Source: an uncultured Lachnospiraceae bacterium (lineage in GTDB: Bacteria > Bacillota > Clostridia > Lachnospirales > Lachnospiraceae). From it: a stretch of DNA of 64,000 bases. The DNA lies in contig CANRMA010000016.1 of the NCBI GenBank assembly GCA_947631625.1, positions 1 to 64,000 of the forward strand, read 5' to 3'. A program made the position numbers and the translations under genes. The notes beneath the pieces were generated by a model that worked only from the letters and a program-made list of their open reading frames with translations, did no database searches and had not been told where the DNA came from. Shown here one piece after another: positions 1-64,000 of the stretch. Position 1 is the first letter of the stretch; every line of letters begins with the position of its first letter.

Positions 1-1
1 T

Positions 2-29
2 GGAGGCAGAAATAATTCTCTGTCTCCGG
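2..29 (-). terminator. probable terminator of the surface-protein gene
   Basis: An inverted repeat (GGAG-x-CAGA against TCTCTG-x-CTCC, with one wobble pair) lies about 40 bases past the stop codon of the minus-strand gene that ends at 66. The window edge cuts off the position where a U-tract would be, so termination is inferred from the hairpin alone. Confidence 0.4.
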
Positions 30-65
30 TAGAAAATTTACAAAAAAATGTGTCTACTTACTTGA

Positions 66-3000
66 CTATGGTTCACTAATGTCTTTCTTAACTATTGTAA
101 AGGTCTTATTGACGGTTCCCTTATAGCAGCCTTTACCCTTGATCACGATAGCGGGAGCCTTGGTGTCAGATTTAGTCGCAACTGCTTTGTTATTCTTGTA
201 TGATACAGAGTAATCCACTCCGGCTACAAGTTTGTTGCCTTCTTTATCCGTTACTGTTATGGAAGGTTTTACGCCTGCTTTGGAATACGGATTGTCTTCC
301 TCATTGTATTCATACTTAAACTTTGCGTCTTCACCGGTTCCGTCATCCAGGACACTCTGTTTGAGAGTGAAAGTCTTCTTTACACTTCCGCTGTACTGTC
401 CGCGTCCCTCAAAATAAAGTGTGACTTTCCTGCCATTAATGATATCATCGTAATAGCTATAATCTGTTTCCTCTTTCAGTTCTGTGCCATCCTTTTCAAT
501 TTTAAAAGATTGACTCCATATATCATAAATCTCATCATCTGTGCCTGTACAGTACGCTCTGTTGTAAGTTTCAAATCCATCTTTTAATGTGATCTTTGCT
601 TTGCTTAAAGGTGTGCCGTTTATCTTGAAGTTTACTTTTTTGGAACCAACATATGTTGTTCCATTACCGATCACTCTAACAGATGCGGTTCCTGCATCAT
701 AATTATCCCAATACTCAAGCGTATAGTCCGTACCTTCAGTAAGCACAGTCTTGCCTTTCTTTACAGTAACAGTAGTTGTTATACCATCTTTGGCTTTATC
801 AGCATCATAATCGACTGCAGCTGCTTTTATGGAAAGCTTGCTTACAAGTGTAGATTCACTTGAATCCTTGAGAGTAAGATCAATAGTAAATTTTCCTGTA
901 TAGTTCTTTATTCCTTTAACTTCGATCTTATAATCGCCTGCGTCTTTTACGGAACCAAGCTCATTCTTGAATTCCGTATCATCTGCTTTGTAATATCCAA
1001 CTTCAAAGTCGGTCTTATTCTTAAGTTTCTTTGATTTTCCGTTCATCCATCCTGAAATGGTCGGAACAGGTTTCTGCGTTTTTCCAGAATACAGATACAT
1101 TGTATTATCATCATAATAGCAATACTCTATATTATAAGGTATAATCTTGAAGGTCTTTGTAGCCGTGCCTGAATAATTGCCTTTACCTTTTACGGTTATC
1201 GTAGGCAGTTTTTTGTCGGATGCGCCCTCTTGTGGAACTTTTACGTTATTTTTGTATGAAACGGTATAATCAGTCTTTTCGTAAAGGCGTTTTGTACCAT
1301 AGTATACACGTACTGAGGGTTTGATGGCTGATCCCGTATAATTGAAGCCACGGTTATCGCCCTCGTCGTTCCAATATCCTTCAAATCCGGCTATCCACAG
1401 ACCATTGGGAATATAGCCGAATTCTTCTTCAGCTACATCCACATCATCTTCAGTAACATCGCCGGTATCGGTATCGGATGTTGCAGGAGGGGTTGTACTC
1501 TCTTTTTCAACCTTGACCTCAGCAAACTTGGCATCGCCGTCCGTATAAGTTTCCTCTGTTGCCTTGGGAGTTACGGTTACTCTTATGGTATTGTCAACAT
1601 CAGCAGCGGTAACCGTGTATGTTTTGTTGTCGCTGCCTGCATCGGCTGTAAGCGCCGTAGCTTCACCTTTAGCGGGTACGCGCTCCCATTTGATCTCGGA
1701 AGCATCGGTTGCGCCTTCGGTGATAGCATAATCAACCGTAAGTTTGGTGCCGACAGTAACTTTTTCTGATGGAGTTATTGCAGGCGTTTTGGTGAACTCT
1801 ACCTTTGTCTTATCGGTAGGGGCTGTACTCTCAGAAGGGTTCTCGGTTACTGAGATGTAGGGGATGATACCGCCCTGTGCAGCAAATCCTATATAGTAAC
1901 TTCCTGCGCCCGAAAGAGCAAATTCCGCTTTGCCTATTTGAGAATTATAGGCAGCATCGTTAGTACCTTCTTTTGCAGTCGCACTACTTCCTTCTGGTGC
2001 AATTACCTTAATGTTAAGATCATAAGATTTACCTAACGGGTTCTTTCCACTGTAATATACAACCAGTTTAGCAGGTGCGCTTATATCTACTCTTATAGCA
2101 TTTGAAGTTTCTGACACTGCTCCACCGCACAGACTGATAGCTTTAGTGTTAGCATCAAGCGTACCGATAAGTTCATTCAGTCCCTGATCATTCCAACTTT
2201 TTGTTAATGCTTCAATATTGTAATAGTTCTCACTTGTAACACCAAGTTTTGTCGGGTCAGTTAAAACTGTCATATCACGAACAGCAGTTTTTCCATTACC
2301 GTTTATTAACTTAAAGTAATCATCAGTACCTACACCATATTCATCGCCATCTTTATAGCTTTCCGGAGTTGTAGGGTTATAATTTGAAGTTCTCTCCAAA
2401 TCAAAAAACGGTTCATTGTCTTTGGTAGGATTTGATGTATAAGTTTTCTCAGCGTTTTGCTTAATCACATATATAAATGTTGCTACCGCGCTGTCTGTAT
2501 AAGTATTAATATCTTCGGCTTCTTTATCCTTCTTAGCATACGCCTTAACAGTTGTAGTTTTATCAATAGTTATTGCTTTTGCCTTGTCAAATTTCTGTAC
2601 TGTGGCACTTGTTAATGGGTTAGTGCCATCTATTGTATAATAAATATCAACTTCTACTGCGTCACCTTTGGATGTTTTGGTATCGCTGCTAAGAGAAATG
2701 TTCTGAGGATCATCATATACACCTGCGGAAACGTCAGCAGCAGGCACAGCCACTTCAATCGTTTCAGCAACCGGACCATCTGTAACTGTATACGTAAATG
2801 TTGCAGGATCACTTTCAGCAATAACGGTTCCATCAGCTTTTTCCAATACTGCTACTGCAGTTACTGAAAGGTTACCCTTTGTAATACTTGGTTTATTAGA
2901 TTCACCATACTTGTTGTCAGCTTTATACTTATCGCCATCTTTAGCCGGCGCAGTTTCCCCGTATGTCCAGTATATAGTTGCGCCTTCCTGAGAGGAAAGT

Positions 3001-3977
3001 TCAATAGACGTAGCATCAGCAACAGCCGCTGATGTGTCATGATCTGCTGTTACTTTTGACAAAGCATAATCTGCTTCCACAACAACTTTTGATATATAAA
3101 ATGCATTGGCCATAGCTAAACCATATTTTTTGCTTGTATCCAAGTCATTTATATAAAATACATATTCATGAGCAGTTGTATCAGGAGCTGACTGGATATC
3201 ATACGTATATGAATCTATTGAATCAAATGTCGTCTTGTCTGATGCTGTTTTTAATGTGCTATCTTCTCTGACCACCGCTATATTTCTCTTATCATCATTT
3301 GAACTTCTTGCGGTCACTGTCACTTTGGCATATTTGCCTTCCTTTGGTGCAAAATTCAATATTCTGCCAGAATTATTTTGGTAAGTCACACCACCGCCGG
3401 GCGTGTATGCAACATTTTCCTTATCGGCTTTAAATGCAGCTTTGTTGCCACCATCGACAATTGAAAATATATTATCAGTGCCACCAGTCCAATTATTCAA
3501 AGTTTCAGTCGCACTTTGTGTAGAAAAATCAATTTCCCACTTTTTATTGCCTAAATCTTCATTAGATTTTTCAGCAACTAATTCTTTGGAATCGGTCTCT
3601 TTAGCCTCTTCATCAGCCGAAGCTTCAACATCTTCAACCACAGCCTCGTCGTCTGTTACAGACTCAGCCGCGTCCTGATCCTCAACATCAGCCGTCTCGT
3701 CCCCGGTCACAGTCTCGGTATCACCGGCTGCAGCTTCGTCAGAGTCTTCCGCGCTTCCTCCTTCCTCAGTTACTGCTTCCGTATCGCCTGTTTCAACAGC
3801 GGCCGTGTCTTCCGTAACGGCTGCGGTATCTTCGGCAGTTTCCGCCGCTTGTGCTTCGACGGCGTCGGCTTCGGCCGCAAGGACAGACGTCGCTGTCTGC
3901 GGGGCATATAAGTTAAATTGTCGGTAAAGCAAATAAAAACAGGGTATCAGTAATAAAAAAATGCTTATTGACATCAT
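66..3977 (-). CDS. large secreted surface protein with chitobiase-C-like and MBG-like repeats
   Basis: A 1303-residue protein. A hydrophobic N-terminus (about residues 3-18) and an A-x-A-like site near residue 35 resemble a signal peptide, but the basic n-region is missing. Residues 36-140 are a low-complexity acidic A/E/T/D linker. Two blocks near 310-400 and 405-510 look like chitobiase/hexosaminidase C-terminal domains (motifs IYWTYG and IYYTIDGTNP). The C-terminal 450 residues hold three or four repeats of the form 'DYTVSYKNN ... ITVKGKGNYSG ... KTFKI', typical of Lachnospiraceae surface adhesins. There is no LPxTG signal or obvious anchor. The start lies inside TTGACATCA repeats of the neighbouring integrase unit and has no Shine-Dalgarno sequence, so the 5' end may have been replaced. 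The ligand is unknown. Confidence 0.8.
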   Translation of the reverse strand: MMSISIFLLLIPCFYLLYRQFNLYAPQTATSVLAAEADAVEAQAAETAEDTAAVTEDTAAVETGDTEAVTEEGGSAEDSDEAAAGDTETVTGDETADVEDQDAAESVTDDEAVVEDVEASADEEAKETDSKELVAEKSNEDLGNKKWEIDFSTQSATETLNNWTGGTDNIFSIVDGGNKAAFKADKENVAYTPGGGVTYQNNSGRILNFAPKEGKYAKVTVTARSSNDDKRNIAVVREDSTLKTASDKTTFDSIDSYTYDIQSAPDTTAHEYVFYINDLDTSKKYGLAMANAFYISKVVVEADYALSKVTADHDTSAAVADATSIELSSQEGATIYWTYGETAPAKDGDKYKADNKYGESNKPSITKGNLSVTAVAVLEKADGTVIAESDPATFTYTVTDGPVAETIEVAVPAADVSAGVYDDPQNISLSSDTKTSKGDAVEVDIYYTIDGTNPLTSATVQKFDKAKAITIDKTTTVKAYAKKDKEAEDINTYTDSAVATFIYVIKQNAEKTYTSNPTKDNEPFFDLERTSNYNPTTPESYKDGDEYGVGTDDYFKLINGNGKTAVRDMTVLTDPTKLGVTSENYYNIEALTKSWNDQGLNELIGTLDANTKAISLCGGAVSETSNAIRVDISAPAKLVVYYSGKNPLGKSYDLNIKVIAPEGSSATAKEGTNDAAYNSQIGKAEFALSGAGSYYIGFAAQGGIIPYISVTENPSESTAPTDKTKVEFTKTPAITPSEKVTVGTKLTVDYAITEGATDASEIKWERVPAKGEATALTADAGSDNKTYTVTAADVDNTIRVTVTPKATEETYTDGDAKFAEVKVEKESTTPPATSDTDTGDVTEDDVDVAEEEFGYIPNGLWIAGFEGYWNDEGDNRGFNYTGSAIKPSVRVYYGTKRLYEKTDYTVSYKNNVKVPQEGASDKKLPTITVKGKGNYSGTATKTFKIIPYNIEYCYYDDNTMYLYSGKTQKPVPTISGWMNGKSKKLKNKTDFEVGYYKADDTEFKNELGSVKDAGDYKIEVKGIKNYTGKFTIDLTLKDSSESTLVSKLSIKAAAVDYDADKAKDGITTTVTVKKGKTVLTEGTDYTLEYWDNYDAGTASVRVIGNGTTYVGSKKVNFKINGTPLSKAKITLKDGFETYNRAYCTGTDDEIYDIWSQSFKIEKDGTELKEETDYSYYDDIINGRKVTLYFEGRGQYSGSVKKTFTLKQSVLDDGTGEDAKFKYEYNEEDNPYSKAGVKPSITVTDKEGNKLVAGVDYSVSYKNNKAVATKSDTKAPAIVIKGKGCYKGTVNKTFTIVKKDISEP

Positions 3978-3987
3978 TTTGACATCA
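3968..3987 (+). repeat. paired TTGACATCA repeats, left end of integrase unit
   Basis: Two exact TTGACATCA copies at 3968-3976 and 3979-3987, 11 bp apart (one helical turn). The same 9-mer recurs in the same orientation just after the integrase gene at 6655 and 6686. By analogy with the DR-2 arm sites bound by the N-terminal domain of Tn916 integrase, these may be integrase arm-binding sites (inference). Confidence 0.5.
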
Positions 3988-4213
3988 AAATTTTCTGAAA
4001 ATATTTATTTTTTAATTAATAAGAAAGTAAAAATAACGTAATATTGAAAAAAAATAGTTGTAATCACACACATTATATGGTATTATACAGAAAAGTAAAT
4101 TTTCTATATGTCAAATCATTTATTCTTTGATAGTCTAAATTATTAAGTTTGAGAAAATCCCTGCTTTTATTAATATATTTTAATCTGCAGGGGTAAATGG
4201 GAAATATCGGGAG

Positions 4214-4246
4214 CTCCTGTAAAGCCTTGCAGTAAATTTACAGGAG
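4214..4246 (+). promoter_or_regulatory. hairpin sequestering the ribosome binding site
   Basis: A perfect 10-bp stem is formed by CTCCTGTAAA (4214-4223) and TTTACAGGAG (4237-4246) with a 13-base loop. The right arm contains the AGGAG Shine-Dalgarno core of the gene starting at 4255, so any transcript entering from upstream would hide its own ribosome binding site. Similar hairpins protect transposase genes of insertion sequences from read-through expression. Confidence 0.65.
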
Positions 4247-4254
4247 GGTACCGT

Positions 4255-5172
4255 ATGAGTGAAGCAACAAAACTAAAAGTGCAGCGCAACTATAAGGACA
4301 CTTTGTTTAGAATGGTTTTTAATAATAAGAGAAATCTTCTTAGTCTTTATAATGCACTTAATCAAACTGAATATACAAATGAAGAAGATTTAGAAATTAC
4401 AACTTTGGAAAATGCCTTTTATATGAATTACAAGAACGACATTTCGTTTGTATTTGACTTTGAACTTATGCTCTATGAACATCAGTCAACAATTAATCCT
4501 AATATGCCGCTCAGAGATTTATTTTATGTTACTGCAATACTTAAGGGGCGGATAAAGGATGAAAATCTGTTGGGTAAAAAACTTTTAAAGATTCCTGCGC
4601 CAAGATTTGTAGTATTATATAATGGAACGGATTTTCAGCCGGAGAAGCAGATATTAAAGTTATCGGATTCATATATAAAAAAACAGCAGGATCCTGAGCT
4701 TGATCTGACAGTGGCAGTATATAACATAAACTGGGGAAATAACAAGGAACTGTTGGAAACATGCCAATTGCTCAAGGAGTATGCTCAGTGTGTAGATCAA
4801 ATACGAACATTTTCAAAGTCATATACAATTAATGAAGCAGCAGAAAGAGCAATTGATTACTGTATAAAAAATGGAATACTGTCGGATTTTTTGTCTAAAA
4901 ATCGTGCGGAGGCGATAGATATGTGTATTTTTGAATTTGATGAAGAGAAGTTTCTAAAAAGCGAGCGTGAGTGGGCCAGAGAAGAAGGCAGAGAAGAAGG
5001 CAGGGAAGAAGCGCGTAAAGATAATGAAATAAAGCTTGCCGAATTTTTGATAAAGAATGTTGATTCATTAATGAATTATTTTGCGATCAATTTGGATAAG
5101 GCATGTGAAAGTCTGGGGATTTCCGTAGATGATTACATAAGCTCCAAAGAAAAAATCAAACAAAAATTGTAA
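4255..5172 (+). CDS. Rpn family PD-(D/E)XK nuclease / transposase-like protein
   Basis: A 305-residue protein of the Rpn (PD-(D/E)XK nuclease family transposase) group, which is abundant in Lachnospiraceae. The opening (KDTLFRMVFNNKRNLLSLYN) is typical of the family. The nuclease core is near residues 60-85, with an Asp (KNDISFVFD) followed by the E-x-Q signature (YEHQST). A highly charged E/G/R segment (REEGREEGREEARKD) near 240-260 precedes a C-terminal helix. Family members promote RecA-independent recombination or act as nucleases. It sits between TTGACATCA repeats with an integrase gene and is under an RBS-hiding hairpin, which fits a mobile or defence-related gene. The natural target is unknown. 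Confidence 0.8.
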   Translation: MSEATKLKVQRNYKDTLFRMVFNNKRNLLSLYNALNQTEYTNEEDLEITTLENAFYMNYKNDISFVFDFELMLYEHQSTINPNMPLRDLFYVTAILKGRIKDENLLGKKLLKIPAPRFVVLYNGTDFQPEKQILKLSDSYIKKQQDPELDLTVAVYNINWGNNKELLETCQLLKEYAQCVDQIRTFSKSYTINEAAERAIDYCIKNGILSDFLSKNRAEAIDMCIFEFDEEKFLKSEREWAREEGREEGREEARKDNEIKLAEFLIKNVDSLMNYFAINLDKACESLGISVDDYISSKEKIKQKL

Positions 5173-5233
5173 AAAAACAATATTTACAACATTTTGCGGA
5201 GTATGCTATTATAAGCGAAAGCATATTAAATAA

Positions 5234-5317
5234 ATTATTCAATTATTAGATGAAGAAGGATATATTGCTGACAATTTAAAGATAAGTAAAGAGTACATTG
5301 ACAACTTAATAGAATAG
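5234..5317 (+). pseudogene. C-terminal remnant of an unidentified gene
   Basis: Between the Rpn gene and the integrase there is an open stretch of 27 codons with no start. It reads IIQLLDEEGYIADNLKISKE and ends in a stop at 5315. Its composition looks like the C-terminal helix of a real protein, similar in style to Rpn-type tails (DNLKISKEYIDNLIE). It is probably the debris of a second copy, but this is weak evidence. Confidence 0.3.
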
Positions 5318-5413
5318 TCTCGCCGGACATGGGAAACTTTGTATGAACAGCATTTGATGACATGGTATAAGGGCACTAAAAGGTGCTACATATGGAGAAG
5401 GAAGGTAATACTA

Positions 5414-6646
5414 ATGTCAAATTCAAGAAAAGACTGTAAAGGCAGGGCTTTAAAAAAGGGTGAATGTCAGAGGAAAGATGACGGGAGGTATATTTATCAG
5501 TATACCGATCCGAACGGAAAAAGAAGAGTGGTTTATGCCAATGATCTGCCGGAACTTAGGGAAAAGGAATACAGATTAGTGAAGGATCAGATGGACGGGC
5601 TGCAATATTATTGCGCAGGTAAGACTACATTGAACTATGTTTTTGACAGGTATATTTCTACCAAATATGATTTGAAAAAGCATACGAAGTCACATTACAA
5701 GTATTTATATGATCATTGTGTCAGGGAGACTTTCGGAAAGAGGCTTATCACGGACATTAAATATTCCGATGTAAAGTTTTTTTACTATTCGCTGCTTAAC
5801 GAGTCAGGTTTGAAAATCGGTTCGGTAGACAGTATACACACGGTTTTACATCCGGCATTTGATATGGCTGTCAGGGACGGTATCATAAGGAATAATCCAT
5901 CGGACAGGGTGCTTGCGGAGATTAAGAAAGGGTATGGAAAGAACAAAGGGATAAGACATGCGCTGACGCTTGAGCAGCAAAGGGCATTTTTAGGTTATGT
6001 TGAGAAAAGTCCTGTTTACAGTCACTGGCTGCCTTTGTTCATAGTTTTGTTCGGTACGGGGTGCAGAGTGGGAGAAGTCATCGGCTTAAGATGGCAGGAT
6101 CTAGACTTTGCAAACCGCTCAATAAGCATTAATCATTCGGTGATATATACTTCCATAGATAAGCAGAAGACTACATTTCATGTGTCATCGCCTAAAACAG
6201 CGGCCGGTGTGCGTACAATACCTATGATGGATGCAGTAAAACAAGCGTTTCAGGATGAGTATGAAGCTCAGAAAGCAATCGGTTTTAATATACAGGTAGT
6301 AGATGGAATGAGTGGTTTTATATTCCGCAATAAAGACGGACTGCTTCTTAATCCGACCGTAATAAACCGGGCAATACGGCGTATTTATGAGTCTTACAAT
6401 GCTGAGGAGATAATCAAGGCTAAAAGGATGGGCAGGCGCCCCTTACTTATACCGGATTTTTCATGTCATCATATTCGGCATACATTTTGCACGAGGTTCT
6501 GCGAGAATGAGACCAATTTGAAAGTTATTCAGTCTATCATGGGGCATGCCAACATTGAGACAACAATGGATATTTATGCAGAAGCTACGGATCTTAAAAA
6601 GAGGGAGGCAATCAGGGCATTAGAAAAAAACAGTGATATTTTTTAA
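5414..6646 (+). CDS. Tn916-type tyrosine recombinase (integrase)
   Basis: 410 residues from the ATG at 5414, chosen because GGAAGG lies a few bases upstream; an in-frame ATG at 5339 has no such site. The N-terminal 55 residues (RALKKGECQRKDDGRYIYQY) match the arm-binding three-strand sheet domain of Tn916/Tn1545 integrases. A core-binding SAM-like domain follows (about 70-170). The catalytic set is complete: Arg in GTGCRVGEVIGLRW, Lys in SSPKTAAGVRT, H-x-x-R in HHIRHTFCTR, His in MGHANIETT and Tyr in MDIYAE. No excisionase gene accompanies it. It may move the local unit or invert or delete nearby DNA. Confidence 0.9.
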   Translation: MSNSRKDCKGRALKKGECQRKDDGRYIYQYTDPNGKRRVVYANDLPELREKEYRLVKDQMDGLQYYCAGKTTLNYVFDRYISTKYDLKKHTKSHYKYLYDHCVRETFGKRLITDIKYSDVKFFYYSLLNESGLKIGSVDSIHTVLHPAFDMAVRDGIIRNNPSDRVLAEIKKGYGKNKGIRHALTLEQQRAFLGYVEKSPVYSHWLPLFIVLFGTGCRVGEVIGLRWQDLDFANRSISINHSVIYTSIDKQKTTFHVSSPKTAAGVRTIPMMDAVKQAFQDEYEAQKAIGFNIQVVDGMSGFIFRNKDGLLLNPTVINRAIRRIYESYNAEEIIKAKRMGRRPLLIPDFSCHHIRHTFCTRFCENETNLKVIQSIMGHANIETTMDIYAEATDLKKREAIRALEKNSDIF

Positions 6647-6654
6647 AATGTGCT

Positions 6655-6703
6655 TTGACATCAAACAGGATCAGGGTACATCAGATTGACATCAAATACA
6701 TCA
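6655..6703 (+). repeat. TTGACATCA repeats, right end of integrase unit
   Basis: Exact TTGACATCA at 6655-6663 and 6686-6694, with two degenerate copies sharing ACATCA (6678-6683 and 6698-6703). They begin 9 bp after the integrase stop codon and match the pair at 3968-3987 in sequence and orientation, marking the probable right boundary of the unit. Confidence 0.5.
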
Positions 6704-6974
6704 ATAGATGTAACGGATAAGCGGAAGTAAATGTTATCATCTGTGTATAATATAGTACAGTTTGTTTCTCATCCGCAGTATCTTCTGCTTAATTTCACAC
6801 TCTTATAAAACATACTATAAACAATTCATTTGATCTATAAGTAATTCTACTTAATTTTCATGTATTTTGCCATACTTTAATTAAAAATTGTATCTTTTTT
6901 TTACAAACAATGCTATAATCAACGCGTATAGAGAGCTGTATATTAAGAAGAAACGTAGTACGGGAGTTAGTTTA
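6704..6974 (+). promoter_or_regulatory. upstream region of the MBOAT operon with candidate -10 boxes
   Basis: AT-rich leader. TATAAT occurs at 6914-6919, about 55 bases before the MBOAT start, with TTGTAT at 6888-6893 as a poorly spaced (20 bp) -35. A second TATAAT at 6746-6751 has no good -35. No other feature is recognised in this interval. Confidence 0.35.
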
Positions 6975-8504
6975 ATGAGTATTACATCATTTTATTTTTT
7001 GTGTTTTTTTGCAGGGATATTGATCTTATATTATATTATCCCCAAGAAACTTCAATGGCCGCTTTTGCTTCTCTGTAGTGTGGCTTATTATATGATGACG
7101 GACAATTATCTGCTTATTTTATATCCGATCGCGTCGGTGGCAGTGTGTTATATGGGGATCAGGGTTATTGAAGCGGCGAAAGACGAACGGAGAAAAAAAG
7201 CTGCGTTAATTACGGTGATCGTCGTAAATATAGGAATTCTGGTTATATTAAAGTATGTAAACTTCGGAATTTATACTATTAACGGTATTGCAAAGTTTTT
7301 GGGACATAAGGGCAGTCTGCTGCACAGACTGGGATTTTTGGCGCCGCTTGGGGTTTCTTTTTATACATTTTCGCTGCTTGGCTATGTAATAGACGTTTAT
7401 TATGGAATCGCAGGGGTGCAGAGAAATCCTGCAAAGCTTGCGCTTTACGGGATGTATTTTCCGGTGGTGATCTCCGGGCCTATACTTAAGTACAGAGAAA
7501 GCGGAGAGCAGTTCTTTGAGCCGCATTATTTTGACTATAATAAGGTGACCGGGGGTATGCAGCGTATGCTTTGGGGGCTTTTCAAAAAGCTTGTGCTCGC
7601 AGAGCGCCTGGGCGTGGTAGTTGATACGGTTTATGGAAAGTATCGTGATTATCCGGGGGCTTATATATGGATTGCGACGTTTTTCTATGCATTCCAACTA
7701 TATACGGATTTCTCAGGCTGTATGGATATAGTTCTGGGTATGTCAGAGAGTTTCGGCCTTGAATTGCCGGAGAATTTTAAGACTCCGTTTTTCTCGGAGA
7801 GTATTTCGGAATATTGGAGAAGGTGGCATATCACTCTGGGAGTGTGGATGAAGGAGTATGTGTTTTATCCTCTTCTTCGTTCGAAATTCTTTATGGGACT
7901 TAATAATTCGTGGAAGAAGAAGTTCGGTAAAAAAAGAGGCAAACAGTTTGCGACATTTGCGGCGATGTTTATTCTCTGGTTTTCCGTAGGCATATGGCAT
8001 GGCGGCGCATGGAAATATGTAATAGGTTCAGGTCTTTTGCATTGGTTCTATATTGTGATGGAAGAATTGCTTAAAGAACCGTGCGCAAAAGTTATGAGTA
8101 AGCTTAAGATCAACTCAGCCGGAAGACCGATAAAATTCATACGCATAATAAGAACGTTTGTTCTGGTATGCATAGGGGATCTGTTTTTCCGGTCAAAAAA
8201 TGTGCCTAAAGCATTGGAAATGCTGAAGTTGTCCGTATCTGTATGGAATCCTGAAATACTCTGGAACGGAGAGCTTATGAATCTTGGGCTTGGCGCGGTT
8301 GAACTTCTCATTGTTTTGGTCGCACTGTTTATTTTGTTGGCGGTGAGCCTGCTGCAGCAAAAGGGTTCGGTCCGTGATATGATAGCGTCGCGTAAACTTC
8401 CCGTAAGATGGCTGATATGGTATGCGCTTTTATTCGGGGTGATATTACTTGGATGTTACGGACCGCAGTACAGCGCTTCTGAGTTCATTTATCAGGGCTT
8501 TTAA
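6975..8504 (+). CDS. MBOAT family O-acyltransferase
   Basis: 509 residues with about ten or more membrane segments, of the DltB/AlgI (MBOAT) family. The start at 6975 has GGGAG upstream; an in-frame earlier start at 6888 adds a polar extension without an RBS. Diagnostic segments are FQLYTDFSGCMDIVLGMS, YWRRWHITLGVWMKEYVFYP and SVGIWHGGAWKYV, the last carrying the invariant histidine. These enzymes pass an acyl group from a carrier to a molecule outside the membrane. An SGNH protein, an FkbH-like protein and an acyl carrier protein follow in the same direction, suggesting the acyl donor is ACP-bound. No DltA-type adenylation gene is present. Confidence 0.9.
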   Translation: MSITSFYFLCFFAGILILYYIIPKKLQWPLLLLCSVAYYMMTDNYLLILYPIASVAVCYMGIRVIEAAKDERRKKAALITVIVVNIGILVILKYVNFGIYTINGIAKFLGHKGSLLHRLGFLAPLGVSFYTFSLLGYVIDVYYGIAGVQRNPAKLALYGMYFPVVISGPILKYRESGEQFFEPHYFDYNKVTGGMQRMLWGLFKKLVLAERLGVVVDTVYGKYRDYPGAYIWIATFFYAFQLYTDFSGCMDIVLGMSESFGLELPENFKTPFFSESISEYWRRWHITLGVWMKEYVFYPLLRSKFFMGLNNSWKKKFGKKRGKQFATFAAMFILWFSVGIWHGGAWKYVIGSGLLHWFYIVMEELLKEPCAKVMSKLKINSAGRPIKFIRIIRTFVLVCIGDLFFRSKNVPKALEMLKLSVSVWNPEILWNGELMNLGLGAVELLIVLVALFILLAVSLLQQKGSVRDMIASRKLPVRWLIWYALLFGVILLGCYGPQYSASEFIYQGF

Positions 8505-8564
8505 ACGGACTTAATGTGTGGTACAATTATTGAGGTACTAAAAATTAAAGATTTGGAGACGTGT

Positions 8565-9512
8565 ATGGACAAGATAGCTGTTCTTATTCCCTGTTATAAT
8601 GAAGAAAAGACGATAGCCAAGGTAGTCAGAGAGGCCAAAGAGGCTCTGCCGGAGGCTGTTGTATATGTATATGATAATAATTCCGTTGATAATACCGTAG
8701 AACGCGCCAAAGAAGCAGGCGCAGTGATACGCTATGAGTATATGCAGGGAAAAGGAAATGTCATCCGTCGTATGTTCCGGGAAATAGAGGCGGAATGCTA
8801 TATCATTGTTGACGGCGACGACACTTATCCTTTGGAGTGCGCAAAGGAGATGGCTGATAAGGTACTGTATCACAATGCCGATATGGTAGTGGGCGACAGA
8901 CTGTCTTCTACTTATTTTACCGAGAATAAACGTCCTTTTCACAATTTTGGCAACAGTATAGTGCGAAGCAGTATTAACAGTCTTTTCGACTGTGACATCA
9001 AGGACATAATGACGGGTTACAGGGCTTTCAGTTATGGTTTCGTGAAAACTTTTCCGGTGCTTTCCACGGGCTTTGAGATAGAAACGGAGATGACTATTCA
9101 TGCCGTGTACAATAATCTGCAGATAGAAAATGTAGTGGTTGATTACAGGGATCGTCCCGAGGGAAGCGAATCCAAGTTAAATACCTTTTCCGACGGTTAT
9201 AAAGTGCTGCGCACGATTTTTAAACTGTACAGGGATTATAGACCGTTTGGATTTTTCGGATTGTTTTCCGCCGTTTTGACGGTTGTGGCAGTTGCGCTGT
9301 TTATTCCGATACTGATCTCTTATATAGAGACGGGACTGGTCCTTCGTTTTCCAACGTTATTTGTATGCGGATTTATCGGACTTGCTGCCGTACAGTCTTT
9401 TTTTGCGGGATTGATACTTTCCAATATGGCGTTGAAAAACAGACGGGATTTCGAATATCGTTATGCCCTGTGCATGAGGAATATAAAAAAGGATATTAGT
9501 TCTGACCGCTGA
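8565..9512 (+). CDS. polyprenyl-phosphate-type GT2 glycosyltransferase
   Basis: 315 residues, DPM1/GtrB-like. The ATG at 8565 is preferred (GGAG just upstream) over 8514. The nucleotide-sugar site begins at IAVLIPCYNEEKTIAKVV, the DxD-like motif is VDGDDTYP, and MTGYRAFSYG with TGFEIETEM follows. Two hydrophobic helices near residues 225-290 end the protein. This layout is usual for enzymes loading a sugar onto undecaprenyl phosphate for use outside the membrane. It follows the MBOAT gene by 60 bp, so they are probably cotranscribed. Confidence 0.85.
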   Translation: MDKIAVLIPCYNEEKTIAKVVREAKEALPEAVVYVYDNNSVDNTVERAKEAGAVIRYEYMQGKGNVIRRMFREIEAECYIIVDGDDTYPLECAKEMADKVLYHNADMVVGDRLSSTYFTENKRPFHNFGNSIVRSSINSLFDCDIKDIMTGYRAFSYGFVKTFPVLSTGFEIETEMTIHAVYNNLQIENVVVDYRDRPEGSESKLNTFSDGYKVLRTIFKLYRDYRPFGFFGLFSAVLTVVAVALFIPILISYIETGLVLRFPTLFVCGFIGLAAVQSFFAGLILSNMALKNRRDFEYRYALCMRNIKKDISSDR

Positions 9513-9619
9513 TCATATCCGGCCATAACCGTGTCTGTGGATTCCTTTGGCTGTCGATCCATTTTTCCACTATGTTACATATTTGAGGCTGTATTCTTAT
9601 ATAATATTATAGGGAGCAG

Positions 9620-9658
9620 TTTAGCGGGATACATCAGGGCGGTCCGTGTATCGCTAAA
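9620..9658 (+). terminator. stem-loop after the first GT2 gene
   Basis: TTTAGCG-GGATACA (9620-9633) pairs with TGTATCGCTAAA (9647-9658) apart from one bulge, and is followed by the weakly T-rich tgtatttctt. A possible end of the MBOAT-GT2 transcript, within the 322-bp gap before the next gene. Confidence 0.4.
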
Positions 9659-9734
9659 TGTATTTCTTAAGAAAAACGAAAGCTTTGATTAAAAATTGAT
9701 GGATTTTCGTACATATGTGAAAAAATATGATATG

Positions 9735-9751
9735 CTGTCAATATATGACAG
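9735..9751 (+). promoter_or_regulatory. palindrome CTGTCA-N5-TGACAG upstream of SGNH gene
   Basis: A perfect 6-bp dyad spaced by 5 bases, about 85 bp before the start codon at 9835, in otherwise AT-rich DNA. It may be an operator. No convincing -35/-10 pair was found in this gap. Confidence 0.3.
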
Positions 9752-9834
9752 TGAAGATCATAGTGTAAAGTCTGTGGATCGATAACTGTTTGTAATATGC
9801 AGATATACCGGAATGGAAAGGGGTATGATGGTTT

Positions 9835-11073
9835 ATGGAAGGTAATGACAGAAGAAATATAAACAATGGCAGGAATGGAAGAAGCAGAAATAGAAGAAAT
9901 AATGCAGGCGGAAACGGCTCCAAAACTATTCTGTATGCGGTCATGGCAGTGTTCTGCATACTGGCGCTTGCGGAGATAATCTACGGTAATTTTAAATCCC
10001 GGGCGGGATATGAAGCCGAAAATATTGCCGGAAGCGATGAACTGCTTTCGGTTCAGGAAACGGAAAATGGAGAAGGAGTTTCCGACGACTCGCAGCTGCC
10101 TGACATTCCGCTGCAGGGCATGTTTGAAGAAAGTCTGGAAGATATAAATGAGGCGATAGATGAAAGCGAAAATGAAGCGGAAGCCAAAAATGAAGCAGTA
10201 AAAGAAAACGCGGATGGGAGCGGTAAGAGCGCGCCGGGCGGAGAAACTGCGCAGAATGAGCAGTCCGGAGACAAAAATCAGTCTGAGAATTCCGGCGATA
10301 ATGCAAAGCCTGAAAAAACTGCCGATATGCAGATAGTGTTTATGGGGGACAGCATTCTTGACGGCGTGCGCGAATACGACGGCGTGGCTTATCTTATTTC
10401 CCAGGCCTGCAATGCAGATGTATACAATATGGCGATAGGCGGCACGACGGCCGCTCTTATGACAGGGGAATCATATGCGTATAATGATTGGACCTCATGT
10501 TCGCTGCTTGGCGTAGTGCATGCGATACTGGGTAATATAGATCCGAAGATACTGGAGCCTTACCGCGCGGGCGAACTGTTAAAAGAGTGCGACTTTTCCA
10601 AAACAGACTATTTTGTCATTGAATATGGAGTAAACGATTTTCTTGCCAAGATTCCTGACAGCCAGTATACAAACGATGGCGAACTGCGGAATATCGATAA
10701 GGAACATACGTATGTCGGCGCGCTTGAAACTGCGATAGGTTTACTGCACGACGCCTTCCCGTCGGCCAAGATATTGCTTATAGCGCCGCATTACTGCCAG
10801 TTTTTCAGCGGCGATGCGTATATAGGAGACTCTTATTCGCTTGATTATGGTTATGGTCCCATGATCGACTACTCAGAGTTATGCGGTTATGTATATAATC
10901 ACAATAAAGATAAAAATCTTTTATACTTTAACACTATAATGGACAGCGGCATAGACGCCTATTCTGCCGACGACTGTCTTGAGGACGGAATTCATCTGAG
11001 CGCTAAGGGACGCAAGATATATGCGGAAAAAGCGGCAAGCATTATAAATAATGATTTCAGAAAGAATGAATGA
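9835..11073 (+). CDS. membrane-anchored SGNH/GDSL hydrolase
   Basis: 412 residues. A basic Asn/Arg-rich cytoplasmic head (1-30) is followed by one membrane helix (about 31-50), a long acidic linker (55-160) and an SGNH domain outside the cell. The domain has block I IVFMGDSILDG with the nucleophile Ser, block II IGGTTAAL, block III YGVNDF and block V DGIHLS with the catalytic Asp/His. Such enzymes remove or transfer acyl groups on glycans, and in Dlt-like systems an SGNH protein (DltD) works beside the MBOAT. It precedes the FkbH and ACP genes. The substrate is unknown. Confidence 0.85.
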   Translation: MEGNDRRNINNGRNGRSRNRRNNAGGNGSKTILYAVMAVFCILALAEIIYGNFKSRAGYEAENIAGSDELLSVQETENGEGVSDDSQLPDIPLQGMFEESLEDINEAIDESENEAEAKNEAVKENADGSGKSAPGGETAQNEQSGDKNQSENSGDNAKPEKTADMQIVFMGDSILDGVREYDGVAYLISQACNADVYNMAIGGTTAALMTGESYAYNDWTSCSLLGVVHAILGNIDPKILEPYRAGELLKECDFSKTDYFVIEYGVNDFLAKIPDSQYTNDGELRNIDKEHTYVGALETAIGLLHDAFPSAKILLIAPHYCQFFSGDAYIGDSYSLDYGYGPMIDYSELCGYVYNHNKDKNLLYFNTIMDSGIDAYSADDCLEDGIHLSAKGRKIYAEKAASIINNDFRKNE

Positions 11074-11146
11074 CCGGAACTTTGGGGAAGGGCATAGCGT
11101 TCCGTATGGCAGATGAGCAGTATAAAGTTACGGATGGAGGAGTGTT

Positions 11147-12982
11147 ATGAAGGAGCTTGAATATCCTTTTGACAGTGAATACATTTTAAAGAAGTCTAAG
11201 AAGATCAAAAAACAGCTTCTTAGTGAACTCAAAAATCCGGTAAAGAAGAAGATAGCGGTACTGGGCGGAAGCACGACTCATGATATAGTGAGAATTCTGG
11301 ATGTGTTTTTGTTAAATCAGGGTATAGAAGCTCAATTTTATGAGTCGGAATATGCCCGGTACTGGCAGGATGTAATGTTTGATTCCGGGGAACTTATTGA
11401 GTTCGCGCCGGATCTTATCTATATCCATACTTCGAACCGCAATATTATCGCTTATCCGGCAGTGTCCGATTCAAAGGAGAGCATAAACGAGCTGCTTGAA
11501 GCAGAATATCAGCGTTTTGAGGTGATGTGGAAAAAGGCGGCGGATACTTATAAGGTCCCTGTTATACAGAACAACTTTGAGTATCCTTTTTACAGGCTTC
11601 TGGGTAATCAGGATGCGGTATATGAACAGGGGCGCATAAGCTTTATAAATGCGCTTAATGCGAAGTTTTATGATTACGCAAGGGAACATGATGATTTCTA
11701 TATAAATGATATAAATTATATGGCGGCGGCTTATGGACTGGATAAGTGGTCAGATCCTTTTTACTGGCATATGTATAAATATCCGATGTGTATGCAGGCA
11801 ATACCGGAATTCGCTTTTAATCTGTCCAATATAATAAAGGCCGTTTTCGGAAAGAATAAAAAGTCGTTGGCGCTTGATCTGGATAATACTTTGTGGGGCG
11901 GCATAGTAGGCGACGACGGAGTGGAAAATCTGGAGATCGGTCAGGAAACCTCTATGGGACAAGTCTATTCAGAGTTCCAGAGTTATGTAAAGACACAGAA
12001 AGACATAGGCGTCATATTGAATGTAAATTCCAAAAATGAATATGAGAACGCCGTTGCGGGATTAAATCATCCTGACGGGATACTTAAGCCGGATGATTTT
12101 CTGCTCATAAAGGCAAATTGGGAGCCCAAGAGCAAAAATATGGCGGAAATAGCCGAAGAGATGAATATATTGCCCGACAGTCTGGTTTTCGTTGACGATA
12201 ATCCTGCCGAGAGGGAGATAATGCGAACACAAATGACAGGAGTGTCAGTTCCTGAAATGGGCAGCCCGGAGCAGTATATAAGAATACTGGATCACTCAGG
12301 TTTTTTTGAAGTGACAACTCTGTCAGAAGATGATAAAAAGCGCAATGAGATGTACAAGGCTAATATCTTGCGCGCAGGTATGCAGCGGGAATTCGGAGAT
12401 TATAAAGAATATCTTAAATCTCTGGAAATGAAGGCGCAGATAAAACCTTTCACGCCTGTTTATATGGCGAGGATAGCGCAGCTTACCAATAAAAGCAATC
12501 AGTTTAATCTGACGACCAGACGCTATACGCAGAGCGATATAGAACGGTTTGCAGGGGATAGCGGATATATTACGCTGTACGGCAAACTGGAAGACAAGTT
12601 CGGTGACAATGGCGTCGTTTCTGTAGTCATAGGCAGGATCGACGAGCAGACGGGAATTAAGGATAAATTGTGTCACATCGAGCTGTGGCTGATGAGCTGT
12701 CGTGTTTTGAAAAGAGACATGGAGTTTGCCATGATGGACTGTCTTGTCCGTTCATGCGCGGAACGCGGGGTAAAAACTATTATAGGTTACTATTATCCGA
12801 CCTCGAAGAACGGAATGGTAAAAGAGTTTTATGCGGAACAGGGGTTTGAAAAGGTATCCGTGGACGGGGAAGGCAACAGTATATGGCGCTTTGAAATACC
12901 GTATGATGACACTAAGGAGCGCGGCGAACAGGGATATCTGAAATATGAGAATAAGAATACGGTAATAGCAGTCGAAGAGTAA
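11147..12982 (+). CDS. FkbH-like HAD-IIIC protein with GNAT domain
   Basis: 611 residues. The N-terminal region (1-235) is FkbH-type (IAVLGGSTTHDIVRILD). The HAD-IIIC domain has DLDNTLWGGIVGDDG near 245 and VFVDDNPAERE near 345. A C-terminal acetyltransferase-like domain (430-600) contains the family segment TNKSNQFNLTTRRY. Characterised FkbH proteins take 1,3-bisphosphoglycerate, dephosphorylate it and load the glyceryl unit on an acyl carrier protein for polyketides. Here no polyketide synthase exists, but an ACP gene lies 92 bp downstream and an MBOAT upstream. Glyceryl or related decoration of a glycan is inferred. The family assignment is firm; the acyl group is not proven. Confidence 0.88.
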   Translation: MKELEYPFDSEYILKKSKKIKKQLLSELKNPVKKKIAVLGGSTTHDIVRILDVFLLNQGIEAQFYESEYARYWQDVMFDSGELIEFAPDLIYIHTSNRNIIAYPAVSDSKESINELLEAEYQRFEVMWKKAADTYKVPVIQNNFEYPFYRLLGNQDAVYEQGRISFINALNAKFYDYAREHDDFYINDINYMAAAYGLDKWSDPFYWHMYKYPMCMQAIPEFAFNLSNIIKAVFGKNKKSLALDLDNTLWGGIVGDDGVENLEIGQETSMGQVYSEFQSYVKTQKDIGVILNVNSKNEYENAVAGLNHPDGILKPDDFLLIKANWEPKSKNMAEIAEEMNILPDSLVFVDDNPAEREIMRTQMTGVSVPEMGSPEQYIRILDHSGFFEVTTLSEDDKKRNEMYKANILRAGMQREFGDYKEYLKSLEMKAQIKPFTPVYMARIAQLTNKSNQFNLTTRRYTQSDIERFAGDSGYITLYGKLEDKFGDNGVVSVVIGRIDEQTGIKDKLCHIELWLMSCRVLKRDMEFAMMDCLVRSCAERGVKTIIGYYYPTSKNGMVKEFYAEQGFEKVSVDGEGNSIWRFEIPYDDTKERGEQGYLKYENKNTVIAVEE

Positions 12983-13074
12983 GTTGGCAAAAATAATAAA
13001 ACCCTTGCGTATGGAAGAGAAAACTTATATTATTATATATATGGTCATATTATAAATGTCGAAAGGAAAAGAAG

Positions 13075-13317
13075 ATGAGCCGGGAAGAAGTTTTTAGCAG
13101 ACTTAATGAAGTTTTCAGGGATGTATTTGATGATGAGAGCATTACCGTGACGGATGCGACGACTGCGGATGATATAGAGGACTGGGACTCTTTGGAGCAT
13201 ATCAATCTGCTTGCGGCAGTAGAGCAGGAATTTGGGATGAAGTTTAATATGGGACAGGTTGTGTCGATGAAAAACGTAGGAGAAATGGCTGATATAATCA
13301 TGTCCAAGTTAGGTTAG
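13075..13317 (+). CDS. acyl carrier protein
   Basis: 80 residues, acidic and helical, with the phosphopantetheine attachment Ser in DWDSLEHINL (about residue 40). GAAAGG precedes the ATG. Its position right after the FkbH gene indicates that it carries the acyl unit made by that protein. It is not the fatty-acid ACP by context, since no fab genes are nearby, and plays a DltC-like role in this module. Confidence 0.9.
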   Translation: MSREEVFSRLNEVFRDVFDDESITVTDATTADDIEDWDSLEHINLLAAVEQEFGMKFNMGQVVSMKNVGEMADIIMSKLG

Positions 13318-13326
13318 GAGAAGCGC

Positions 13327-14301
13327 ATGAAGCCGATTTTATATATTGTGATTCCATGCTATAACGAAGAAAAGGCGCTTCCCGTTACGGCGCCTATGTT
13401 CCTGGAGAAGCTTGATATGCTTATACGGGATGGCCGGATAAGTGAAAAGAGCCGGATAATGTTTGTTGACGACGGCTCAAAGGACGATACATGGAATATC
13501 ATAAGCGGGCTTTCCGGGCAGGATGAACATTATATAGGAATAAGGCAGAGCCGCAACAGAGGACATCAGAATGCCGTTCTTGCCGGTCTGATGGAGGCTA
13601 AGGAACTGTGTGATATAACCATATCTATTGACTGCGACGGTCAAGACGATATAAATGCCATGGACAAAATGGTGGATGAGTATCTGGGAGGCTGCGAGAT
13701 CGTATACGGCGTCAGGAATAATCGTGATACGGATACTTTTTTCAAAAGATTCAGCGCCGAGTCTTATTACAGGTTCTTAAGGGCGTTGGGAGTGGAGGCC
13801 GTGTTTAATCATGCCGATTATCGTCTGGTTTCGAGCCGTGTTCTGAAAGAATTCGCCGATTTTAAAGAGGTAAATATATTTTTGAGGGGACTTTTCCCCT
13901 TGGTAGGCTTCAAAAGCACCAGCGTATATTACGAGCGTCATGAGCGGTTGGCGGGAGAGAGCCATTATCCGCTTGTAAAAATGCTTGCTCTGGCTTTTGA
14001 GGGGATAACAAGCCTAAGCGTCAAGCCCATACATCTGATAACGGGACTGGGCTGTTTTATTGCGCTTTTAAGTTTTGTCGGGGTTATATGGTCCGTGTCG
14101 GTCTCACTGCTTGGAAAGGCAGTAGCAGGGTGGTCGAGCATGACTTGCATAATATGTTTCATCGGGGGAATACAGCTTATATGTCTGGGGATCCTGGGAG
14201 AATATATCGGTAAGATATATTTGGAAGTGAAACACCGCCCAAGATATATAATAAGCGAGCGCACTTATGAAGATGAGGACAAACGCCGCGATACGGTTTA
14301 A
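13327..14301 (+). CDS. GtrB-like polyprenyl-phosphate glycosyltransferase
   Basis: 324 residues, GT2 family. The catalytic domain runs from YIVIPCYNEEKALPVTAP through IMFVDDGSKDDTW and SIDCDGQDD. GESHYPLVKMLALAFEGI leads into two C-terminal membrane helices (about 240-305), the layout of bactoprenol glucosyltransferases such as GtrB/YkoT. It starts 9 bp after the ACP stop, in the same operon. Together with the GtrA-like protein at 16432 it could supply a flipped lipid-linked sugar to a GT-C enzyme outside the membrane. Confidence 0.88.
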   Translation: MKPILYIVIPCYNEEKALPVTAPMFLEKLDMLIRDGRISEKSRIMFVDDGSKDDTWNIISGLSGQDEHYIGIRQSRNRGHQNAVLAGLMEAKELCDITISIDCDGQDDINAMDKMVDEYLGGCEIVYGVRNNRDTDTFFKRFSAESYYRFLRALGVEAVFNHADYRLVSSRVLKEFADFKEVNIFLRGLFPLVGFKSTSVYYERHERLAGESHYPLVKMLALAFEGITSLSVKPIHLITGLGCFIALLSFVGVIWSVSVSLLGKAVAGWSSMTCIICFIGGIQLICLGILGEYIGKIYLEVKHRPRYIISERTYEDEDKRRDTV

Positions 14302-14312
14302 AATATAAACTG

Positions 14313-14720
14313 TCAGACAACTGATCGGTCTTTAATAAGTTCGATCATTCCAACTGACACATGTGTCATAAATACAACTTCGCGTCCTGACAGCGCAGGG
14401 GCGGGAGTAGGAGTATCAATGGCCATGAAACCTTCTGACACAAGTGTCATATAATCTTTTCCAAAATCTTCCGTTTCATAGCATATATGATAGGGGCTGT
14501 TCTTATATCTCTTCATAAGGCCGGAAACCACTGAATCTTCAGCGGCGGGAGAAACAAGCTCGATACGGTATCCGTCTTTTTCCATAAAACATATATTGAC
14601 TTTACGTATGTCGTCGTAAATAACAGGCTGCGTCGCGCTATAGCCCAGTTTCTCAAATGCTGCTGCGGCTGCTTCCATTTTTTTTACCAGATAGCCGATG
14701 TGATGTACTTTCAATGCCAT
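14313..14720 (-). CDS. VOC superfamily (glyoxalase-like) protein
   Basis: 135 residues forming two beta-alpha-beta-beta-beta halves. Likely metal ligands are in VHHIGYLV (residue 5-6), YRIELVSP, YHICYE and MIELI, the His/Glu pattern of methylmalonyl-CoA epimerase and glyoxalase relatives. It is transcribed against its neighbours and converges with the GT2 gene 12 bp away. Its coding sequence contains two TGACA-N4-TGTCA palindromes. The reaction is unknown; a link to a short acyl metabolite used by the FkbH module is possible but unproven. Confidence 0.75.
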   Translation of the reverse strand: MALKVHHIGYLVKKMEAAAAAFEKLGYSATQPVIYDDIRKVNICFMEKDGYRIELVSPAAEDSVVSGLMKRYKNSPYHICYETEDFGKDYMTLVSEGFMAIDTPTPAPALSGREVVFMTHVSVGMIELIKDRSVV

Positions 14721-14777
14721 AAGCTCTCCTATTGATAATTGTTGGAATTTTGTGTATATTAGATATTAAGTATTATA

Positions 14778-14893
14778 TTTGATGACGCAGATTTTATCAA
14801 GCGGCATTTGATGTCGCGCATTTTAGCACATTTGACGCCGCGCATTTTATCAGTCGGAATTTTATGCCGCTATAGGGCGTCATTTTATGACGC
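14778..14893 (+). repeat. degenerate 24-29 bp tandem repeats and a dyad
   Basis: Three diverged units start with TTTGAnG at 14778, 14807 and 14831, each with a CGC-rich centre then ATTTTA; a partial fourth begins at 14860. They are followed by GCGTCAT-ttt-ATGACGC (14877-14893). The array fills the gap between divergent genes, where promoters for both must lie. Confidence 0.45.
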
Positions 14894-14918
14894 TTTATAA
14901 GGCGTCGGGGGATGAGTC

Positions 14919-16448
14919 TTGGAGAAAAAGTTAAAAGTCTTAAATTATATCAGTTATTTTATTTTTATAATACTTATGCTGCCGGTAATTTATCTGACAT
15001 TCGTTAATCGTGCGACGGGTGATGATTACGGTTATGCCATATACACAAGGGCGGCATGGCTTGGGACACATTCGATCCCTGAGCTTTTAAAGGCCTCGTG
15101 GCAGACCATAAAGCAGTCTTATTATTCTTTTCAGGGTACATGGTTCAGCCTTTTTTTATTTACGCTGCAGCCGGAAGTCTTTAGTGACAAGGCCTATGTG
15201 ACAGTGGCGTTTATCATGCTCTTTGTATGGATCGGCAGCACTTTTTATCTGTTCAGGACTATATTGACGGAGAATATGGCGGCGGATAAATGGAGCTATA
15301 TGCTGATCACGGTCTGGTTTCTTATAATAAGCATAGAATTCATTCCGTCTACGCGTTCCGCGATTTTTTGGTACAACGGCGGAGTACATTATATGGTACC
15401 GTTTGCGATGTGTCAGTTGGTTGCGGCGTGGCTGTTTAAATATGTAAAAGAGTACAAAGAAACTACGTTTGCGGGTATTCTGATATGCATGACGCTGCTT
15501 GGGGGTTCCAACTACCAGGCGTCGCTGTTTACGCTTATCATAGCGTTTTACATGATCGCGGCGGTATGGTTCCTCCATAAAGATAAACGTGTGTTTACGC
15601 TGCTTGTACCGATCGTGACACAGCTTACCGGGCTTATCGTAAGCATGAAATCACCCGGCAACAGAGTCCGCGCAGGAGCGGATTTTGGGTTTTCGGCAGG
15701 TAGGGCGTTTGAGACCATAGGCTTATCATTTGTCGGCGGCATTAAGGATATCGGTCTGTATATGAAAGAAAAACCGTTGGCGATGGCAGGGTTGCTGCTA
15801 TTATTTGTTATTTTTTTAACAATGTTTTGCGCTGAAAGGAGAAAAGGCGGCGACGGCTGTCGGGAATATAAGGGTTATGTGTTCAGGCATCCCGTTTTGC
15901 TTTCCGTTATGCTGTATTGCTTATACAGCGCCATGCAGGCGCCGGCGATATATGCGGGGGTGGACGTTTCAGGCGGAGTTCCCAACACCAATTATCAGGT
16001 GTTTCTTTTGACCGCGTCGGGAATACTTATGATAATTGCGCAGAAACTGTCTGTGAGATTAAAGCTGCTGTGGAAAGAGAATACGGATAAAAATATAATG
16101 AAGTTCATATGGCTGCCTGCGCTGCTTATTTGTTTAATAACACTCGTTATCGGAAGGAGCAGCATAAAAACTTCAACGTCTTTTGTTTCGGCGGAGTATA
16201 TAGCGAGCGGACAGGCTGCCGATTATAAAGAACAGATGGATCTGCAGACCGGGCTTTTGGAAGATGAGAGTACGCAGGATGTTGTGGTTCCTTTTATCAA
16301 TGATGTTCAGGGACCGCTTATGCATATGCCTGTCACCGATGATCCCGATGCTTTTACAAATTATGCGACTGGGGAGTTTTACGGTAAGAACAGCGTGACG
16401 GCTATGGACAGGACGGAATGGAACAGGCTGTATGGGGAGCAGCAGTAA
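14919..16448 (+). CDS. multi-span membrane protein, GT-C-like (DUF6056-like)
   Basis: 509 residues with about eleven membrane segments. The first outer loop carries NRATGDDYGYA, an acidic motif typical of GT-C enzymes that use lipid-linked sugars, followed by a conserved FWYNGGVHYMVPF. The last 80 residues lie outside the membrane. TTG at 14919 is taken as the start because GGGGGATGAG lies just before it; the ATG at 14912 is out of frame. It overlaps the next gene by 17 bp. I recall the family as DUF6056 but cannot confirm this here. Probably a side-chain glycosyltransferase. Confidence 0.7.
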   Translation: MEKKLKVLNYISYFIFIILMLPVIYLTFVNRATGDDYGYAIYTRAAWLGTHSIPELLKASWQTIKQSYYSFQGTWFSLFLFTLQPEVFSDKAYVTVAFIMLFVWIGSTFYLFRTILTENMAADKWSYMLITVWFLIISIEFIPSTRSAIFWYNGGVHYMVPFAMCQLVAAWLFKYVKEYKETTFAGILICMTLLGGSNYQASLFTLIIAFYMIAAVWFLHKDKRVFTLLVPIVTQLTGLIVSMKSPGNRVRAGADFGFSAGRAFETIGLSFVGGIKDIGLYMKEKPLAMAGLLLLFVIFLTMFCAERRKGGDGCREYKGYVFRHPVLLSVMLYCLYSAMQAPAIYAGVDVSGGVPNTNYQVFLLTASGILMIIAQKLSVRLKLLWKENTDKNIMKFIWLPALLICLITLVIGRSSIKTSTSFVSAEYIASGQAADYKEQMDLQTGLLEDESTQDVVVPFINDVQGPLMHMPVTDDPDAFTNYATGEFYGKNSVTAMDRTEWNRLYGEQQ

Positions 16449-16914
16449 TAAGAAAGGCAGGCGTTGTGCTTTGACGGGTAAGATAAAAGAGCTTTATGGA
16501 AAAAACAGGGAATTTATAATGGAAGTGATCCATTTTGGAATAGTGGGTGTTATTAATACGCTTATGGGCTGGGGCATAATGGCCTTTTTATATAATTTCA
16601 TGCACATGAATTATTGGCTCTCCAGCGGGATCTCATATTTTATAGGAAGCGTTTTTTCTTATAACGCCAATGCAAAGCTTACTTTTAAGGTCGAGGAGAG
16701 GGATAAATGGCTTGTCTGGAGGTTTGCGGCCAATATAGCGGTCTGTTATTTTATAGCATTCGGCGTGGCCAAGCCGCTTGTGAGGGCGCTTCTTAGTTCG
16801 GCGCCTGTTGCCGTTGTGGAAAATGTGGCGATGGTCGTCGGTATGGGACTGTTTGTCGTAATGAATTTCTTTGGGCAGAAGCTGTTTGTATTCCGTAAGA
16901 AAAAATCTTCATGA
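16432..16914 (+). CDS. GtrA-like flippase
   Basis: 160 residues with four membrane helices. FGIVGVINTLMGWGIMAFLY, the polar SYNANAKLTF and MNFFGQKLFVFR match the GtrA/DPMS-beta family, thought to flip polyprenyl-phosphate sugars. The ATG at 16432 overlaps the previous gene; a TTG at 16471 behind AAAGGCAGG is an alternative start giving 147 residues. It pairs functionally with the GtrB-like enzymes at 8565 or 13327. Confidence 0.85.
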   Translation: MGSSSNKKGRRCALTGKIKELYGKNREFIMEVIHFGIVGVINTLMGWGIMAFLYNFMHMNYWLSSGISYFIGSVFSYNANAKLTFKVEERDKWLVWRFAANIAVCYFIAFGVAKPLVRALLSSAPVAVVENVAMVVGMGLFVVMNFFGQKLFVFRKKKSS

Positions 16915-16936
16915 CAGTCTTTTGGGGAGTATATAA

Positions 16937-18688
16937 ATGAAAGAATTAACGCACAAAAAGTGGTTTCTGTGGCTGACAAAATACTGGTTCATATTTCCGG
17001 TGGCAGGTTTTCTGCTGTTTGAAGGCGGTATCTTTATAGGCTGCGGTGAAAAAAGCCATATTGCAGTACATGATAACATGGACCTGTTCCTGGCGCAGTT
17101 TAAGATGCTCAAAAACACGGGCTCATTTTTTAAGCATGGGGTGGATGTTCCGTTTTTGGGCGGGGTAAGCAGAGATGATCTGCCCTCGGAACTGTCGCTT
17201 TACAGTGTGCTTTATATGCTGCTTCCGACATATTATGCTTATGTGGCGGGACTTTTGCTGAAAGTGGTCGTGGCGGTATTTTCATTCAGGCTGCTGATAA
17301 AGGAACTTTTTCCGGAGAAGTATAATGCATACCGCCCGATAGTTTTTATGACCGGTTTTGCATATGGGATATTGAACCTTTTTCCGGCCTTTGGCATTGC
17401 CTTTGCTTCGATGCCTCTGGCGTTGTATCTGCTTATCAGGATATATAAAAAACCAAGTGTTATTTTATATGCGCTGCTGTTTTGCTATCCGCTTGTGTCA
17501 TATTTTTCCTATATGGGAATTTTTATCCTTGGGTATATATTAATAGCAGCAGTTATTTTATCTATAAAAGATAAAAAGCCCGCATGGCAGCTGTTTGGGG
17601 CGTTTGTAGTATTGGCGCTTGGCTATGCGTCGTGTGAATACCGCCTGTTTTATCAGATGCTTTTTGGAAAAGAAGAAACTATCCGCGCTACGATGGTAAA
17701 TCCCGATCTGTCTATGGCGGAAGCGCTTAAAGAGATGGTTACGGTATGGAAAGAAGGCATTTTTCATGCCGACGGCGTACATACTAAGTTCATTCTGCCT
17801 TTGTGCATTATATATTTTTTTATAAATAACATTCGTTATATAATTAAAAAGCAGGCGCGACTCATATTTCATGACATTTTCAATTTAATAATGGCTGTTA
17901 TTATATTTAACAGCATAGTTTACGGGCTGTATGATCTGGAGCCTGTGAGAAGTTTATTCGAAACCATAATTCCGCAGCTTAAGGGATTGCAGTTTAACCG
18001 CACGGTTTTCTTTAACCCTTTTCTGTGGTATGCCGCGCTTTTTGTGATACTGGCTGAACTTTACGATATGGGGATATGGCAGCAGTGGGCGGCCAATGTT
18101 ATCGTGTGTGTTGCGGCGCTTGTTATAATACTTACGCCTACAAGATATAATGATTTATATAACACATGTTATTCGATTGCTTATAAATATTATCACGGTA
18201 CGGAAGTGGACGAGCTTGACTATGGGCAGTTCTATGCTGTAGATTTATTTACGGAGATAAAAAATGACATCGGTTATAACGGGGAGTGGTCGGCCGCTTA
18301 CGGCATGCACCCCGCGGTGCTTGAGTATAATGACATAGCTACCCTGGACGGTTATCTGGGTTTTTATTCACAGCGGTATAAAGAAGATTTCCGGAAGATC
18401 ATAGCGCCTGCGCTTGACCGCGTGGAAGCCACCAGAATATATTATGACGACTGGGGAGCGAGGGCTTATCTGTATTCAGGCACCGATCTCAGTATAGTGA
18501 ACGCCACCAAAACCGTTTATGCAACGGATTATGATATTTATATGGACGCCGAAAGCTTTAAACGGCTTGGAGGCAGGTACATTTTTGCAAGGTGGGAGAT
18601 CACCAATGCAGACGAAGTGGGCCTTGAGCTTGTCGGAGTATATGGAGACAGCGGCAGCGGATATGTGATATACTTGTATGAAGCATAG
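16937..18688 (+). CDS. multi-span membrane protein, GT-C-like (DUF6044-like)
   Basis: 583 residues with about twelve membrane segments and a 160-residue soluble C-terminal domain outside the membrane. The first outer loop has AVHDNMDLFLAQF, the HDN-x-D signature I associate with the DUF6044/YkoS family of presumed glycosyltransferases. The operon order GtrA then GT-C fits O-antigen-like or teichoic-acid glucosylation. The gene ends in a tandem repeat array that begins with the last base of the stop codon. Confidence 0.7.
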   Translation: MKELTHKKWFLWLTKYWFIFPVAGFLLFEGGIFIGCGEKSHIAVHDNMDLFLAQFKMLKNTGSFFKHGVDVPFLGGVSRDDLPSELSLYSVLYMLLPTYYAYVAGLLLKVVVAVFSFRLLIKELFPEKYNAYRPIVFMTGFAYGILNLFPAFGIAFASMPLALYLLIRIYKKPSVILYALLFCYPLVSYFSYMGIFILGYILIAAVILSIKDKKPAWQLFGAFVVLALGYASCEYRLFYQMLFGKEETIRATMVNPDLSMAEALKEMVTVWKEGIFHADGVHTKFILPLCIIYFFINNIRYIIKKQARLIFHDIFNLIMAVIIFNSIVYGLYDLEPVRSLFETIIPQLKGLQFNRTVFFNPFLWYAALFVILAELYDMGIWQQWAANVIVCVAALVIILTPTRYNDLYNTCYSIAYKYYHGTEVDELDYGQFYAVDLFTEIKNDIGYNGEWSAAYGMHPAVLEYNDIATLDGYLGFYSQRYKEDFRKIIAPALDRVEATRIYYDDWGARAYLYSGTDLSIVNATKTVYATDYDIYMDAESFKRLGGRYIFARWEITNADEVGLELVGVYGDSGSGYVIYLYEA

Positions 18689-18807
18689 ATAAAACCGATC
18701 GGAATAGTTAAGATCAGGATAAGACCGGTCAGGACAGTTAAGATCAGGATAAGACCTGTCAGAATAAGCAGGAACAGGATAAGGCCGGATAAAGCAGTGT
18801 GAGTGAG
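18688..18807 (+). repeat. four tandem 30-bp repeats
   Basis: Units start at 18688, 18718, 18748 and 18778, each beginning GATAA; units 1 and 2 share GTTAAGATCAG at their ends. Copies diverge gradually from the second outward. The array fills the gap between the membrane-protein gene and the radical SAM gene and contains stops in frame, so it is not coding on the plus strand. Confidence 0.8.
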
Positions 18808-18821
18808 AATGGGGGATAAGA

Positions 18822-19805
18822 ATGTCGATAAGAGTACACAATTTTGCAGGAGTCATAGGTTGGAATGCAAGGAAGTATCTTCCTATGCTGGCAAGTGAAA
18901 GTTATCTTAAGCTTCAGTTTATTACAAGGCGGAAGCAGCAGAAGAAGTATATAGATTACTTTTTTGCTCAAAAAGAGACTCCGCGCCCTGTAGTGGTAAA
19001 TTTGGAGACCGTGAACAGGTGCAACAGCACCTGCGAATTCTGCACCGCCAATATACATGCGGAAAAACGTCCGTATATGAAAATGACGGATGAAATGTAT
19101 TATTCCATTATCGATCAGTTGAGCGAGTGGGGATATAAAGGTCATTTGACATTGTACGGAAACAATGAACCGTGGTTGGACAAGCGTATTGTGGAATTTC
19201 ATAAGTATGCGAGGGAAAAGCTCCCCGATGCGTTCATATTTATGTCAACCAATGGACTGCTTCTGGACATTGCAAAAGTTAAGGCAATAATTCCGTATGT
19301 GGACCAGCTAATAATAAATAACTACTGTTTGGATATGAAACTTCATGACAATATTCAGGAAATTTATGAATATGTAAAGGCAAATCCCGAAGAGTTTAAA
19401 GATGTTGATATTTTGATACAGATGCGTTATCTGAAGGAAGTTTTGACGAACAGGGCGGGAAGCGCGCCGAATAAGCAGTCTAAGGGCAAGGTTATCAAAG
19501 AAACCTGTCTTATGCCTTTTACCGATATGTGGATAATGCCAAACGGTAAACTCGGTATCTGCTGCTGCGATAACTTTGAAGTGACCGATTTAGCCGATCT
19601 GCATGAGGTATCGCTTAAGGACGGTTGGAACAGCGCGGCATATAAGAAGCTGCGTGAAGCGATAAAAGACGGCAGACAGAATTATAATTTCTGTAAAAAC
19701 TGTGATTTCATCGATGCGGGACTCAGGATGGACGCTGTGGACGACGTATTGAAAAATCACGATCAGATGCACGGGGCAAGACAGTCGGTGTTTAAGAAGC
19801 GGTAA
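18822..19805 (+). CDS. radical SAM/SPASM protein
   Basis: 327 residues. The radical SAM cluster motif is RCNSTCEFCTAN (C-x3-C-x2-C, about residues 67-74), followed by a YGNNEPW segment where many family members have GGEP. A SPASM-like C-terminal region supplies more Cys (CLMPF, GICCCDN, FCKNCDF) for auxiliary clusters. GGGGG precedes the ATG. Unlike most SPASM enzymes, which mature peptides, this one has no small peptide gene nearby and sits between glycan genes, so the substrate may be a sugar or lipid-linked intermediate. The reaction is unknown. Confidence 0.85.
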   Translation: MSIRVHNFAGVIGWNARKYLPMLASESYLKLQFITRRKQQKKYIDYFFAQKETPRPVVVNLETVNRCNSTCEFCTANIHAEKRPYMKMTDEMYYSIIDQLSEWGYKGHLTLYGNNEPWLDKRIVEFHKYAREKLPDAFIFMSTNGLLLDIAKVKAIIPYVDQLIINNYCLDMKLHDNIQEIYEYVKANPEEFKDVDILIQMRYLKEVLTNRAGSAPNKQSKGKVIKETCLMPFTDMWIMPNGKLGICCCDNFEVTDLADLHEVSLKDGWNSAAYKKLREAIKDGRQNYNFCKNCDFIDAGLRMDAVDDVLKNHDQMHGARQSVFKKR

Positions 19806-19903
19806 GGGATATAAGCCTGCGCGCGCCATAACTTAAAAGTAAAGATAAGATTTAAAGCAGGCTTTGAAAGTTTCAGAATAAGGGTACGGAGGATAAAATA
19901 TAC

Positions 19904-20881
19904 GTGTCAACATTTAAAAACAAACGTTATTGCATTAAATTCACGCTTTTTATGCTTGCGTCATGTCTGATCACGGCCTGCGGTATTCAGGATATGGGCG
20001 GTACGGACAATGCTGAAAGAAAATATGTAACAGGCGGCATGGCGAATGTGCCGGATGAAGATACCGTGAACAGTATAGGCAGCGCGCTCAGTAAATATAT
20101 TGCAGATAATATGGGACAAGAGGATATTTTAAAATTGGCCGATAAGAAGCTTAAGAGCATGTATGATGGCAAAAAGCTGTCCATTCTCGGGGACAGTATT
20201 TCTACATATGAAAACTGGATACCGTCAGGTTATGTGGACTTTTTTCCGCTTTACGGGGAAGTGCAGGACGTTGATGAGATGTGGTGGAAAAGGCTTTTGA
20301 ACGACAGCGGAATGGAGATGTGCGCCGACAGTTCTAGCGCGGGGAGTACCTGCGTGGGAGACTCTCTGAGTCCTGACGATCCTAAATTTGCATGCAGTGA
20401 TTACAGAATAGAGGCTTTGGCAGGCTGCGAAGGAGTATATCCTGATGTGATAATAGTTTATGTGGGGACCAATGACCTGCTTACCTCGGTTCCTTTGGGT
20501 GAAAACGACGGCACACAGGCGGTTGAAGAGGGGATTATAGAGAATTTCAGCGATGCATACAGTCTGATGTTGGATAAGATTGAATCCCGGTTTCCCGCGG
20601 CCTGTATTTTCTGCTGTACTTTGACTCAGATAGGGGACTGGGGCACTGCCGATAAACCGTTTGTTACATTTGTAAATTCTCTGGGGCTTAAGGCTGAGGA
20701 TTACAGTAAGCGTATTGAACTGATCGCGGGAAATAAAGGCCTTGGCATCATAAATCTCACGGATTGCGGTATAACTGACCGTAATATGCATAATTACGTG
20801 ACGGACGGCGTCCACCTTAATACCGAGGGCATGAGAGTTGTCGGAGACGTTGTGAAGGCGGCGCTGCGCGATTTTCAATGA
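19904..20881 (+). CDS. SGNH hydrolase lipoprotein
   Basis: 325 residues starting at GTG with CGGAGGA upstream. The signal peptide ends in the lipobox LITAC (Cys about residue 26), so the protein should be lipid-anchored outside the membrane. The SGNH catalytic set is present: LSILGDSIS (Ser), SSAGSTCVGD, YVGTNDL and DGVHLN (Asp/His). Probably a glycan O-acyl esterase or transferase. It follows the radical SAM gene by 98 bp and ends at a strong bidirectional terminator. Confidence 0.85.
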   Translation: MSTFKNKRYCIKFTLFMLASCLITACGIQDMGGTDNAERKYVTGGMANVPDEDTVNSIGSALSKYIADNMGQEDILKLADKKLKSMYDGKKLSILGDSISTYENWIPSGYVDFFPLYGEVQDVDEMWWKRLLNDSGMEMCADSSSAGSTCVGDSLSPDDPKFACSDYRIEALAGCEGVYPDVIIVYVGTNDLLTSVPLGENDGTQAVEEGIIENFSDAYSLMLDKIESRFPAACIFCCTLTQIGDWGTADKPFVTFVNSLGLKAEDYSKRIELIAGNKGLGIINLTDCGITDRNMHNYVTDGVHLNTEGMRVVGDVVKAALRDFQ

Positions 20882-20928
20882 AAGCCGGAGGGGCTGATAT
20901 ATAAGTGATATGTATGATAAGTTGTAAA

Positions 20929-20983
20929 AAATGACACTAATGTCAGATTGTGGTCTGTTTAAAATCTGACATCGGTGTCATTT
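20929..20983. terminator. strong bidirectional terminator with nested palindromes
   Basis: The arms 20929-20949 and 20963-20983 are inverted repeats matching at 19 of 21 positions, starting with AAATGACAC and ending GTGTCATTT. Each arm is itself a TGACA-N4-TGTCA palindrome. The hairpin lies between converging genes, and the A-rich and T-rich flanks serve both directions. Confidence 0.8.
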
Positions 20984-20994
20984 ATGCATTCGGA

Positions 20995-22554
20995 TTATTT
21001 TCCGTCTCCTTCATGATATTCTTTTTCCGTGTTTACGTTCCAGATATTATCCTTGCTCTTAACGCCGTTTACGATGTTTTTGACGGTTTCAAAAGAAGTC
21101 ATCATGGAGTGGTCTATATTATTATAGCGGTGCTGGCCGTTGCGGCCCACGCAATAGAGATTGTCGATGGTATTCAGGTAATCCACCAGTGTGTCTATCT
21201 CATTGTAGGTGTCAAAATATGCCGGATACGCTTTTTTCACTCTCTCCACATGAGAGTCCATTACGTCGGAGGGCTTGTCCGTAAGTCCCATACTCACTAT
21301 CTCGTTTACCGCAAATTCAGTGAATTCTTCATCGGACATGGTCCAGTATCTGTCCCCTTCGTTTACAAAGTATTCCAGACCTATCCAGACGGTATTTTGT
21401 ATATCTTTTATCATATAAGGGGACCAGTTGTTGTAGATCTGAAAACGGCCCAGTTTTACTGAGCGGTCCTGCACGTAGATCCAACAGTCCGGCACGATAT
21501 TGTTGATGGTCTTTATATTGGTCTTGTTTTTCAGATTGAGCTTGGGCAGCAGTATCCCCACAGTCATATAGTCGCGGTAGGGAAGGCCTGCCGCTATCTC
21601 TGCAGGCTTGTCCGGAACGTCGTTCATGCCTGCCATAAGGTCTTTTATCGGCATGGAAGAGATAAAAACATCGCCTTCGACGGTTATCTTTTCACCGTTA
21701 TTTTCATAAGTAAGTGAAGTTATGTGGTTGTTCTCATCTTTATGAAAGCCGACAACTTTAGAGTTTTTGAGTATATGACCTCCAAGTTTGGCAACTTCCT
21801 GCGCGGTAACGTCCCATAACTGCCCGGGGCCCAGTTTGGGATATGAAAATTCTTCAATAAGAGAAGTTTCTACTTTGCGGTTCTTGTTGCCGGGAAGCAG
21901 CTTTCCGAATATATCCTTGATGATCGCCGCGACCGACAATCCTTTGGCGCGCTGCGCGCCCCAGTCGGGAGCGATTTCCCTGGGATGGCGTCCCCAGAGG
22001 TTTTCCGTATAATATTCAAAGAACATGGAGTACAGCTTGCGGCCGAAACGGTTTATATAAAAGTCCTCAAGGGAATTTTCCTTACGTTTCTTTATATTGG
22101 CGGCAATGTAGCTTAAGCCGGACTGTATCGTTGCAATAAGTCCCATATTCTTAAAAGTTTCAAGCTTAAGGGAGATCGGGTAGTCGTAGAATTTTTTGTT
22201 GAAATATATTCTCGATACTCTGTGCCTGCGCAGCATGACCCGGTCTTCCTTCTCGGGATCGGGACCGTTTTGGGCCAATGTCATTTGGCGGCCAAGGACT
22301 ATATCGTCATAGGTGGGAGAGCCCTGCAGAGGCAGCATGTTGTTCCACCATTCGTTTACCTCGGGCACTTTGGAGAAAAAGCGGTGGCCGCCCATATCCA
22401 TGCGGTTGCCTTTATAATTGACGGTCTTGGAGATGCCGCCCATAGACTCGCTTTCTTCTAATACAGTGACCTCATATTCGCTGCTTTGTTTCAACAATTC
22501 ATAAGCTGCAGTCAGTCCGGCGGGACCGGCGCCTATAATGTATGCTTTTTTCAT
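20995..22554 (-). CDS. FAD-dependent amine-oxidase/UGM-like oxidoreductase
   Basis: 519 residues from the ATG at 22554, preferred over 22596 because AAGGA lies just upstream. The dinucleotide-binding start [17 protein letters not shown], then MGGISKTV and MGGHRFF, place it in the FAD amine oxidase/protoporphyrinogen oxidase-like group close to UDP-galactopyranose mutase. The C-terminus has the second FAD contact ([19 protein letters not shown]). Relatives sit in polysaccharide clusters next to polyprenyl-linked sugar genes. It is the only large leftward gene in this stretch. The substrate is unknown. Confidence 0.8.
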
Positions 22555-22737
22555 ATGAATTCCTTTCTTACAAGGGGATGTCGGGCATTTGCGCAAATGC
22601 GTGTCGCAATCACCTGCCCAGCTAATATATTACCATGTTTACGGAACATTGTACAGAAGGCTTTTTTGAAAAAGCGCTGTCTTACTGTCAAAAACTGGAC
22701 ATACTTACCGATTTGAAGTAAAATATTTAATGATCGG

Positions 22738-22768
22738 TCCATAGATCATGGGTCATTAACTATAATGA
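22738..22768 (+). promoter_or_regulatory. candidate promoter in divergent region
   Basis: TATAAT at 22761-22766 lies 37 bp before the next plus-strand gene. The expected -35 position is poor. TAATGA (22728-22733) and TCATTA (22753-22758) form a wide dyad over this region, hinting at an activator or repressor site. Confidence 0.3.
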
Positions 22769-22802
22769 TACCGCAGGACCGGGAAAGGAAGAAAGATTCC
22801 CT

Positions 22803-23882
22803 ATGATACAGACCGTAAATTTTATCTTCTGGCTGTTGGTCATTCCGTTTTGCATAGGTCTGGTTCCCGCGTCGGTTATGCCGGAAAATAAAAGAGATCC
22901 GATTACGGTATTTATCGCCGGATATCTGCTCATGTGGTCGGTCTTCGAAGTGATCGCCATACCGGCGGTGATACTGATCAAATATGATAATTTTACGTTC
23001 GTGCTGCGTTATTTCACGGCTGCGGCAATCCTTCTGGCTGCGGCGGGGATACTGCTGCGTTATTATGATTATAGGAAAAGCGGTGGGGAAACGTGGTTAG
23101 GCATAGCTAACTTGAGAGACGCCGTATTTAGCGCAGAGGCTAAGGCTGAATGGCTTATTTTTGCGGTATTGTTGGGCTTTCAGCTGTATATGGCGGTTAC
23201 GAGAGCTTCATTTGACGGGGACGATGCATATTATGTTGTGCAGTCTTTAATGGCGCAGCAAAGCAACGCCATGTACAAAAATCTGCCGTATACGGGTTGG
23301 TCGTCTTCACTTGATGTGCGGCATGCTCTGGCAGTCTTTCCGATGTGGGTGGCCTTTGTGGCGGTTAATGCGGGCGTACACGCCACCGTGGTATCTCATG
23401 TGGTCATGCCGCTTGCGCTTATTCCTTTAAGCTATTTCGTATATTATGAGACCGCTAAGGCTCTGTTTGGGGAAAATAAAGAGAATGCCGCGGTTTTTAT
23501 GATAATGATGGCGCTGTTTCAGATTTTCGGTAATGTTTCGATATATACGAATGAGACGTTTTTCTTAACAAGGACGTGGCAGGGTAAAGCTGTAACCGCA
23601 AGTTTTGTCATTCCGTTATGCTTTTTGCTCATCCTGTGGCTTTACAATGAAGAAAAAGAGAATAAAGGCCGGAAAGCGGGCCTTTGGATAATGTTTGTGT
23701 GCATGAATATGACTGCGGGCGTCTGCAGTTCGCTTGCGGTATTTCTTATGACTATACTCACAGGCGCTGCGGCCTTCTGCATAATGGCAGTCAAAAGGGA
23801 GTTTAAACTGCCTGTGAAGCTTGTCCTGTGCTGTATTCCGAATGCGATTTATGTATTGCTGTATTTAGGCCTGGCCGGTTAG
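22803..23882 (+). CDS. GT-C-like membrane protein, N-terminal part (DUF6077-like), split
   Basis: 359 residues with nine or so membrane segments and the outer-loop motif ASFDGDDAYYVVQSL, an acidic signature for lipid-linked-sugar glycosyltransferases. It ends abruptly at a TAG at 23880 after YVLLYLGLAG, inside what should be a membrane domain. The next open frame (23893-24660) continues with further membrane spans and the soluble C-terminal domain expected of the same protein. Together they give about 615 residues, the size I associate with DUF6077 proteins. Probably a one-base frameshift near 23870-23885 or a genuine split. Confidence 0.65.
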   Translation: MIQTVNFIFWLLVIPFCIGLVPASVMPENKRDPITVFIAGYLLMWSVFEVIAIPAVILIKYDNFTFVLRYFTAAAILLAAAGILLRYYDYRKSGGETWLGIANLRDAVFSAEAKAEWLIFAVLLGFQLYMAVTRASFDGDDAYYVVQSLMAQQSNAMYKNLPYTGWSSSLDVRHALAVFPMWVAFVAVNAGVHATVVSHVVMPLALIPLSYFVYYETAKALFGENKENAAVFMIMMALFQIFGNVSIYTNETFFLTRTWQGKAVTASFVIPLCFLLILWLYNEEKENKGRKAGLWIMFVCMNMTAGVCSSLAVFLMTILTGAAAFCIMAVKREFKLPVKLVLCCIPNAIYVLLYLGLAG

Positions 23883-23892
23883 GAGAATTTAT

Positions 23893-24660
23893 ATGTGGGG
23901 AATATTTATGGAGAGCGTGGTGATATTCCAAAACTATGTGGGATATCATCAGAATAAGTTCCTTTTCGGGATATATCTTTTTTTCCTGTTGTATTTGTTA
24001 AAAACGGAAAAAGATAAAAAAATACGCGCAATTTTGATATACACGCCGCTGCTTATACTCATAGCGTTTTTTTGTCCGCTGTTCAGAAAGGTGTTTGTAA
24101 GGCTTTTCGAAGATGCCGATACTTATTACAGGCTGTTGTGGCTTGTTCAGATGAGTACGGTGAGCGCATACGGCGCGGTAAAAATGTGCGGTAAACACAG
24201 GAAGCTCATGCTTATAGTTATGTCAATAGCTGTCGTCGCCTGCGGAAAGTATGTATACAGCAGCGAATATATTACCAAAGCCGAAAATATGTATCATCTG
24301 CCGCAGGAAGCAATTGAAGTTGCTAAGATCATAGAGCCGGAAAAAGGTCGCGCGGTGGCTCTGGTTCCGGCCGACCTGATATATTATGTCAGACAGTATT
24401 CAAGTAATATAAATATGCCTTATGGCAGAGAGATGCTCATCGCAAACTGGGATTATTATAATGAAATGTATGAGGCGATGGAAGGGACGGAAGTCATAGA
24501 TACGCCTGTTTTTGCGGAACTTGTCAGGAATTACGGCTGCAATTATGTGGTGCTGAACAAGACCAGAAAAACGTCGCAATCGCTTGAAGACTATGGTTTT
24601 GAGCTGTATGACAGCACGGAAAATTATTTAATATATCAGACAGACCAAAGCGCAGGATGA
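23893..24660 (+). CDS. GT-C-like membrane protein, C-terminal part of the split gene
   Basis: 255 residues with four or five membrane spans, then a 120-residue soluble domain starting near YSSEYITKAENMYHLP. Its frame is open upstream of the ATG through V-R-R-I-Y, which lines up with the truncated end of the preceding gene. However AGGAG sits 7 bp before the ATG at 23893, so independent translation of two subunits is also possible. Confidence 0.6.
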   Translation: MWGIFMESVVIFQNYVGYHQNKFLFGIYLFFLLYLLKTEKDKKIRAILIYTPLLILIAFFCPLFRKVFVRLFEDADTYYRLLWLVQMSTVSAYGAVKMCGKHRKLMLIVMSIAVVACGKYVYSSEYITKAENMYHLPQEAIEVAKIIEPEKGRAVALVPADLIYYVRQYSSNINMPYGREMLIANWDYYNEMYEAMEGTEVIDTPVFAELVRNYGCNYVVLNKTRKTSQSLEDYGFELYDSTENYLIYQTDQSAG

Positions 24661-24730
24661 TAAGAACATTGATAAGGGTTTGGAATGAGCGGACCTGAGA
24701 TCATAATAGCAACGTATCAGGAGAGTAGAA

Positions 24731-26191
24731 ATGCTGTTTAATTCGTATATATTCATATTTTTATTTTTTCCGGCATGCCTGCTTGGCTATTACGGACTTA
24801 TACATTTTAAATATAATGCTGCCGCGCGGCTTTTTCTTATCATAATGTCTTTCTGGTTTTACGGCTATTTCAGGATAAATTATCTTTTTATAATGATATT
24901 CAGTATCGCGATAAATTATATTTTTCATAGAATTATGTCGCAAAAGCCCTCAAAGCCTCTGATCTGCTGCGCAGTGGCGGCTAATCTGGGCCTGCTGTTT
25001 TATTTTAAATATTTTGATTTTTTCATAACAAATATAAATGCGACGTTTTGCACATCGTTTGCCTTGAAAAATATTGTACTGCCTTTGGGCATCAGCTTTT
25101 TTACCTTCCAACAGATAGGTTTCATAGTTGACACATACAGGGGGGAAGTTAAAAACTGCAGCCTGTCGGAGTACGTGCTTTTCGTCGCATTTTTTCCCCA
25201 GCTGATAGCGGGGCCTATAGTGAACGGTGCGGAAATGCTGCCGCAGTTTGCCCGCATGGGCAAAGAAAAGTTTGACGCCGAACTGTTTTTCAGAGGTCTT
25301 GCGCTTTTTATAATGGGACTTTTTAAAAAGGTGATATTGGCGGACACGTTAGGGGCCGGGGTGGATTACGGCTATCTCAACATGCAGCTTTTGGGGCGGA
25401 TCGATGCCGTTATAGTAATAATTGCGTATTCGCTGCAGTTGTATTTTGATTTCAGCGGCTACTGCGATATGGCAAGAGGACTGGGCGCAATGCTCGGATT
25501 TCATATACCGGTGAATTTCAATTCGCCGTATAAGGCGGTGAATATAATAGATTTCTGGAAAAGATGGCACATTACGCTGAACCGCTTTTTCACCGGATAT
25601 GTATACATACCGCTTGGCGGCAACCGCAAAGGGAAGACGAGAATGTATGTCAACCTGCTTCTGGTATTTCTGTTAAGCGGCATATGGCATGGCGCCGGTT
25701 GGAATTTCATCGTCTGGGGTATGATGCACGGGGTATTGTATGTTATCACAAGGTGGCTGCAGGAACATGTAAAAGGCGGACGTCTGCATATGGCGGCAGC
25801 CGTTAAACGCATTCTGCTGTTCATATACGTGAGTATGGCGTGGGTATATTTCAGGGCGGATAGCATAGCGTCCGCCAACAGCCTGCTCAAAACTGCGTTG
25901 ACCGGACGTATGCAGAGACTCTCACTTGATCTGGCGGAATGTTTTAAACTGGATGAATTCTGGTATGTTATCAAGGTGCTGCATTTTGATGCGAAAGCAT
26001 GGAGCGGCTATATACTCATGTTTGTAATGCTTGCTGCGGGACTTATGCTGTCGATGGCCGGGATCAATGCAGACGAGGCGGCGCAGCGCGCAAAGGGGAG
26101 GCCGGTTTCCTGCATAATGCTTGCCGGCATGTTGGTATGGTGCATACTTTCGTTTTCCGGGGTAAGTACGTTTTTATACTTTAATTTCTGA
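24731..26191 (+). CDS. AlgI-type MBOAT O-acyltransferase
   Basis: 486 residues with about eleven membrane segments. The motifs are NIVLPLGISFFTFQQIGFIV, FPQLIAGPIV, LYFDFSGYCDMARGLG, FWKRWHITLNRFFTGYVYIP and LSGIWHGAGWNFIVWG, with the catalytic His. It is closer to AlgI/PatA than the MBOAT at 6975. A DltD-like SGNH gene follows after an inverted-repeat element. No ACP adjoins, so the donor may be an acyl-CoA or the ACP at 13075. Confidence 0.9.
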   Translation: MLFNSYIFIFLFFPACLLGYYGLIHFKYNAAARLFLIIMSFWFYGYFRINYLFIMIFSIAINYIFHRIMSQKPSKPLICCAVAANLGLLFYFKYFDFFITNINATFCTSFALKNIVLPLGISFFTFQQIGFIVDTYRGEVKNCSLSEYVLFVAFFPQLIAGPIVNGAEMLPQFARMGKEKFDAELFFRGLALFIMGLFKKVILADTLGAGVDYGYLNMQLLGRIDAVIVIIAYSLQLYFDFSGYCDMARGLGAMLGFHIPVNFNSPYKAVNIIDFWKRWHITLNRFFTGYVYIPLGGNRKGKTRMYVNLLLVFLLSGIWHGAGWNFIVWGMMHGVLYVITRWLQEHVKGGRLHMAAAVKRILLFIYVSMAWVYFRADSIASANSLLKTALTGRMQRLSLDLAECFKLDEFWYVIKVLHFDAKAWSGYILMFVMLAAGLMLSMAGINADEAAQRAKGRPVSCIMLAGMLVWCILSFSGVSTFLYFNF

Positions 26192-26199
26192 ATATTAAT

Positions 26200-26394
26200 T
26201 TGCGAAACTATACTTTAAGGATTAGAGATAGTGCAAATTTAAAAATATCCTTGCAGGTCGCTTTCGCTGCGTTGAGCCTCGCAACGGTGCTAAGGCTGCA
26301 AAATACGCAGCCTAAGGACCGGCGGGCTCAGAGCCCCTGCAATGATATTTGTTAAATCTGCACAATCAATATATGTTTAGATATAGTTTCGCAA
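26200..26394. mobile_element. MITE-like inverted-repeat element, copy 1
   Basis: 195 bp bounded by TTGCGAAAC and GTTTCGCAA. Long, imperfect terminal inverted repeats reach the core words TTGCAGG and CCTGCAA, and the GC-rich centre folds on itself. Related copies lie at 33725, 40267 and 59082. No transposase is encoded. It separates the second MBOAT gene from its DltD-like partner. Confidence 0.8.
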
Positions 26395-26481
26395 TTATCT
26401 ACAATTTTTAATAAGCGTCAAAGCCGCAATTAAAGTTAAACAGAATTGTATAGTATTATTAGGATAGGAAAGGCAGCGCAG

Positions 26482-27630
26482 ATGAATGCAGACAGAGATT
26501 TGGCCGTGAATATAAGTGAGGAAGCCGATAGGGCTAAAGGTAAAAAGGTTAGGGAGGCATATGGCGGGGCTTCTGTTAAAACATATAGGAGAGCGCTTAT
26601 AATTACAATAACAAGTGTTATCATAATGCTTCTGGCCGTAATGGCTGCGGTTATATATGTAGATCCTTTTTTCCATTATCATGCTCCGCTTGAGAACTTT
26701 CCGTATCTTGTAGACAATCAGCTCAGTCAGAATCCGGGAATGGCCATGAATATGGACTATGACAGTGTGATATTGGGTTCGTCCATGACGGTGAATTTCA
26801 ATACGGACTGGTTTAAGGAAGAACTGGGGCTTGATGCGATAAAATTAAGTTACAGCGGAGCCTATCCCAAAGATCAGGCCAATATAATGGATGTGATCTT
26901 TAAAAGCGGACATGACGTTAAAGCGGTTTTTTTGGGGATTGATGTTATGACCTACTCGGGCGGCGTGGACGAGACCAAATATCCCATACCGGAATATCTG
27001 TATGATGATGAATATATTAACGATATACAGTATATTTTCAATAAAGACGTGCTGCTTAATTATATCCTGCGCCCGCTTGCAGATCCCGATAAGACCGATC
27101 TTTCCACGGTGTATGAAAGCTGGTGGACGGATGAGTATTATGACAAGCAGTGGGTAATGCATAATTACGAGCCTCCCGCCCGGGTAGCCGAGGCGGCTGA
27201 GGAAGACGAATATATTGAAAGAGTTAAATTGAATATGGACGTCAATATCTGTCCGTATATAGAAGATGATCCGGATACGGAGTTTTATATTTTTTTCCCG
27301 CCATACAGCATTCTTTACTGGAATGATGTCATATGTGAAAATCATCTTGATGCGACAATGGCCGAATACAGGTATATTGCAAAGCGGGTGCTTGAATATG
27401 ACAATGTGCGGCTGTTTTTCTTTCCAAATCAGGAATGGATAGTGACCGATCTGGATAATTATGCGGATTACACCCATTATCATAAGGGTATCAATCATTA
27501 TATGACTAAATGTTTTGCTGACGGAAGCTGCGAGGTGTCTTCGGAAGAAAAAATGGAGCAGGAGCTTGATGATATGCGCCTGCTCATTGATAAATTTGAT
27601 TTTGAAGAGTTATTTTCACACGAATACTAG
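26482..27630 (+). CDS. DltD/AlgX-like SGNH protein with membrane anchor
   Basis: 382 residues from the ATG at 26482 (GGAAAGG upstream; the in-frame TTG at 26446 is less likely). A membrane helix near 37-60 is followed by the typical IYVDPFFHYHAPL and then the GSS block (SVILGSSMTVNF) used in place of GDS by DltD-like proteins. ADYTHYHKGINHYM near the end supplies the catalytic His region. Partners of MBOAT enzymes of this kind bind or transfer acyl groups outside the membrane. Its 3' end overlaps the opposing gene by 4 bp. Confidence 0.8.
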   Translation: MNADRDLAVNISEEADRAKGKKVREAYGGASVKTYRRALIITITSVIIMLLAVMAAVIYVDPFFHYHAPLENFPYLVDNQLSQNPGMAMNMDYDSVILGSSMTVNFNTDWFKEELGLDAIKLSYSGAYPKDQANIMDVIFKSGHDVKAVFLGIDVMTYSGGVDETKYPIPEYLYDDEYINDIQYIFNKDVLLNYILRPLADPDKTDLSTVYESWWTDEYYDKQWVMHNYEPPARVAEAAEEDEYIERVKLNMDVNICPYIEDDPDTEFYIFFPPYSILYWNDVICENHLDATMAEYRYIAKRVLEYDNVRLFFFPNQEWIVTDLDNYADYTHYHKGINHYMTKCFADGSCEVSSEEKMEQELDDMRLLIDKFDFEELFSHEY

Positions 27631-28616
27631 TCCGTTTCGGCCGCCTGCTTATTCGGGAAGATACATTCTATGAAACGGTTCGCGAGAAGCTTCCGCCCCT
27701 CATCATTGAAGTGGATGTAGTCCACCATGTAATCTCTGTAGTTGTCCTCATTGATGGAACCATAGAAGTTGTCTATCAATGAGACGCTGCATTCGCTTGT
27801 TACATCAAGTTCTTTCTGCAGATAGTGGCTAAGTGTCCCGTTGCCTAAGTCTGTACGGTCGCCGTTTTCGAAGTTGCCTTCATCATTGATGCTAAAGCAG
27901 AAAGTGTGGGACATGACCACTATTCTTATAAAAGGATAAGCTTTCTGAAACTCCTCGATGGCGGTTCGCAGAGCGCCTGTATAGGCGACGATGGAGTACG
28001 GATCGTTAGGATCGTCGCTGGGCCGTTTCTCTATATAGTCTATGGCGTCATACATTATACATATTATGTCAACCTTGCTCATGTCAAGATTTTCAAGCAT
28101 TTCCACGGTTGGCACAAAGTCGGGATCGTAGCTGTAATAAGCCGCCTGCATTGTCTGTGTAAAATCCCCGCTGCATATGGCTTTGGCAAGATAGGAAAGA
28201 CTGAAAGAGTCCATCCAGTATCCGTCGTTGTAGTTTGCATATGCCGCGCTTATTGTGGAGCCTGTAAAGGAACCGTTATAGACCGTGGCCGCGTCGGGGT
28301 TTGGAACCTTTGCGGCTATCATTTCAGCCAGTCCGTTATCATGTCCTTTTTCTTTGGAAAAAGGATCGTTGCCAAGGCATAAGATAGTAGTTTCACCGTC
28401 ATCTTCGTGACCTTCAAGAAATTCGGGCGCAAGCGGTATGATATTGTCCAACGGTTCGATATCGAAATCCGTCGTTACATAGTCGGGGTCATAGTCTGAA
28501 GGCACTCCTTTGTTCCATTTGTAAAGTTTATATACGCATACTGCAAAAATTATTACGATTGCCGATATAAAAACAATATGCACTATTGCGGCTTTGGAAA
28601 TTCCGCGCTTTTCCAT
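27627..28616 (-). CDS. SGNH-fold protein with altered nucleophile motif
   Basis: 329 residues from the ATG at 28616, which has a perfect GGAGGAG site; an upstream in-frame ATG at 28766 lies in the promoter. A membrane anchor (about 10-32) precedes an SGNH-like domain. Block I reads LCLGNDPFS instead of G-D-S, so the usual Ser is missing. Block III is IMYDAIDY and the terminal D-x-x-H block is VDYIHFNDEG. It may be an inactive binding protein or use another nucleophile. It is convergent with the DltD-like gene. Confidence 0.7.
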   Translation of the reverse strand: MEKRGISKAAIVHIVFISAIVIIFAVCVYKLYKWNKGVPSDYDPDYVTTDFDIEPLDNIIPLAPEFLEGHEDDGETTILCLGNDPFSKEKGHDNGLAEMIAAKVPNPDAATVYNGSFTGSTISAAYANYNDGYWMDSFSLSYLAKAICSGDFTQTMQAAYYSYDPDFVPTVEMLENLDMSKVDIICIMYDAIDYIEKRPSDDPNDPYSIVAYTGALRTAIEEFQKAYPFIRIVVMSHTFCFSINDEGNFENGDRTDLGNGTLSHYLQKELDVTSECSVSLIDNFYGSINEDNYRDYMVDYIHFNDEGRKLLANRFIECIFPNKQAAETD

Positions 28617-28755
28617 AATATTTTCTCCTCCGTTTCCAATATCCCGTGAAAGTCTGCCGGACGGACAGCCTTTCTTCAGATGATTATAGTTTATCGTACC
28701 ATACAAATATGCCTCACGCAAGGGATTTATCTTTCGGAAAATAAAAACGGAAAAT

Positions 28756-28808
28756 AAAAAGGACACTTTCGAAGTCCTCGCATGAATGCTCCGAAAGTAT
28801 CCCTTTTA
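28756..28808 (-). terminator. terminator of the zinc-ribbon gene
   Basis: AAAAAGGACACTTTCG (28756-28771) pairs imperfectly with CGAAAGTATCCCTTTT (28793-28808). Positioned 23 bp beyond the stop of the minus-strand gene ending at 28831. Reading leftward, the arm ends in a T-run (complement of AAAAA), as expected. Confidence 0.65.
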
Positions 28809-28830
28809 ACTTTTGTTTTACCGGCCGTTA

Positions 28831-29157
28831 TCAGGATATGCCTGATACCACATTGTCCATCGTGTTTTTGTCCGTAAGAGTATATGTGATGATAGGAGTT
28901 GAGGACAACTGCCTGTGGAGTTCTTTGTACCATTTGCTGTACTTATACATGCGATAAGTCGTGCTGAGTTCTCCCAATTGTGTTTCGTCCTCAAGGCGTG
29001 AAAGAAATACCGCCCTTTGCTCCCTGTTCATGGATATATAATCCATATAAGGAAGTTTGAGTTCAATGATCTCATCATTACAGTTAGGACATGAACGCTT
29101 GTGCCCGTTTAACATGTGAACACGATGGCAACGCTTACAATAGTGAATATACATCAT
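28831..29157 (-). CDS. small zinc-ribbon protein of unknown function
   Basis: 108 residues from the ATG at 29157 with AGGGGA upstream. Two CxxC knuckles (HYCKRCHRVH and RSCPNCND) near residues 5-25 should bind zinc, followed by a charged helical tail with SMNREQRAVFLSRLEDE. The family is not recognised. It stands alone between terminators among glycan genes; a regulatory or nucleic-acid-binding role is possible. Confidence 0.6.
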   Translation of the reverse strand: MMYIHYCKRCHRVHMLNGHKRSCPNCNDEIIELKLPYMDYISMNREQRAVFLSRLEDETQLGELSTTYRMYKYSKWYKELHRQLSSTPIITYTLTDKNTMDNVVSGIS

Positions 29158-29392
29158 GAAAAATTCCCCTTTTCCCACTTTAGAAAATCTGAGGCGCAAA
29201 ATGCGTATGAAAGCTTGTCCTGCAGATCTTCTATATGTATTTTGTTGAAATTGTAAAGTTGCACTTATATTGTGTCAGTTAAAAATGGTAAAGTCAAGCG
29301 GATTCGGGAAAAATATGCCAAAAAAGCACTGTTAAATATCGCGTGAAATTTAATTTTTCTACCGGAAGTCAACAATATAACTGCCTGACAGA

Positions 29393-29421
29393 TTGCATAT
29401 ATTGAAAGTATTTGTTATTAT
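29393..29421 (+). promoter_or_regulatory. sigma-A type promoter for the acyltransferase gene
   Basis: TTGCAT (29393-29398), 17-bp spacer, TATTAT (29416-29421), leaving about 27 bases of leader before the ATG at 29455. Confidence 0.5.
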
Positions 29422-29454
29422 ATACAATATATTGTTAAAATGGAGAACGGTCAG

Positions 29455-30528
29455 ATGGATAAAAAAACACAAGTTATTAATGATGGAATAAATCTTCTGA
29501 AATTCATAGCAATTGTTATGGTAATATTGATCCATGAGCCATTGCCCGGAACCTTAGGGATTGTGGCTAAAGGTATTTCCGCTATGTCGGTGCCGGTTTT
29601 TTTTATGATATCGGGATATTTCAGTTATGGCGTGAGCTTTGATAAATTAAAGAAGCGTTGTGCGCGTATATTGAAATTGACCATATTAGCCAATATCATA
29701 TATTTTATATGGGATATATGCGTTGAATATATTTCAGGAGCATCTGTTATTTTATGGATCCGGGATAACTGCGCTTTAAAAAAGCTGTTGGTGTTAATTC
29801 TGACCAACGAGTCGCCGTTCCGCGGACATTTATGGTTTTTGGGCGCGCTGTGTTATGCATATCTTGCATGGCTTGTCTGGTTAATGTATGTTGAAAAGAG
29901 CGGGCAGCATCTTGCTAAGATCCTGCGTAAAAATAAGATCGGCTACATGTTTGCGATCTCTCTGCTGCTTCTTGTCATGAACATAGCGGGAGGGGAAATG
30001 CTGACTTTTTTTGGAAAAAATATCCAGATACCTTATATAAGGAACTGGGTTTTTACGGGAGTGCCGTTTTTTGGCATTGCATATTGCATACATGCGTATG
30101 AGGAGAGCATTTTTACACGCATAAAGCCCCGAAGCATGTTTATCATCTTTCTTGTTTCTGTTTTGCTTAATATTGTTGAAGTGTGGTTCATGCCGCCGAG
30201 CGGGGTGTATATTACTACCATATTTGTAAATATTTCATCATTTCTTATCGCGCTTCGTTCAAAAGAGCTTAAATCCCCCATGCTTGTTAAGCTTGGCGGT
30301 TTTGCCGACAGGTACGGACTATGGATATATGTGCTTCAGATAATGGTGATAAAGAGTATGCGCAGAATTTATGAGATCGCCGGAATTGGCGATACGGCTG
30401 TTATTGATTATCTTAGACCTTTTATCGCGCTGATGCTGTCTTTTATAACGGCGGTGGCGGTGGTATGGATATCGGGCGCTATTAAAAAGTACAGTAGGAA
30501 ATTGCGAAGCTCCGATTTACGTCTTTGA
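29455..30528 (+). CDS. acyltransferase family 3 membrane protein
   Basis: 357 residues with ten membrane helices. The ATG at 29455 is preferred to 29440 because GGAG lies 9 bases before it. INLLKFIAIVMVILIH with the conserved His, then SVPVFFMISGYF and GHLWFLGALCYAYL, define the acyltransferase-3 (OafA/WecH-like) family, which O-acetylates surface glycans. The last nine codons are formed by a half copy of the inverted-repeat element found elsewhere in the window, so the original C-terminus may have been changed by its insertion. Confidence 0.85.
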   Translation: MDKKTQVINDGINLLKFIAIVMVILIHEPLPGTLGIVAKGISAMSVPVFFMISGYFSYGVSFDKLKKRCARILKLTILANIIYFIWDICVEYISGASVILWIRDNCALKKLLVLILTNESPFRGHLWFLGALCYAYLAWLVWLMYVEKSGQHLAKILRKNKIGYMFAISLLLLVMNIAGGEMLTFFGKNIQIPYIRNWVFTGVPFFGIAYCIHAYEESIFTRIKPRSMFIIFLVSVLLNIVEVWFMPPSGVYITTIFVNISSFLIALRSKELKSPMLVKLGGFADRYGLWIYVLQIMVIKSMRRIYEIAGIGDTAVIDYLRPFIALMLSFITAVAVVWISGAIKKYSRKLRSSDLRL

Positions 30529-30547
30529 GATTGCGCAGATTTAACAA
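30502..30547 (+). mobile_element. half copy of the MITE-like element
   Basis: TTGCGAAGC at 30502 and the following GAGATTGCGCAGATTTAACAA to 30547 match the left arm of the full copies, closest to the one at 59082 (shared GATTTACGT). The right half is missing. The copy overlaps the stop codon of the acyltransferase gene. Confidence 0.6.
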
Positions 30548-30568
30548 TAAGAATAAAAAAGTTAAATA

Positions 30569-30597
30569 TTGCGGATTACATAATACTGTGTTATAAT
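30569..30597 (+). promoter_or_regulatory. sigma-A type promoter for the first GH25 gene
   Basis: TTGCGG (30569-30574), 17-bp spacer, TATAAT (30592-30597), 58 bases before the ATG at 30655. Confidence 0.65.
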
Positions 30598-30654
30598 AAC
30601 AGATGTAATTGTTTAAAAACGTTGAAAACAGCTAAAATACGAAAGGTTTACATA

Positions 30655-33648
30655 ATGAACATGAAAAAGAAAGATAATAATTTTCAGGAAGAAAGTACAA
30701 AAAATTTAGACGACACCCTGGAGTTTATTTCATTGGATGATGAGACTATTGAAAAATATTCCAAGTTTATGTCCGGCTCAGGGAAAAAGGCGGGTAAAAG
30801 TACCGGATACGCTGCGGCTGAGTATGAAGACGGATATGAAGATGATGAGGTGGAAGAACTCGAAGATTTGGAAGATGAAGAAGAATTCGTCAATGAAGAG
30901 TATGAAGATGACGACGAATACGAAGACGACGATGAAGAATATGAAGAAGATGACGACGAAGAGTATGATGAGGAAGATGATGAAACGGACGAATATGATG
31001 ATGAGTCCGACGACGATATAGAAGACCTTGACGATGAGGACGAAGACGACGACGAGTACGACGATTATGATGAAGAAGACGAGCCGCGCAGGGAAGGCAT
31101 AGCGGCTGCGATATCTTCGTTCTTCTCGAACATGAGTTCGGTGGACTGCATAGTTGCGGTTTTAGGCGTTTTTGTTGTTATCGTTTCTATCCTGACAGGA
31201 ACGATTTATTTCAATGCCAGGACTACTTCAAAACAGGTGGAAGCCTTTGCAGAGATAGGCAGCGATATAGAAGGCATAGGCATTATAGGCGAGGGCGGCC
31301 TTATTGCGGTCGCTGATGCGGAGAATGCCAGGATCGCGGCTATGCTTGAGTCAGAGAAGGAGAAAGAAGAAGAAAAAGCAGAAGCTGTGGAAGAAAAAAC
31401 CATTGAAGTAGGCATGCATATCACGTCAATACAGTCGGATATGAAGATAAAGTTTGTCAATAAGGATACAGGCAAACTTATTGCAAGCGTTCCTTTTGAA
31501 GTGGACGTGAGCGGAAATAAGGGTAAGAAATTTTCTCTAAAGGATGAAGACAAGGACGGAATAATATATCAGACCGGAGTGGACGCTGATACTTATACGG
31601 TAAAGGCGGTTGAGCTTAAAGATGAAAAGTATGATAAGTATGATATTAAGGATCTGAGCGAGAGTATAAAGGTTACGGATACCATAGCATATAAAAAAGT
31701 GGATGTAGCCGATGAGATAAAGTCAGAGTCTGAGGTAAACGCTGCGGCTGAGGATACTGCGCAGCAGACGGAAACGGAGTCTGTATTGACTGATACGGTT
31801 GAGTGGGTCGAATCCACTAAAACTGAGATTGAGTCAGAAGACAATTATAATGAGATCTCCAAATCGGATATTCCGGACCCCTCGATCACAGGCAGGTCAG
31901 CGGGTTTTTACAGGCTCGTTGAAGCAGGAGAGACCGCAGAGGGAGAAGCGGATGAAACCGACGGCGAAGAAAGCAGGCGCAAGTCTGATAAAGAAATACT
32001 TGAAGGCTTAAAGCCTTCTCTTACCCCGGATTCCGCGACTATAAAGAAGGGCGAGAGCGTATCGTTGATATTTTCAACGGAAGTAAACGGCTCATATGTA
32101 TTGGACTGGTCAAGCAGCGATACTTCTGTTGCCGTCGTCGAGAGCGACGGAACGGTCACCGGAATTGAAGCAGGAAGCGCAACGGTAAGCGCCACGATAA
32201 AGTTAGACAGCGAGTCTTCGGACTCCATAACTCTTAAATGCGCGGTAACGGTAACCGACAAAACATCTTCCGAGACGGCGCCTTCTACATATAAGATAAA
32301 GAATATAAGCGGAGACGGCAATATAAAGGTTGGCGAAAGCTGCGCGCTGAGCGCTTCCACAGAGCCTGAAGGCGGCAAGGTCACATGGAATAGCAGTAAT
32401 TCCAAGATAGCGTCGGTAGATGGCAACGGTGTCGTGACCGGAGTTTCGGAAGGAACGGTATCGATCATAGCTACCACCGAAAGCGGCGATTCCAAAGAAT
32501 GCAGGATTACGGTAGAGTCTTCGGAGGTTAAATATAAATCTGTTAAAATATCCGGAAGCGATACCGTAGCGGTAGGGGCGTCCGCTGCGCTTAAAGCGGT
32601 TACCGAACCCGAGGGCGGCAGCGTGGTATGGACAAGCGATAATGAAAAAGTCGTCAAGATAGACAACAGCGGAAATATGACAGGCGTGTCAGAAGGAACG
32701 GCAGTCATTACCGCGACATGCAAAGATGCGAAGGCCACGCTTAAGGTCACTGTTACAAAAGGCAAGGATGTAACCGGGGATAATAAGACCAAATTAAAAG
32801 ATAAAAAAGGCAATCAGATATACATTAAGAACTCTGACGGAAAATTCGTTGAAGCCACTTATGCGGATTACTTTAAAAATAACAAGTTTTATTTAAAGAA
32901 TTCCAATGTAAAATACCGTTATACAGGTTGGCAGACAATTGACGGATATACATATTTTTATGATAAAAACGGTAACTATGTGACAGGAGAGCAGGTTATC
33001 CAGGGGGCAAAATATAATTTCGGAAGCGACGGCAGGCTTGCCTCGTCCTCGGGAACACTCGGTATCGACGTCTCCAAATGGAACGGTTCCATTGACTGGA
33101 ATGCGGTCAAAAATTCAGGCGTATCTTATGTTATAATAAGATGCGGATACCGCGGTTCTTCCACAGGGGTACTGGTTGAAGATCCTAAGTTTGTAAGCAA
33201 TATCAAAGGCGCAAAAGCTGCAGGTTTGAAAGTGGGAGTATATTTCTTCAGCCAGGCGGTAAATGAAGTTGAGGCCGTGGAAGAAGCGTCAATGGCTATC
33301 AATCTCGTAAAAGGCTATGGCCTGAACTATCCCATATTCTTAGATGTGGAAGCAAGCGGCGGACGCGGAGATTCAATAAGCGCGGCGGCCAGAACCGCAG
33401 TCTGCAAGGCATTCTGCGCAACGGTACAAAATTCAGGCTATTCGGCGGGTATCTATGCCAACAAGACATGGCTTACCTCATATATCAATACGGCAAGCCT
33501 TACCTCATATAAAATATGGCTGGCTCAGTATGCAAGCAGTCCAAGCTATACCGCTACCAGATACGATATGTGGCAGTATTCATCTAAAGGAAGGATAAGC
33601 GGCATAAGCGGAAACGTGGATATGAACATCTCCTATATGAGCTATTAA
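30655..33648 (+). CDS. membrane-anchored GH25 lysozyme with acidic head and BIG2 repeats
   Basis: 997 residues from the ATG at 30655 (GAAAGG upstream). In order: an extremely acidic D/E/Y-rich cytoplasmic region (about 58-144); one membrane helix (160-185); a prealbumin-like stalk domain (MKIKFVNKDTGKLIASVPFE, about 260-345); three BIG2 Ig-like domains (455-535, 545-620, 625-700); a cell-wall-binding-like repeat (YTGWQTIDGYTYFYDKNGNY); and a GH25 muramidase domain (802-995) with IDVSKWNGSIDW and the catalytic FLDVEAS. It should cut or bind peptidoglycan from the outer membrane face. A related shorter protein is encoded at 35903. Confidence 0.9.
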   Translation: MNMKKKDNNFQEESTKNLDDTLEFISLDDETIEKYSKFMSGSGKKAGKSTGYAAAEYEDGYEDDEVEELEDLEDEEEFVNEEYEDDDEYEDDDEEYEEDDDEEYDEEDDETDEYDDESDDDIEDLDDEDEDDDEYDDYDEEDEPRREGIAAAISSFFSNMSSVDCIVAVLGVFVVIVSILTGTIYFNARTTSKQVEAFAEIGSDIEGIGIIGEGGLIAVADAENARIAAMLESEKEKEEEKAEAVEEKTIEVGMHITSIQSDMKIKFVNKDTGKLIASVPFEVDVSGNKGKKFSLKDEDKDGIIYQTGVDADTYTVKAVELKDEKYDKYDIKDLSESIKVTDTIAYKKVDVADEIKSESEVNAAAEDTAQQTETESVLTDTVEWVESTKTEIESEDNYNEISKSDIPDPSITGRSAGFYRLVEAGETAEGEADETDGEESRRKSDKEILEGLKPSLTPDSATIKKGESVSLIFSTEVNGSYVLDWSSSDTSVAVVESDGTVTGIEAGSATVSATIKLDSESSDSITLKCAVTVTDKTSSETAPSTYKIKNISGDGNIKVGESCALSASTEPEGGKVTWNSSNSKIASVDGNGVVTGVSEGTVSIIATTESGDSKECRITVESSEVKYKSVKISGSDTVAVGASAALKAVTEPEGGSVVWTSDNEKVVKIDNSGNMTGVSEGTAVITATCKDAKATLKVTVTKGKDVTGDNKTKLKDKKGNQIYIKNSDGKFVEATYADYFKNNKFYLKNSNVKYRYTGWQTIDGYTYFYDKNGNYVTGEQVIQGAKYNFGSDGRLASSSGTLGIDVSKWNGSIDWNAVKNSGVSYVIIRCGYRGSSTGVLVEDPKFVSNIKGAKAAGLKVGVYFFSQAVNEVEAVEEASMAINLVKGYGLNYPIFLDVEASGGRGDSISAAARTAVCKAFCATVQNSGYSAGIYANKTWLTSYINTASLTSYKIWLAQYASSPSYTATRYDMWQYSSKGRISGISGNVDMNISYMSY

Positions 33649-33678
33649 TGCGGGATTTTGTATTTATACTTGCAATTA

Positions 33679-33708
33679 TTGTAAATTTGATGGAAAATAC
33701 TATATAAT
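33679..33708 (+). promoter_or_regulatory. sigma-A type promoter upstream of rmlB
   Basis: TTGTAA (33679-33684), 18-bp spacer, TATAAT (33703-33708). A transcript from here would run through the inverted-repeat element at 33725-33917 before reaching rmlB, giving a structured leader. Confidence 0.5.
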
Positions 33709-33724
33709 AGTTAATAATAGACGA

Positions 33725-33917
33725 TTGCGAAACGCTGTCTCAACGTATATTGATTGTACAGATTTAACAAACACCATTGCAGGCGCTATGAGCGCGTCGG
33801 CACTTAGCGAGGTATTTTCGAGCTTAGTGCCGCTACTGCGCTCAATGCAGCGCAAGCGTGCCTGCAAGGTTTTGTTAAATTTGTACAATCTCGATAACGT
33901 ATATCATGGTTTCGCAA
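33725..33917. mobile_element. MITE-like inverted-repeat element, copy 2
   Basis: 193 bp bounded by TTGCGAAAC and GTTTCGCAA. The inner arms (GATTGTACAGATTTAACAAA and its inverse near 33873-33892) are well conserved with the other copies, but the GC-rich centre is in a different arrangement. It lies between the GH25 gene and rmlB. Confidence 0.8.
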
Positions 33918-33956
33918 ATACCTAAATAGTTATTAAATGCATGAGGAGAACCACCG

Positions 33957-35033
33957 ATGAGAACTTATTTGGTCACGGGCGGGGCAGGTTTTATAGGCTC
34001 CAACTACATTCATTATATGTTTAAAAAATATGATAATGAGATCCGCATCATAAATGTGGATGCGCTCACCTATGCCGGAAACCTTGAAAATCTCAAAGAA
34101 GTTGAGAAGCGGAGCAATTATGCTTTTGTAAAGGCCGATATCTGTGATAAAGAGGCTATAAGCCGTATATTTGCGGAAAACGATATAGACAGGGTAGTGC
34201 ATTTTGCGGCGGAAAGCCATGTGGACAGGAGTATTAAAAATCCGGAGGTTTTCGTTCGAACAAACGTTCTGGGAACCGCGGTTATGTTAAACTGCGCCAA
34301 AGCGGCATGGGAACTGCCGGACGGAAGTTATAAGGCGGATAAGAAATTCCTGCATGTTTCGACTGATGAAGTATACGGTTCTCTGACGGAGGACGGCGGA
34401 TATTTTTATGAGACTACGCCGTATGCGCCTCACAGTCCGTATTCCGCGAGCAAAGCCTCATCCGATATGCTTGTAAAGTCCTATATGGATACATATAAGT
34501 TTCCGGCCAATATTACGAACTGTTCCAACAACTACGGCCCTTATCAGTTTCCGGAGAAGCTCATTCCTCTTATCATAAACAACGCATTGCAGGGCAAAAA
34601 GCTTCCGGTATACGGAGACGGGAAAAACGTGCGCGACTGGCTTTATGTTGAAGACCATGCCAAAGCGATAGATATGGTTCAGGAAAAAGGAAGGCTGTTT
34701 GAGACCTACAATGTCGGCGGACATAACGAAAAGCAGAATATTGAGATCATACATATAATCCTCGATACCTTAAAGGAAATGTTAAGCGACGATGATCCGA
34801 GAAAAGCGCATATAAGCGAAGACCTGATTACTTATGTTGAAGACCGCAAGGGTCACGACAGGCGTTATGCCATAGCTCCGGACAAGATCAAAGATGAGAT
34901 AGGCTGGGAACCCGAAACGATGTTTAAAGACGGAATCAGGCTTACCATAAAGTGGTTCTTTGAGCATGAAGAGTGGATGAAGAACGTAACAAGCGGCGAT
35001 TATCAGAAATACTATAACGAAATGTACGAGTGA
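33957..35033 (+). CDS. rmlB: dTDP-glucose 4,6-dehydratase
   Basis: 358 residues, short-chain dehydrogenase superfamily. The NAD site is [19 protein letters not shown] at the N-terminus. The active-site Thr-Asp-Glu is in [10 protein letters not shown], with Tyr-x3-Lys in [30 protein letters not shown] and [10 protein letters not shown] are family hallmarks. It converts dTDP-glucose to dTDP-4-keto-6-deoxyglucose. AGGAG precedes the ATG, and rmlA follows 10 bp downstream. Confidence 0.95.
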
Positions 35034-35043
35034 GGATTTATTT

Positions 35044-35913
35044 ATGAAAGGTATCATATTGGCGGGCGGTTCGGGGACAAGGCTGTATCCGCTTACTAAA
35101 GCTGTGTCAAAACAGATTATGCCCGTATACGATAAACCGATGATATATTATCCGTTATCCATACTTATGTTGGCCGGAATAAGGGATATCATGATTATCT
35201 CCACGCCGAGGGATCTTCCGGCGTTTAAGGAGCTGTTCGGAAGCGGGGAACAGCTTGGTCTGCGCTTTGAATACGCGGCGCAGGAGACTCCGAGAGGACT
35301 TGCCGATGCTTTTATAATCGGAGCGGATTTTATCGGGGACGACAATGTTGCGTTGGTGCTCGGAGACAATATTTTTTACGGACAGAGTTTTTCAAGTGTG
35401 CTTAAGAGAGTGGCTTCAATGGAAAAGGGCGCGACAATATTCGGCTATTATGTGCGCGATCCGAGAGAATACGGTGTAGTTGAGTTTGACGAAAACGGAA
35501 TGGCCATATCGATCGAGGAGAAACCCGAACATCCCAAGAGCAATTATGCGGTTCCCGGACTTTATTTTTATGATAACGACGTGGTGGAGATAGCGGCAAA
35601 CGTAAAGCCGTCTGCCCGCGGCGAAATAGAGATTACAAGTATCAATAATGAATATCTCAGGCGTGGAAGTTTGAGGGTGGAAACGCTTGGACGAGGTTTT
35701 GCTTGGCTTGATACGGGAAGCCATGATTCTCTGTTGGATGCGGCCGATTTTGTGGCGGCGTTCCAGAAAAGGCAGGGACTGTATATTTCCTGCATAGAGG
35801 AGATAGCATACAAGAGAGGTTTTATAGATAAAGAGCAGCTTCTTAAGCTCGCGGAGCCGTTGCTTAAGACAAACTATGGAAAATATCTGGTAGAGGTTGC
35901 GAATGGACTCTAA
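35044..35913 (+). CDS. rmlA: glucose-1-phosphate thymidylyltransferase
   Basis: 289 residues. The nucleotide-binding start is [20 protein letters not shown], followed by [24 protein letters not shown] and [21 protein letters not shown], all standard for RmlA. It makes dTDP-glucose for RmlB. Its 3' end overlaps the second GH25 gene by 11 bp, tying that lysozyme to nucleotide-sugar synthesis. Confidence 0.95.
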
Positions 35914-37279
35914 AAAATTACGACGGACCATATTAGGAGTCATAATTGTATTTATTATAATAACAGGTGTTATCATAGCTGCCAACCGGGATATGATCCG
36001 GGAAAAGTTTGGATCGGGAACCGGGAAAAAAAGCAGTAATGCCGCGGTTTCATCAGATCCGGAAGGCTCGCGGGCGAATGGGCAGACTGACTCCGGACAG
36101 CTTGGCAATGATCTGCAGGGTTTTATGCAGGATGACGGATTTTTTGATCCTGAAGTTAAATACAAGAGTATTGAAACATATGCAGGCAGGGCGGTAACGC
36201 CGATCATGAGCTCCGTGGCCAAAGACATACGTATAATGATAGTGGACAGCAGGGGCAGACTGGTGACTGGCGCGCCTTTCAGCATAAAGATACAGGAGCT
36301 TGGCGAGTATACGGACGATAATGAGGACGGCATAATTTATATCGACGGAGTCCGCGCAGGCGAGTACAGCGTGTCCATGAATGAGATGGACGGATTTAAG
36401 GTACCCAATACCGTGACTACCATTAAAGTTAAGCAGGATATAGAGTATCGCGTTCTGGATGATGTTGAGTATCTTATGCTTACAGAGGACGATGTGGATG
36501 CGTCCAAGGAGGACTTGGAGGTAAAAGAGGCCGAAAGCGAAGCTGACGGTACGGAGAATACGTCTTTTGATATGGCTGACGGCAATGCAAGAAAAGGTAT
36601 TGACGTTTCCAAATGGAATAAGGAAATAGACTGGGAAGCGGTAAAAGACGACGGAGTGGAGTTTGCCATTATCCGCTGCGGTTACAGAGGTTCTTCCGGC
36701 GGCGCTCTTATAATAGATCCGCGTTTTAAGGAAAATATAGAAGGCGCGATAGAAGCGGGCATTCCGGTCGGAGTCTACTTCTTTACGCAGGCGGTGAGCG
36801 AACGTGAGGCTATAGAAGAGGCCAGTATGGTTATCAGCCTGATACGTGAATATGACGTGGACTATCCCGTCTTTCTGGACAGCGAAAGCGCGGGCGGCAG
36901 GGGTCGCGCGGACGATCTGTCCAAGGAGGAGAGAACGAAATACCATAAAGCTTTTCTTAACACGATAGCGTCTGCCGGCTATGAAACGGGCGTTTATGCC
37001 TCAACCAACTGGTTTGGCAGACGGATAAATGTCGATGAACTTTCCGGTTATAATATATGGCTTGCCCAGTATGCCGAAGTTCCTACATATGAAGGTTATT
37101 ACAATATGTGGCAGTACACTTCCAAAGGAACAATAAACGGAATTTCGACAAATGTAGACCTGGATCTGTCTTACATGAATATAGATACGTCAATAGATCA
37201 TTCCGCAAAATCCGGCGGATATACCGGAGTCGTCGAGGGCGATACCGGAAACGTGCCGGTGGATAAGAAGGATTATTAG
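35903..37279 (+). CDS. membrane-anchored GH25 lysozyme, short paralogue
   Basis: 458 residues from the ATG at 35903 (GAGG before it, inside rmlA). A single helix (about 10-28), a prealbumin-like stalk ([20 protein letters not shown], about 105-195) homologous to that of the protein at 30655, an acidic linker, then the GH25 domain (about 231-426) with [12 protein letters not shown] and FLDSESAGG retaining Asp and Glu. A short polar tail follows. It lacks the BIG2 and acidic-head parts. Translational coupling to rmlA suggests that wall cutting is coordinated with polymer attachment. Confidence 0.9.
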
Positions 37280-37301
37280 TAACTTATAACGGAGGAACAA
37301 C

Positions 37302-37865
37302 ATGGGAAAGATAACTGTGGAAACATGTGAAATAGAAGGTCTGAAGGTCATCACTCCGACAGTTTTTAAAGATGAGCGGGGATATTTTATGGAAACCTAC
37401 CAGTATGAGGATTTTAAAGCGGCAGGTATCGAACAGGTGTTTGTACAGGACAACCAGTCGGCGTCCGTAAAAGGAGTGCTGCGCGGTCTGCATTTCCAGA
37501 TAAATTATCCTCAGGATAAGCTCGTAAGGGTACTGCAGGGCGAGGTGTTCGACGTTGCGGTGGATATAAGGCCGGGGTCTTCTACTTATGGCAAGTGGTT
37601 CGGAGTCAGGCTGTCCGCCGAGAATAAAAAACAGTTTTTTATACCCAAAAATTTTGCACACGGTTTTCTGGTGCTTTCTGATTATGCTGAATTTGCTTAT
37701 AAATGTACGGATTTTTATCATCCTAACGACGAGGGCGGCATCATATGGAACGATCCCGATATAGGAATCGAGTGGCCGCTTTTATCCGGCATGGAACTCA
37801 TACAGTCCGAGAAAGATACAAAATGGGGCGGCATTAAGGAATTCAGTGAGAAGTACCGGAAATAG
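37302..37865 (+). CDS. rmlC: dTDP-4-dehydrorhamnose 3,5-epimerase
   Basis: 187 residues of the cupin-like RmlC family. VFKDERGYFMETY, FVQDNQSASVKGVLRGLHFQ (with the catalytic His), VRVLQGEVFDVAVDIRPGS and FAHGFLVLSDYAEFAYKCT are all characteristic. It follows the GH25 gene by 22 bp with GGAGG upstream. The reductase rmlD that would complete dTDP-rhamnose is not in the window. Confidence 0.94.
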   Translation: MGKITVETCEIEGLKVITPTVFKDERGYFMETYQYEDFKAAGIEQVFVQDNQSASVKGVLRGLHFQINYPQDKLVRVLQGEVFDVAVDIRPGSSTYGKWFGVRLSAENKKQFFIPKNFAHGFLVLSDYAEFAYKCTDFYHPNDEGGIIWNDPDIGIEWPLLSGMELIQSEKDTKWGGIKEFSEKYRK

Positions 37866-37886
37866 AAGCGGAGATCTCTAAGAAAA

Positions 37887-38939
37887 ATGAGCGCAGATAA
37901 GACGGTTACCAAAAACAATGCAGACAATATAAATAAAAAGAAAAAACACGGTATTTTACCAAAGCCCGCAGCGATCGCCATATTCTGGGGGCTTGGTTTG
38001 ATTTTGGGAATTGTGCTCATAAATCATCACAATCCCCTGGCCGATCAGGCGACCGAAAATATGAAAAAAGTGAGCGGCTGTGTGTTGATTGCGTTCACCT
38101 GCATAATTTTTGCACTTTTTTATGACGGCCTGACCACCATTCCCAAAGAGCTTTTCCAGAGCCGCAGACTGATATGGAAGCTTGCCAAAAACGATTTTAA
38201 AAAGCGTTACGCGGGCTCGTACTTAGGTGTGGTCTGGGCTATGGCGCAGCCTGTCGTAACGGTCGTTATGTATTGGATAGTCTTTGACAGGGTGTTTGAT
38301 ACCAGAAGCCAACTTGTGGCAAGCGGAGTGCAGGTGCCGTATGTGCTTTATCTGACGGCGGGGCTTGTACCGTGGTTTTATTTTTCGGAGGCCATAACGC
38401 AGGGCACAATGGCGCTGCTTGAATACAATTATTTAGTTAAAAAGGTGGTATTTAATATAAGTATACTGCCCATCATAAAAATCGTGGCGGCTACTTTTAT
38501 CCACGTATTTTTTGTATGCATACTTATGATAGTGGCGCTTTTATACGGTTATTATCCGAGCGTGTATACCCTGCAGATATTTTATTACAGCTTCTGCCTG
38601 TTTTTGCTGGTGTTGGCTATGAGCTATTTCACCTGCGCGCTTGTTGTATTTATAAGAGATTTACAACAGATCATAAACATTGCGCTGCAGATAGGAATGT
38701 GGGCCACGCCTATCTTATGGGACATATCCATGCTCAAGACCGATTCCATGAAAGCCTTATTTAAACTAAATCCCATGGTATATATCGTAAACGGTTACAG
38801 AAGCGCGATTTATGAGAAAATCTGGTTTTTTGAGCATTTTTATTCATCCACGTATTTCTGGATATTTACTATAAGCCTGTTCTGCATAGGAACTTTGATA
38901 TTTAAGAAGCTCAGGACGCATTTTGCGGATGTCATGTAA
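37887..38939 (+). CDS. polysaccharide ABC exporter permease (Wzm/TagG-like)
   Basis: 350 residues. A family-specific N-terminal extension of about 85 residues with two membrane helices precedes the ABC-2 permease domain, which starts near IWKLAKNDFKKRYAGSYLGVVW and carries six helices. LNPMVYIVNGYRSAIYEKIW near the end is typical of teichoic acid and O-antigen exporters. It pairs with the ATPase 26 bp downstream and should export a polyprenyl-linked polymer. Confidence 0.92.
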   Translation: MSADKTVTKNNADNINKKKKHGILPKPAAIAIFWGLGLILGIVLINHHNPLADQATENMKKVSGCVLIAFTCIIFALFYDGLTTIPKELFQSRRLIWKLAKNDFKKRYAGSYLGVVWAMAQPVVTVVMYWIVFDRVFDTRSQLVASGVQVPYVLYLTAGLVPWFYFSEAITQGTMALLEYNYLVKKVVFNISILPIIKIVAATFIHVFFVCILMIVALLYGYYPSVYTLQIFYYSFCLFLLVLAMSYFTCALVVFIRDLQQIINIALQIGMWATPILWDISMLKTDSMKALFKLNPMVYIVNGYRSAIYEKIWFFEHFYSSTYFWIFTISLFCIGTLIFKKLRTHFADVM

Positions 38940-38965
38940 AGACTTAGAGGGGCGCGGCGTTTATT

Positions 38966-40249
38966 ATGGAAGAAAATATAGCTATCCGTGTTACGGATCT
39001 GGAAAAAGTGTATAAATTATATAACAAGCCGTCAGACAGGGTAAAAGAGGCTCTTGGTTTTGGCAGGAAAAAGCGGCACACGGTACATCATGCGTTGAAC
39101 GGTATCAATCTTACGATAAAACGTGGGGAAACCGTGGGAATTATCGGGACCAACGGTTCGGGCAAGTCTACCATACTTAAAATAATAACAGGTGTTCTTA
39201 ATCCCACTTCGGGCGAAGTTGAGGTAAACGGCCGTATTTCCGCCTTGCTTGAGTTGGGCGCGGGCTTTAACATGGAATACAGCGGCATGGAAAATATATA
39301 TTTAAACGGCACCATGATAGGCTTTTCCGAAAAGGAGATCGATGAAAAAATCGACGATATCCTGGAATTTGCCGATATCGGGGAATATGTCTACCAGCCT
39401 GTCAAAACTTACTCAAGCGGCATGTTTGTAAGGCTGGCGTTTGCGGTGGCTATAAATATAGAGCCTGAGATACTTATAGTAGATGAGGCGCTTTCGGTAG
39501 GCGACGTCTTTTTTCAGGCGAAATGCTACCATAAATTTGAGGAATTTAAGCAGATGGGCAAGACCATTGTTTTTGTAAGCCACGACCTAAGCAGCATAAG
39601 CAAATACTGTGACAGGGTAGTGCTGCTTAATCAGGGCGTGAAGCTTGGCGAGGGTAAGCCCAAAGAGATGATAGACGCCTATAAGCAGGTGCTTGTAGGG
39701 CAGTATACCGTGCCGGAGACAGAGGGCGGAAGTCTTTTGGACGACGAACAGTTAAGAAGTCTCGCGGCAGGAGAGAAAACATTGACCAAAGAAGTCAATG
39801 AAAACCCCGAACTTTTGGAATACGGTTCTAAAAAAGCGGTAATCACCCAATACTATATTACGGATGAAAAAGGTAATAAAACCGCGGCGATTATCAAGGG
39901 CAGCCGCTTTTCCATCCATATGAAAGTGGAAATGGAGCAGGACATAGCCGCGCCCGTATTCGCTTTTACGATTAAAAATATCAAAGGAACCGAAATAACC
40001 GGCACCAACACCATGTTTGAAAAAGCCTTCCTTTCCTCCGTAAAGGCGGGAGAAAGCAAAGAGATAGTCTTTACGCAGGAAATGAACTTACAGGGCGGGG
40101 ATTATTTGCTGTCCCTGGGCGTGACGGGTTACGAAGGAGACGATTTTACCGTTTACCACAGACTCTACGACGTGCTTAATCTGACCGTAATCTCCGATAA
40201 AGATACGGTGGGCTTCTATGATATGAATTCTAAAATAGAAATAAAGTAA
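38966..40249 (+). CDS. polysaccharide ABC exporter ATPase with C-terminal domain (Wzt-like)
   Basis: 427 residues. The Walker A is IIGTNGSGKSTILK, the signature is YSSGMFVRLAFAVA, and the Walker B region is ILIVDEALSVGD. Residues 250-427 form an extra beta-rich domain (VITQYYITDEKGNKT, FAFTIKNIKGTEITG), like the carbohydrate-binding domain of Wzt. In O9a-type systems that domain recognises a chemical cap on the chain end. The next gene encodes a methyltransferase with a kinase-like part, which fits that mechanism. Confidence 0.92.
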   Translation: MEENIAIRVTDLEKVYKLYNKPSDRVKEALGFGRKKRHTVHHALNGINLTIKRGETVGIIGTNGSGKSTILKIITGVLNPTSGEVEVNGRISALLELGAGFNMEYSGMENIYLNGTMIGFSEKEIDEKIDDILEFADIGEYVYQPVKTYSSGMFVRLAFAVAINIEPEILIVDEALSVGDVFFQAKCYHKFEEFKQMGKTIVFVSHDLSSISKYCDRVVLLNQGVKLGEGKPKEMIDAYKQVLVGQYTVPETEGGSLLDDEQLRSLAAGEKTLTKEVNENPELLEYGSKKAVITQYYITDEKGNKTAAIIKGSRFSIHMKVEMEQDIAAPVFAFTIKNIKGTEITGTNTMFEKAFLSSVKAGESKEIVFTQEMNLQGGDYLLSLGVTGYEGDDFTVYHRLYDVLNLTVISDKDTVGFYDMNSKIEIK

Positions 40250-40266
40250 ATTGTTGATGCGCCTGC

Positions 40267-40458
40267 TGCGAAACTATGATATATGTTATTGAGATTGCAC
40301 AGATTTAACAAAACCCTTGCAGGCCGCTTTCGCCGCGTTGAGCGCAGTAGCGGCACTAAGCTCGGAAATACCTCGCTAACTGCCGACGCGCTCAGAGCGC
40401 CTGCAATGGTGTTTGTTAAATCTGTACAATCAATATACGTTGAGATAGTGTTTCGCAA
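40267..40458. mobile_element. MITE-like inverted-repeat element, copy 3
   Basis: 192 bp bounded by TGCGAAAC and GTTTCGCAA. It shares AATTACCTATC immediately outside its right end with the copy at 59082, so the true element is slightly longer. It lies between the ABC ATPase and methyltransferase genes, 18 bp after the ATPase stop. Confidence 0.8.
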
Positions 40459-40493
40459 TTACCTATCTTTATTTATTTTGCGAGGTTGAATAG

Positions 40494-42686
40494 ATGATAG
40501 AAGAAATCGGAAAACTTAAACTGGATTTAAGCCTTTATCCGGGCGAAGATCTGTATTGCGACGGAGAAATAGAGGATGAGCTTCTGCAGATTGCCCGCGA
40601 TTATTCGCAGGTGGAATATCCGCGCATCATAGAGGAGAGGAAAAACTGGCCCATATTATATCATCTTTCGAAGCTTCGTGAAAATATCGTGGAATGGCTT
40701 CCGATAACGAAAGATATGAAAGTCCTGGAGGTGGGGTCCGGCTGCGGCGCAATCACGGGCGCGTTGGCCGATAAGGCGAAAGAGGTGACCTGTATAGAGC
40801 TTTCCAGAAAAAGGAGCCTTATCAACGCATACAGGCATATGGACTGTGAGAATGTGACCATTCATGTAGGAAATTTTCAGGACATTGAGCCGACGCTGCC
40901 GGATGACTATGATTTAGTATGTCTGATAGGGGTTTTTGAATACGGACAGGCTTATATCGCTTCTGACAATCCTTATGAGGACTATCTTAATATACTCAAA
41001 AAGCATGTAAAAGCGGGCGGACGGATAGCCATAGCCATAGAGAACAGACTGGGTTTAAAGTATTTCGCAGGGTGCAGAGAGGATCATCTGGGGACATGGT
41101 TTTCGGGAATTGAAGGCTATCCTGACGGCGGAGTGGTGCGGACTTTTTCGCGGAACGCGCTTATTAAGATTGCTGAGAAATGCGGCTTTTCCGATGCGGA
41201 AGTGTCTATGTACTATCCATACCCGGACTATAAATTCATGACAAGCATATATTCCGACAAACGCCTGCCCAAAGCCGGGGAACTGTCCGCCAATCTGCGC
41301 AATTTCGACAGGGACAGGCTGCAGCTTTTTGATGAAAAGCTTGTATTCGACACTCTTATAGCAGACGGAGAGTTTCCTCTTTTTTCCAATTCATACATGA
41401 TGATATTAGGACCCGAACCTGATATAGAATATGTCAGATATTCAAATGACAGGGCCGACGGGTTTAAGATAAAAACACAGCTTGTCCGTAAAAAAGCGGT
41501 TATTGATGATGAGCCTGAACGGGAAGACATGGAAAACTGTGTGTCGGAAGACTGTAAAGCTGAAGACGGATATATAAAAGTAATAGAAAAACACCCGTTA
41601 TGTAATGAGGCCATAGAACATATCGAAAAGATGGAAAGCGCTTACGAAAAGCTTACGGAGCGTTATTCGGGTTCAGACCTTAAGATAAACAAATGCAGGC
41701 TTGTTTATGCGCAGCCTGATAATGGGGACGATATAACGGAGCATGATGCGCGGGAAAACGGATCTGACGTAAAAGAGTCTGTTTTTAATGAAATATATGC
41801 GGAATTTGAGTATATAGAAGGCAAAACTCTTGAGGAGTATCTGGACGAGTGTCTTGAAAAAGGCGACACGGATAAATTTCACGCGTTATTTAATGAGTAT
41901 ATGGAAAAAATCTCCTATAATGAACAGCTTCCTGTTTCGGATTACGATCTGATATTTTCCAACATTCTGATATCGCCCGACGGAGACTGGAATGTGATAG
42001 ATTATGAGTGGACTTTCGGAAGGCCGCAGGAAACCAAAGAATCTGCTTTTCGCGCCTTGTATTGTTATATACTTGAAAATGATAAAAGAAACAGGTTAAA
42101 TCCTGATTTAATATTTCAGCGGTTGGGGATCACTGAGAAAGATGCGGAATCATACAGGCAGCAGGAAATGGATTTTCAGAAATATGTCACGGGAAAGCGC
42201 ATGTCGATGGATGAGATAAGAGAGGCCATGGCGCAGCCTGTATATGATCTTGATATGCTGTCCTTGTCCGACCTGACGCAAAGACGAAGTAAAACGGTGC
42301 AGATATATGAGGATGACGGCAATGGTTTTTCTGAGGAAAATTCATATTTCGTGGATATGAGCGCAAATGAAGAAGAATATCTGGAACTTGATGTTAAGGA
42401 CGGGACAAAGGCCCTGCGCATAGATCCCGGCAGCGACTATTGTATAGTTTATATTAAAGAGATAAGATTAAATGAGACTCTGCTTCCGCTTAAGGGAAAA
42501 CACATTTCCGTAAACGGATTTAAGATCGGAGAGGGAGTTTACGCATTCGATACCGCTGATCCTAACATTACGCTGCAGTTGTCGCAGTTTACGGGAATGA
42601 AAGAGAGTATCCTTAAAGTTTACATGCAGATCAGCGCGGTCCCGGAAGAGACTGTGAAGCATATGCAGAAAAGAGGATTGTTTTAA
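40494..42686 (+). CDS. methyltransferase with kinase-like segment, possible chain terminator
   Basis: 730 residues. The N-terminal class I SAM methyltransferase (about 40-260) has VLEVGSGCGAITGALADKA and VCLIGVFEYG. Residues 360-560 contain YDLIFSNILISPDGDWNVID followed by YEW, resembling the catalytic and metal loops of APH/lipopolysaccharide-kinase folds (D-x4-N ... I-D-x-E), preceded by AEFEYIEGKTLEEYLDE. The C-terminal 150 residues are beta-rich. WbdD of E. coli O9a combines methyltransferase and kinase to cap O-antigen read by Wzt. The neighbouring ATPase with a C-terminal domain makes an analogous role plausible here (inference). Confidence 0.75.
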   Translation: MIEEIGKLKLDLSLYPGEDLYCDGEIEDELLQIARDYSQVEYPRIIEERKNWPILYHLSKLRENIVEWLPITKDMKVLEVGSGCGAITGALADKAKEVTCIELSRKRSLINAYRHMDCENVTIHVGNFQDIEPTLPDDYDLVCLIGVFEYGQAYIASDNPYEDYLNILKKHVKAGGRIAIAIENRLGLKYFAGCREDHLGTWFSGIEGYPDGGVVRTFSRNALIKIAEKCGFSDAEVSMYYPYPDYKFMTSIYSDKRLPKAGELSANLRNFDRDRLQLFDEKLVFDTLIADGEFPLFSNSYMMILGPEPDIEYVRYSNDRADGFKIKTQLVRKKAVIDDEPEREDMENCVSEDCKAEDGYIKVIEKHPLCNEAIEHIEKMESAYEKLTERYSGSDLKINKCRLVYAQPDNGDDITEHDARENGSDVKESVFNEIYAEFEYIEGKTLEEYLDECLEKGDTDKFHALFNEYMEKISYNEQLPVSDYDLIFSNILISPDGDWNVIDYEWTFGRPQETKESAFRALYCYILENDKRNRLNPDLIFQRLGITEKDAESYRQQEMDFQKYVTGKRMSMDEIREAMAQPVYDLDMLSLSDLTQRRSKTVQIYEDDGNGFSEENSYFVDMSANEEEYLELDVKDGTKALRIDPGSDYCIVYIKEIRLNETLLPLKGKHISVNGFKIGEGVYAFDTADPNITLQLSQFTGMKESILKVYMQISAVPEETVKHMQKRGLF

Positions 42687-42689
42687 GCC

Positions 42690-45077
42690 ATGGAAGAAAA
42701 AAATTTTTCATATGACTGGGCCGCTTATTATCAGGCTGCCTATGAAAAAGAAAAGAAGAAAAATACGCTGTTGGCAGGCAGGATAGCCGATACTCAGGTT
42801 AAGGAAGAAGAGCTTAGGGCTAATCTTGAGCGTATTGAGAAGAGTATTTTCTGGAAGCTGTCCGCTCCCTTTAGAAAGTGTTATTACGCCGTTTCTTCCG
42901 GGAATAAAGGCGGGAAATCTTCAAACACAAAAATAACAGATGTTATGAAAACTAAGCCCAAGGCCTGTCAAAAGGAGTATCAACAGGAGGTCTTCAGGCA
43001 GAAACACCCGTATCTGCAATGGATAGCGGAGAATGAAGGGGCAGAAGCAGTCGGTGAATATGAAGAAACCGCGTTTATAAACGGTTGGCAAAAGAAAGAG
43101 ATCCCGGGCACCGATCTGTGTATCATAATCTGCGGCAAAGGGATACTCTGCCCACGTAACGAAGAAATAATTAAATCATGGTTTAACAATCATGGAAACT
43201 GTCTTTTTGCATATGCGGACGAAGATTATTATTATGAGGATATTTCCAACCGCATGCATCCTTGGTTCAAACCCGGATGGTCGCCGGATACCCTGCTTTC
43301 TTTTTGTTATATAGGACACATGGTAGTGGTAAGGAAGTCTTTTTATCATGGTTTTTTGGAAGGAGATAAAGCGGGACGCGGTGATTACGCCGATTTTTAT
43401 AAGCTGTGCCTTATGTTGGAGGAAAGGGCTGCTACGTTGGAAGACGGAGACAGGCTGGCGCGTTCCTTGCAGGCAGACGCCAAGGCAGCGCATGACAGGG
43501 TTGGAAATATAGAACAGGTGTTATTTCATAATCTTTTTGAGCCCGATGAGGACGGCGTCAAGCTTTTGGAAGAAGTAAAGCGGCAGGGGGCTGACGTTCT
43601 TGAGGCTGCGGAGAAGCTTCTGCAGACAAAGCTTGAGCAGGGTTACGATATGGAAGGCTGCGGCGCAGAGTATTCCGATATCAGACTGGAAGCGTTGAAA
43701 AGACGGGGCATAAAAGCTCGTCTGCAGACGGGATCGGACCCTGATATATATAACGTGTGTTATGATATAAATATTACAGGCTCGTACAGGGGAAAAGCCG
43801 TAAACAATATGGTATCAGTGATAATTCCGTCAAAGGATCACCCCGATCTGCTAAAGAGCTGCCTGTCGTCTTTTAAGGAGAGGACTGAATACGGAAGCTA
43901 TGAATTTGTGATCGTGGACAACGGAAGTTCCGAAGCCAATAAGGCTTTGGTGGAAGAGCTTTGCGAAGAATACGGCTGTACGTATGTTTATGAGCCTATG
44001 GACTTTAATTTTTCGGCGATGTGCAATCTGGGGGCGAAATATGCTAAGGGAGACTACCTGTTATTTTTGAATGATGATATTGAAGTGATAGAAAAGGACT
44101 GGCTGGGTATAATGCTCGGTCAGGCACAGCAGCCGCATGTGGGCGCGGTCGGGGCCAAGTTGTGGTATGCCGGCAGCAATATCATACAGCATGCGGGGAT
44201 AACCAATATGGGCATAGGCCCGTCGCATAAACTTGCCTCACTTACAGATAACAAGTGTTATTATTATGGCAGGAACCTTCTTACTTATGATGTTATCGGA
44301 GTTACCGCGGCCTGTCTTATGATCGAAAAAAGAAAGTATTTCGAAACGGGCGGCATGGATGAGTCTATGAAAGTTGCCTATAATGATGTGGATTTATGTT
44401 TCAGGCTTATCGAGTCAGGTTACTATAATGTCCTGCGCAATGATGCGGTCTTATTCCACCATGAATCCATGAGCAGGGGGCTAGACAGCGGCGACGACGC
44501 CAAGTGGGAGCGGCTGCTTGAGGAAAAAGAGGTTTTGTATGAAAAACATCCTGATATGAAGGGAAAGGATATTTTTTATAACAGCGGTCTGAATGATGAT
44601 AATGTAAGATATGCCTGCAATTATAAATATGAGCATATGCTTAAGGATAAGACGGTAAGGCCTGTAAAAAGCAGTATCGACAGGCTGCGCAAAGCTAAGA
44701 GAGACGCCATGCATCTTACTGTGGACAGCGCCGGACTTTTGCCTAAAGGAAGCAGGGAAGAGGAAGACATTATTGAGATCTCGGGCTGGAGCTATATAGC
44801 CGGAGAAGATAATTCAAGATATATAAGAAGCGTTCTTTTGCAAAAGGATGAGATAAGAGTCTATACGGCAGAACCCTTTGCCGTGTACAGGGAAGATGTG
44901 GAAAAAGCGTTGACCGATGAAGTCAATGCATTCAATGCGCTCCTTGCGGGATTTGTGCTCCGCATACCTGCCAAGGAACTGGGAGCCGGCTGTTGGAAAA
45001 TAGGCATGCTCGCGGAGGATGCCGAGCATCATAGAAAATTTCTGGCATGGTCCGATAAGGTATTGAAAAAAGACTGA
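42690..45077 (+). CDS. GT2 glycosyltransferase with N-terminal coiled coil
   Basis: 795 residues. Residues 1-60 are a coiled coil ending in the family motif IFWKLSAPFRK. An unassigned region (90-290) looks like a degenerate first transferase domain. The active GT2 domain starts at VSVIIPSKDHPDLLKSCLSS (near 372) and has DYLLFLNDDIE as its DxD-like motif, then DVDLCFRLIESGYYN and FHHESMSRG. The last 130 residues form a separate beta domain. Similar enzymes build rhamnan-type wall polymers. It follows the methyltransferase gene by 3 bp. Confidence 0.88.
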   Translation: MEEKNFSYDWAAYYQAAYEKEKKKNTLLAGRIADTQVKEEELRANLERIEKSIFWKLSAPFRKCYYAVSSGNKGGKSSNTKITDVMKTKPKACQKEYQQEVFRQKHPYLQWIAENEGAEAVGEYEETAFINGWQKKEIPGTDLCIIICGKGILCPRNEEIIKSWFNNHGNCLFAYADEDYYYEDISNRMHPWFKPGWSPDTLLSFCYIGHMVVVRKSFYHGFLEGDKAGRGDYADFYKLCLMLEERAATLEDGDRLARSLQADAKAAHDRVGNIEQVLFHNLFEPDEDGVKLLEEVKRQGADVLEAAEKLLQTKLEQGYDMEGCGAEYSDIRLEALKRRGIKARLQTGSDPDIYNVCYDINITGSYRGKAVNNMVSVIIPSKDHPDLLKSCLSSFKERTEYGSYEFVIVDNGSSEANKALVEELCEEYGCTYVYEPMDFNFSAMCNLGAKYAKGDYLLFLNDDIEVIEKDWLGIMLGQAQQPHVGAVGAKLWYAGSNIIQHAGITNMGIGPSHKLASLTDNKCYYYGRNLLTYDVIGVTAACLMIEKRKYFETGGMDESMKVAYNDVDLCFRLIESGYYNVLRNDAVLFHHESMSRGLDSGDDAKWERLLEEKEVLYEKHPDMKGKDIFYNSGLNDDNVRYACNYKYEHMLKDKTVRPVKSSIDRLRKAKRDAMHLTVDSAGLLPKGSREEEDIIEISGWSYIAGEDNSRYIRSVLLQKDEIRVYTAEPFAVYREDVEKALTDEVNAFNALLAGFVLRIPAKELGAGCWKIGMLAEDAEHHRKFLAWSDKVLKKD

Positions 45078-45138
45078 TATGCATTGAATGCATAATACCG
45101 GGTTTTGAAAGAGACCCGGCTGTGATTGGAGAGGCAGT

Positions 45139-47184
45139 ATGGAGAATATGCAGGAAAACATGGAAAGCGCAAAGGATCTGCGCTACTATAAGGATATGTA
45201 TGAAAGCGAATGTAAAAAAGGCCGCCTTCTGGAGCAGAAACTTGCTGCCGGGCAGCAGAGCGCCGCGTATATGGAGCAGAAACTTGCCAGGATAAAAGGC
45301 AGCGTTTTCTGGAAATATTCAGGGCCTCTGCGTTCTTTTGCGCACAAGATACAAAGGACAAGAGAGCGTATCGGCTATTATGGCAGCATTAAGGGAGTTC
45401 TGCGCAAACTTGACGCCAAGCGTATAGAAAAAAAGGCCCGCGCAGGCCACGGAAGCGCAAGCTTCCCGTCGGCGCAGGAGGCTGAGAGACAGAGAGAGAC
45501 GGTTTTTCCGAAGAATATAAAATTCAGTATACTTGTACCGCTCTATAATACGCCTGAAAAATTTTTAACACAGGCAATTGATTCCGTGCTCGCGCAGACT
45601 TATGAAAACTGGGAACTTTGTCTGGCGGACGGTTCCGACCGCGGGCATGAGTATATTGAGAACGTGTGCAGGGAATATATTGAAAAAGACAGGGAATATC
45701 TGAATAAGCATCCTGAGCTTTTGGAGAAGGTCGGCGTCAAAGGACGTATTATATATGAGCGGCTGGAAAAAAATGAAGGTATATCGGGAAATACCAACCG
45801 CGCGTTGGCTATGGCGGGCGGAGATTATATAGGCTTGTTTGACCATGACGACATACTGCATCCTTCTGTTTTGTTCGAATATATGAAAGCGATATGCGGG
45901 CAGGGGGCAGACTATATATACTGCGATGAAGCCACTTTTCACGGCAACGGCATCGACAACATGATCACGCTTCATTTTAAGCCGGATTTTGCGATAGATA
46001 ATCTGCGCGCCAATAATTATATCTGTCATTTCAGCGTATTTGACAGAAAACTGCTTGATGACGGCGCGCTTTTCCGTTCACGCTTTGACGGAAGTCAGGA
46101 CCATGACATGATCCTGCGCCTGACGGATAAGGCGCGCAAGATCGTTCATGTCCCTAAGCTCATGTATTACTGGCGTTCCCATAAAGGAAGCGTGGCGTCC
46201 GACATAAACGCCAAGAGCTATGCGATAGACGCAGCCAAAGGCGCGGTAGCAGATCATCTGAGGCGCAAAGGCTTTGAAAATTTTGAGATCACCTCTACCA
46301 AGGCATTTGAGACTATCTTCAGAATACGTTACGAGATTGAAAGAGAAGCAAAAATAACAATCGTTATTCCAAATAAAGACCACTGCGACGACTTAAAACG
46401 CTGTGTTTCTTCGATATTGGAGATGAGCAGTTATGATAATTATGACATCGTGATAGTGGAAAATAATTCAATAACAGATGATATTTTTAAATATTATGAA
46501 GAACTGTCGCAAAATCCCCGTATAAAAGTATTAACTTATGAGGGTGAGTTTAATTACTCGCGTATCAACAATTTCGGAGTGGCGCATGCCGACGGGGACT
46601 ATATTATCTTACTTAATAACGATACGCAGGTCATAACCATAAACTGGATGGAAGAACTGCTCATGTATGCGCAGAGAGAAGATGTGGGAGCCGTGGGCTG
46701 TAAGCTTTATTATGAAGATAAGACGATACAGCATGCAGGCGTCGTCATTGGGCTTGGCGCCCACAGGACCGCCGGACACAGCCATTACAGGGTAAGCAGC
46801 AATAATCTCGGATATATGGGAAGGCTGTGCTATGCGCAGGATGTCAGCGCGGTTACGGGCGCCTGCCTTATGGTAAAAAAGGAGCTTTATTACAGGGTCG
46901 GCGGTCTTGATGAAAGCTTCGCGGTCTCGCTCAATGACGTGGATTTCTGTCTGAGGCTTATGGAAGCGGGATATCTTAACGTATTTACGCCTTTTGCGGA
47001 GCTTTATCATTATGAGTCCGTATCAAGAGGATCGGATGCCGAGGGGGAGAAGGCCGCAAGATATAATGAAGAGTCGGAGCGTTTCCGTCGGAGATGGCAT
47101 GAGATACTTGAAAAAGGCGATCCATATTATAATATTAATTTTTCACTCGACAGAAGCGACTTTGCTTTGAAAATTAATGCATAG
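45139..47184 (+). CDS. two-domain GT2 glycosyltransferase
   Basis: 681 residues. A coiled coil (about 1-60) ends in SVFWKYSGPLRSF, the same motif as in the preceding gene. The first GT2 domain begins at FSILVPLYNTPEKFLTQAID with GLFDHDDILHP; the second begins at ITIVIPNKDHCDDLKRCVSS (near 406) with DYIILLNNDTQVI and NDVDFCLRLMEAGY. Two active sites in one chain suggest that it adds two linkages or polymerises a disaccharide. The second domain start is encoded over an ATAAC-N4-GTTAT palindrome. Confidence 0.9.
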   Translation: MENMQENMESAKDLRYYKDMYESECKKGRLLEQKLAAGQQSAAYMEQKLARIKGSVFWKYSGPLRSFAHKIQRTRERIGYYGSIKGVLRKLDAKRIEKKARAGHGSASFPSAQEAERQRETVFPKNIKFSILVPLYNTPEKFLTQAIDSVLAQTYENWELCLADGSDRGHEYIENVCREYIEKDREYLNKHPELLEKVGVKGRIIYERLEKNEGISGNTNRALAMAGGDYIGLFDHDDILHPSVLFEYMKAICGQGADYIYCDEATFHGNGIDNMITLHFKPDFAIDNLRANNYICHFSVFDRKLLDDGALFRSRFDGSQDHDMILRLTDKARKIVHVPKLMYYWRSHKGSVASDINAKSYAIDAAKGAVADHLRRKGFENFEITSTKAFETIFRIRYEIEREAKITIVIPNKDHCDDLKRCVSSILEMSSYDNYDIVIVENNSITDDIFKYYEELSQNPRIKVLTYEGEFNYSRINNFGVAHADGDYIILLNNDTQVITINWMEELLMYAQREDVGAVGCKLYYEDKTIQHAGVVIGLGAHRTAGHSHYRVSSNNLGYMGRLCYAQDVSAVTGACLMVKKELYYRVGGLDESFAVSLNDVDFCLRLMEAGYLNVFTPFAELYHYESVSRGSDAEGEKAARYNEESERFRRRWHEILEKGDPYYNINFSLDRSDFALKINA

Positions 47185-47231
47185 TGTGATATTATATATG
47201 AAAAGGAAATTTTTATATGGAGGTAAGGAGT

Positions 47232-48953
47232 ATGGGTTACAAAGATCAGTATGAATTCTGGCTGAATGATTCTTATTTTGATGCGGACACCAAAAAAGAG
47301 CTTCAGGCGATTGGAAATGATGAAAAGGAGATTGAAGAACGTTTTTACAAGGATCTTGAGTTTGGCACGGGGGGCTTGAGAGGCATTATCGGAGCCGGCA
47401 CTAACCGTATGAACATCTATACCGTGCGTAAGGCGACACAGGGGCTTGCCAACTATATCAGGAAACAGGGCGGAGAGTCCAAGGGAGTTGCCATCGCCTA
47501 TGATTCAAGAAGAAAGTCTCCTGAATTTGCGGACGAAGCGGCGCTTTGCCTGGCGGCAAACGGAATTAAAGCCTATGTTTTTGATTCCTTAAGGCCGACC
47601 CCGGAACTGTCTTTTGCGCTGCGCGCGTTGGGCTGTATATCGGGTATCGTGATCACGGCAAGTCATAATCCGCCGGAATACAACGGATATAAATGCTACT
47701 GGGAAGACGGCGCGCAGGTAGCCGCTCCGAGAGATAAAGAGATAATTACCGAAGTAAACAATGTTACCGATTACCACGATGTTAAGACTATGGACAAGAA
47801 CGAAGCCATAAAGGCCGGACTCTATCAGGTGATCGGCAAAGAGATCGACGATAAATACATGGCTGAGCTGAAAAAACAGATCATCCATCCTGAGATAATT
47901 AATGAAGTCGCAGGAGATATTAAGATAGTATACTCTCCTTTCAACGGCACGGGTAATGTCCCGGTAAGAAGAATACTTGATGAGATCGGCTTTAAGAACG
48001 TCTATGTCGTTCCCGAACAGGAGATGCCCGATCCCGACTTTACCACACTGGCATATCCCAATCCCGAGGATCCTAAAGCATTTACGCTGGCTCTTAAGCT
48101 TGCTAAGGAAAAGAATGCCGATATCGTGCTTGCGACCGACCCCGATGCCGACAGACTCGGTATCTACGCTTTGGATACGGCAAGCGGAGAGTACGTGCCT
48201 TTCACCGGTAATATGTCCGGTATGCTGATAGCCGAATATATCTTAAGAGAGAGGACGGCGACCGGTAAGATGCCCGTGAATCCCGCGCTTGTTACCACGA
48301 TAGTTACAACTAACATGACTAAAGCGATCTGCGATGACTATAACGTAAAATGTATCGAAGTCCTGACCGGTTTTAAATACATAGGCGAGCAGATCAAGCT
48401 TTTTGAACAGTCAGGCTCCAACAACTATGTATTCGGTCTTGAGGAAAGCTACGGCTGTCTTGCGGGAACCCACGCGAGAGATAAAGACGCCATTGTTGCC
48501 GTTATGTGCCTGTGCGAAATGGCTGCGTGGTGTAAGAAACACGGTAAGACCGTATGGGATCAGATGATAGAGCTGTATGAGAAATACGGCTATTTCAAAG
48601 AGACTCAGTATTCCATTACCATGAAAGGCATAGACGGCGCCAAAGAGATCAAAGAGCTTATGGATAAACTTCGCAGTAATCCGCCTAAGAGCTTTGGCGA
48701 ACTTAAGGTTAAGGAATTCAGGGATTATGACACGGGTAAGACGCTGAATCTTGAAACCGGAGCCGAAGGAGTTACCGGGCTTCCGAAGTCCAATGTGCTC
48801 TACTTTGATCTTACCAATGATTCATGGTGCTGCGCGCGTCCGTCAGGAACCGAGCCTAAGATCAAATTTTACATGGGTGTTAAAGGTACGGGCCTTAGTG
48901 ACGCCGAAGAAAAACTTAATACACTCACCGAAGAACTTAAAAAATATCTTTAA
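47232..48953 (+). CDS. phosphohexomutase (phosphoglucomutase/phosphomannomutase)
   Basis: 573 residues from the ATG at 47232 (AAGGAG upstream; the ATG at 47217 is within that site). The phosphoserine loop is GIVITASHNPPEYNGYK, the metal loop is ATDPDADRLGI, the sugar loop is GLEESYGCL and the phosphate loop is CARPSGTEPKIKFY, all complete. It interconverts glucose 6- and 1-phosphate (or mannose phosphates), giving RmlA its substrate. It lies in the middle of the glycosyltransferase genes. Confidence 0.93.
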   Translation: MGYKDQYEFWLNDSYFDADTKKELQAIGNDEKEIEERFYKDLEFGTGGLRGIIGAGTNRMNIYTVRKATQGLANYIRKQGGESKGVAIAYDSRRKSPEFADEAALCLAANGIKAYVFDSLRPTPELSFALRALGCISGIVITASHNPPEYNGYKCYWEDGAQVAAPRDKEIITEVNNVTDYHDVKTMDKNEAIKAGLYQVIGKEIDDKYMAELKKQIIHPEIINEVAGDIKIVYSPFNGTGNVPVRRILDEIGFKNVYVVPEQEMPDPDFTTLAYPNPEDPKAFTLALKLAKEKNADIVLATDPDADRLGIYALDTASGEYVPFTGNMSGMLIAEYILRERTATGKMPVNPALVTTIVTTNMTKAICDDYNVKCIEVLTGFKYIGEQIKLFEQSGSNNYVFGLEESYGCLAGTHARDKDAIVAVMCLCEMAAWCKKHGKTVWDQMIELYEKYGYFKETQYSITMKGIDGAKEIKELMDKLRSNPPKSFGELKVKEFRDYDTGKTLNLETGAEGVTGLPKSNVLYFDLTNDSWCCARPSGTEPKIKFYMGVKGTGLSDAEEKLNTLTEELKKYL

Positions 48954-48978
48954 TAATTGTAATAATCAGGAAAGAATG

Positions 48979-49005
48979 GAATCGCCCCGGAATGTGGGGC
49001 GATTC
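48979..49005 (+). other. 10-bp stem-loop just before a GT2 start codon
   Basis: GAATCGCCCC (48979-48988) and GGGGCGATTC (48996-49005) pair perfectly around a 7-base loop. No T-run follows, so it is not a standard terminator. The ATG at 48992 lies in the hairpin and the ATG at 49007 directly follows it, so it could control translation of the next gene. Confidence 0.55.
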
Positions 49006-49006
49006 T

Positions 49007-50419
49007 ATGATATTCAGGAATATGGGTAAACATATAATAAATAGAGCCAATATCGGCAAAACGATAAATTATTTACGCAAAAACGGCATAAAACATGCAT
49101 ATTACGCCGCCAGGGAAAGATTAGAGGCTGAGACAGGTTACGATTATGTTTATGCCGGGCCGGATGAGAAAAGTCTGGCTTTTCAGAGAGAGGATTGGAA
49201 AGAATTTCCTTACCGTTTCAGTATCGTCGTTCCGGCCTATGAGACCGTGGAAGAACATCTGCGTGAGATGATAGAATCCGTCAGAAATCAGAGTTACCAA
49301 AGATGGGAACTTATAATCGCGGATGCCAGCGAAGGAAACGGCGTTGAGGAATTGGTTTACAAATATCAGGTAGAAGAACACGAGAGAAGGATACGTTTTA
49401 TAAGGCTCGATGAAAACAGAGGTATTTCGGAGAATACCAACAGAGCGATAGAGGCGGCTGAGGGAGATTATATCGCGCTGCTTGACCACGATGACATACT
49501 TGCTTATGACGCCTTGTATGAAATGGCAAAGGCCGTTAAGTTAAATACAGATATAACAGGCAACAAAAGGCCTGCGCTGCTGTATTCGGATGAGGATAAA
49601 TATGACGATAACGGGCGTTATTTTATGGACCCTCATTTAAAATATGATTTTAACTTAGATCTTATAATGTCTAACAATTATGTCTGTCATTTTATGGCTG
49701 TGGACGCGGCGCTTATGAAAACACTTAAACTTCGCAAAAAGTATGACGGAGCACAGGATTATGATCTGGTGCTGCGGGTGGTGGCGAAACTTCTTGGCGA
49801 AGTGTCCGCTGATAAATTAAAAGAGAATATCATACATGTTCCAAAGGTGCTGTATCATTGGCGCAGCCACAGCAGATCCACTGCGCAGAACACCTCAAGC
49901 AAGGCTTATGCGTATGAGGCGGGAAAAGCGGCTTTGGAAGATTTTTGCATAAACAGGGGTATGAACGTAAATGTGAGCCATGCCCTGCATCTTGGATTTT
50001 ACAGGATTGAATATATGCCTGACATTTTTGCCAACCGTCCGGAGGTCGGCATCGCAGGCGGAAGAGTATTGGATCGGAACAATAAAATAATATCCGGTAT
50101 ATATGATGAAAACGGTGAAAGACTGTATGTCGGACTCCATAAAGAATACAGCGGGGGAAGCGCGCACAGGGCGTCGCTCATGCAGGACTGCGCGGCCGTA
50201 GACATAAGGTGTATAAGGCTTTGCAGGGAATTACAACCGTTATTTAAAGAAATAACAGGTGTTATGTATAAGGAGACGGGAACTTGGAAGCTTGCGGATG
50301 TTTCCGCGATATCCTGTGATGAAGAAGGTTATAAGAAGCTCAGTATGGAACTTGGGAGGGCCGCCGCGAAGAAGGGGTATCTTGTAGTATGGTGTCCTGA
50401 ACTTACGGTAAAACTATGA
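49007..50419 (+). CDS. GT2 glycosyltransferase
   Basis: 470 residues if started at 49007; ATGs at 48992 and 49022 are alternatives and none has a clear Shine-Dalgarno site. The GT2 domain begins near FSIVVPAYETVEEHLREMIE (about 68), with IADASEGNG, DEN-RGISENTNRAI and LLDHDDIL. WRSHSRSTAQNTSSKAYAYE is shared in style with the GT2 at 45139. A second C-terminal domain begins near RPEVGIAGGRVL and appears truncated relative to two-domain homologues. Probably acts on the same wall polymer. Confidence 0.88.
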   Translation: MIFRNMGKHIINRANIGKTINYLRKNGIKHAYYAARERLEAETGYDYVYAGPDEKSLAFQREDWKEFPYRFSIVVPAYETVEEHLREMIESVRNQSYQRWELIIADASEGNGVEELVYKYQVEEHERRIRFIRLDENRGISENTNRAIEAAEGDYIALLDHDDILAYDALYEMAKAVKLNTDITGNKRPALLYSDEDKYDDNGRYFMDPHLKYDFNLDLIMSNNYVCHFMAVDAALMKTLKLRKKYDGAQDYDLVLRVVAKLLGEVSADKLKENIIHVPKVLYHWRSHSRSTAQNTSSKAYAYEAGKAALEDFCINRGMNVNVSHALHLGFYRIEYMPDIFANRPEVGIAGGRVLDRNNKIISGIYDENGERLYVGLHKEYSGGSAHRASLMQDCAAVDIRCIRLCRELQPLFKEITGVMYKETGTWKLADVSAISCDEEGYKKLSMELGRAAAKKGYLVVWCPELTVKL

Positions 50420-50467
50420 TAAGCATTGCTTAACCGTGCAGATATAAGTTAAATGGAGATTTAATAA

Positions 50468-51424
50468 ATGCGATCTACCATTATAATACCTAATTATAAC
50501 GGAATAAGGTATATAGAGGACTGCCTGAGATCCATTCAGAATGAGCAGGCGCGCATAATTGTGGCGGATAATGCCTCGGACGACGGAAGCTATGAGCTTG
50601 TAAAGGAGAAGTTTCCGCAGGTGGAAACGATCCGTTTTAAAAATAACACCGGTTTTTGTAAAGCTGTAAACGCAGGTATCGCAATGGCCGATACCGAGTA
50701 TGTTATTTTACTTAACAATGATACGCGGGCGGAAAGAGGTTTCGTCAGGGAACTGGAAAAGGTTATGGACAGCGCGCCGGACATTTTTTCGGCTTCCGCG
50801 AAGATGATCTCTATGCATGAAAAGGATAAGATAGACGATGCCGGAGATCTTTACTGCGCCCTCGGTTGGGCTTTTGCGATAGGAAAAGGACGGCCGGAGA
50901 GGGCATATCTTGAAGAATACCCAATCTTTGCCTCCTGCGGCGGAGCCGCGATCTACAGAAAGAGCATACTGGATAAGATAGGGCTTCTGGACGAAAATCA
51001 TTTTGCATATCTCGAGGATATTGACCTGGGATACAGGGCGCAGATATACGGGTATCGTAATATATTTGCTCCTAAAGCGCGGGTTTACCATGCAGGGAGC
51101 GCCGCGTCGGGCTCGCGTTACAATAGCTTCAAGACGGCTCTTACTTCTAAGAACAGTATTTACATTATATATAAGAACATGCCGTTTGCGCAGCTTCTGC
51201 TGAATCTGCCGTTTTTGACTGTCGGTTTTATCATAAAGACCGTCTTTTTTATAAAAAAAGGACTGGGCGCGGTTTATATAAAAGGCCTTATAAAAGGATT
51301 TAAGCTGTCTGCGTCCGCTGAGGGCAGAAAGAACAAGGTCAGGTTTAAAAAAGAAAATCTCGGTTCATATTGCAGGATACAGCTCATGCTGTGGGTAAAT
51401 ATGGTAAGGAGATTAACAGCATAA
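50468..51424 (+). CDS. WbbL-like GT2 (probable rhamnosyltransferase)
   Basis: 318 residues. STIIIPNYNGIRYIEDCLRS opens the GT2 domain, followed by VADNASDDGS, NNTGFCKAVNAG, ILLNNDTRA and YLEDIDLGYRAQIYGYRN with YHAGSAASGS. Two hydrophobic segments near the C-terminus could bind the membrane. Relatives transfer rhamnose to GlcNAc-diphospho-polyprenol, which fits the rml genes. Its gene ends directly at an ATAAC-N4-GTTAT palindrome. Confidence 0.88.
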   Translation: MRSTIIIPNYNGIRYIEDCLRSIQNEQARIIVADNASDDGSYELVKEKFPQVETIRFKNNTGFCKAVNAGIAMADTEYVILLNNDTRAERGFVRELEKVMDSAPDIFSASAKMISMHEKDKIDDAGDLYCALGWAFAIGKGRPERAYLEEYPIFASCGGAAIYRKSILDKIGLLDENHFAYLEDIDLGYRAQIYGYRNIFAPKARVYHAGSAASGSRYNSFKTALTSKNSIYIIYKNMPFAQLLLNLPFLTVGFIIKTVFFIKKGLGAVYIKGLIKGFKLSASAEGRKNKVRFKKENLGSYCRIQLMLWVNMVRRLTA

Positions 51425-51437
51425 TAACACTTGTTAT
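51424..51437. repeat. ATAAC-N4-GTTAT palindrome, intergenic copy
   Basis: One of 14 exact copies of this gapped palindrome in the window. This one overlaps the end of the WbbL-like gene and precedes the sugar transferase gene. Confidence 0.7.
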
Positions 51438-51461
51438 TAATTAGCCGAAAGAGGCATAGCC

Positions 51462-52868
51462 ATGATAAAGGATAATCAAAAGTATTTTAACAGGCTGCAT
51501 CTTCTGGTAGATGCCATAGTTATTGTAATTTCATATATGTTTGCGTGGTATCTGAAATTTGAAAGCCCGTTTTCGGACATGGACCCGACAAGGGGCGCGC
51601 TTACCATGCAGACATATTTTGAGCTGCTGTATTTTATAGTGCCGGGTTATATAGCGCTTTATTATTACTTTAATTTATATACGCCCAAACGCGCAACGGT
51701 TCACAAGTATGAGATACTTAATATCTTTCAGGCCAATACCGTAGGCATAATAATCCTGATGGCAGGTTGGTATGCCATAAGGCAGATCGACTTCTCCCGT
51801 TCCATGATGGGTATGTTTTATATTATAAACATAATCTTTACCACATTATGCAGATCCCTGATAAGGACTATACTGCAATATTTCAGGAAAAAGGGCTATA
51901 ATATCAAGTATATCCTTCTGGTAGGTTATTCAAGGGCGGCGGAGGAGTATATAAACAGGATAAATGACAATCCCCAGTGGGGTTATGTGGTAAGGGGGAT
52001 TTTGGATGATTCGGTTCCCGGCGGGACCATGTACAAAGGCGTGAAAGTCGTAGGATCCATAGGCAATCTTTTATATATACTGCCGGAAAATAAACTTGAC
52101 GAAATAGCGATAACTCTTTCACTGAAAGACTATGACCGCCTGGAGTACATTGTGGATTTGTGTGAGAAGTCCGGCGTCCATACGAAATTCATTCCCGATT
52201 ACAACAGCCTTTTCCCGAGCAGGCCGTATACGGAGGACTTAATGGGACTTGCAGTTGTAAATATCCGCTACGTGCCGCTTACCAATACTTTAAACTGGAT
52301 ATTGAAAAGGGCGATGGATATAGTGGTCTCATTGGCGGGAGCCGTGATCGCTTCACCGGTAATGCTTATCGCCGCTATAGCCGTTAAATGCAGCGACGGT
52401 GGACCGGTCATATTTAAACAGGAGAGGATAGGCCTGCATAACAAGCCTTTTATGATATACAAGTTCAGGACAATGGCAGTGCAGATGCCGGACGACGAGA
52501 AAAAAGGCTGGAGCATGAAGAACGATCCCCGTGTCACCAGGGTCGGGAAAATTTTAAGAAAGACAAGCATAGACGAGCTTCCGCAACTGTTCAACATATT
52601 AAAGGGCGATATGAGCGTGGTCGGGCCAAGACCCGAAAGACCACAATTTGTGGAGCAGTTTAAGGAAGAGATCCCAAGATATATGGTCAAGCATCAGGTA
52701 AGGCCGGGACTCACCGGTTGGGCTCAGATCAACGGATACCGTGGGGATACATCCATTAAACGCAGGATAGAATACGATATCTTCTATATAGAGAACTGGA
52801 CTTTGTCTTTTGATATTAAAATAATGTTTTTGACCATCTTTAAAGGTTTTATAAATAAAAGTGAATAA
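51462..52868 (+). CDS. polyprenyl-phosphate sugar-1-phosphate transferase (WbaP-type)
   Basis: 468 residues. Four membrane helices, a nucleotide-binding-like CoA-binding domain (YILLVGYSRAAEEYINRI), a fifth helix (near 290) and the catalytic bacterial sugar transferase domain (KRAMDIVVSLAGAVIASPVM, FKQERIGLHNKPFMIYKFRT, DELPQLFNILKGDMSVVGPR, RPGLTGWAQINGYRG). It starts glycan assembly by moving a sugar phosphate from a UDP-sugar to undecaprenyl phosphate. It is the only initiating enzyme in the window. Confidence 0.94.
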   Translation: MIKDNQKYFNRLHLLVDAIVIVISYMFAWYLKFESPFSDMDPTRGALTMQTYFELLYFIVPGYIALYYYFNLYTPKRATVHKYEILNIFQANTVGIIILMAGWYAIRQIDFSRSMMGMFYIINIIFTTLCRSLIRTILQYFRKKGYNIKYILLVGYSRAAEEYINRINDNPQWGYVVRGILDDSVPGGTMYKGVKVVGSIGNLLYILPENKLDEIAITLSLKDYDRLEYIVDLCEKSGVHTKFIPDYNSLFPSRPYTEDLMGLAVVNIRYVPLTNTLNWILKRAMDIVVSLAGAVIASPVMLIAAIAVKCSDGGPVIFKQERIGLHNKPFMIYKFRTMAVQMPDDEKKGWSMKNDPRVTRVGKILRKTSIDELPQLFNILKGDMSVVGPRPERPQFVEQFKEEIPRYMVKHQVRPGLTGWAQINGYRGDTSIKRRIEYDIFYIENWTLSFDIKIMFLTIFKGFINKSE

Positions 52869-52929
52869 AAATATATGTTAAAACAATAATAGAATAAATA
52901 ACGGATAGCATTCATAATGGATACAATTC

Positions 52930-52943
52930 ATAACAGATGTTAT
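52930..52943. repeat. ATAAC-N4-GTTAT palindrome, intergenic copy
   Basis: Exact copy in the 250-bp AT-rich gap between the sugar transferase and LCP genes, amid several ATAACGGAT-like words. No gene was seen in this gap. Confidence 0.65.
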
Positions 52944-53068
52944 TTATAACGGATATTATTATACTTTGCATTTATATATGCCAAATGGTCATATAACGTA
53001 TTTTCGCATGTTAAAACAGTCAAAATTATTAAGAAATTATAAATACTTAAAGAATATCGCATAAATTC

Positions 53069-53096
53069 TTGCAATTATTACAAGATGTAGTATAAT
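53069..53096 (+). promoter_or_regulatory. sigma-A type promoter for the LCP gene
   Basis: TTGCAA (53069-53074), 16-bp spacer, TATAAT (53091-53096), about 70 bases before the ATG at 53166. The LCP gene therefore probably starts a new transcript. Confidence 0.7.
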
Positions 53097-53165
53097 TCTA
53101 AGTGGCGCTGACTTTATTTTGTTATGGCGGCGCGTACAGAAACAGAAATTGAGGGAGTACGGGAT

Positions 53166-54326
53166 ATGACAAAGAATAATAGAGATGCATATGAAGAAAA
53201 AGAGCCTGTAAAGAAATCATCAGGCAAAAAAGCCGGCGGGGGCGGCAAGGCCTCGTCAGGCGGCAGGAAACTGAGTAAGAAGGAACAGGCCAAACGAAAG
53301 AGGAGAAGGATAATCCTGTTTATAGTGGAAATATTTATCCTGCTTATATTGGTCATGGTGCTTTATCTTACTCTGTCAGGTTCCAAGACCGAGAAAGTTG
53401 AGTTGGATTACGAAGACATAATAATCAATAATACCGTTAAGGAAGCAGAGAAAACGACGATGAAAGGGTATAGGAATATCGCGCTTTTCGGCGTTGACTC
53501 TACTACCGGCGCGCTTACCAAGGGCACGAGAAGCGATGCGATACTTATAGCTTCGATCAATCAGGATACCGGAGACTGTAAACTTGTATCCGTTTACCGT
53601 GATACCTATCTTAACTTAAGCAACGACACTTATAATAAATGTAATTCCGCATATGCCAAAGGCGGCGCCGAGATGGCGATAAATATGCTCAATATGAATC
53701 TGGATATGAATATAACGGATTTTGTTACGGTCGGTTTTGCGGGCTTAAGCGATACGATAGATGCTCTTGGCGGAGTATATCTTAATGTTGACGAAAACGA
53801 AAGGTATAATCTTAACAATTACCAGTTATGTATGGCTGAAAATCTGAACAGAGACTACAAGCCGTTGGAAGAGACGGGCTATATCCTGTTGGACGGTTTA
53901 CAGGCGACCGGTTTCTGCCGTGTGCGTTACGGCGGCGGCGATGATTTCAGACGCGCCGAACGTCAGCGTGAGGTTATAAGCGCGGTTATGGATCAGGCTA
54001 AAAAGGCTTCGCCGGCAGCGCTTACAAAGATAGCCAACAGCGTTTTTGAAGAAACCTATACGTCTCTTGATCTGAAAGAGATAGTTGAAGTCCTGGCGGA
54101 TGTAGGCAATTATCAGATAACCGAGACGGCAGGTTTCCCCGTGGAGGAACACAGAGCTACCGGAACCGTGGGCGCCAAGGGCTCATGCGTTATCCCTGTG
54201 GATCTGGAAGAGAATGTTAAGTGGCTGCATCAGTTCCTGTTTGATGATTACGAGTATACTCCGTCGTCAACGGTTAAAGAGTGCGGCGAAAAGATTGCCG
54301 CCGATACCGGATACAGCGCTCAGTAG
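53166..54326 (+). CDS. LytR-CpsA-Psr (LCP) family wall-polymer transferase
   Basis: 386 residues from the ATG at 53166 (GGGAG upstream; the ATG at 53124 lacks an RBS). A basic Lys/Gly-rich cytoplasmic head is followed by one membrane helix (about 48-72) and the LCP domain with IALFGVDSTTG, GTRSDAILIASI, SVYRDTYLNL, YAKGGAEMAINMLNMNLDM, GGVYLNVD and FRRAERQREVISA. LCP enzymes transfer polyprenyl-linked glycans to peptidoglycan, so this is the likely final attachment step of the locus. Confidence 0.94.
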   Translation: MTKNNRDAYEEKEPVKKSSGKKAGGGGKASSGGRKLSKKEQAKRKRRRIILFIVEIFILLILVMVLYLTLSGSKTEKVELDYEDIIINNTVKEAEKTTMKGYRNIALFGVDSTTGALTKGTRSDAILIASINQDTGDCKLVSVYRDTYLNLSNDTYNKCNSAYAKGGAEMAINMLNMNLDMNITDFVTVGFAGLSDTIDALGGVYLNVDENERYNLNNYQLCMAENLNRDYKPLEETGYILLDGLQATGFCRVRYGGGDDFRRAERQREVISAVMDQAKKASPAALTKIANSVFEETYTSLDLKEIVEVLADVGNYQITETAGFPVEEHRATGTVGAKGSCVIPVDLEENVKWLHQFLFDDYEYTPSSTVKECGEKIAADTGYSAQ

Positions 54327-54376
54327 CCGATTTTAAGTTTGACCTGATTTTTAATAAATATATGGAAAGAAGAGCA

Positions 54377-54402
54377 AAGGAGCCGAATTTTACAGGCTCC
54401 TT
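54377..54402 (+). terminator. stem-loop after the LCP gene
   Basis: AAGGAGCC (54377-54384) and GGCTCCTT (54395-54402) pair perfectly around a 10-base loop, 50 bp after the LCP stop. The T-tract is weak. Its position also argues that the next gene starts downstream at 54428. Confidence 0.6.
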
Positions 54403-54427
54403 AATGCTGTCTGAGGGAAAGATTATC

Positions 54428-55435
54428 GTGGAAAAAGTGGATGTTATTATCCCGACTTATAAGCCGGACAATAAATTATTGGGATTAATGGATAAGCTTG
54501 AAGGCCAGACGGTTCCCATACAGCGTATCATAATAATGAATACGGAGCAGAAATATTTTGACCGTCTTGTATATGGTTCATCTTTTTCCAAAAAATATAA
54601 GAATGTGACGGTAAAACATATATCCAAGAGAGAATTTGATCATGGAAATACAAGAAATAAGGGCGTACGCTTGTCAGATGCGGAAATCTTTGTTATGATA
54701 ACACAAGACGCCGTATTAGCGGACGAGTTTGTGATAGAGGAACTTTTAAAAGGACTCAGGCAGGAAAAGGCGGCGGTGGCTTATGCAAGACAGCTTGCCT
54801 ATGATACAAGCTCCGAGGTTGAGAAGTTTACCAGAAATTTCAATTATCCGGACAGGAAGTTATTTAAGACCAAGGCGGACATTGAAAGCATGGGGATCAA
54901 GACCTTTTTCTGTTCGAACGTATGCGCGGCATATAACAGGGAGATTTTTGATTCACTTGGAGGCTTCATTAAACATACTATATTTAACGAGGATATGATA
55001 TATGCGGCGGGAGCGGTAGAGGCCGGTTACGGGATCGCCTACTGTCCTGACGCCAAAGTCTATCATTGTCATGACTACGGGAATATGGAGCAGTTTCACA
55101 GAAACTTTGATCTGGGCGTGTCACAGGCGGATCATCCGGAGATCTTTGAGCGTATCTCATCGGAGACGGAAGGAATAAAACTGATAAGATCCACCATATC
55201 GCACCTTTGCGATGTAAAAATGAAGAGGAAGATCCCGGCGTATATCATTAACAGCGGCTTTAAGTTTGCAGGATATAAGTTGGGTAAAAATTATAATAAA
55301 ATGCCCGGAAAATTTGTGGTCAAATGTTCATCAAACAAAGAATACTGGGATATTGACAACATAATCAAAGCCGGCAGCAGGATCGATGCGACTAAGGGGT
55401 ATGGCAAGTCGGACGAAGAAAGAGGAGGAAAATAG
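54428..55435 (+). CDS. GT2 glycosyltransferase (rhamnosyltransferase-like)
   Basis: 335 residues from GTG at 54428, chosen because GAGGG lies upstream and the LCP terminator precedes it; the longer frame to 54281 overlaps the LCP gene. VDVIIPTYKPDNKLLGLMDK, FDHGNTRNKGV, VMITQDAVLADE and FFCSNVCAAYNREIFDSLGG followed by FNEDMIYAAGAVEAGY match the RfbF-like rhamnosyltransferase group. It ends one base before the glmS start codon. Confidence 0.88.
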   Translation: MEKVDVIIPTYKPDNKLLGLMDKLEGQTVPIQRIIIMNTEQKYFDRLVYGSSFSKKYKNVTVKHISKREFDHGNTRNKGVRLSDAEIFVMITQDAVLADEFVIEELLKGLRQEKAAVAYARQLAYDTSSEVEKFTRNFNYPDRKLFKTKADIESMGIKTFFCSNVCAAYNREIFDSLGGFIKHTIFNEDMIYAAGAVEAGYGIAYCPDAKVYHCHDYGNMEQFHRNFDLGVSQADHPEIFERISSETEGIKLIRSTISHLCDVKMKRKIPAYIINSGFKFAGYKLGKNYNKMPGKFVVKCSSNKEYWDIDNIIKAGSRIDATKGYGKSDEERGGK

Positions 55436-55436
55436 A

Positions 55437-57263
55437 ATGTGTGGAATCGTTGGATATATAGGCAACTCCCAGGCGGCGCCGATCATTTTGGACGGATTGT
55501 CCAAACTGGAGTACAGGGGCTACGACTCTGCGGGAATGGCCGTTTTTGACGGCGAGAAGATAAATATCCGTAAATCGGTCGGAAGACTGAAGGTTCTGGA
55601 GAATTTGACCCACGGCGGGGAAAACATGCCGGGATTGTGCGGCATAGGCCATACAAGATGGGCTACGCACGGCGCTCCGAGCGATACCAACGCGCATCCC
55701 CATTTTAATGCGGAAGAGACCATAGTGGTTGTACATAACGGAATAATAGAGAATTATATACAACTGCGCGATAAACTTATATCCAGAGGTTACAAATTCG
55801 TTTCAGAGACTGATACGGAAGTTCTGGCGCATTTGCTTGATTATTATTACAAGGGCAATCCGCTTGAGGCAGTTACCAAAGTCCTTCACCGCGTGGAAGG
55901 CTCTTATGCCCTCGGCATAGTCTTTGCGGACTGTCCGGACCAGATATTTGCGGCCAGAAAAGACAGTCCTTTGATAGTCGGTCAGAATGAAGACGGCTGC
56001 TTTATAGCCTCCGATGTTCCGGCAATACTTAAGTATACCAGAAAAGTGTATTATGTTGACAATTACGAGGTCGTCAGGTTAAGAGCCGACCATATGCATT
56101 TTTATACGGTGGACGAAGAAGAAATAAAGAAAGAGCCCGTTACCATCGAATGGGACGCCAATGCGGCCGAAAAAGCCGGATATGAGCATTTTATGTTAAA
56201 AGAGATGTACGAACAGCCCAAGACTGTGTCCGACACATTGACTCCACGGGTCAAAGGTAACGATATAGTTATTGAAGAGCTGAATATGACGGACGAGGAG
56301 CTTAAGTCCATAAGCAAGATCCATATCGTTGCCTGCGGTTCCGCCTATCATGCGGGAATGACGGGCAAATATGTTATGGAAGGCCTTGCAAGGATACCTG
56401 TTGAAGTGGATCTTGCCTCCGAATTCCGTTACCGTGATCCGATACTTGAAAAAGGCTCTATGGTAGTGGTAATAAGCCAGTCGGGCGAGACCGCCGATAC
56501 GCTTGCGGCGCTCAGGGAGGCTAAGGCCGGAGGCTGCAAGGTGCTTGGTATAGTAAACGTGGTAGGCAGCTCTATCGCAAGGGAGGCCGATAACGTCATG
56601 TATACCTGGGCGGGGCCGGAGATAGCGGTGGCGACGACCAAGGCATATTCCGCCCAGCTTATAGCGATGTATCTTCTGGCCATGAAATTGGGAAAAGTCA
56701 GAGGGGTGATTTCAGATGAGACTTTTGCGGAGCTTCTGGGAGACCTGAAGCGTCTGCCCGATCAGATAGAGCTTTTGTTAAATAATAAATTAAAGATCCA
56801 GAAATTTGCCAACCGCTATATCGGCGCAAAAGATGTATTTTTCATAGGAAGAGGCATTGACTATGCCATATCTCTGGAAGGCTCGTTGAAATTAAAGGAA
56901 ATTTCGTATATTCATTCCGAAGCGTATGCGGCGGGAGAACTAAAACACGGGACCATATCCCTTATTGAAGATGGAACTCTGGTCGCTGCCGTTTCTACCC
57001 AGCCTGCGCTGTATGCAAAGACAATAAGCAATATGGTGGAAGTGAAGGCCAGAGGAGCTTTTGTGCTTGCGGTGACCTGCGAAGGCAATACCGAGATCGA
57101 AAAGGCGGCGGATTACGTTATCTATATTCCGGAAACCAATCCATATTTTGCCAATTCGCTTGCGATAATACCGCTTCAGTTATTCGGATATTATGTCGCC
57201 GTGGGCAAAGGCTGCGATGTGGATAAGCCGAGAAACCTTGCAAAATCCGTGACAGTTGAATAA
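55437..57263 (+). CDS. glmS: glutamine-fructose-6-phosphate aminotransferase (isomerizing)
   Basis: 608 residues starting with the nucleophilic Cys of CGIVGYIG after Met removal. GHTRWATHG, HNGIIENY and SETDTEVLAHL mark the glutaminase domain. VACGSAYHAGMTGKY, ISQSGETADTLAAL and GRGIDYAISLEGSLKLKEIS mark the two SIS domains. The C-terminus PRNLAKSVTVE is standard. AGGAGG precedes the ATG. There is no room for a glmS ribozyme because the upstream gene ends at 55435. It feeds UDP-GlcNAc for peptidoglycan and polymer synthesis. Confidence 0.97.
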   Translation: MCGIVGYIGNSQAAPIILDGLSKLEYRGYDSAGMAVFDGEKINIRKSVGRLKVLENLTHGGENMPGLCGIGHTRWATHGAPSDTNAHPHFNAEETIVVVHNGIIENYIQLRDKLISRGYKFVSETDTEVLAHLLDYYYKGNPLEAVTKVLHRVEGSYALGIVFADCPDQIFAARKDSPLIVGQNEDGCFIASDVPAILKYTRKVYYVDNYEVVRLRADHMHFYTVDEEEIKKEPVTIEWDANAAEKAGYEHFMLKEMYEQPKTVSDTLTPRVKGNDIVIEELNMTDEELKSISKIHIVACGSAYHAGMTGKYVMEGLARIPVEVDLASEFRYRDPILEKGSMVVVISQSGETADTLAALREAKAGGCKVLGIVNVVGSSIAREADNVMYTWAGPEIAVATTKAYSAQLIAMYLLAMKLGKVRGVISDETFAELLGDLKRLPDQIELLLNNKLKIQKFANRYIGAKDVFFIGRGIDYAISLEGSLKLKEISYIHSEAYAAGELKHGTISLIEDGTLVAAVSTQPALYAKTISNMVEVKARGAFVLAVTCEGNTEIEKAADYVIYIPETNPYFANSLAIIPLQLFGYYVAVGKGCDVDKPRNLAKSVTVE

Positions 57264-57273
57264 CATGCGTTAT
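57260..57273. repeat. ATAAC-N4-GTTAT palindrome after glmS
   Basis: Exact copy overlapping the glmS stop codon, followed by TTTTAAAA. It could also act as a small terminator hairpin. Confidence 0.6.
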
Positions 57274-57297
57274 TTTAAAAAACACAAAATTAAAAAA

Positions 57298-57334
57298 TTT
57301 TCATCACAATTTGAACACATTTAAAGGCTATACT
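57298..57334 (+). promoter_or_regulatory. candidate activator-dependent promoter of the HtrA gene
   Basis: Two 11-bp units (57298-57308 and 57309-57319) both end in CACA after TTT, followed by TTTAAAGG and the -10-like TATACT (57329-57334). No sigma-A -35 is present at the right spacing. Direct repeats with an 11-bp period beside the -10 are typical of PhoB/OmpR-type response-regulator sites (inference). Confidence 0.45.
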
Positions 57335-57385
57335 GAGTCACAGTTAAGGGAAAACAAGTGATCATTTAAGGAAGGAGTCTTTATT

Positions 57386-58936
57386 ATGTATGAAAATGAT
57401 TATTCGGGGTTAAACGGTTCGGGCAGATCCGATGTCGAAAATAAAGAAATGGGCGAAGCGGAGAACAGAACGCAGCCGTCCACATATAATAACGGATCTT
57501 ATAACTATTCGTCATCCGGAACGGGTTACGGCTATCCTCAGGGAACATGGAATAATGCGGGCGCCGGATATGGGCAGCAATCGGGAGCTTACGGATCCGG
57601 CGGACATTATCAATACAGTAACGCTTACCCTGACGGCGCAGGCGGTTTAAATGCCGGCAGGAAGAAAAAAGAGAAGAAGAAAAAGAATATAAAATTAAAC
57701 AATTATATGAAAAAAGCTCTTGTCTGCGTATCTTTGGGACTTTTCTTCGGCGTATTTGCGGGAGCCGGTTTCTTCGCGGTGGAGAAAGTTACAGGAATGT
57801 TTGCCGATACTGCGGCAGAGTCGCCTGATGTAAAGAGCGTGGAAGAAAAATCCGATGCTGACGGCAAAAATGACGGAGTTGCTTCCGGAAAGGCAAATTA
57901 CAGCGCTGACGGCGGCAGCATACAAAATGCGCAGAGCGTCTCAACGGTTGTTTCGGACGTCTCGGACATGGTATCCAAGGTTATGCCTGCGGTTGTGTCC
58001 ATAAGCAATACTTACACTGAGAAGATGTCGTTTTTCGGTCAGACAATGGCAAGTGAAGCTCAGGCAAGCGGCTCAGGTATCATAGTAGGAAAAAATGACT
58101 CTGAACTTCTGATAGCTACGAATTATCATGTTATCGAGGACGCGGAAGAGCTTAGCGTACAGTTTGTTGAAGACAGCGAAGCCAAAGCTTCCGTGAAAGG
58201 GACCGATCCCGATATGGACCTTGCGGTCATAGCAGTCTCGCTTGATGATATCGATCATGATATTTTAGACAAGATTGCCATTGCCACACTGGGCGATTCG
58301 GACAGCCTTACGGTAGGCGAGCCTGCCATAGCCATAGGCAACTCCTTAGGATACGGACAATCCGTTACAACGGGCGTCATAAGCGCTCTTAACAGAGACA
58401 TAGAGCTTTCAAACGGAATAACGGGTACTTTTATACAGACGGATGCGGCTATCAATCCCGGCAACTCGGGCGGCGCTCTTTTAAATATCAAAGGCGAAGT
58501 TATAGGGATCAATTCCAATAAGATCGGCGGCAGCGCGATCGAAGGCATGGGTTATGCGATCCCGATCTCGGCGGCCAGTCCCATTATCGCGGAACTTATG
58601 CTCAAAGAGACCAAGAATAAGGTCGCAGAAGATGAAAGAGGTTTTCTGGGTATATCCGGTATCAGCGTAACCGATGAAGTCTCTTCTGTATACGGTATGC
58701 CCAAAGGCGTATATATCGCACAGGTATACGATGATACGGCGGCAGCTAAGGCAGGTCTTAGAAAAGGAAACATCATCACGGAATTTGACGGCGAGAGCAT
58801 AGGATCGATGGATGAACTTCAGGCTTTGCTTGAGTATTATGCGATAGGCGATACGGTAGATATTACCGTTATGGAAGCCGACAAAGACGGATATCACGCT
58901 AAAACCGTTCAGATAACATTGGATAAGGTTAAATAA
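57386..58936 (+). CDS. htrA: HtrA/DegP-type membrane-anchored serine protease
   Basis: 516 residues. A Gly/Tyr/Asn-rich cytoplasmic head (1-95) and a basic KKKEKKKK stretch precede one membrane helix (about 110-135). The trypsin-like domain has His in TNYHVIED, Asp in DPDMDLAVIAV and Ser in NPGNSGGALL. A single PDZ domain follows (GFLGISGISVTDE to the end). AAGGAGT precedes the ATG. It should degrade or refold damaged proteins outside the membrane. Confidence 0.93.
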   Translation: MYENDYSGLNGSGRSDVENKEMGEAENRTQPSTYNNGSYNYSSSGTGYGYPQGTWNNAGAGYGQQSGAYGSGGHYQYSNAYPDGAGGLNAGRKKKEKKKKNIKLNNYMKKALVCVSLGLFFGVFAGAGFFAVEKVTGMFADTAAESPDVKSVEEKSDADGKNDGVASGKANYSADGGSIQNAQSVSTVVSDVSDMVSKVMPAVVSISNTYTEKMSFFGQTMASEAQASGSGIIVGKNDSELLIATNYHVIEDAEELSVQFVEDSEAKASVKGTDPDMDLAVIAVSLDDIDHDILDKIAIATLGDSDSLTVGEPAIAIGNSLGYGQSVTTGVISALNRDIELSNGITGTFIQTDAAINPGNSGGALLNIKGEVIGINSNKIGGSAIEGMGYAIPISAASPIIAELMLKETKNKVAEDERGFLGISGISVTDEVSSVYGMPKGVYIAQVYDDTAAAKAGLRKGNIITEFDGESIGSMDELQALLEYYAIGDTVDITVMEADKDGYHAKTVQITLDKVK

Positions 58937-58951
58937 TAACATGTATTATTA

Positions 58952-58982
58952 AAAGGCTTCGCAGCAATGCGAGGCCTTTTTG
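58952..58982 (+). terminator. rho-independent terminator of the HtrA gene
   Basis: AAAGGCTTCGCA (58952-58963) pairs with TGCGAGGCCTTTT (58968-58980), loop of four, ending in a T-run. Placed 15 bp after the stop codon. Confidence 0.9.
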
Positions 58983-59081
58983 CTAATTTTTCAAACATAA
59001 AAATAAATTGGGGTTTCTTTTATTCAAAGTGTACAGTATAATAAACAGTAGAAGCTTAGCGATTTGGTACCGTGAAGGCGA

Positions 59082-59293
59082 TTGCGAAACGCTGATTTAC
59101 GTTATCGGGATTGTACAAATTTAACAAAACCTTGCAGGCACGCTTTCGCTGCATTGAGCCTCGCAACGGTGCTAAGGCTGCAAAATATGCAGCCTAAGAA
59201 CAAACGCAAATTCTTTGTGCTGCGGGCTCAGAGCGCCTGCATGGTGTTTGTTAAATCTGTACAATCAATATACGTTGAGAGAGAGTTTCGCAA
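59082..59293. mobile_element. MITE-like inverted-repeat element, copy 4
   Basis: 212 bp bounded by TTGCGAAAC and GTTTCGCAA. Its centre shares TTGAGCCTCGCAACGGTG and AAGGCTGCAAAAT with the copy at 26200 and carries an extra segment of about 20 bp (near 59200-59222). It lies between the HtrA terminator and the clpX-like gene. Confidence 0.8.
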
Positions 59294-59338
59294 TTACCTA
59301 TCGATACTATATAATATATGGAAAGAAACAGGTAGATT

Positions 59339-60949
59339 ATGTTTGATAAATTTAAGCGTATAATAGATAAAAAGAAAGGTTTAGGTCAGGATATGGGTGA
59401 TATGTACGATGTTAAAGATTCAGATAATGGTAACGGCAACGGCTCGGACAATGCAAATGGCGCCGATAATGTAAAAAGTTCGGGTAATTCAAACAGCTCC
59501 GCCAAATCCGGACAAACGTCCGGCGGCGACGGAACGGACGAATATGAGCAGGTATGCTTTATATGCAGGCGTCCCGAAAGCAAGGCGGGCAAAATGTTCA
59601 GGTTTCCTAATCATATCTGTCTCTGCGACGACTGTATGCATAAGATCATGGATACGGTCAGCCAGTTTGATTATCAGGGCCTTTTAAACTATCCGGACAA
59701 TTTTAACGGCAATATGGCCGATCTTGGCAAGGGAAAAGGTTTCCCGAACATAAGTTTTGTAAATCTGGCTGATCTGCAGGGAGACGGCGGTATCCCGAAT
59801 AAGCAGAAGATCAGGAAAAAGAAAGAAGCCAAGGACGCGGCGCCTGTTATCGATATTAAAAATATCATGCCTCCGCATAAGATCAAAGCTAAGCTGGACG
59901 ACTATGTGGTAGGGCAGGAACATGCCAAGAAAGTTATGTCTGTAGCCGTATATAACCATTATAAGCGGGTTGCGACCAACACTATGGACGAAATAGAGAT
60001 AGAGAAGTCCAATATGCTTATGATAGGGCCTACGGGCTGCGGAAAGACTTATCTTGTCAAAACGCTTGCAAAGCTTCTGGATGTGCCGCTTGCGATAGCA
60101 GACGCCACCTCTCTTACAGAGGCGGGTTATATAGGCGACGATATTGAGAGCGTTGTTTCCAAACTGCTTGCGGCAGCCGATAATGACGTCGAAAGAGCCG
60201 AGCAGGGTATCATTTTCATAGATGAGATAGATAAGATAGCCAAGAAAAAGAATACGAATTCCAGAGATGTAAGCGGAGAGTCGGTTCAGCAGGGCATGCT
60301 TAAACTGCTTGAAGGAGCCGAGGTGGAAGTCCCGGTGGGAGCAAATTCCAAAAATGCGATGGTGCCGCTTGCCACGGTAAATACAAGGAATATACTTTTT
60401 ATCTGCGGCGGCGCATTTCCGGATCTTGACGATATCATTAAGCAGAGACTGAACAAAAAGACTTCGATAGGTTATAACGCCGAACTCCGCGATAAGTGGG
60501 ATAAGGAGAAAAATATCTTAAGCAAGGTTACCGTGGAAGATATTAAAAAATTCGGTATGATTCCGGAATTTATAGGCCGTCTTCCCATCATTTTCACTCT
60601 GGAAGGCTTAAGCAAGGAAATGCTTGTTAAGATATTGAGCGAGCCTAAAAACGCGATATTAAAGCAGTATCAGAAGCTGCTTGCGCTGGACGAAGTCAAG
60701 CTTGAATTTGACCAAGGCGCCTTAGAGGCTATAGCGGAGAAGGCTATTGAAAAAGAAACGGGCGCAAGAGCCCTTCGCGCGATAATAGAAGATTTTATGC
60801 TGGATATCATGTATGAGATACCCAAAGATGATAATATAGGTAAGATAACCATAACCAGAGAATATATAGAGGGGACCGGAGGCCCTGTAATAGATATACG
60901 GAGCAACAGCCTTGAAGATCCGGATAAGCTGAATGTAATAGAAGGTTAG
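59339..60949 (+). CDS. ClpX-like AAA+ unfoldase with long N-terminal region
   Basis: 536 residues, about 110 longer than usual ClpX. After a low-complexity N/G/S/D segment (25-65) comes a four-Cys zinc finger (CFICRRPESKAGK, HICLCDDCM, 72-101) and a further spacer. The AAA+ core has DDYVVGQEHAKKVMSVAVYN, Walker A MIGPTGCGKTYLVK, pore loop AGYIGDD, Walker B IIFIDEIDKIA and sensor FGMIPEFIGRLPI. The ClpP-docking loop reads SIGYNAE instead of IGF. No clpP is adjacent. It is probably a second ClpX-type protein with its own adaptor-binding N-terminus. Confidence 0.88.
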   Translation: MFDKFKRIIDKKKGLGQDMGDMYDVKDSDNGNGNGSDNANGADNVKSSGNSNSSAKSGQTSGGDGTDEYEQVCFICRRPESKAGKMFRFPNHICLCDDCMHKIMDTVSQFDYQGLLNYPDNFNGNMADLGKGKGFPNISFVNLADLQGDGGIPNKQKIRKKKEAKDAAPVIDIKNIMPPHKIKAKLDDYVVGQEHAKKVMSVAVYNHYKRVATNTMDEIEIEKSNMLMIGPTGCGKTYLVKTLAKLLDVPLAIADATSLTEAGYIGDDIESVVSKLLAAADNDVERAEQGIIFIDEIDKIAKKKNTNSRDVSGESVQQGMLKLLEGAEVEVPVGANSKNAMVPLATVNTRNILFICGGAFPDLDDIIKQRLNKKTSIGYNAELRDKWDKEKNILSKVTVEDIKKFGMIPEFIGRLPIIFTLEGLSKEMLVKILSEPKNAILKQYQKLLALDEVKLEFDQGALEAIAEKAIEKETGARALRAIIEDFMLDIMYEIPKDDNIGKITITREYIEGTGGPVIDIRSNSLEDPDKLNVIEG

Positions 60950-60954
60950 TTAAT

Positions 60955-61011
60955 GCTAACTTAAGGCTAACTTAAGGCTAACTTAAGCTGCTGACATAAA
61001 CCTGCTATAAT
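60955..61011 (+). promoter_or_regulatory. three exact 11-bp direct repeats and -10 box
   Basis: GCTAACTTAAG is repeated three times without a break (60955-60987). The TTAAGC at 60983-60988 sits exactly 17 bp before TATAAT (61006-61011), so the repeats occupy the -35 region, as response-regulator boxes of the PhoB/OmpR class do. The transcript would start about 55 bases before the subtilase gene. Confidence 0.6.
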
Positions 61012-61075
61012 TTATGGTCTTTATAAAATAACTGCATATCATATAGTAACGGATTCAAATAATAAGGTTTTGGGT

Positions 61076-62761
61076 ATGACTTGTAAAGAAAAGATCCTTT
61101 CTAATGAGTATGCAGACATAATCATCAATAATATACAGCCGGATGAATTACAGTTATTTGATAATGTCGATTACTGCTCCGACATCATAGACGAAGAGTT
61201 CAATATAGCATTTGTAAGGAGGCAGGGACTGCCGGAGACTTCGATCGGCTCTTATACTTATGCGGCAATACCCGATCTGTACGGACTTATGCAGAGTTTT
61301 TCGCCTGAAAATCTGGTTGAAATGGGGAATATCAGAATTCAAAATCCGCCTCTGTCCCTTAAGGGAAGGGATGTGATCATTGGATTTATAGATACGGGCA
61401 TCCGTTATTCTTTGGACGCTTTTTTGGACGAAGAGGGAAACAGCCGTATTTTAAACATATGGGATCAGACGATACAGACCGGCGATCCGCCCGAAGGTTT
61501 TCTGTATGGAACGGAATATGGCAATGATGAGATAAACGCCGCGCTTGCCTCCGAAAATCCGCTTAATATAGTTCCTTCTACCGACACAAACGGGCATGGG
61601 ACCGCTATGGCGTCAGCGGCGGCGGGAAGCATCATAGATCAGGGGCTTACTTTCAGGGGGGCCGCGCCCGAAGCGGATATTGCCGTTGTTAAGCTGAAAG
61701 AAGCCAAAGCGTATCTGAGGGAATATTATCTGATAAACGACAGTGTGCCCGCGTATCAGGAAAATGATATCATGGAGGCCGTAAAGTATCTGGATGCGCT
61801 TTCAGACAGGTATCAGAAGCCCATAGTTATAGTGTTGGGACTTGGGACCAATCTAGGGAATCATTTGGGAAGCTCGCCGCTTGGAGACTATCTTAATAAA
61901 GTCGCTGCAAGCAGACAGATGGCAATTGTCGTATGCGGCGGCAATGAGGGAGATAAACAACATCATTACAGAGGAAGCGTTCCAAAACAGGTGGAAATAA
62001 GGGTGGAAGAAGGAACCCGCGGCTTTCATATGGAATTATGGGGCTGTAAAATGGATGAATACAATGTGATGTTACGGACGCCCGGCGGCGAAATAACACC
62101 TGTTATTGATTTTAGAAACGGCACCGACAGGACCTTTTCATTTCTTTTTGACAGAACCCTGATAGATATCAGTATCGCACTGGTGGAGCCAAGATCCGGA
62201 GAACAGCTTGTTTTTTTCCGCTTCAGGCAGCCAAGCGCGGGGGTATGGAGCATAATAGTATCACCTTCCGAAAGGGACCGCATCAGAGGCAATGGTCAGT
62301 TTGACATATGGCTGCCGATCACGGAGTTTATCGACGGAAATGTGACTTTTCTTGAACCGGACCCTGAAGTGACGCTTACGGAACCTTCCAATGTGGAAAG
62401 GGTTATCACGATTTCCGGATATAACGGCTATAACGGAAGTTGGTATTTTGAATCGGGCAGGGGATTTACACAGAACGGCGCGGTCAAACCTGACCTTTCA
62501 GCCCCGGGAGTGAGGATATCCACCGCAGTCGGGGAGAGAACCGGCTCCAGTATGGCTGCGGCGCTTGCGGCCGGCTGTGTGGCCCAGTTTATGGAGTGGG
62601 CCATAATAGATGGAAATGCGCCATTGGTTGAGAACCGGGGTATCAAGGGCTACTTCATACGGGGAGCCGTAAGAGAGAACAATATAGTTTATCCGGATCC
62701 CAGATGGGGGTACGGCAAACTTAATATCAACAATACCTTTGAGGTGCTTGCGAGACTGTAA
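61076..62761 (+). CDS. subtilisin-like S8 protease (Csp-like)
   Basis: 561 residues from the ATG at 61076 (AAGG upstream; a TTG at 61070 is too close to it). The catalytic Asp is in VIIGFIDTGIRYSLDAF, His in TDTNGHGTAMASAAAGS and Ser in ERTGSSMAAALAAGCVAQF, so the triad is complete. It has a 100-residue N-terminal prodomain-like region and an inserted beta domain (300-440) between His and Ser, like the Csp proteases of clostridia. There is no signal peptide, so it is probably intracellular or exported without one. Confidence 0.9.
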   Translation: MTCKEKILSNEYADIIINNIQPDELQLFDNVDYCSDIIDEEFNIAFVRRQGLPETSIGSYTYAAIPDLYGLMQSFSPENLVEMGNIRIQNPPLSLKGRDVIIGFIDTGIRYSLDAFLDEEGNSRILNIWDQTIQTGDPPEGFLYGTEYGNDEINAALASENPLNIVPSTDTNGHGTAMASAAAGSIIDQGLTFRGAAPEADIAVVKLKEAKAYLREYYLINDSVPAYQENDIMEAVKYLDALSDRYQKPIVIVLGLGTNLGNHLGSSPLGDYLNKVAASRQMAIVVCGGNEGDKQHHYRGSVPKQVEIRVEEGTRGFHMELWGCKMDEYNVMLRTPGGEITPVIDFRNGTDRTFSFLFDRTLIDISIALVEPRSGEQLVFFRFRQPSAGVWSIIVSPSERDRIRGNGQFDIWLPITEFIDGNVTFLEPDPEVTLTEPSNVERVITISGYNGYNGSWYFESGRGFTQNGAVKPDLSAPGVRISTAVGERTGSSMAAALAAGCVAQFMEWAIIDGNAPLVENRGIKGYFIRGAVRENNIVYPDPRWGYGKLNINNTFEVLARL

Positions 62762-62774
62762 CGGGCAATCGCTA

Positions 62775-62834
62775 AATTCCGTTCCGTGAAATTCCGTTCC
62801 GTGAAATTCCGTGTCGTGGAATTCCGTATCGTGA
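62775..62834 (+). repeat. four tandem 15-bp repeats
   Basis: Units start at 62775, 62790, 62805 and 62820 and read AATTCCGTTCCGTGA with one to three changes. They lie in the 130-bp gap between the protease and LspA-like genes. Confidence 0.8.
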
Positions 62835-62892
62835 AAGAGATCTTCGCAAACGGTTAGGTTAAAATAATGATAAATACGAAAGGGCTCAGGAT

Positions 62893-63339
62893 ATGTTATA
62901 CGCTATTTTGGCAGCGTTGATCTTTGTGTTGGATTTTCTTATCAAAGAGTGGGTGGAAAATGATAACGGCTGCGGTGAAGAGAGAAAAATAAAAGATCTT
63001 GGGATAATAATCAAAAAGTACCACAACAAAGGCGCGTTCTTAAATCTTGGAGAGAGTAAAAGCGGTCTGGTGGCGGAAGTGTCTGTTGTTATGACGCTTC
63101 TGCTGACCGTGCTGTTTCTGGTGACCTTCACTTTTAAGGGTAGCAGGCTGTTAAAAACGGGTCTTGCGCTGTTGCTTGGCGGCGCATACAGCAACACCTA
63201 TGACAGAATGAGAAGGCAGTATGTAGTGGATTACATGAGCCTGCCCGTAAAAAATAGATTTATACGAAATATCGTTTTTAATATATCGGATTTTTGTATT
63301 ATCCTCGGTTCTTTGTTTGTCGTCCTCGGAAGCGTTTAG
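62893..63339 (+). CDS. LspA-like aspartic membrane protein (signal peptidase II family)
   Basis: 148 residues with four membrane helices. KYHNKGAFLNLGE and LLGGAYSNTYDRMRRQYVVD followed by FNISDFCIILGS preserve the two catalytic Asp positions of signal peptidase II (YDR and NISD). The family's GN before DR is SN here, and the N-terminal part is shortened. It is more likely a divergent paralogue than the housekeeping LspA. It converges with the carbamate kinase gene, one base apart. Confidence 0.75.
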   Translation: MLYAILAALIFVLDFLIKEWVENDNGCGEERKIKDLGIIIKKYHNKGAFLNLGESKSGLVAEVSVVMTLLLTVLFLVTFTFKGSRLLKTGLALLLGGAYSNTYDRMRRQYVVDYMSLPVKNRFIRNIVFNISDFCIILGSLFVVLGSV

Positions 63340-63340
63340 A

Positions 63341-64000
63341 TCACGCTGTAATAATGGTTCCGCCTTTACCTTTAATGGCGTTTGCAGACATATCAAGCGA
63401 AGTGATAAGCACGCTGCCTGTGGGATTGGTCTCCAGATAAGAGATGGCGGCTTCTATCTTAGGCAGCATGGTGCCTTCTTCAAATTCACCGGCTTTAATA
63501 TATTCCCCGGCCTGCGCTATGGTCATCTTTTCTATCGGAGTCTGATCTTCTTTTCCGTAATTTAAGTAAACATACGGTACTGAGGTAAGGATTATGAGCT
63601 CGTCAACTTTGAGCTCGCTTGCAAGTTTGCCTGCTATGGAGTCCTTCTCAATGACTGCGGAAGCGCCCTTCAACACATGATTCTGCTCTATGACGGGTAT
63701 GCCGCCGCCGCCGCAGGCTATAACGATCTGTCCCGCGTCCGCAAGCAGACGGATAGCGTCGAGCTCTATTATATGAATGGGTTTGGGCGCGGCAACTACG
63801 CGGCGGAAGCCTTTTCCGGGCTCTTCTTTAACATAATTACCCTTTTTTATCTCCATTTCGGCGTCTTCGGCCGACATATATCGTCCGATAACCTTGGTGG
63901 GTTCATAGAACGCTTCGTCGTAAGGATCGACCGTAACCTGTGTGAGAATGGTCGAGACGGTTTTGGATATGCCGCGGTTAAGAAGTTCGCTGCGAAGGGC
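63341..64000 (-). CDS. arcC: carbamate kinase, 5' end beyond the window
   Basis: The frame is open from the stop at 63341 to the window edge (about 219 residues seen). It contains RGISKTVSTILTQVTVD, then YEPTKVIGRYMSAEDAE, VVAAPKPIHIIELDAIRLL, VIACGGGGIPVIE and the C-terminal IEAAISYLETNPTGSVLITS segment, all characteristic. The enzyme makes ATP from carbamoyl phosphate and ADP in arginine deiminase or purine breakdown pathways. The N-terminal third is missing only because the window ends. Confidence 0.95.
   Translation of the reverse strand, partial: ALRSELLNRGISKTVSTILTQVTVDPYDEAFYEPTKVIGRYMSAEDAEMEIKKGNYVKEEPGKGFRRVVAAPKPIHIIELDAIRLLADAGQIVIACGGGGIPVIEQNHVLKGASAVIEKDSIAGKLASELKVDELIILTSVPYVYLNYGKEDQTPIEKMTIAQAGEYIKAGEFEEGTMLPKIEAAISYLETNPTGSVLITSLDMSANAIKGKGGTIITA

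Follow-up and report, generated by a model that had tools for sequence, protein, structure and literature searches.

What does an MBOAT acyltransferase transfer when its gene lies with those for an SGNH protein, an FkbH-family protein and a one-domain ACP, and to what acceptor? We addressed this question in a 64,000-nucleotide stretch of DNA from an uncultured Lachnospiraceae bacterium, referred to here in its entirety as the window. A preliminary description had proposed a Dlt system in which FkbH replaces DltA. We consider it probable that the genes form a module for carrier-protein-dependent envelope acylation fed from glycolysis, in which an acyl group would pass along an FkbH-ACP-(VOC)-MBOAT-SGNH relay. 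The features of the window are as follows.

6975..8504, + strand: MBOAT acyltransferase (PF03062, 57.5 bits, cut-off 27), ending in FIYQGF
8514..9512, + strand: GT2, polyprenyl-phosphate-sugar synthase-like (PF00535; AglJ-like but below cut-off, TIGR04182 199 bits against 325)
9835..11073, + strand: SGNH protein (PF13472, 43.7 bits, cut-off 32.9)
11147..12982, + strand: FkbH-family protein (TIGR01686, 270.3 bits, cut-off 146.65; FkbH_N)
13075..13317, + strand: one-domain ACP (PF00550, 23.3 bits, cut-off 20.8)
13327..14301, + strand: GT2 polyprenyl-phosphate sugar transferase (PF00535; PgfS/ArnC-like but below cut-off, NF047588 207.3 bits against 500)
14313..14720, - strand: VOC protein, glyoxalase I / methylmalonyl-CoA epimerase-like (PF13669, 57.9 bits)
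14919-16448, + strand: protein without a match in the Pfam scan
16432-16914, + strand: GtrA flippase-like protein (Pfam scan)
16937-18688, + strand: DUF6044 protein (Pfam scan)
24731-26191: second MBOAT of the window, outside the carrier clade described below
33957..54326, + strand: context, wall or surface polysaccharide locus as judged from its RmlB-, RmlA- and RmlC-like and other genes

The MBOAT, SGNH, FkbH and ACP genes, together with the two GT2 genes, lie on the + strand throughout, and all four proteins scored above their Pfam or TIGR01686 cut-offs, confirming the single orientation described earlier. The absence of an adenylation enzyme and of a polyketide synthase was also borne out, as the Pfam scan of the window ORFs gave zero matches to AMP-binding, ketosynthase or condensation domains (NCBIfam models alone were applied to the ORFs at 19904 and 20995, and 66-3977 and overlapping antisense ORFs lie outside the scan). 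A PKS or NRPS remnant was rejected for the window on the same grounds; a related FkbH-VOC protein is itself an NRPS. An Acyl_transf_3 gene is also present in the window.

We then surveyed 120 FkbH loci with about 34-76% FkbH identity; the related-locus search feeding this set kept the best 80 of at least 594 loci, and the neighbour-family HMMs, applied to all 120 loci, derive from 40 of them. Within 6 kb, FkbH had an ACP in 98 loci, an MBOAT in 82, and both in 72. In 53/120 loci both were accompanied, within 8 kb, by a partner that was SGNH-like or DHHW, the partners counted as SGNH-like being a mixture of families. Only 1/42 background MBOATs had an FkbH within 5 kb, the 40 background loci having been hand-picked from a longer list. 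The source genome contains one FkbH and six MBOATs in 2.67 Mb, and since their pairing recurs in relatives, it exceeds chance.

Of the set FkbH, ACP, MBOAT and SGNH named in the preliminary description, ACP and MBOAT recurred with FkbH, but the window kind of SGNH protein was found in only 14/120 loci. The GT2 genes had been assigned a role as providers of acceptor sugars. Both are present, but the first ORF opens at 8514 (8565 being an internal ATG), and its kind also occurs in 14/120 loci, so neither this GT2 nor the window kind of SGNH protein is general. Among the 72 loci with ACP and MBOAT, the partner within 8 kb was of the window kind in 7, DHHW in 10, and of two further kinds, c9 and c10, in 35 and 8, respectively. 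In the c9 and c10 kinds, GxS is nearly invariant and the His of DxxH fully so. Weak matches at E<=0.01 were seen to DltD in 8/52 and to GDSL_2 in 10/52 partner proteins (52 members, the alignment omitting 5 of 57), and most of the 52 had no match to a Pfam SGNH-type family at this threshold. Judged by these profiles, the partner in most of the other MBOAT loci is a different protein, weakly SGNH/DltD-like.

The SGNH protein of the window has a hydrophobic N-terminal stretch, as read from its sequence, and an intact triad (GDS 171-173, GVND 265-268 and DGIH 384-387; Ser173/Asn267/Asp384/His387). One row (L089) of its 15-row alignment is without the GDS block. Fold comparison gave an SGNH fold, with lipases and esterases as the nearest folds and PatB at rank 27. 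Pfam returned GDSL families and not PF04914 (DltD), and no NCBIfam model was matched.

With the ATG at 6975 taken as the start, the conserved His of the MBOAT is residue 342; translation may instead begin at a TTG at 6888, giving a longer protein. DltB structures 6BUG and 8JEM matched the protein with E about 2e-20, and its C-terminal FIYQGF fits the FXYXXF motif, for which a shuttle with an acyl-Tyr relay is described in DltX and PatA (PMC12148441). In an alignment of 111 rows, the His was present in 110 and the Tyr in 103, with a gap in the other 8. The motif was dropped as a sign of carrier use, as it or a close variant occurs in 40/42 background MBOATs. The score against the DltB equivalog TIGR04091 (cut-off 375 bits) was 144.5 for the module MBOAT, 166.6 for the second window MBOAT, and 493.8 for a true DltB of the family. 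Because non-carrier MBOATs reach similar scores, this was also abandoned as a sign of carrier dependence.

The first tree included 111 of 176 labelled MBOATs, and placed the module MBOAT in a 56-row clade (SH-aLRT 100) of which 40 are FkbH-linked, 9 adjoin an ACP without FkbH and 7 are others, 3 of these 7 belonging to FkbH loci in which FkbH lies 5.9-6.2 kb away. We refer to this as the carrier clade, though two rows inside it (L171 and L217) have no carrier gene nearby, and 16/56 FkbH-near MBOATs of the tree fall outside. A second tree recovered the same clade with support 100/100; since its 57 rows were hand-chosen from the first, it is a test of the branch rather than of the association. 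Six of the nine clade MBOATs with ACP but without FkbH have an adenylation-type gene in their vicinity, one of them in the source genome itself, where the order is SGNH-like-MBOAT-ACP-adenylation (L191). The second window MBOAT lies outside the carrier clade in both trees, and was therefore excluded from the module.

Glyceryl-ACP or a derivative might instead be used in the cytoplasm to N- or O-acylate a nucleotide sugar, with MBOAT and SGNH acting as an ordinary acetyl-CoA O-acetyltransferase. An MBOAT is absent within 6 kb in 38/120 FkbH loci, some of which stop at contig ends, and two of the MBOAT-less loci inspected contain a PglD-like acyltransferase (L059) and a GNAT (L066), respectively, indicating that FkbH-ACP can also serve other acceptors. 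The window also holds the non-carrier-clade MBOAT and the Acyl_transf_3 gene. In Campylobacter jejuni, the FkbH-domain gene cj1302 likewise lies inside a surface (flagellar) glycan locus, and a strain in which it is a pseudogene is described as being without the dimethylglyceric acid sugars (dimethylglyceric-acid pseudaminic acid in the flagellar glycan); the sections of that report used here name no MBOAT alongside and give no test of cj1302 itself (PMC7099621). Against this, the module MBOAT belongs to a clade mostly adjoining carrier proteins, the distance between ACP and MBOAT is at most 60 nt for 22/83 FkbH-near MBOATs, and the scanned window ORFs gave no match to a hexapeptide or GNAT gene. 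We regard acylation of a nucleotide sugar as unlikely, and favour export of the acyl group through the MBOAT.

Analysis of the neighbourhood revealed a partner overlooked in the preliminary description, the VOC gene at 14313-14720 on the - strand. Solved structures 2QH0 and 3HDP, whose labels are lactoylglutathione lyase / glyoxalase I, matched the protein (E about 2e-30 to 4e-30). Residues H7, E54, H78 and E127 are invariant in 12 rows, and we take them to be the four metal ligands whose role is known from glyoxalase I and the epimerase. The likeness to these enzymes extends to structure matches of both kinds and to the four ligand positions. In contrast to methylmalonyl-CoA epimerase, the VOC protein falls below the epimerase cut-off (TIGR03081, 50.6 bits against 114.95) and is tied to FkbH-ACP. 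FkbH has a VOC gene within 6 kb in 28/120 loci, and a class-wide search returned 30 VOC loci. All 8 of these with E<=5e-9, from 7 genomes including the source genome, were beside or fused to FkbH. The fusion occurs in the related NRPS protein. None of the 22 weaker loci (E>5e-9) had FkbH alongside, the flank being shortened in L250, L260, L264 and L265.

In other FkbH loci a MaoC dehydratase, often with an SDR, is found in place of VOC. VOC and MaoC never occurred together in the 120 loci (Fisher p 4.6e-4), but after correction for the FkbH tree, from which 2 of 120 rows were omitted by length, this exclusion was not significant (median p 0.125), and we dropped it as proof of alternative tailoring. 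The association of MaoC with SDR held after the same correction (median p 0.0039). With VOC or MaoC present alongside FkbH in 55/120 loci, the transferred acyl group is probably something other than plain glycerate in some cases, contrary to the earlier assumption.

Glyoxalase I forms alpha-hydroxyacyl thioesters, and the structures nearest to the VOC protein carry that label. The VOC protein could on this basis be a glyoxalase that converts an alpha-oxoaldehyde on the carrier thiol to lactoyl- or glyceryl-S-ACP, either in place of FkbH or in addition to it. We find this quite improbable, as VOC accompanies FkbH, itself already an acyl source, and is fused behind it in an NRPS; epimerisation would be the simpler complement to FkbH.

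FkbH as the acyl source is consistent with its architecture, an SGNH-like N domain followed by a HAD-IIIC domain (DLDNT 244-248) and a GNAT-like C domain. Its structure model (pLDDT 90) matched HAD and GNAT folds, and D244, D246, T248 and Cys518 are invariant in an alignment of 29 rows. The ACP starts 93 nt after FkbH and carries a phosphopantetheine site at Ser39 (DWDSLE), with 2LML as its nearest solved structure. An FkbH homologue is described as using D-1,3-bisphosphoglycerate to load discrete ACPs with glyceryl (PMC3625739), and from this precedent we propose that the window FkbH may load glyceryl. That FkbH is a mere sugar-synthesis phosphatase and another acyl group is loaded by an enzyme elsewhere is the least probable alternative: its HAD domain alone does match phosphatases and adenylation enzymes exist at other loci of the genome, but a same-strand ACP lies less than 100 nt from FkbH in 93/122 loci, the GNAT-like domain is modelled intact with its invariant Cys518, and the adenylation genes at loci C2 and C4 come with ACPs of their own.

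Further glycan genes follow the module. The gene order at 14919..18688 is also kept in a relative locus (L039); these genes are possibly involved in extracytoplasmic glycan building and probably represent the acceptor pathway. The region 33957..54326 encodes RmlB-, RmlA- and RmlC-like proteins, an ABC-2 permease, a Wzt-type ATPase, GT2s, a phosphoglucomutase, a sugar transferase and a LytR-CpsA-Psr ligase, a content that identifies it as a wall or surface polysaccharide locus.

The module resembles Dlt in having a small activated acyl group on a stand-alone carrier, an MBOAT with an SGNH partner, an FXYXXF tyrosine shuttle and, as the presumed acceptor, a gram-positive envelope polymer. The proposal that FkbH replaces DltA survives in that FkbH occupies the place of the adenylation enzyme, as seen in the 72/120 loci with ACP and MBOAT and in the MBOAT clade. 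The locus is not, however, a Dlt system that has lost DltA: curated models do not identify the MBOAT and ACP as DltB and DltC, the SGNH protein is without an NCBIfam match and the MBOAT carries the shuttle motif fused to its own chain. The DltC model was absent from the NCBIfam matches of the window ACP; at an adenylation-type locus (L218) it was the best ACP match, below cut-off. No DltA exceeded its curated cut-off in the genome (best match 332.8 bits against 559.85; assembly 81% complete), and FkbH is proposed as the carrier loader instead. Curated cut-offs for DltA and DltB led us to reject a plain Dlt operon.

PatA/PatB and AlgI-type pairs share with the module an MBOAT with a fused C-terminal FXYXXF and an SGNH protein, but are described as using an acyl-CoA donor without a carrier; the sections of this 2025 MBOAT-SGNH paper used here recognise one carrier-protein pathway, Dlt, and take the others as acyl-CoA users (PMC12148441). 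The module MBOAT is in a clade separate from MBOATs without a carrier, in trees from which PatA and AlgI sequences were absent. Tetronate (FkbH/Tmn16/AbyA2) and aeruginosin-type NRPS pathways share the FkbH family, a discrete or fused ACP and 1,3-bisphosphoglycerate, as described in PMC3625739 and PMC13122637. They differ in that the window has no assembly line and the product is proposed to reach the MBOAT. For suomilide, the MBOAT of the cluster is proposed to acylate a hexose as a later tailoring step (PMC13122637).

Observed directly were the genes present, how the set recurs, the clade of the MBOAT, conservation of catalytic residues and the linkage of VOC and MaoC/SDR to FkbH. FkbH would, from its family, move the glyceryl group of D-1,3-bisphosphoglycerate onto the ACP. 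With less certainty, the VOC protein would then act on the glyceryl thioester at C2, with epimerisation of D- to L-glyceryl-ACP as the most likely reaction; in sister loci, MaoC and SDR would dehydrate and reduce glyceryl-ACP to lactyl-ACP. The conserved residues and the published relay suggest that the MBOAT loads the acyl group from cytoplasmic ACP onto the outside tyrosine of its own FIYQGF, from which the SGNH protein may hand it to a sugar of the wall or surface polysaccharide of the same locus. The acyl group, the VOC reaction and the acceptor are what we infer.

More tentatively, and with somewhat less than even confidence, we suggest a modular family of acylation systems in which glyceryl-ACP is inverted at C2 by VOC or converted to lactyl-ACP by MaoC and SDR before export by the MBOAT, the decoration being swapped via one or two genes. 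VOC would here be a dedicated enzyme with a new thioester epimerase activity on a carrier, split transketolase subunits would sometimes be added, and the MBOAT would be carrier-specific with a built-in tyrosine shuttle. Gut Clostridia could by this means exchange the decoration on their wall glycans.

The titles and abstract starts of the open-licence PMC literature searched gave no description of an FkbH-MBOAT-ACP module, which is probably a new Dlt-like variant of envelope acylation with the first enzyme replaced. If true, this would be a second carrier-protein kind of MBOAT-SGNH acylation, supplied from a glycolytic acyl phosphate without an adenylation step. The module supplies a substrate hypothesis for the FkbH-linked VOC subfamily, and suggests where glyceryl or lactyl esters of surface glycans in gut Lachnospiraceae and other Clostridia might come from.

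Using Pfam and NCBIfam, we read from the plus strand at 6975-14301, in this order, genes for an MBOAT, a GT2, an SGNH protein, FkbH, an ACP and a further GT2. This confirmed the families and the single orientation described preliminarily. The reported lack of an adenylation enzyme and a polyketide synthase also held, as none of the scanned ORFs of the window matched an AMP-binding, condensation or ketosynthase domain. The window's own genome (2.67 Mb assembly, 81% complete) contained one FkbH, six MBOATs and no DltA over the cut-off. The genes beyond the module are as follows.

14313-14720, minus strand: VOC gene (Glyoxalase_4, 57.9 bits), directly downstream of the GT2-ended module
Downstream of the VOC gene: a protein without Pfam match, then GtrA, then DUF6044 (Pfam)
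Farther downstream: RmlB-, RmlA- and RmlC-like genes, an ABC-2/Wzt-type exporter, GT2s and a LytR-CpsA-Psr ligase

The module thus sits within a locus for wall or surface polysaccharide. A Tn916-type integrase (5339-6646) lies directly upstream of the MBOAT, a position taken in a same-genus locus (L039) by another MBOAT on the opposite strand. A second MBOAT, belonging to a non-carrier clade, is found with a 394-residue partner without Pfam match at 24731-27630.

The module is best read as a new form of carrier-protein-dependent MBOAT-SGNH envelope acylation, for which we infer the acyl group, the VOC reaction and the acceptor sugar. Its mode of working would be Dlt-like, in line with the earlier proposal of a Dlt system without DltA, but the module is not Dlt, because no DltA, DltB or DltC was recognised by the curated models that define them. 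FkbH-linked glyceric acid on a surface glycan has a precedent in C. jejuni, through strain associations given in passages of PMC7099621: dimethylglyceric acid sugars are missing both from a strain in which the fkbH-domain gene cj1302 is a pseudogene and from another strain without cj1301.

FkbH was present in 63 of 299 genomes searched in the family and was patchy in wider sampling (11/299 genomes of the phylum, own included). We examined 120 loci, namely 40 read from the family search and the best 80 of 594 from titled genome records, several of which reach contig ends; named isolates included Eisenbergiella tayi DSM 26961, Butyrivibrio sp. XPD2002 and Lachnospiraceae bacterium 28-4 (L087, L110 and L085). 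Within 6 kb of FkbH in this sample lay an ACP in 98 loci, an MBOAT in 82, a VOC in 28, a MaoC dehydratase in 27 and an SDR in 19. ACP and MBOAT occurred together in 72/120, so that the proposed FkbH, ACP and MBOAT set did recur, and 53 loci had in addition an SGNH-like or DHHW-kind partner within 8 kb. As a control we took 42 MBOATs from 40 background loci in this family; one had FkbH on its own strand at no more than 5 kb, and these loci contained no VOC, MaoC or SDR of these kinds.

The SGNH part of the set was upheld only in this broader sense, as partner kinds vary between loci and the window's own was seen in 14/120. Two commoner kinds, c9 and c10, show GxS and DxxH motifs, with weak matches to DltD (8/52) and GDSL_2 (10/52). 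Upstream of FkbH-ACP we repeatedly found a second kind of MBOAT, whose partner is DHHW/AlgX-like by Pfam in L133 (L127, L133, L135, L138, L148 and others). Its tree-placed members (L127, L135, L138) all fell outside the carrier clade of MBOATs, and it may be an independent recruitment.

The VOC gene very probably belongs to the system. It was matched by 30 loci in 26 of the 291 genomes of the class searched; all eight loci with E ≤5e-9 (seven genomes, own included) had the VOC beside or fused to FkbH, and FkbH was absent from the flanks (up to 1.5 kb, shortened in four cases) of all 22 weaker loci. One fusion is a single NRPS protein of 2220 residues:

L277:5109-11771: NRPS protein starting FkbH-VOC, followed by condensation, adenylation and carrier domains; a second carrier stretch is also present in the protein

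No paper joining FkbH, glyoxalase and polyketide was found in the open-licence literature. The four metal-ligand positions of the VOC were invariant in 12 rows. Epimerase-type and glyoxalase I-type VOC enzymes shift a proton next to a thioester or form alpha-hydroxy thioesters, and since they act at such positions, C2 of glyceryl-S-ACP would be a natural target. Epimerisation of C2 would be the simplest outcome; dehydration to pyruvyl is possible. The product of the L277 NRPS could reveal the C2 stereochemistry.

In 27 of the 120 loci a MaoC protein takes the place of the VOC, accompanied by an SDR in 15; all 27 show a hydratase-type motif (loose pattern). MaoC would dehydrate glyceryl-ACP to pyruvyl-ACP, with subsequent reduction to lactyl-ACP, the route reportedly proposed for the bryostatin loading module. 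VOC and MaoC never occurred together (0/120). On the FastTree FkbH tree each required 17-18 gain or loss events, and starred branches made 11 and 13 of these necessary. After tree correction the MaoC-SDR link held (median p 0.0039), and the VOC-MaoC exclusion was not significant (median p 0.125). Split transketolase halves stand between FkbH and a MaoC-ACP(-SDR)-MBOAT string in L090, L099, L120 and L121, which may make a further acyl group, and adjoin FkbH without MaoC in L131 and L136.

The MBOAT-less loci L059 and L066 carry PglD-like and GNAT acyltransferases, respectively, so FkbH-ACP probably acts as a donor unit that serves different kinds of receiver. A second recurrent genomic site places FkbH directly upstream of phosphofructokinase and dnaX (L044 by Pfam; L051, L088, L091, L092 and L115 by clustering), with an ACP in four of the six loci and no MBOAT among the genes listed there.

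In a tree of 111 MBOATs, the window MBOAT fell in a 56-row clade (SH-aLRT 100), a split that a mixture-model tree, built from 57 of the rows, recovered at 100/100. The clade comprised 40 rows near FkbH, nine beside an ACP without FkbH, and seven others. Outside it, no row carried the label for an ACP neighbour in the absence of FkbH: 16 were near FkbH and 35 were of other kinds. Four DltBs (three over the model cut-off, one below) also lay outside, on a long branch of their own, and lacked the C-terminal motif. An adenylation-type gene was near six of the nine ACP-type members, which include two sister modules:

L191:6253-11709 (own genome, G000:C4): adenylation type; SGNH-like, MBOAT, ACP and an unusual AMP ligase fused to a nitroreductase domain
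L218:1998-7537: amino-acyl type; DltA-like enzyme, LysA-like enzyme, DltC-like ACP, MBOAT with fused shuttle motif and a further 333-aa protein

In the L218 module, where the LysA-like enzyme is a putative decarboxylase, the amino acid may undergo decarboxylation or racemisation. Among the seven others, L079, L081 and L083 belong to FkbH loci, at a distance of 5.9-6.2 kb; in L212 an adenylation-type gene stands 961 nt from the MBOAT, L176 has a gene resembling the L218 decarboxylase (judged by eye), and no carrier gene was seen near L171 and L217. The ACP-type, adenylation-linked members thus share a clade with the FkbH-near MBOATs, and the loading enzyme therefore appears to have been exchanged within an otherwise similar machine.
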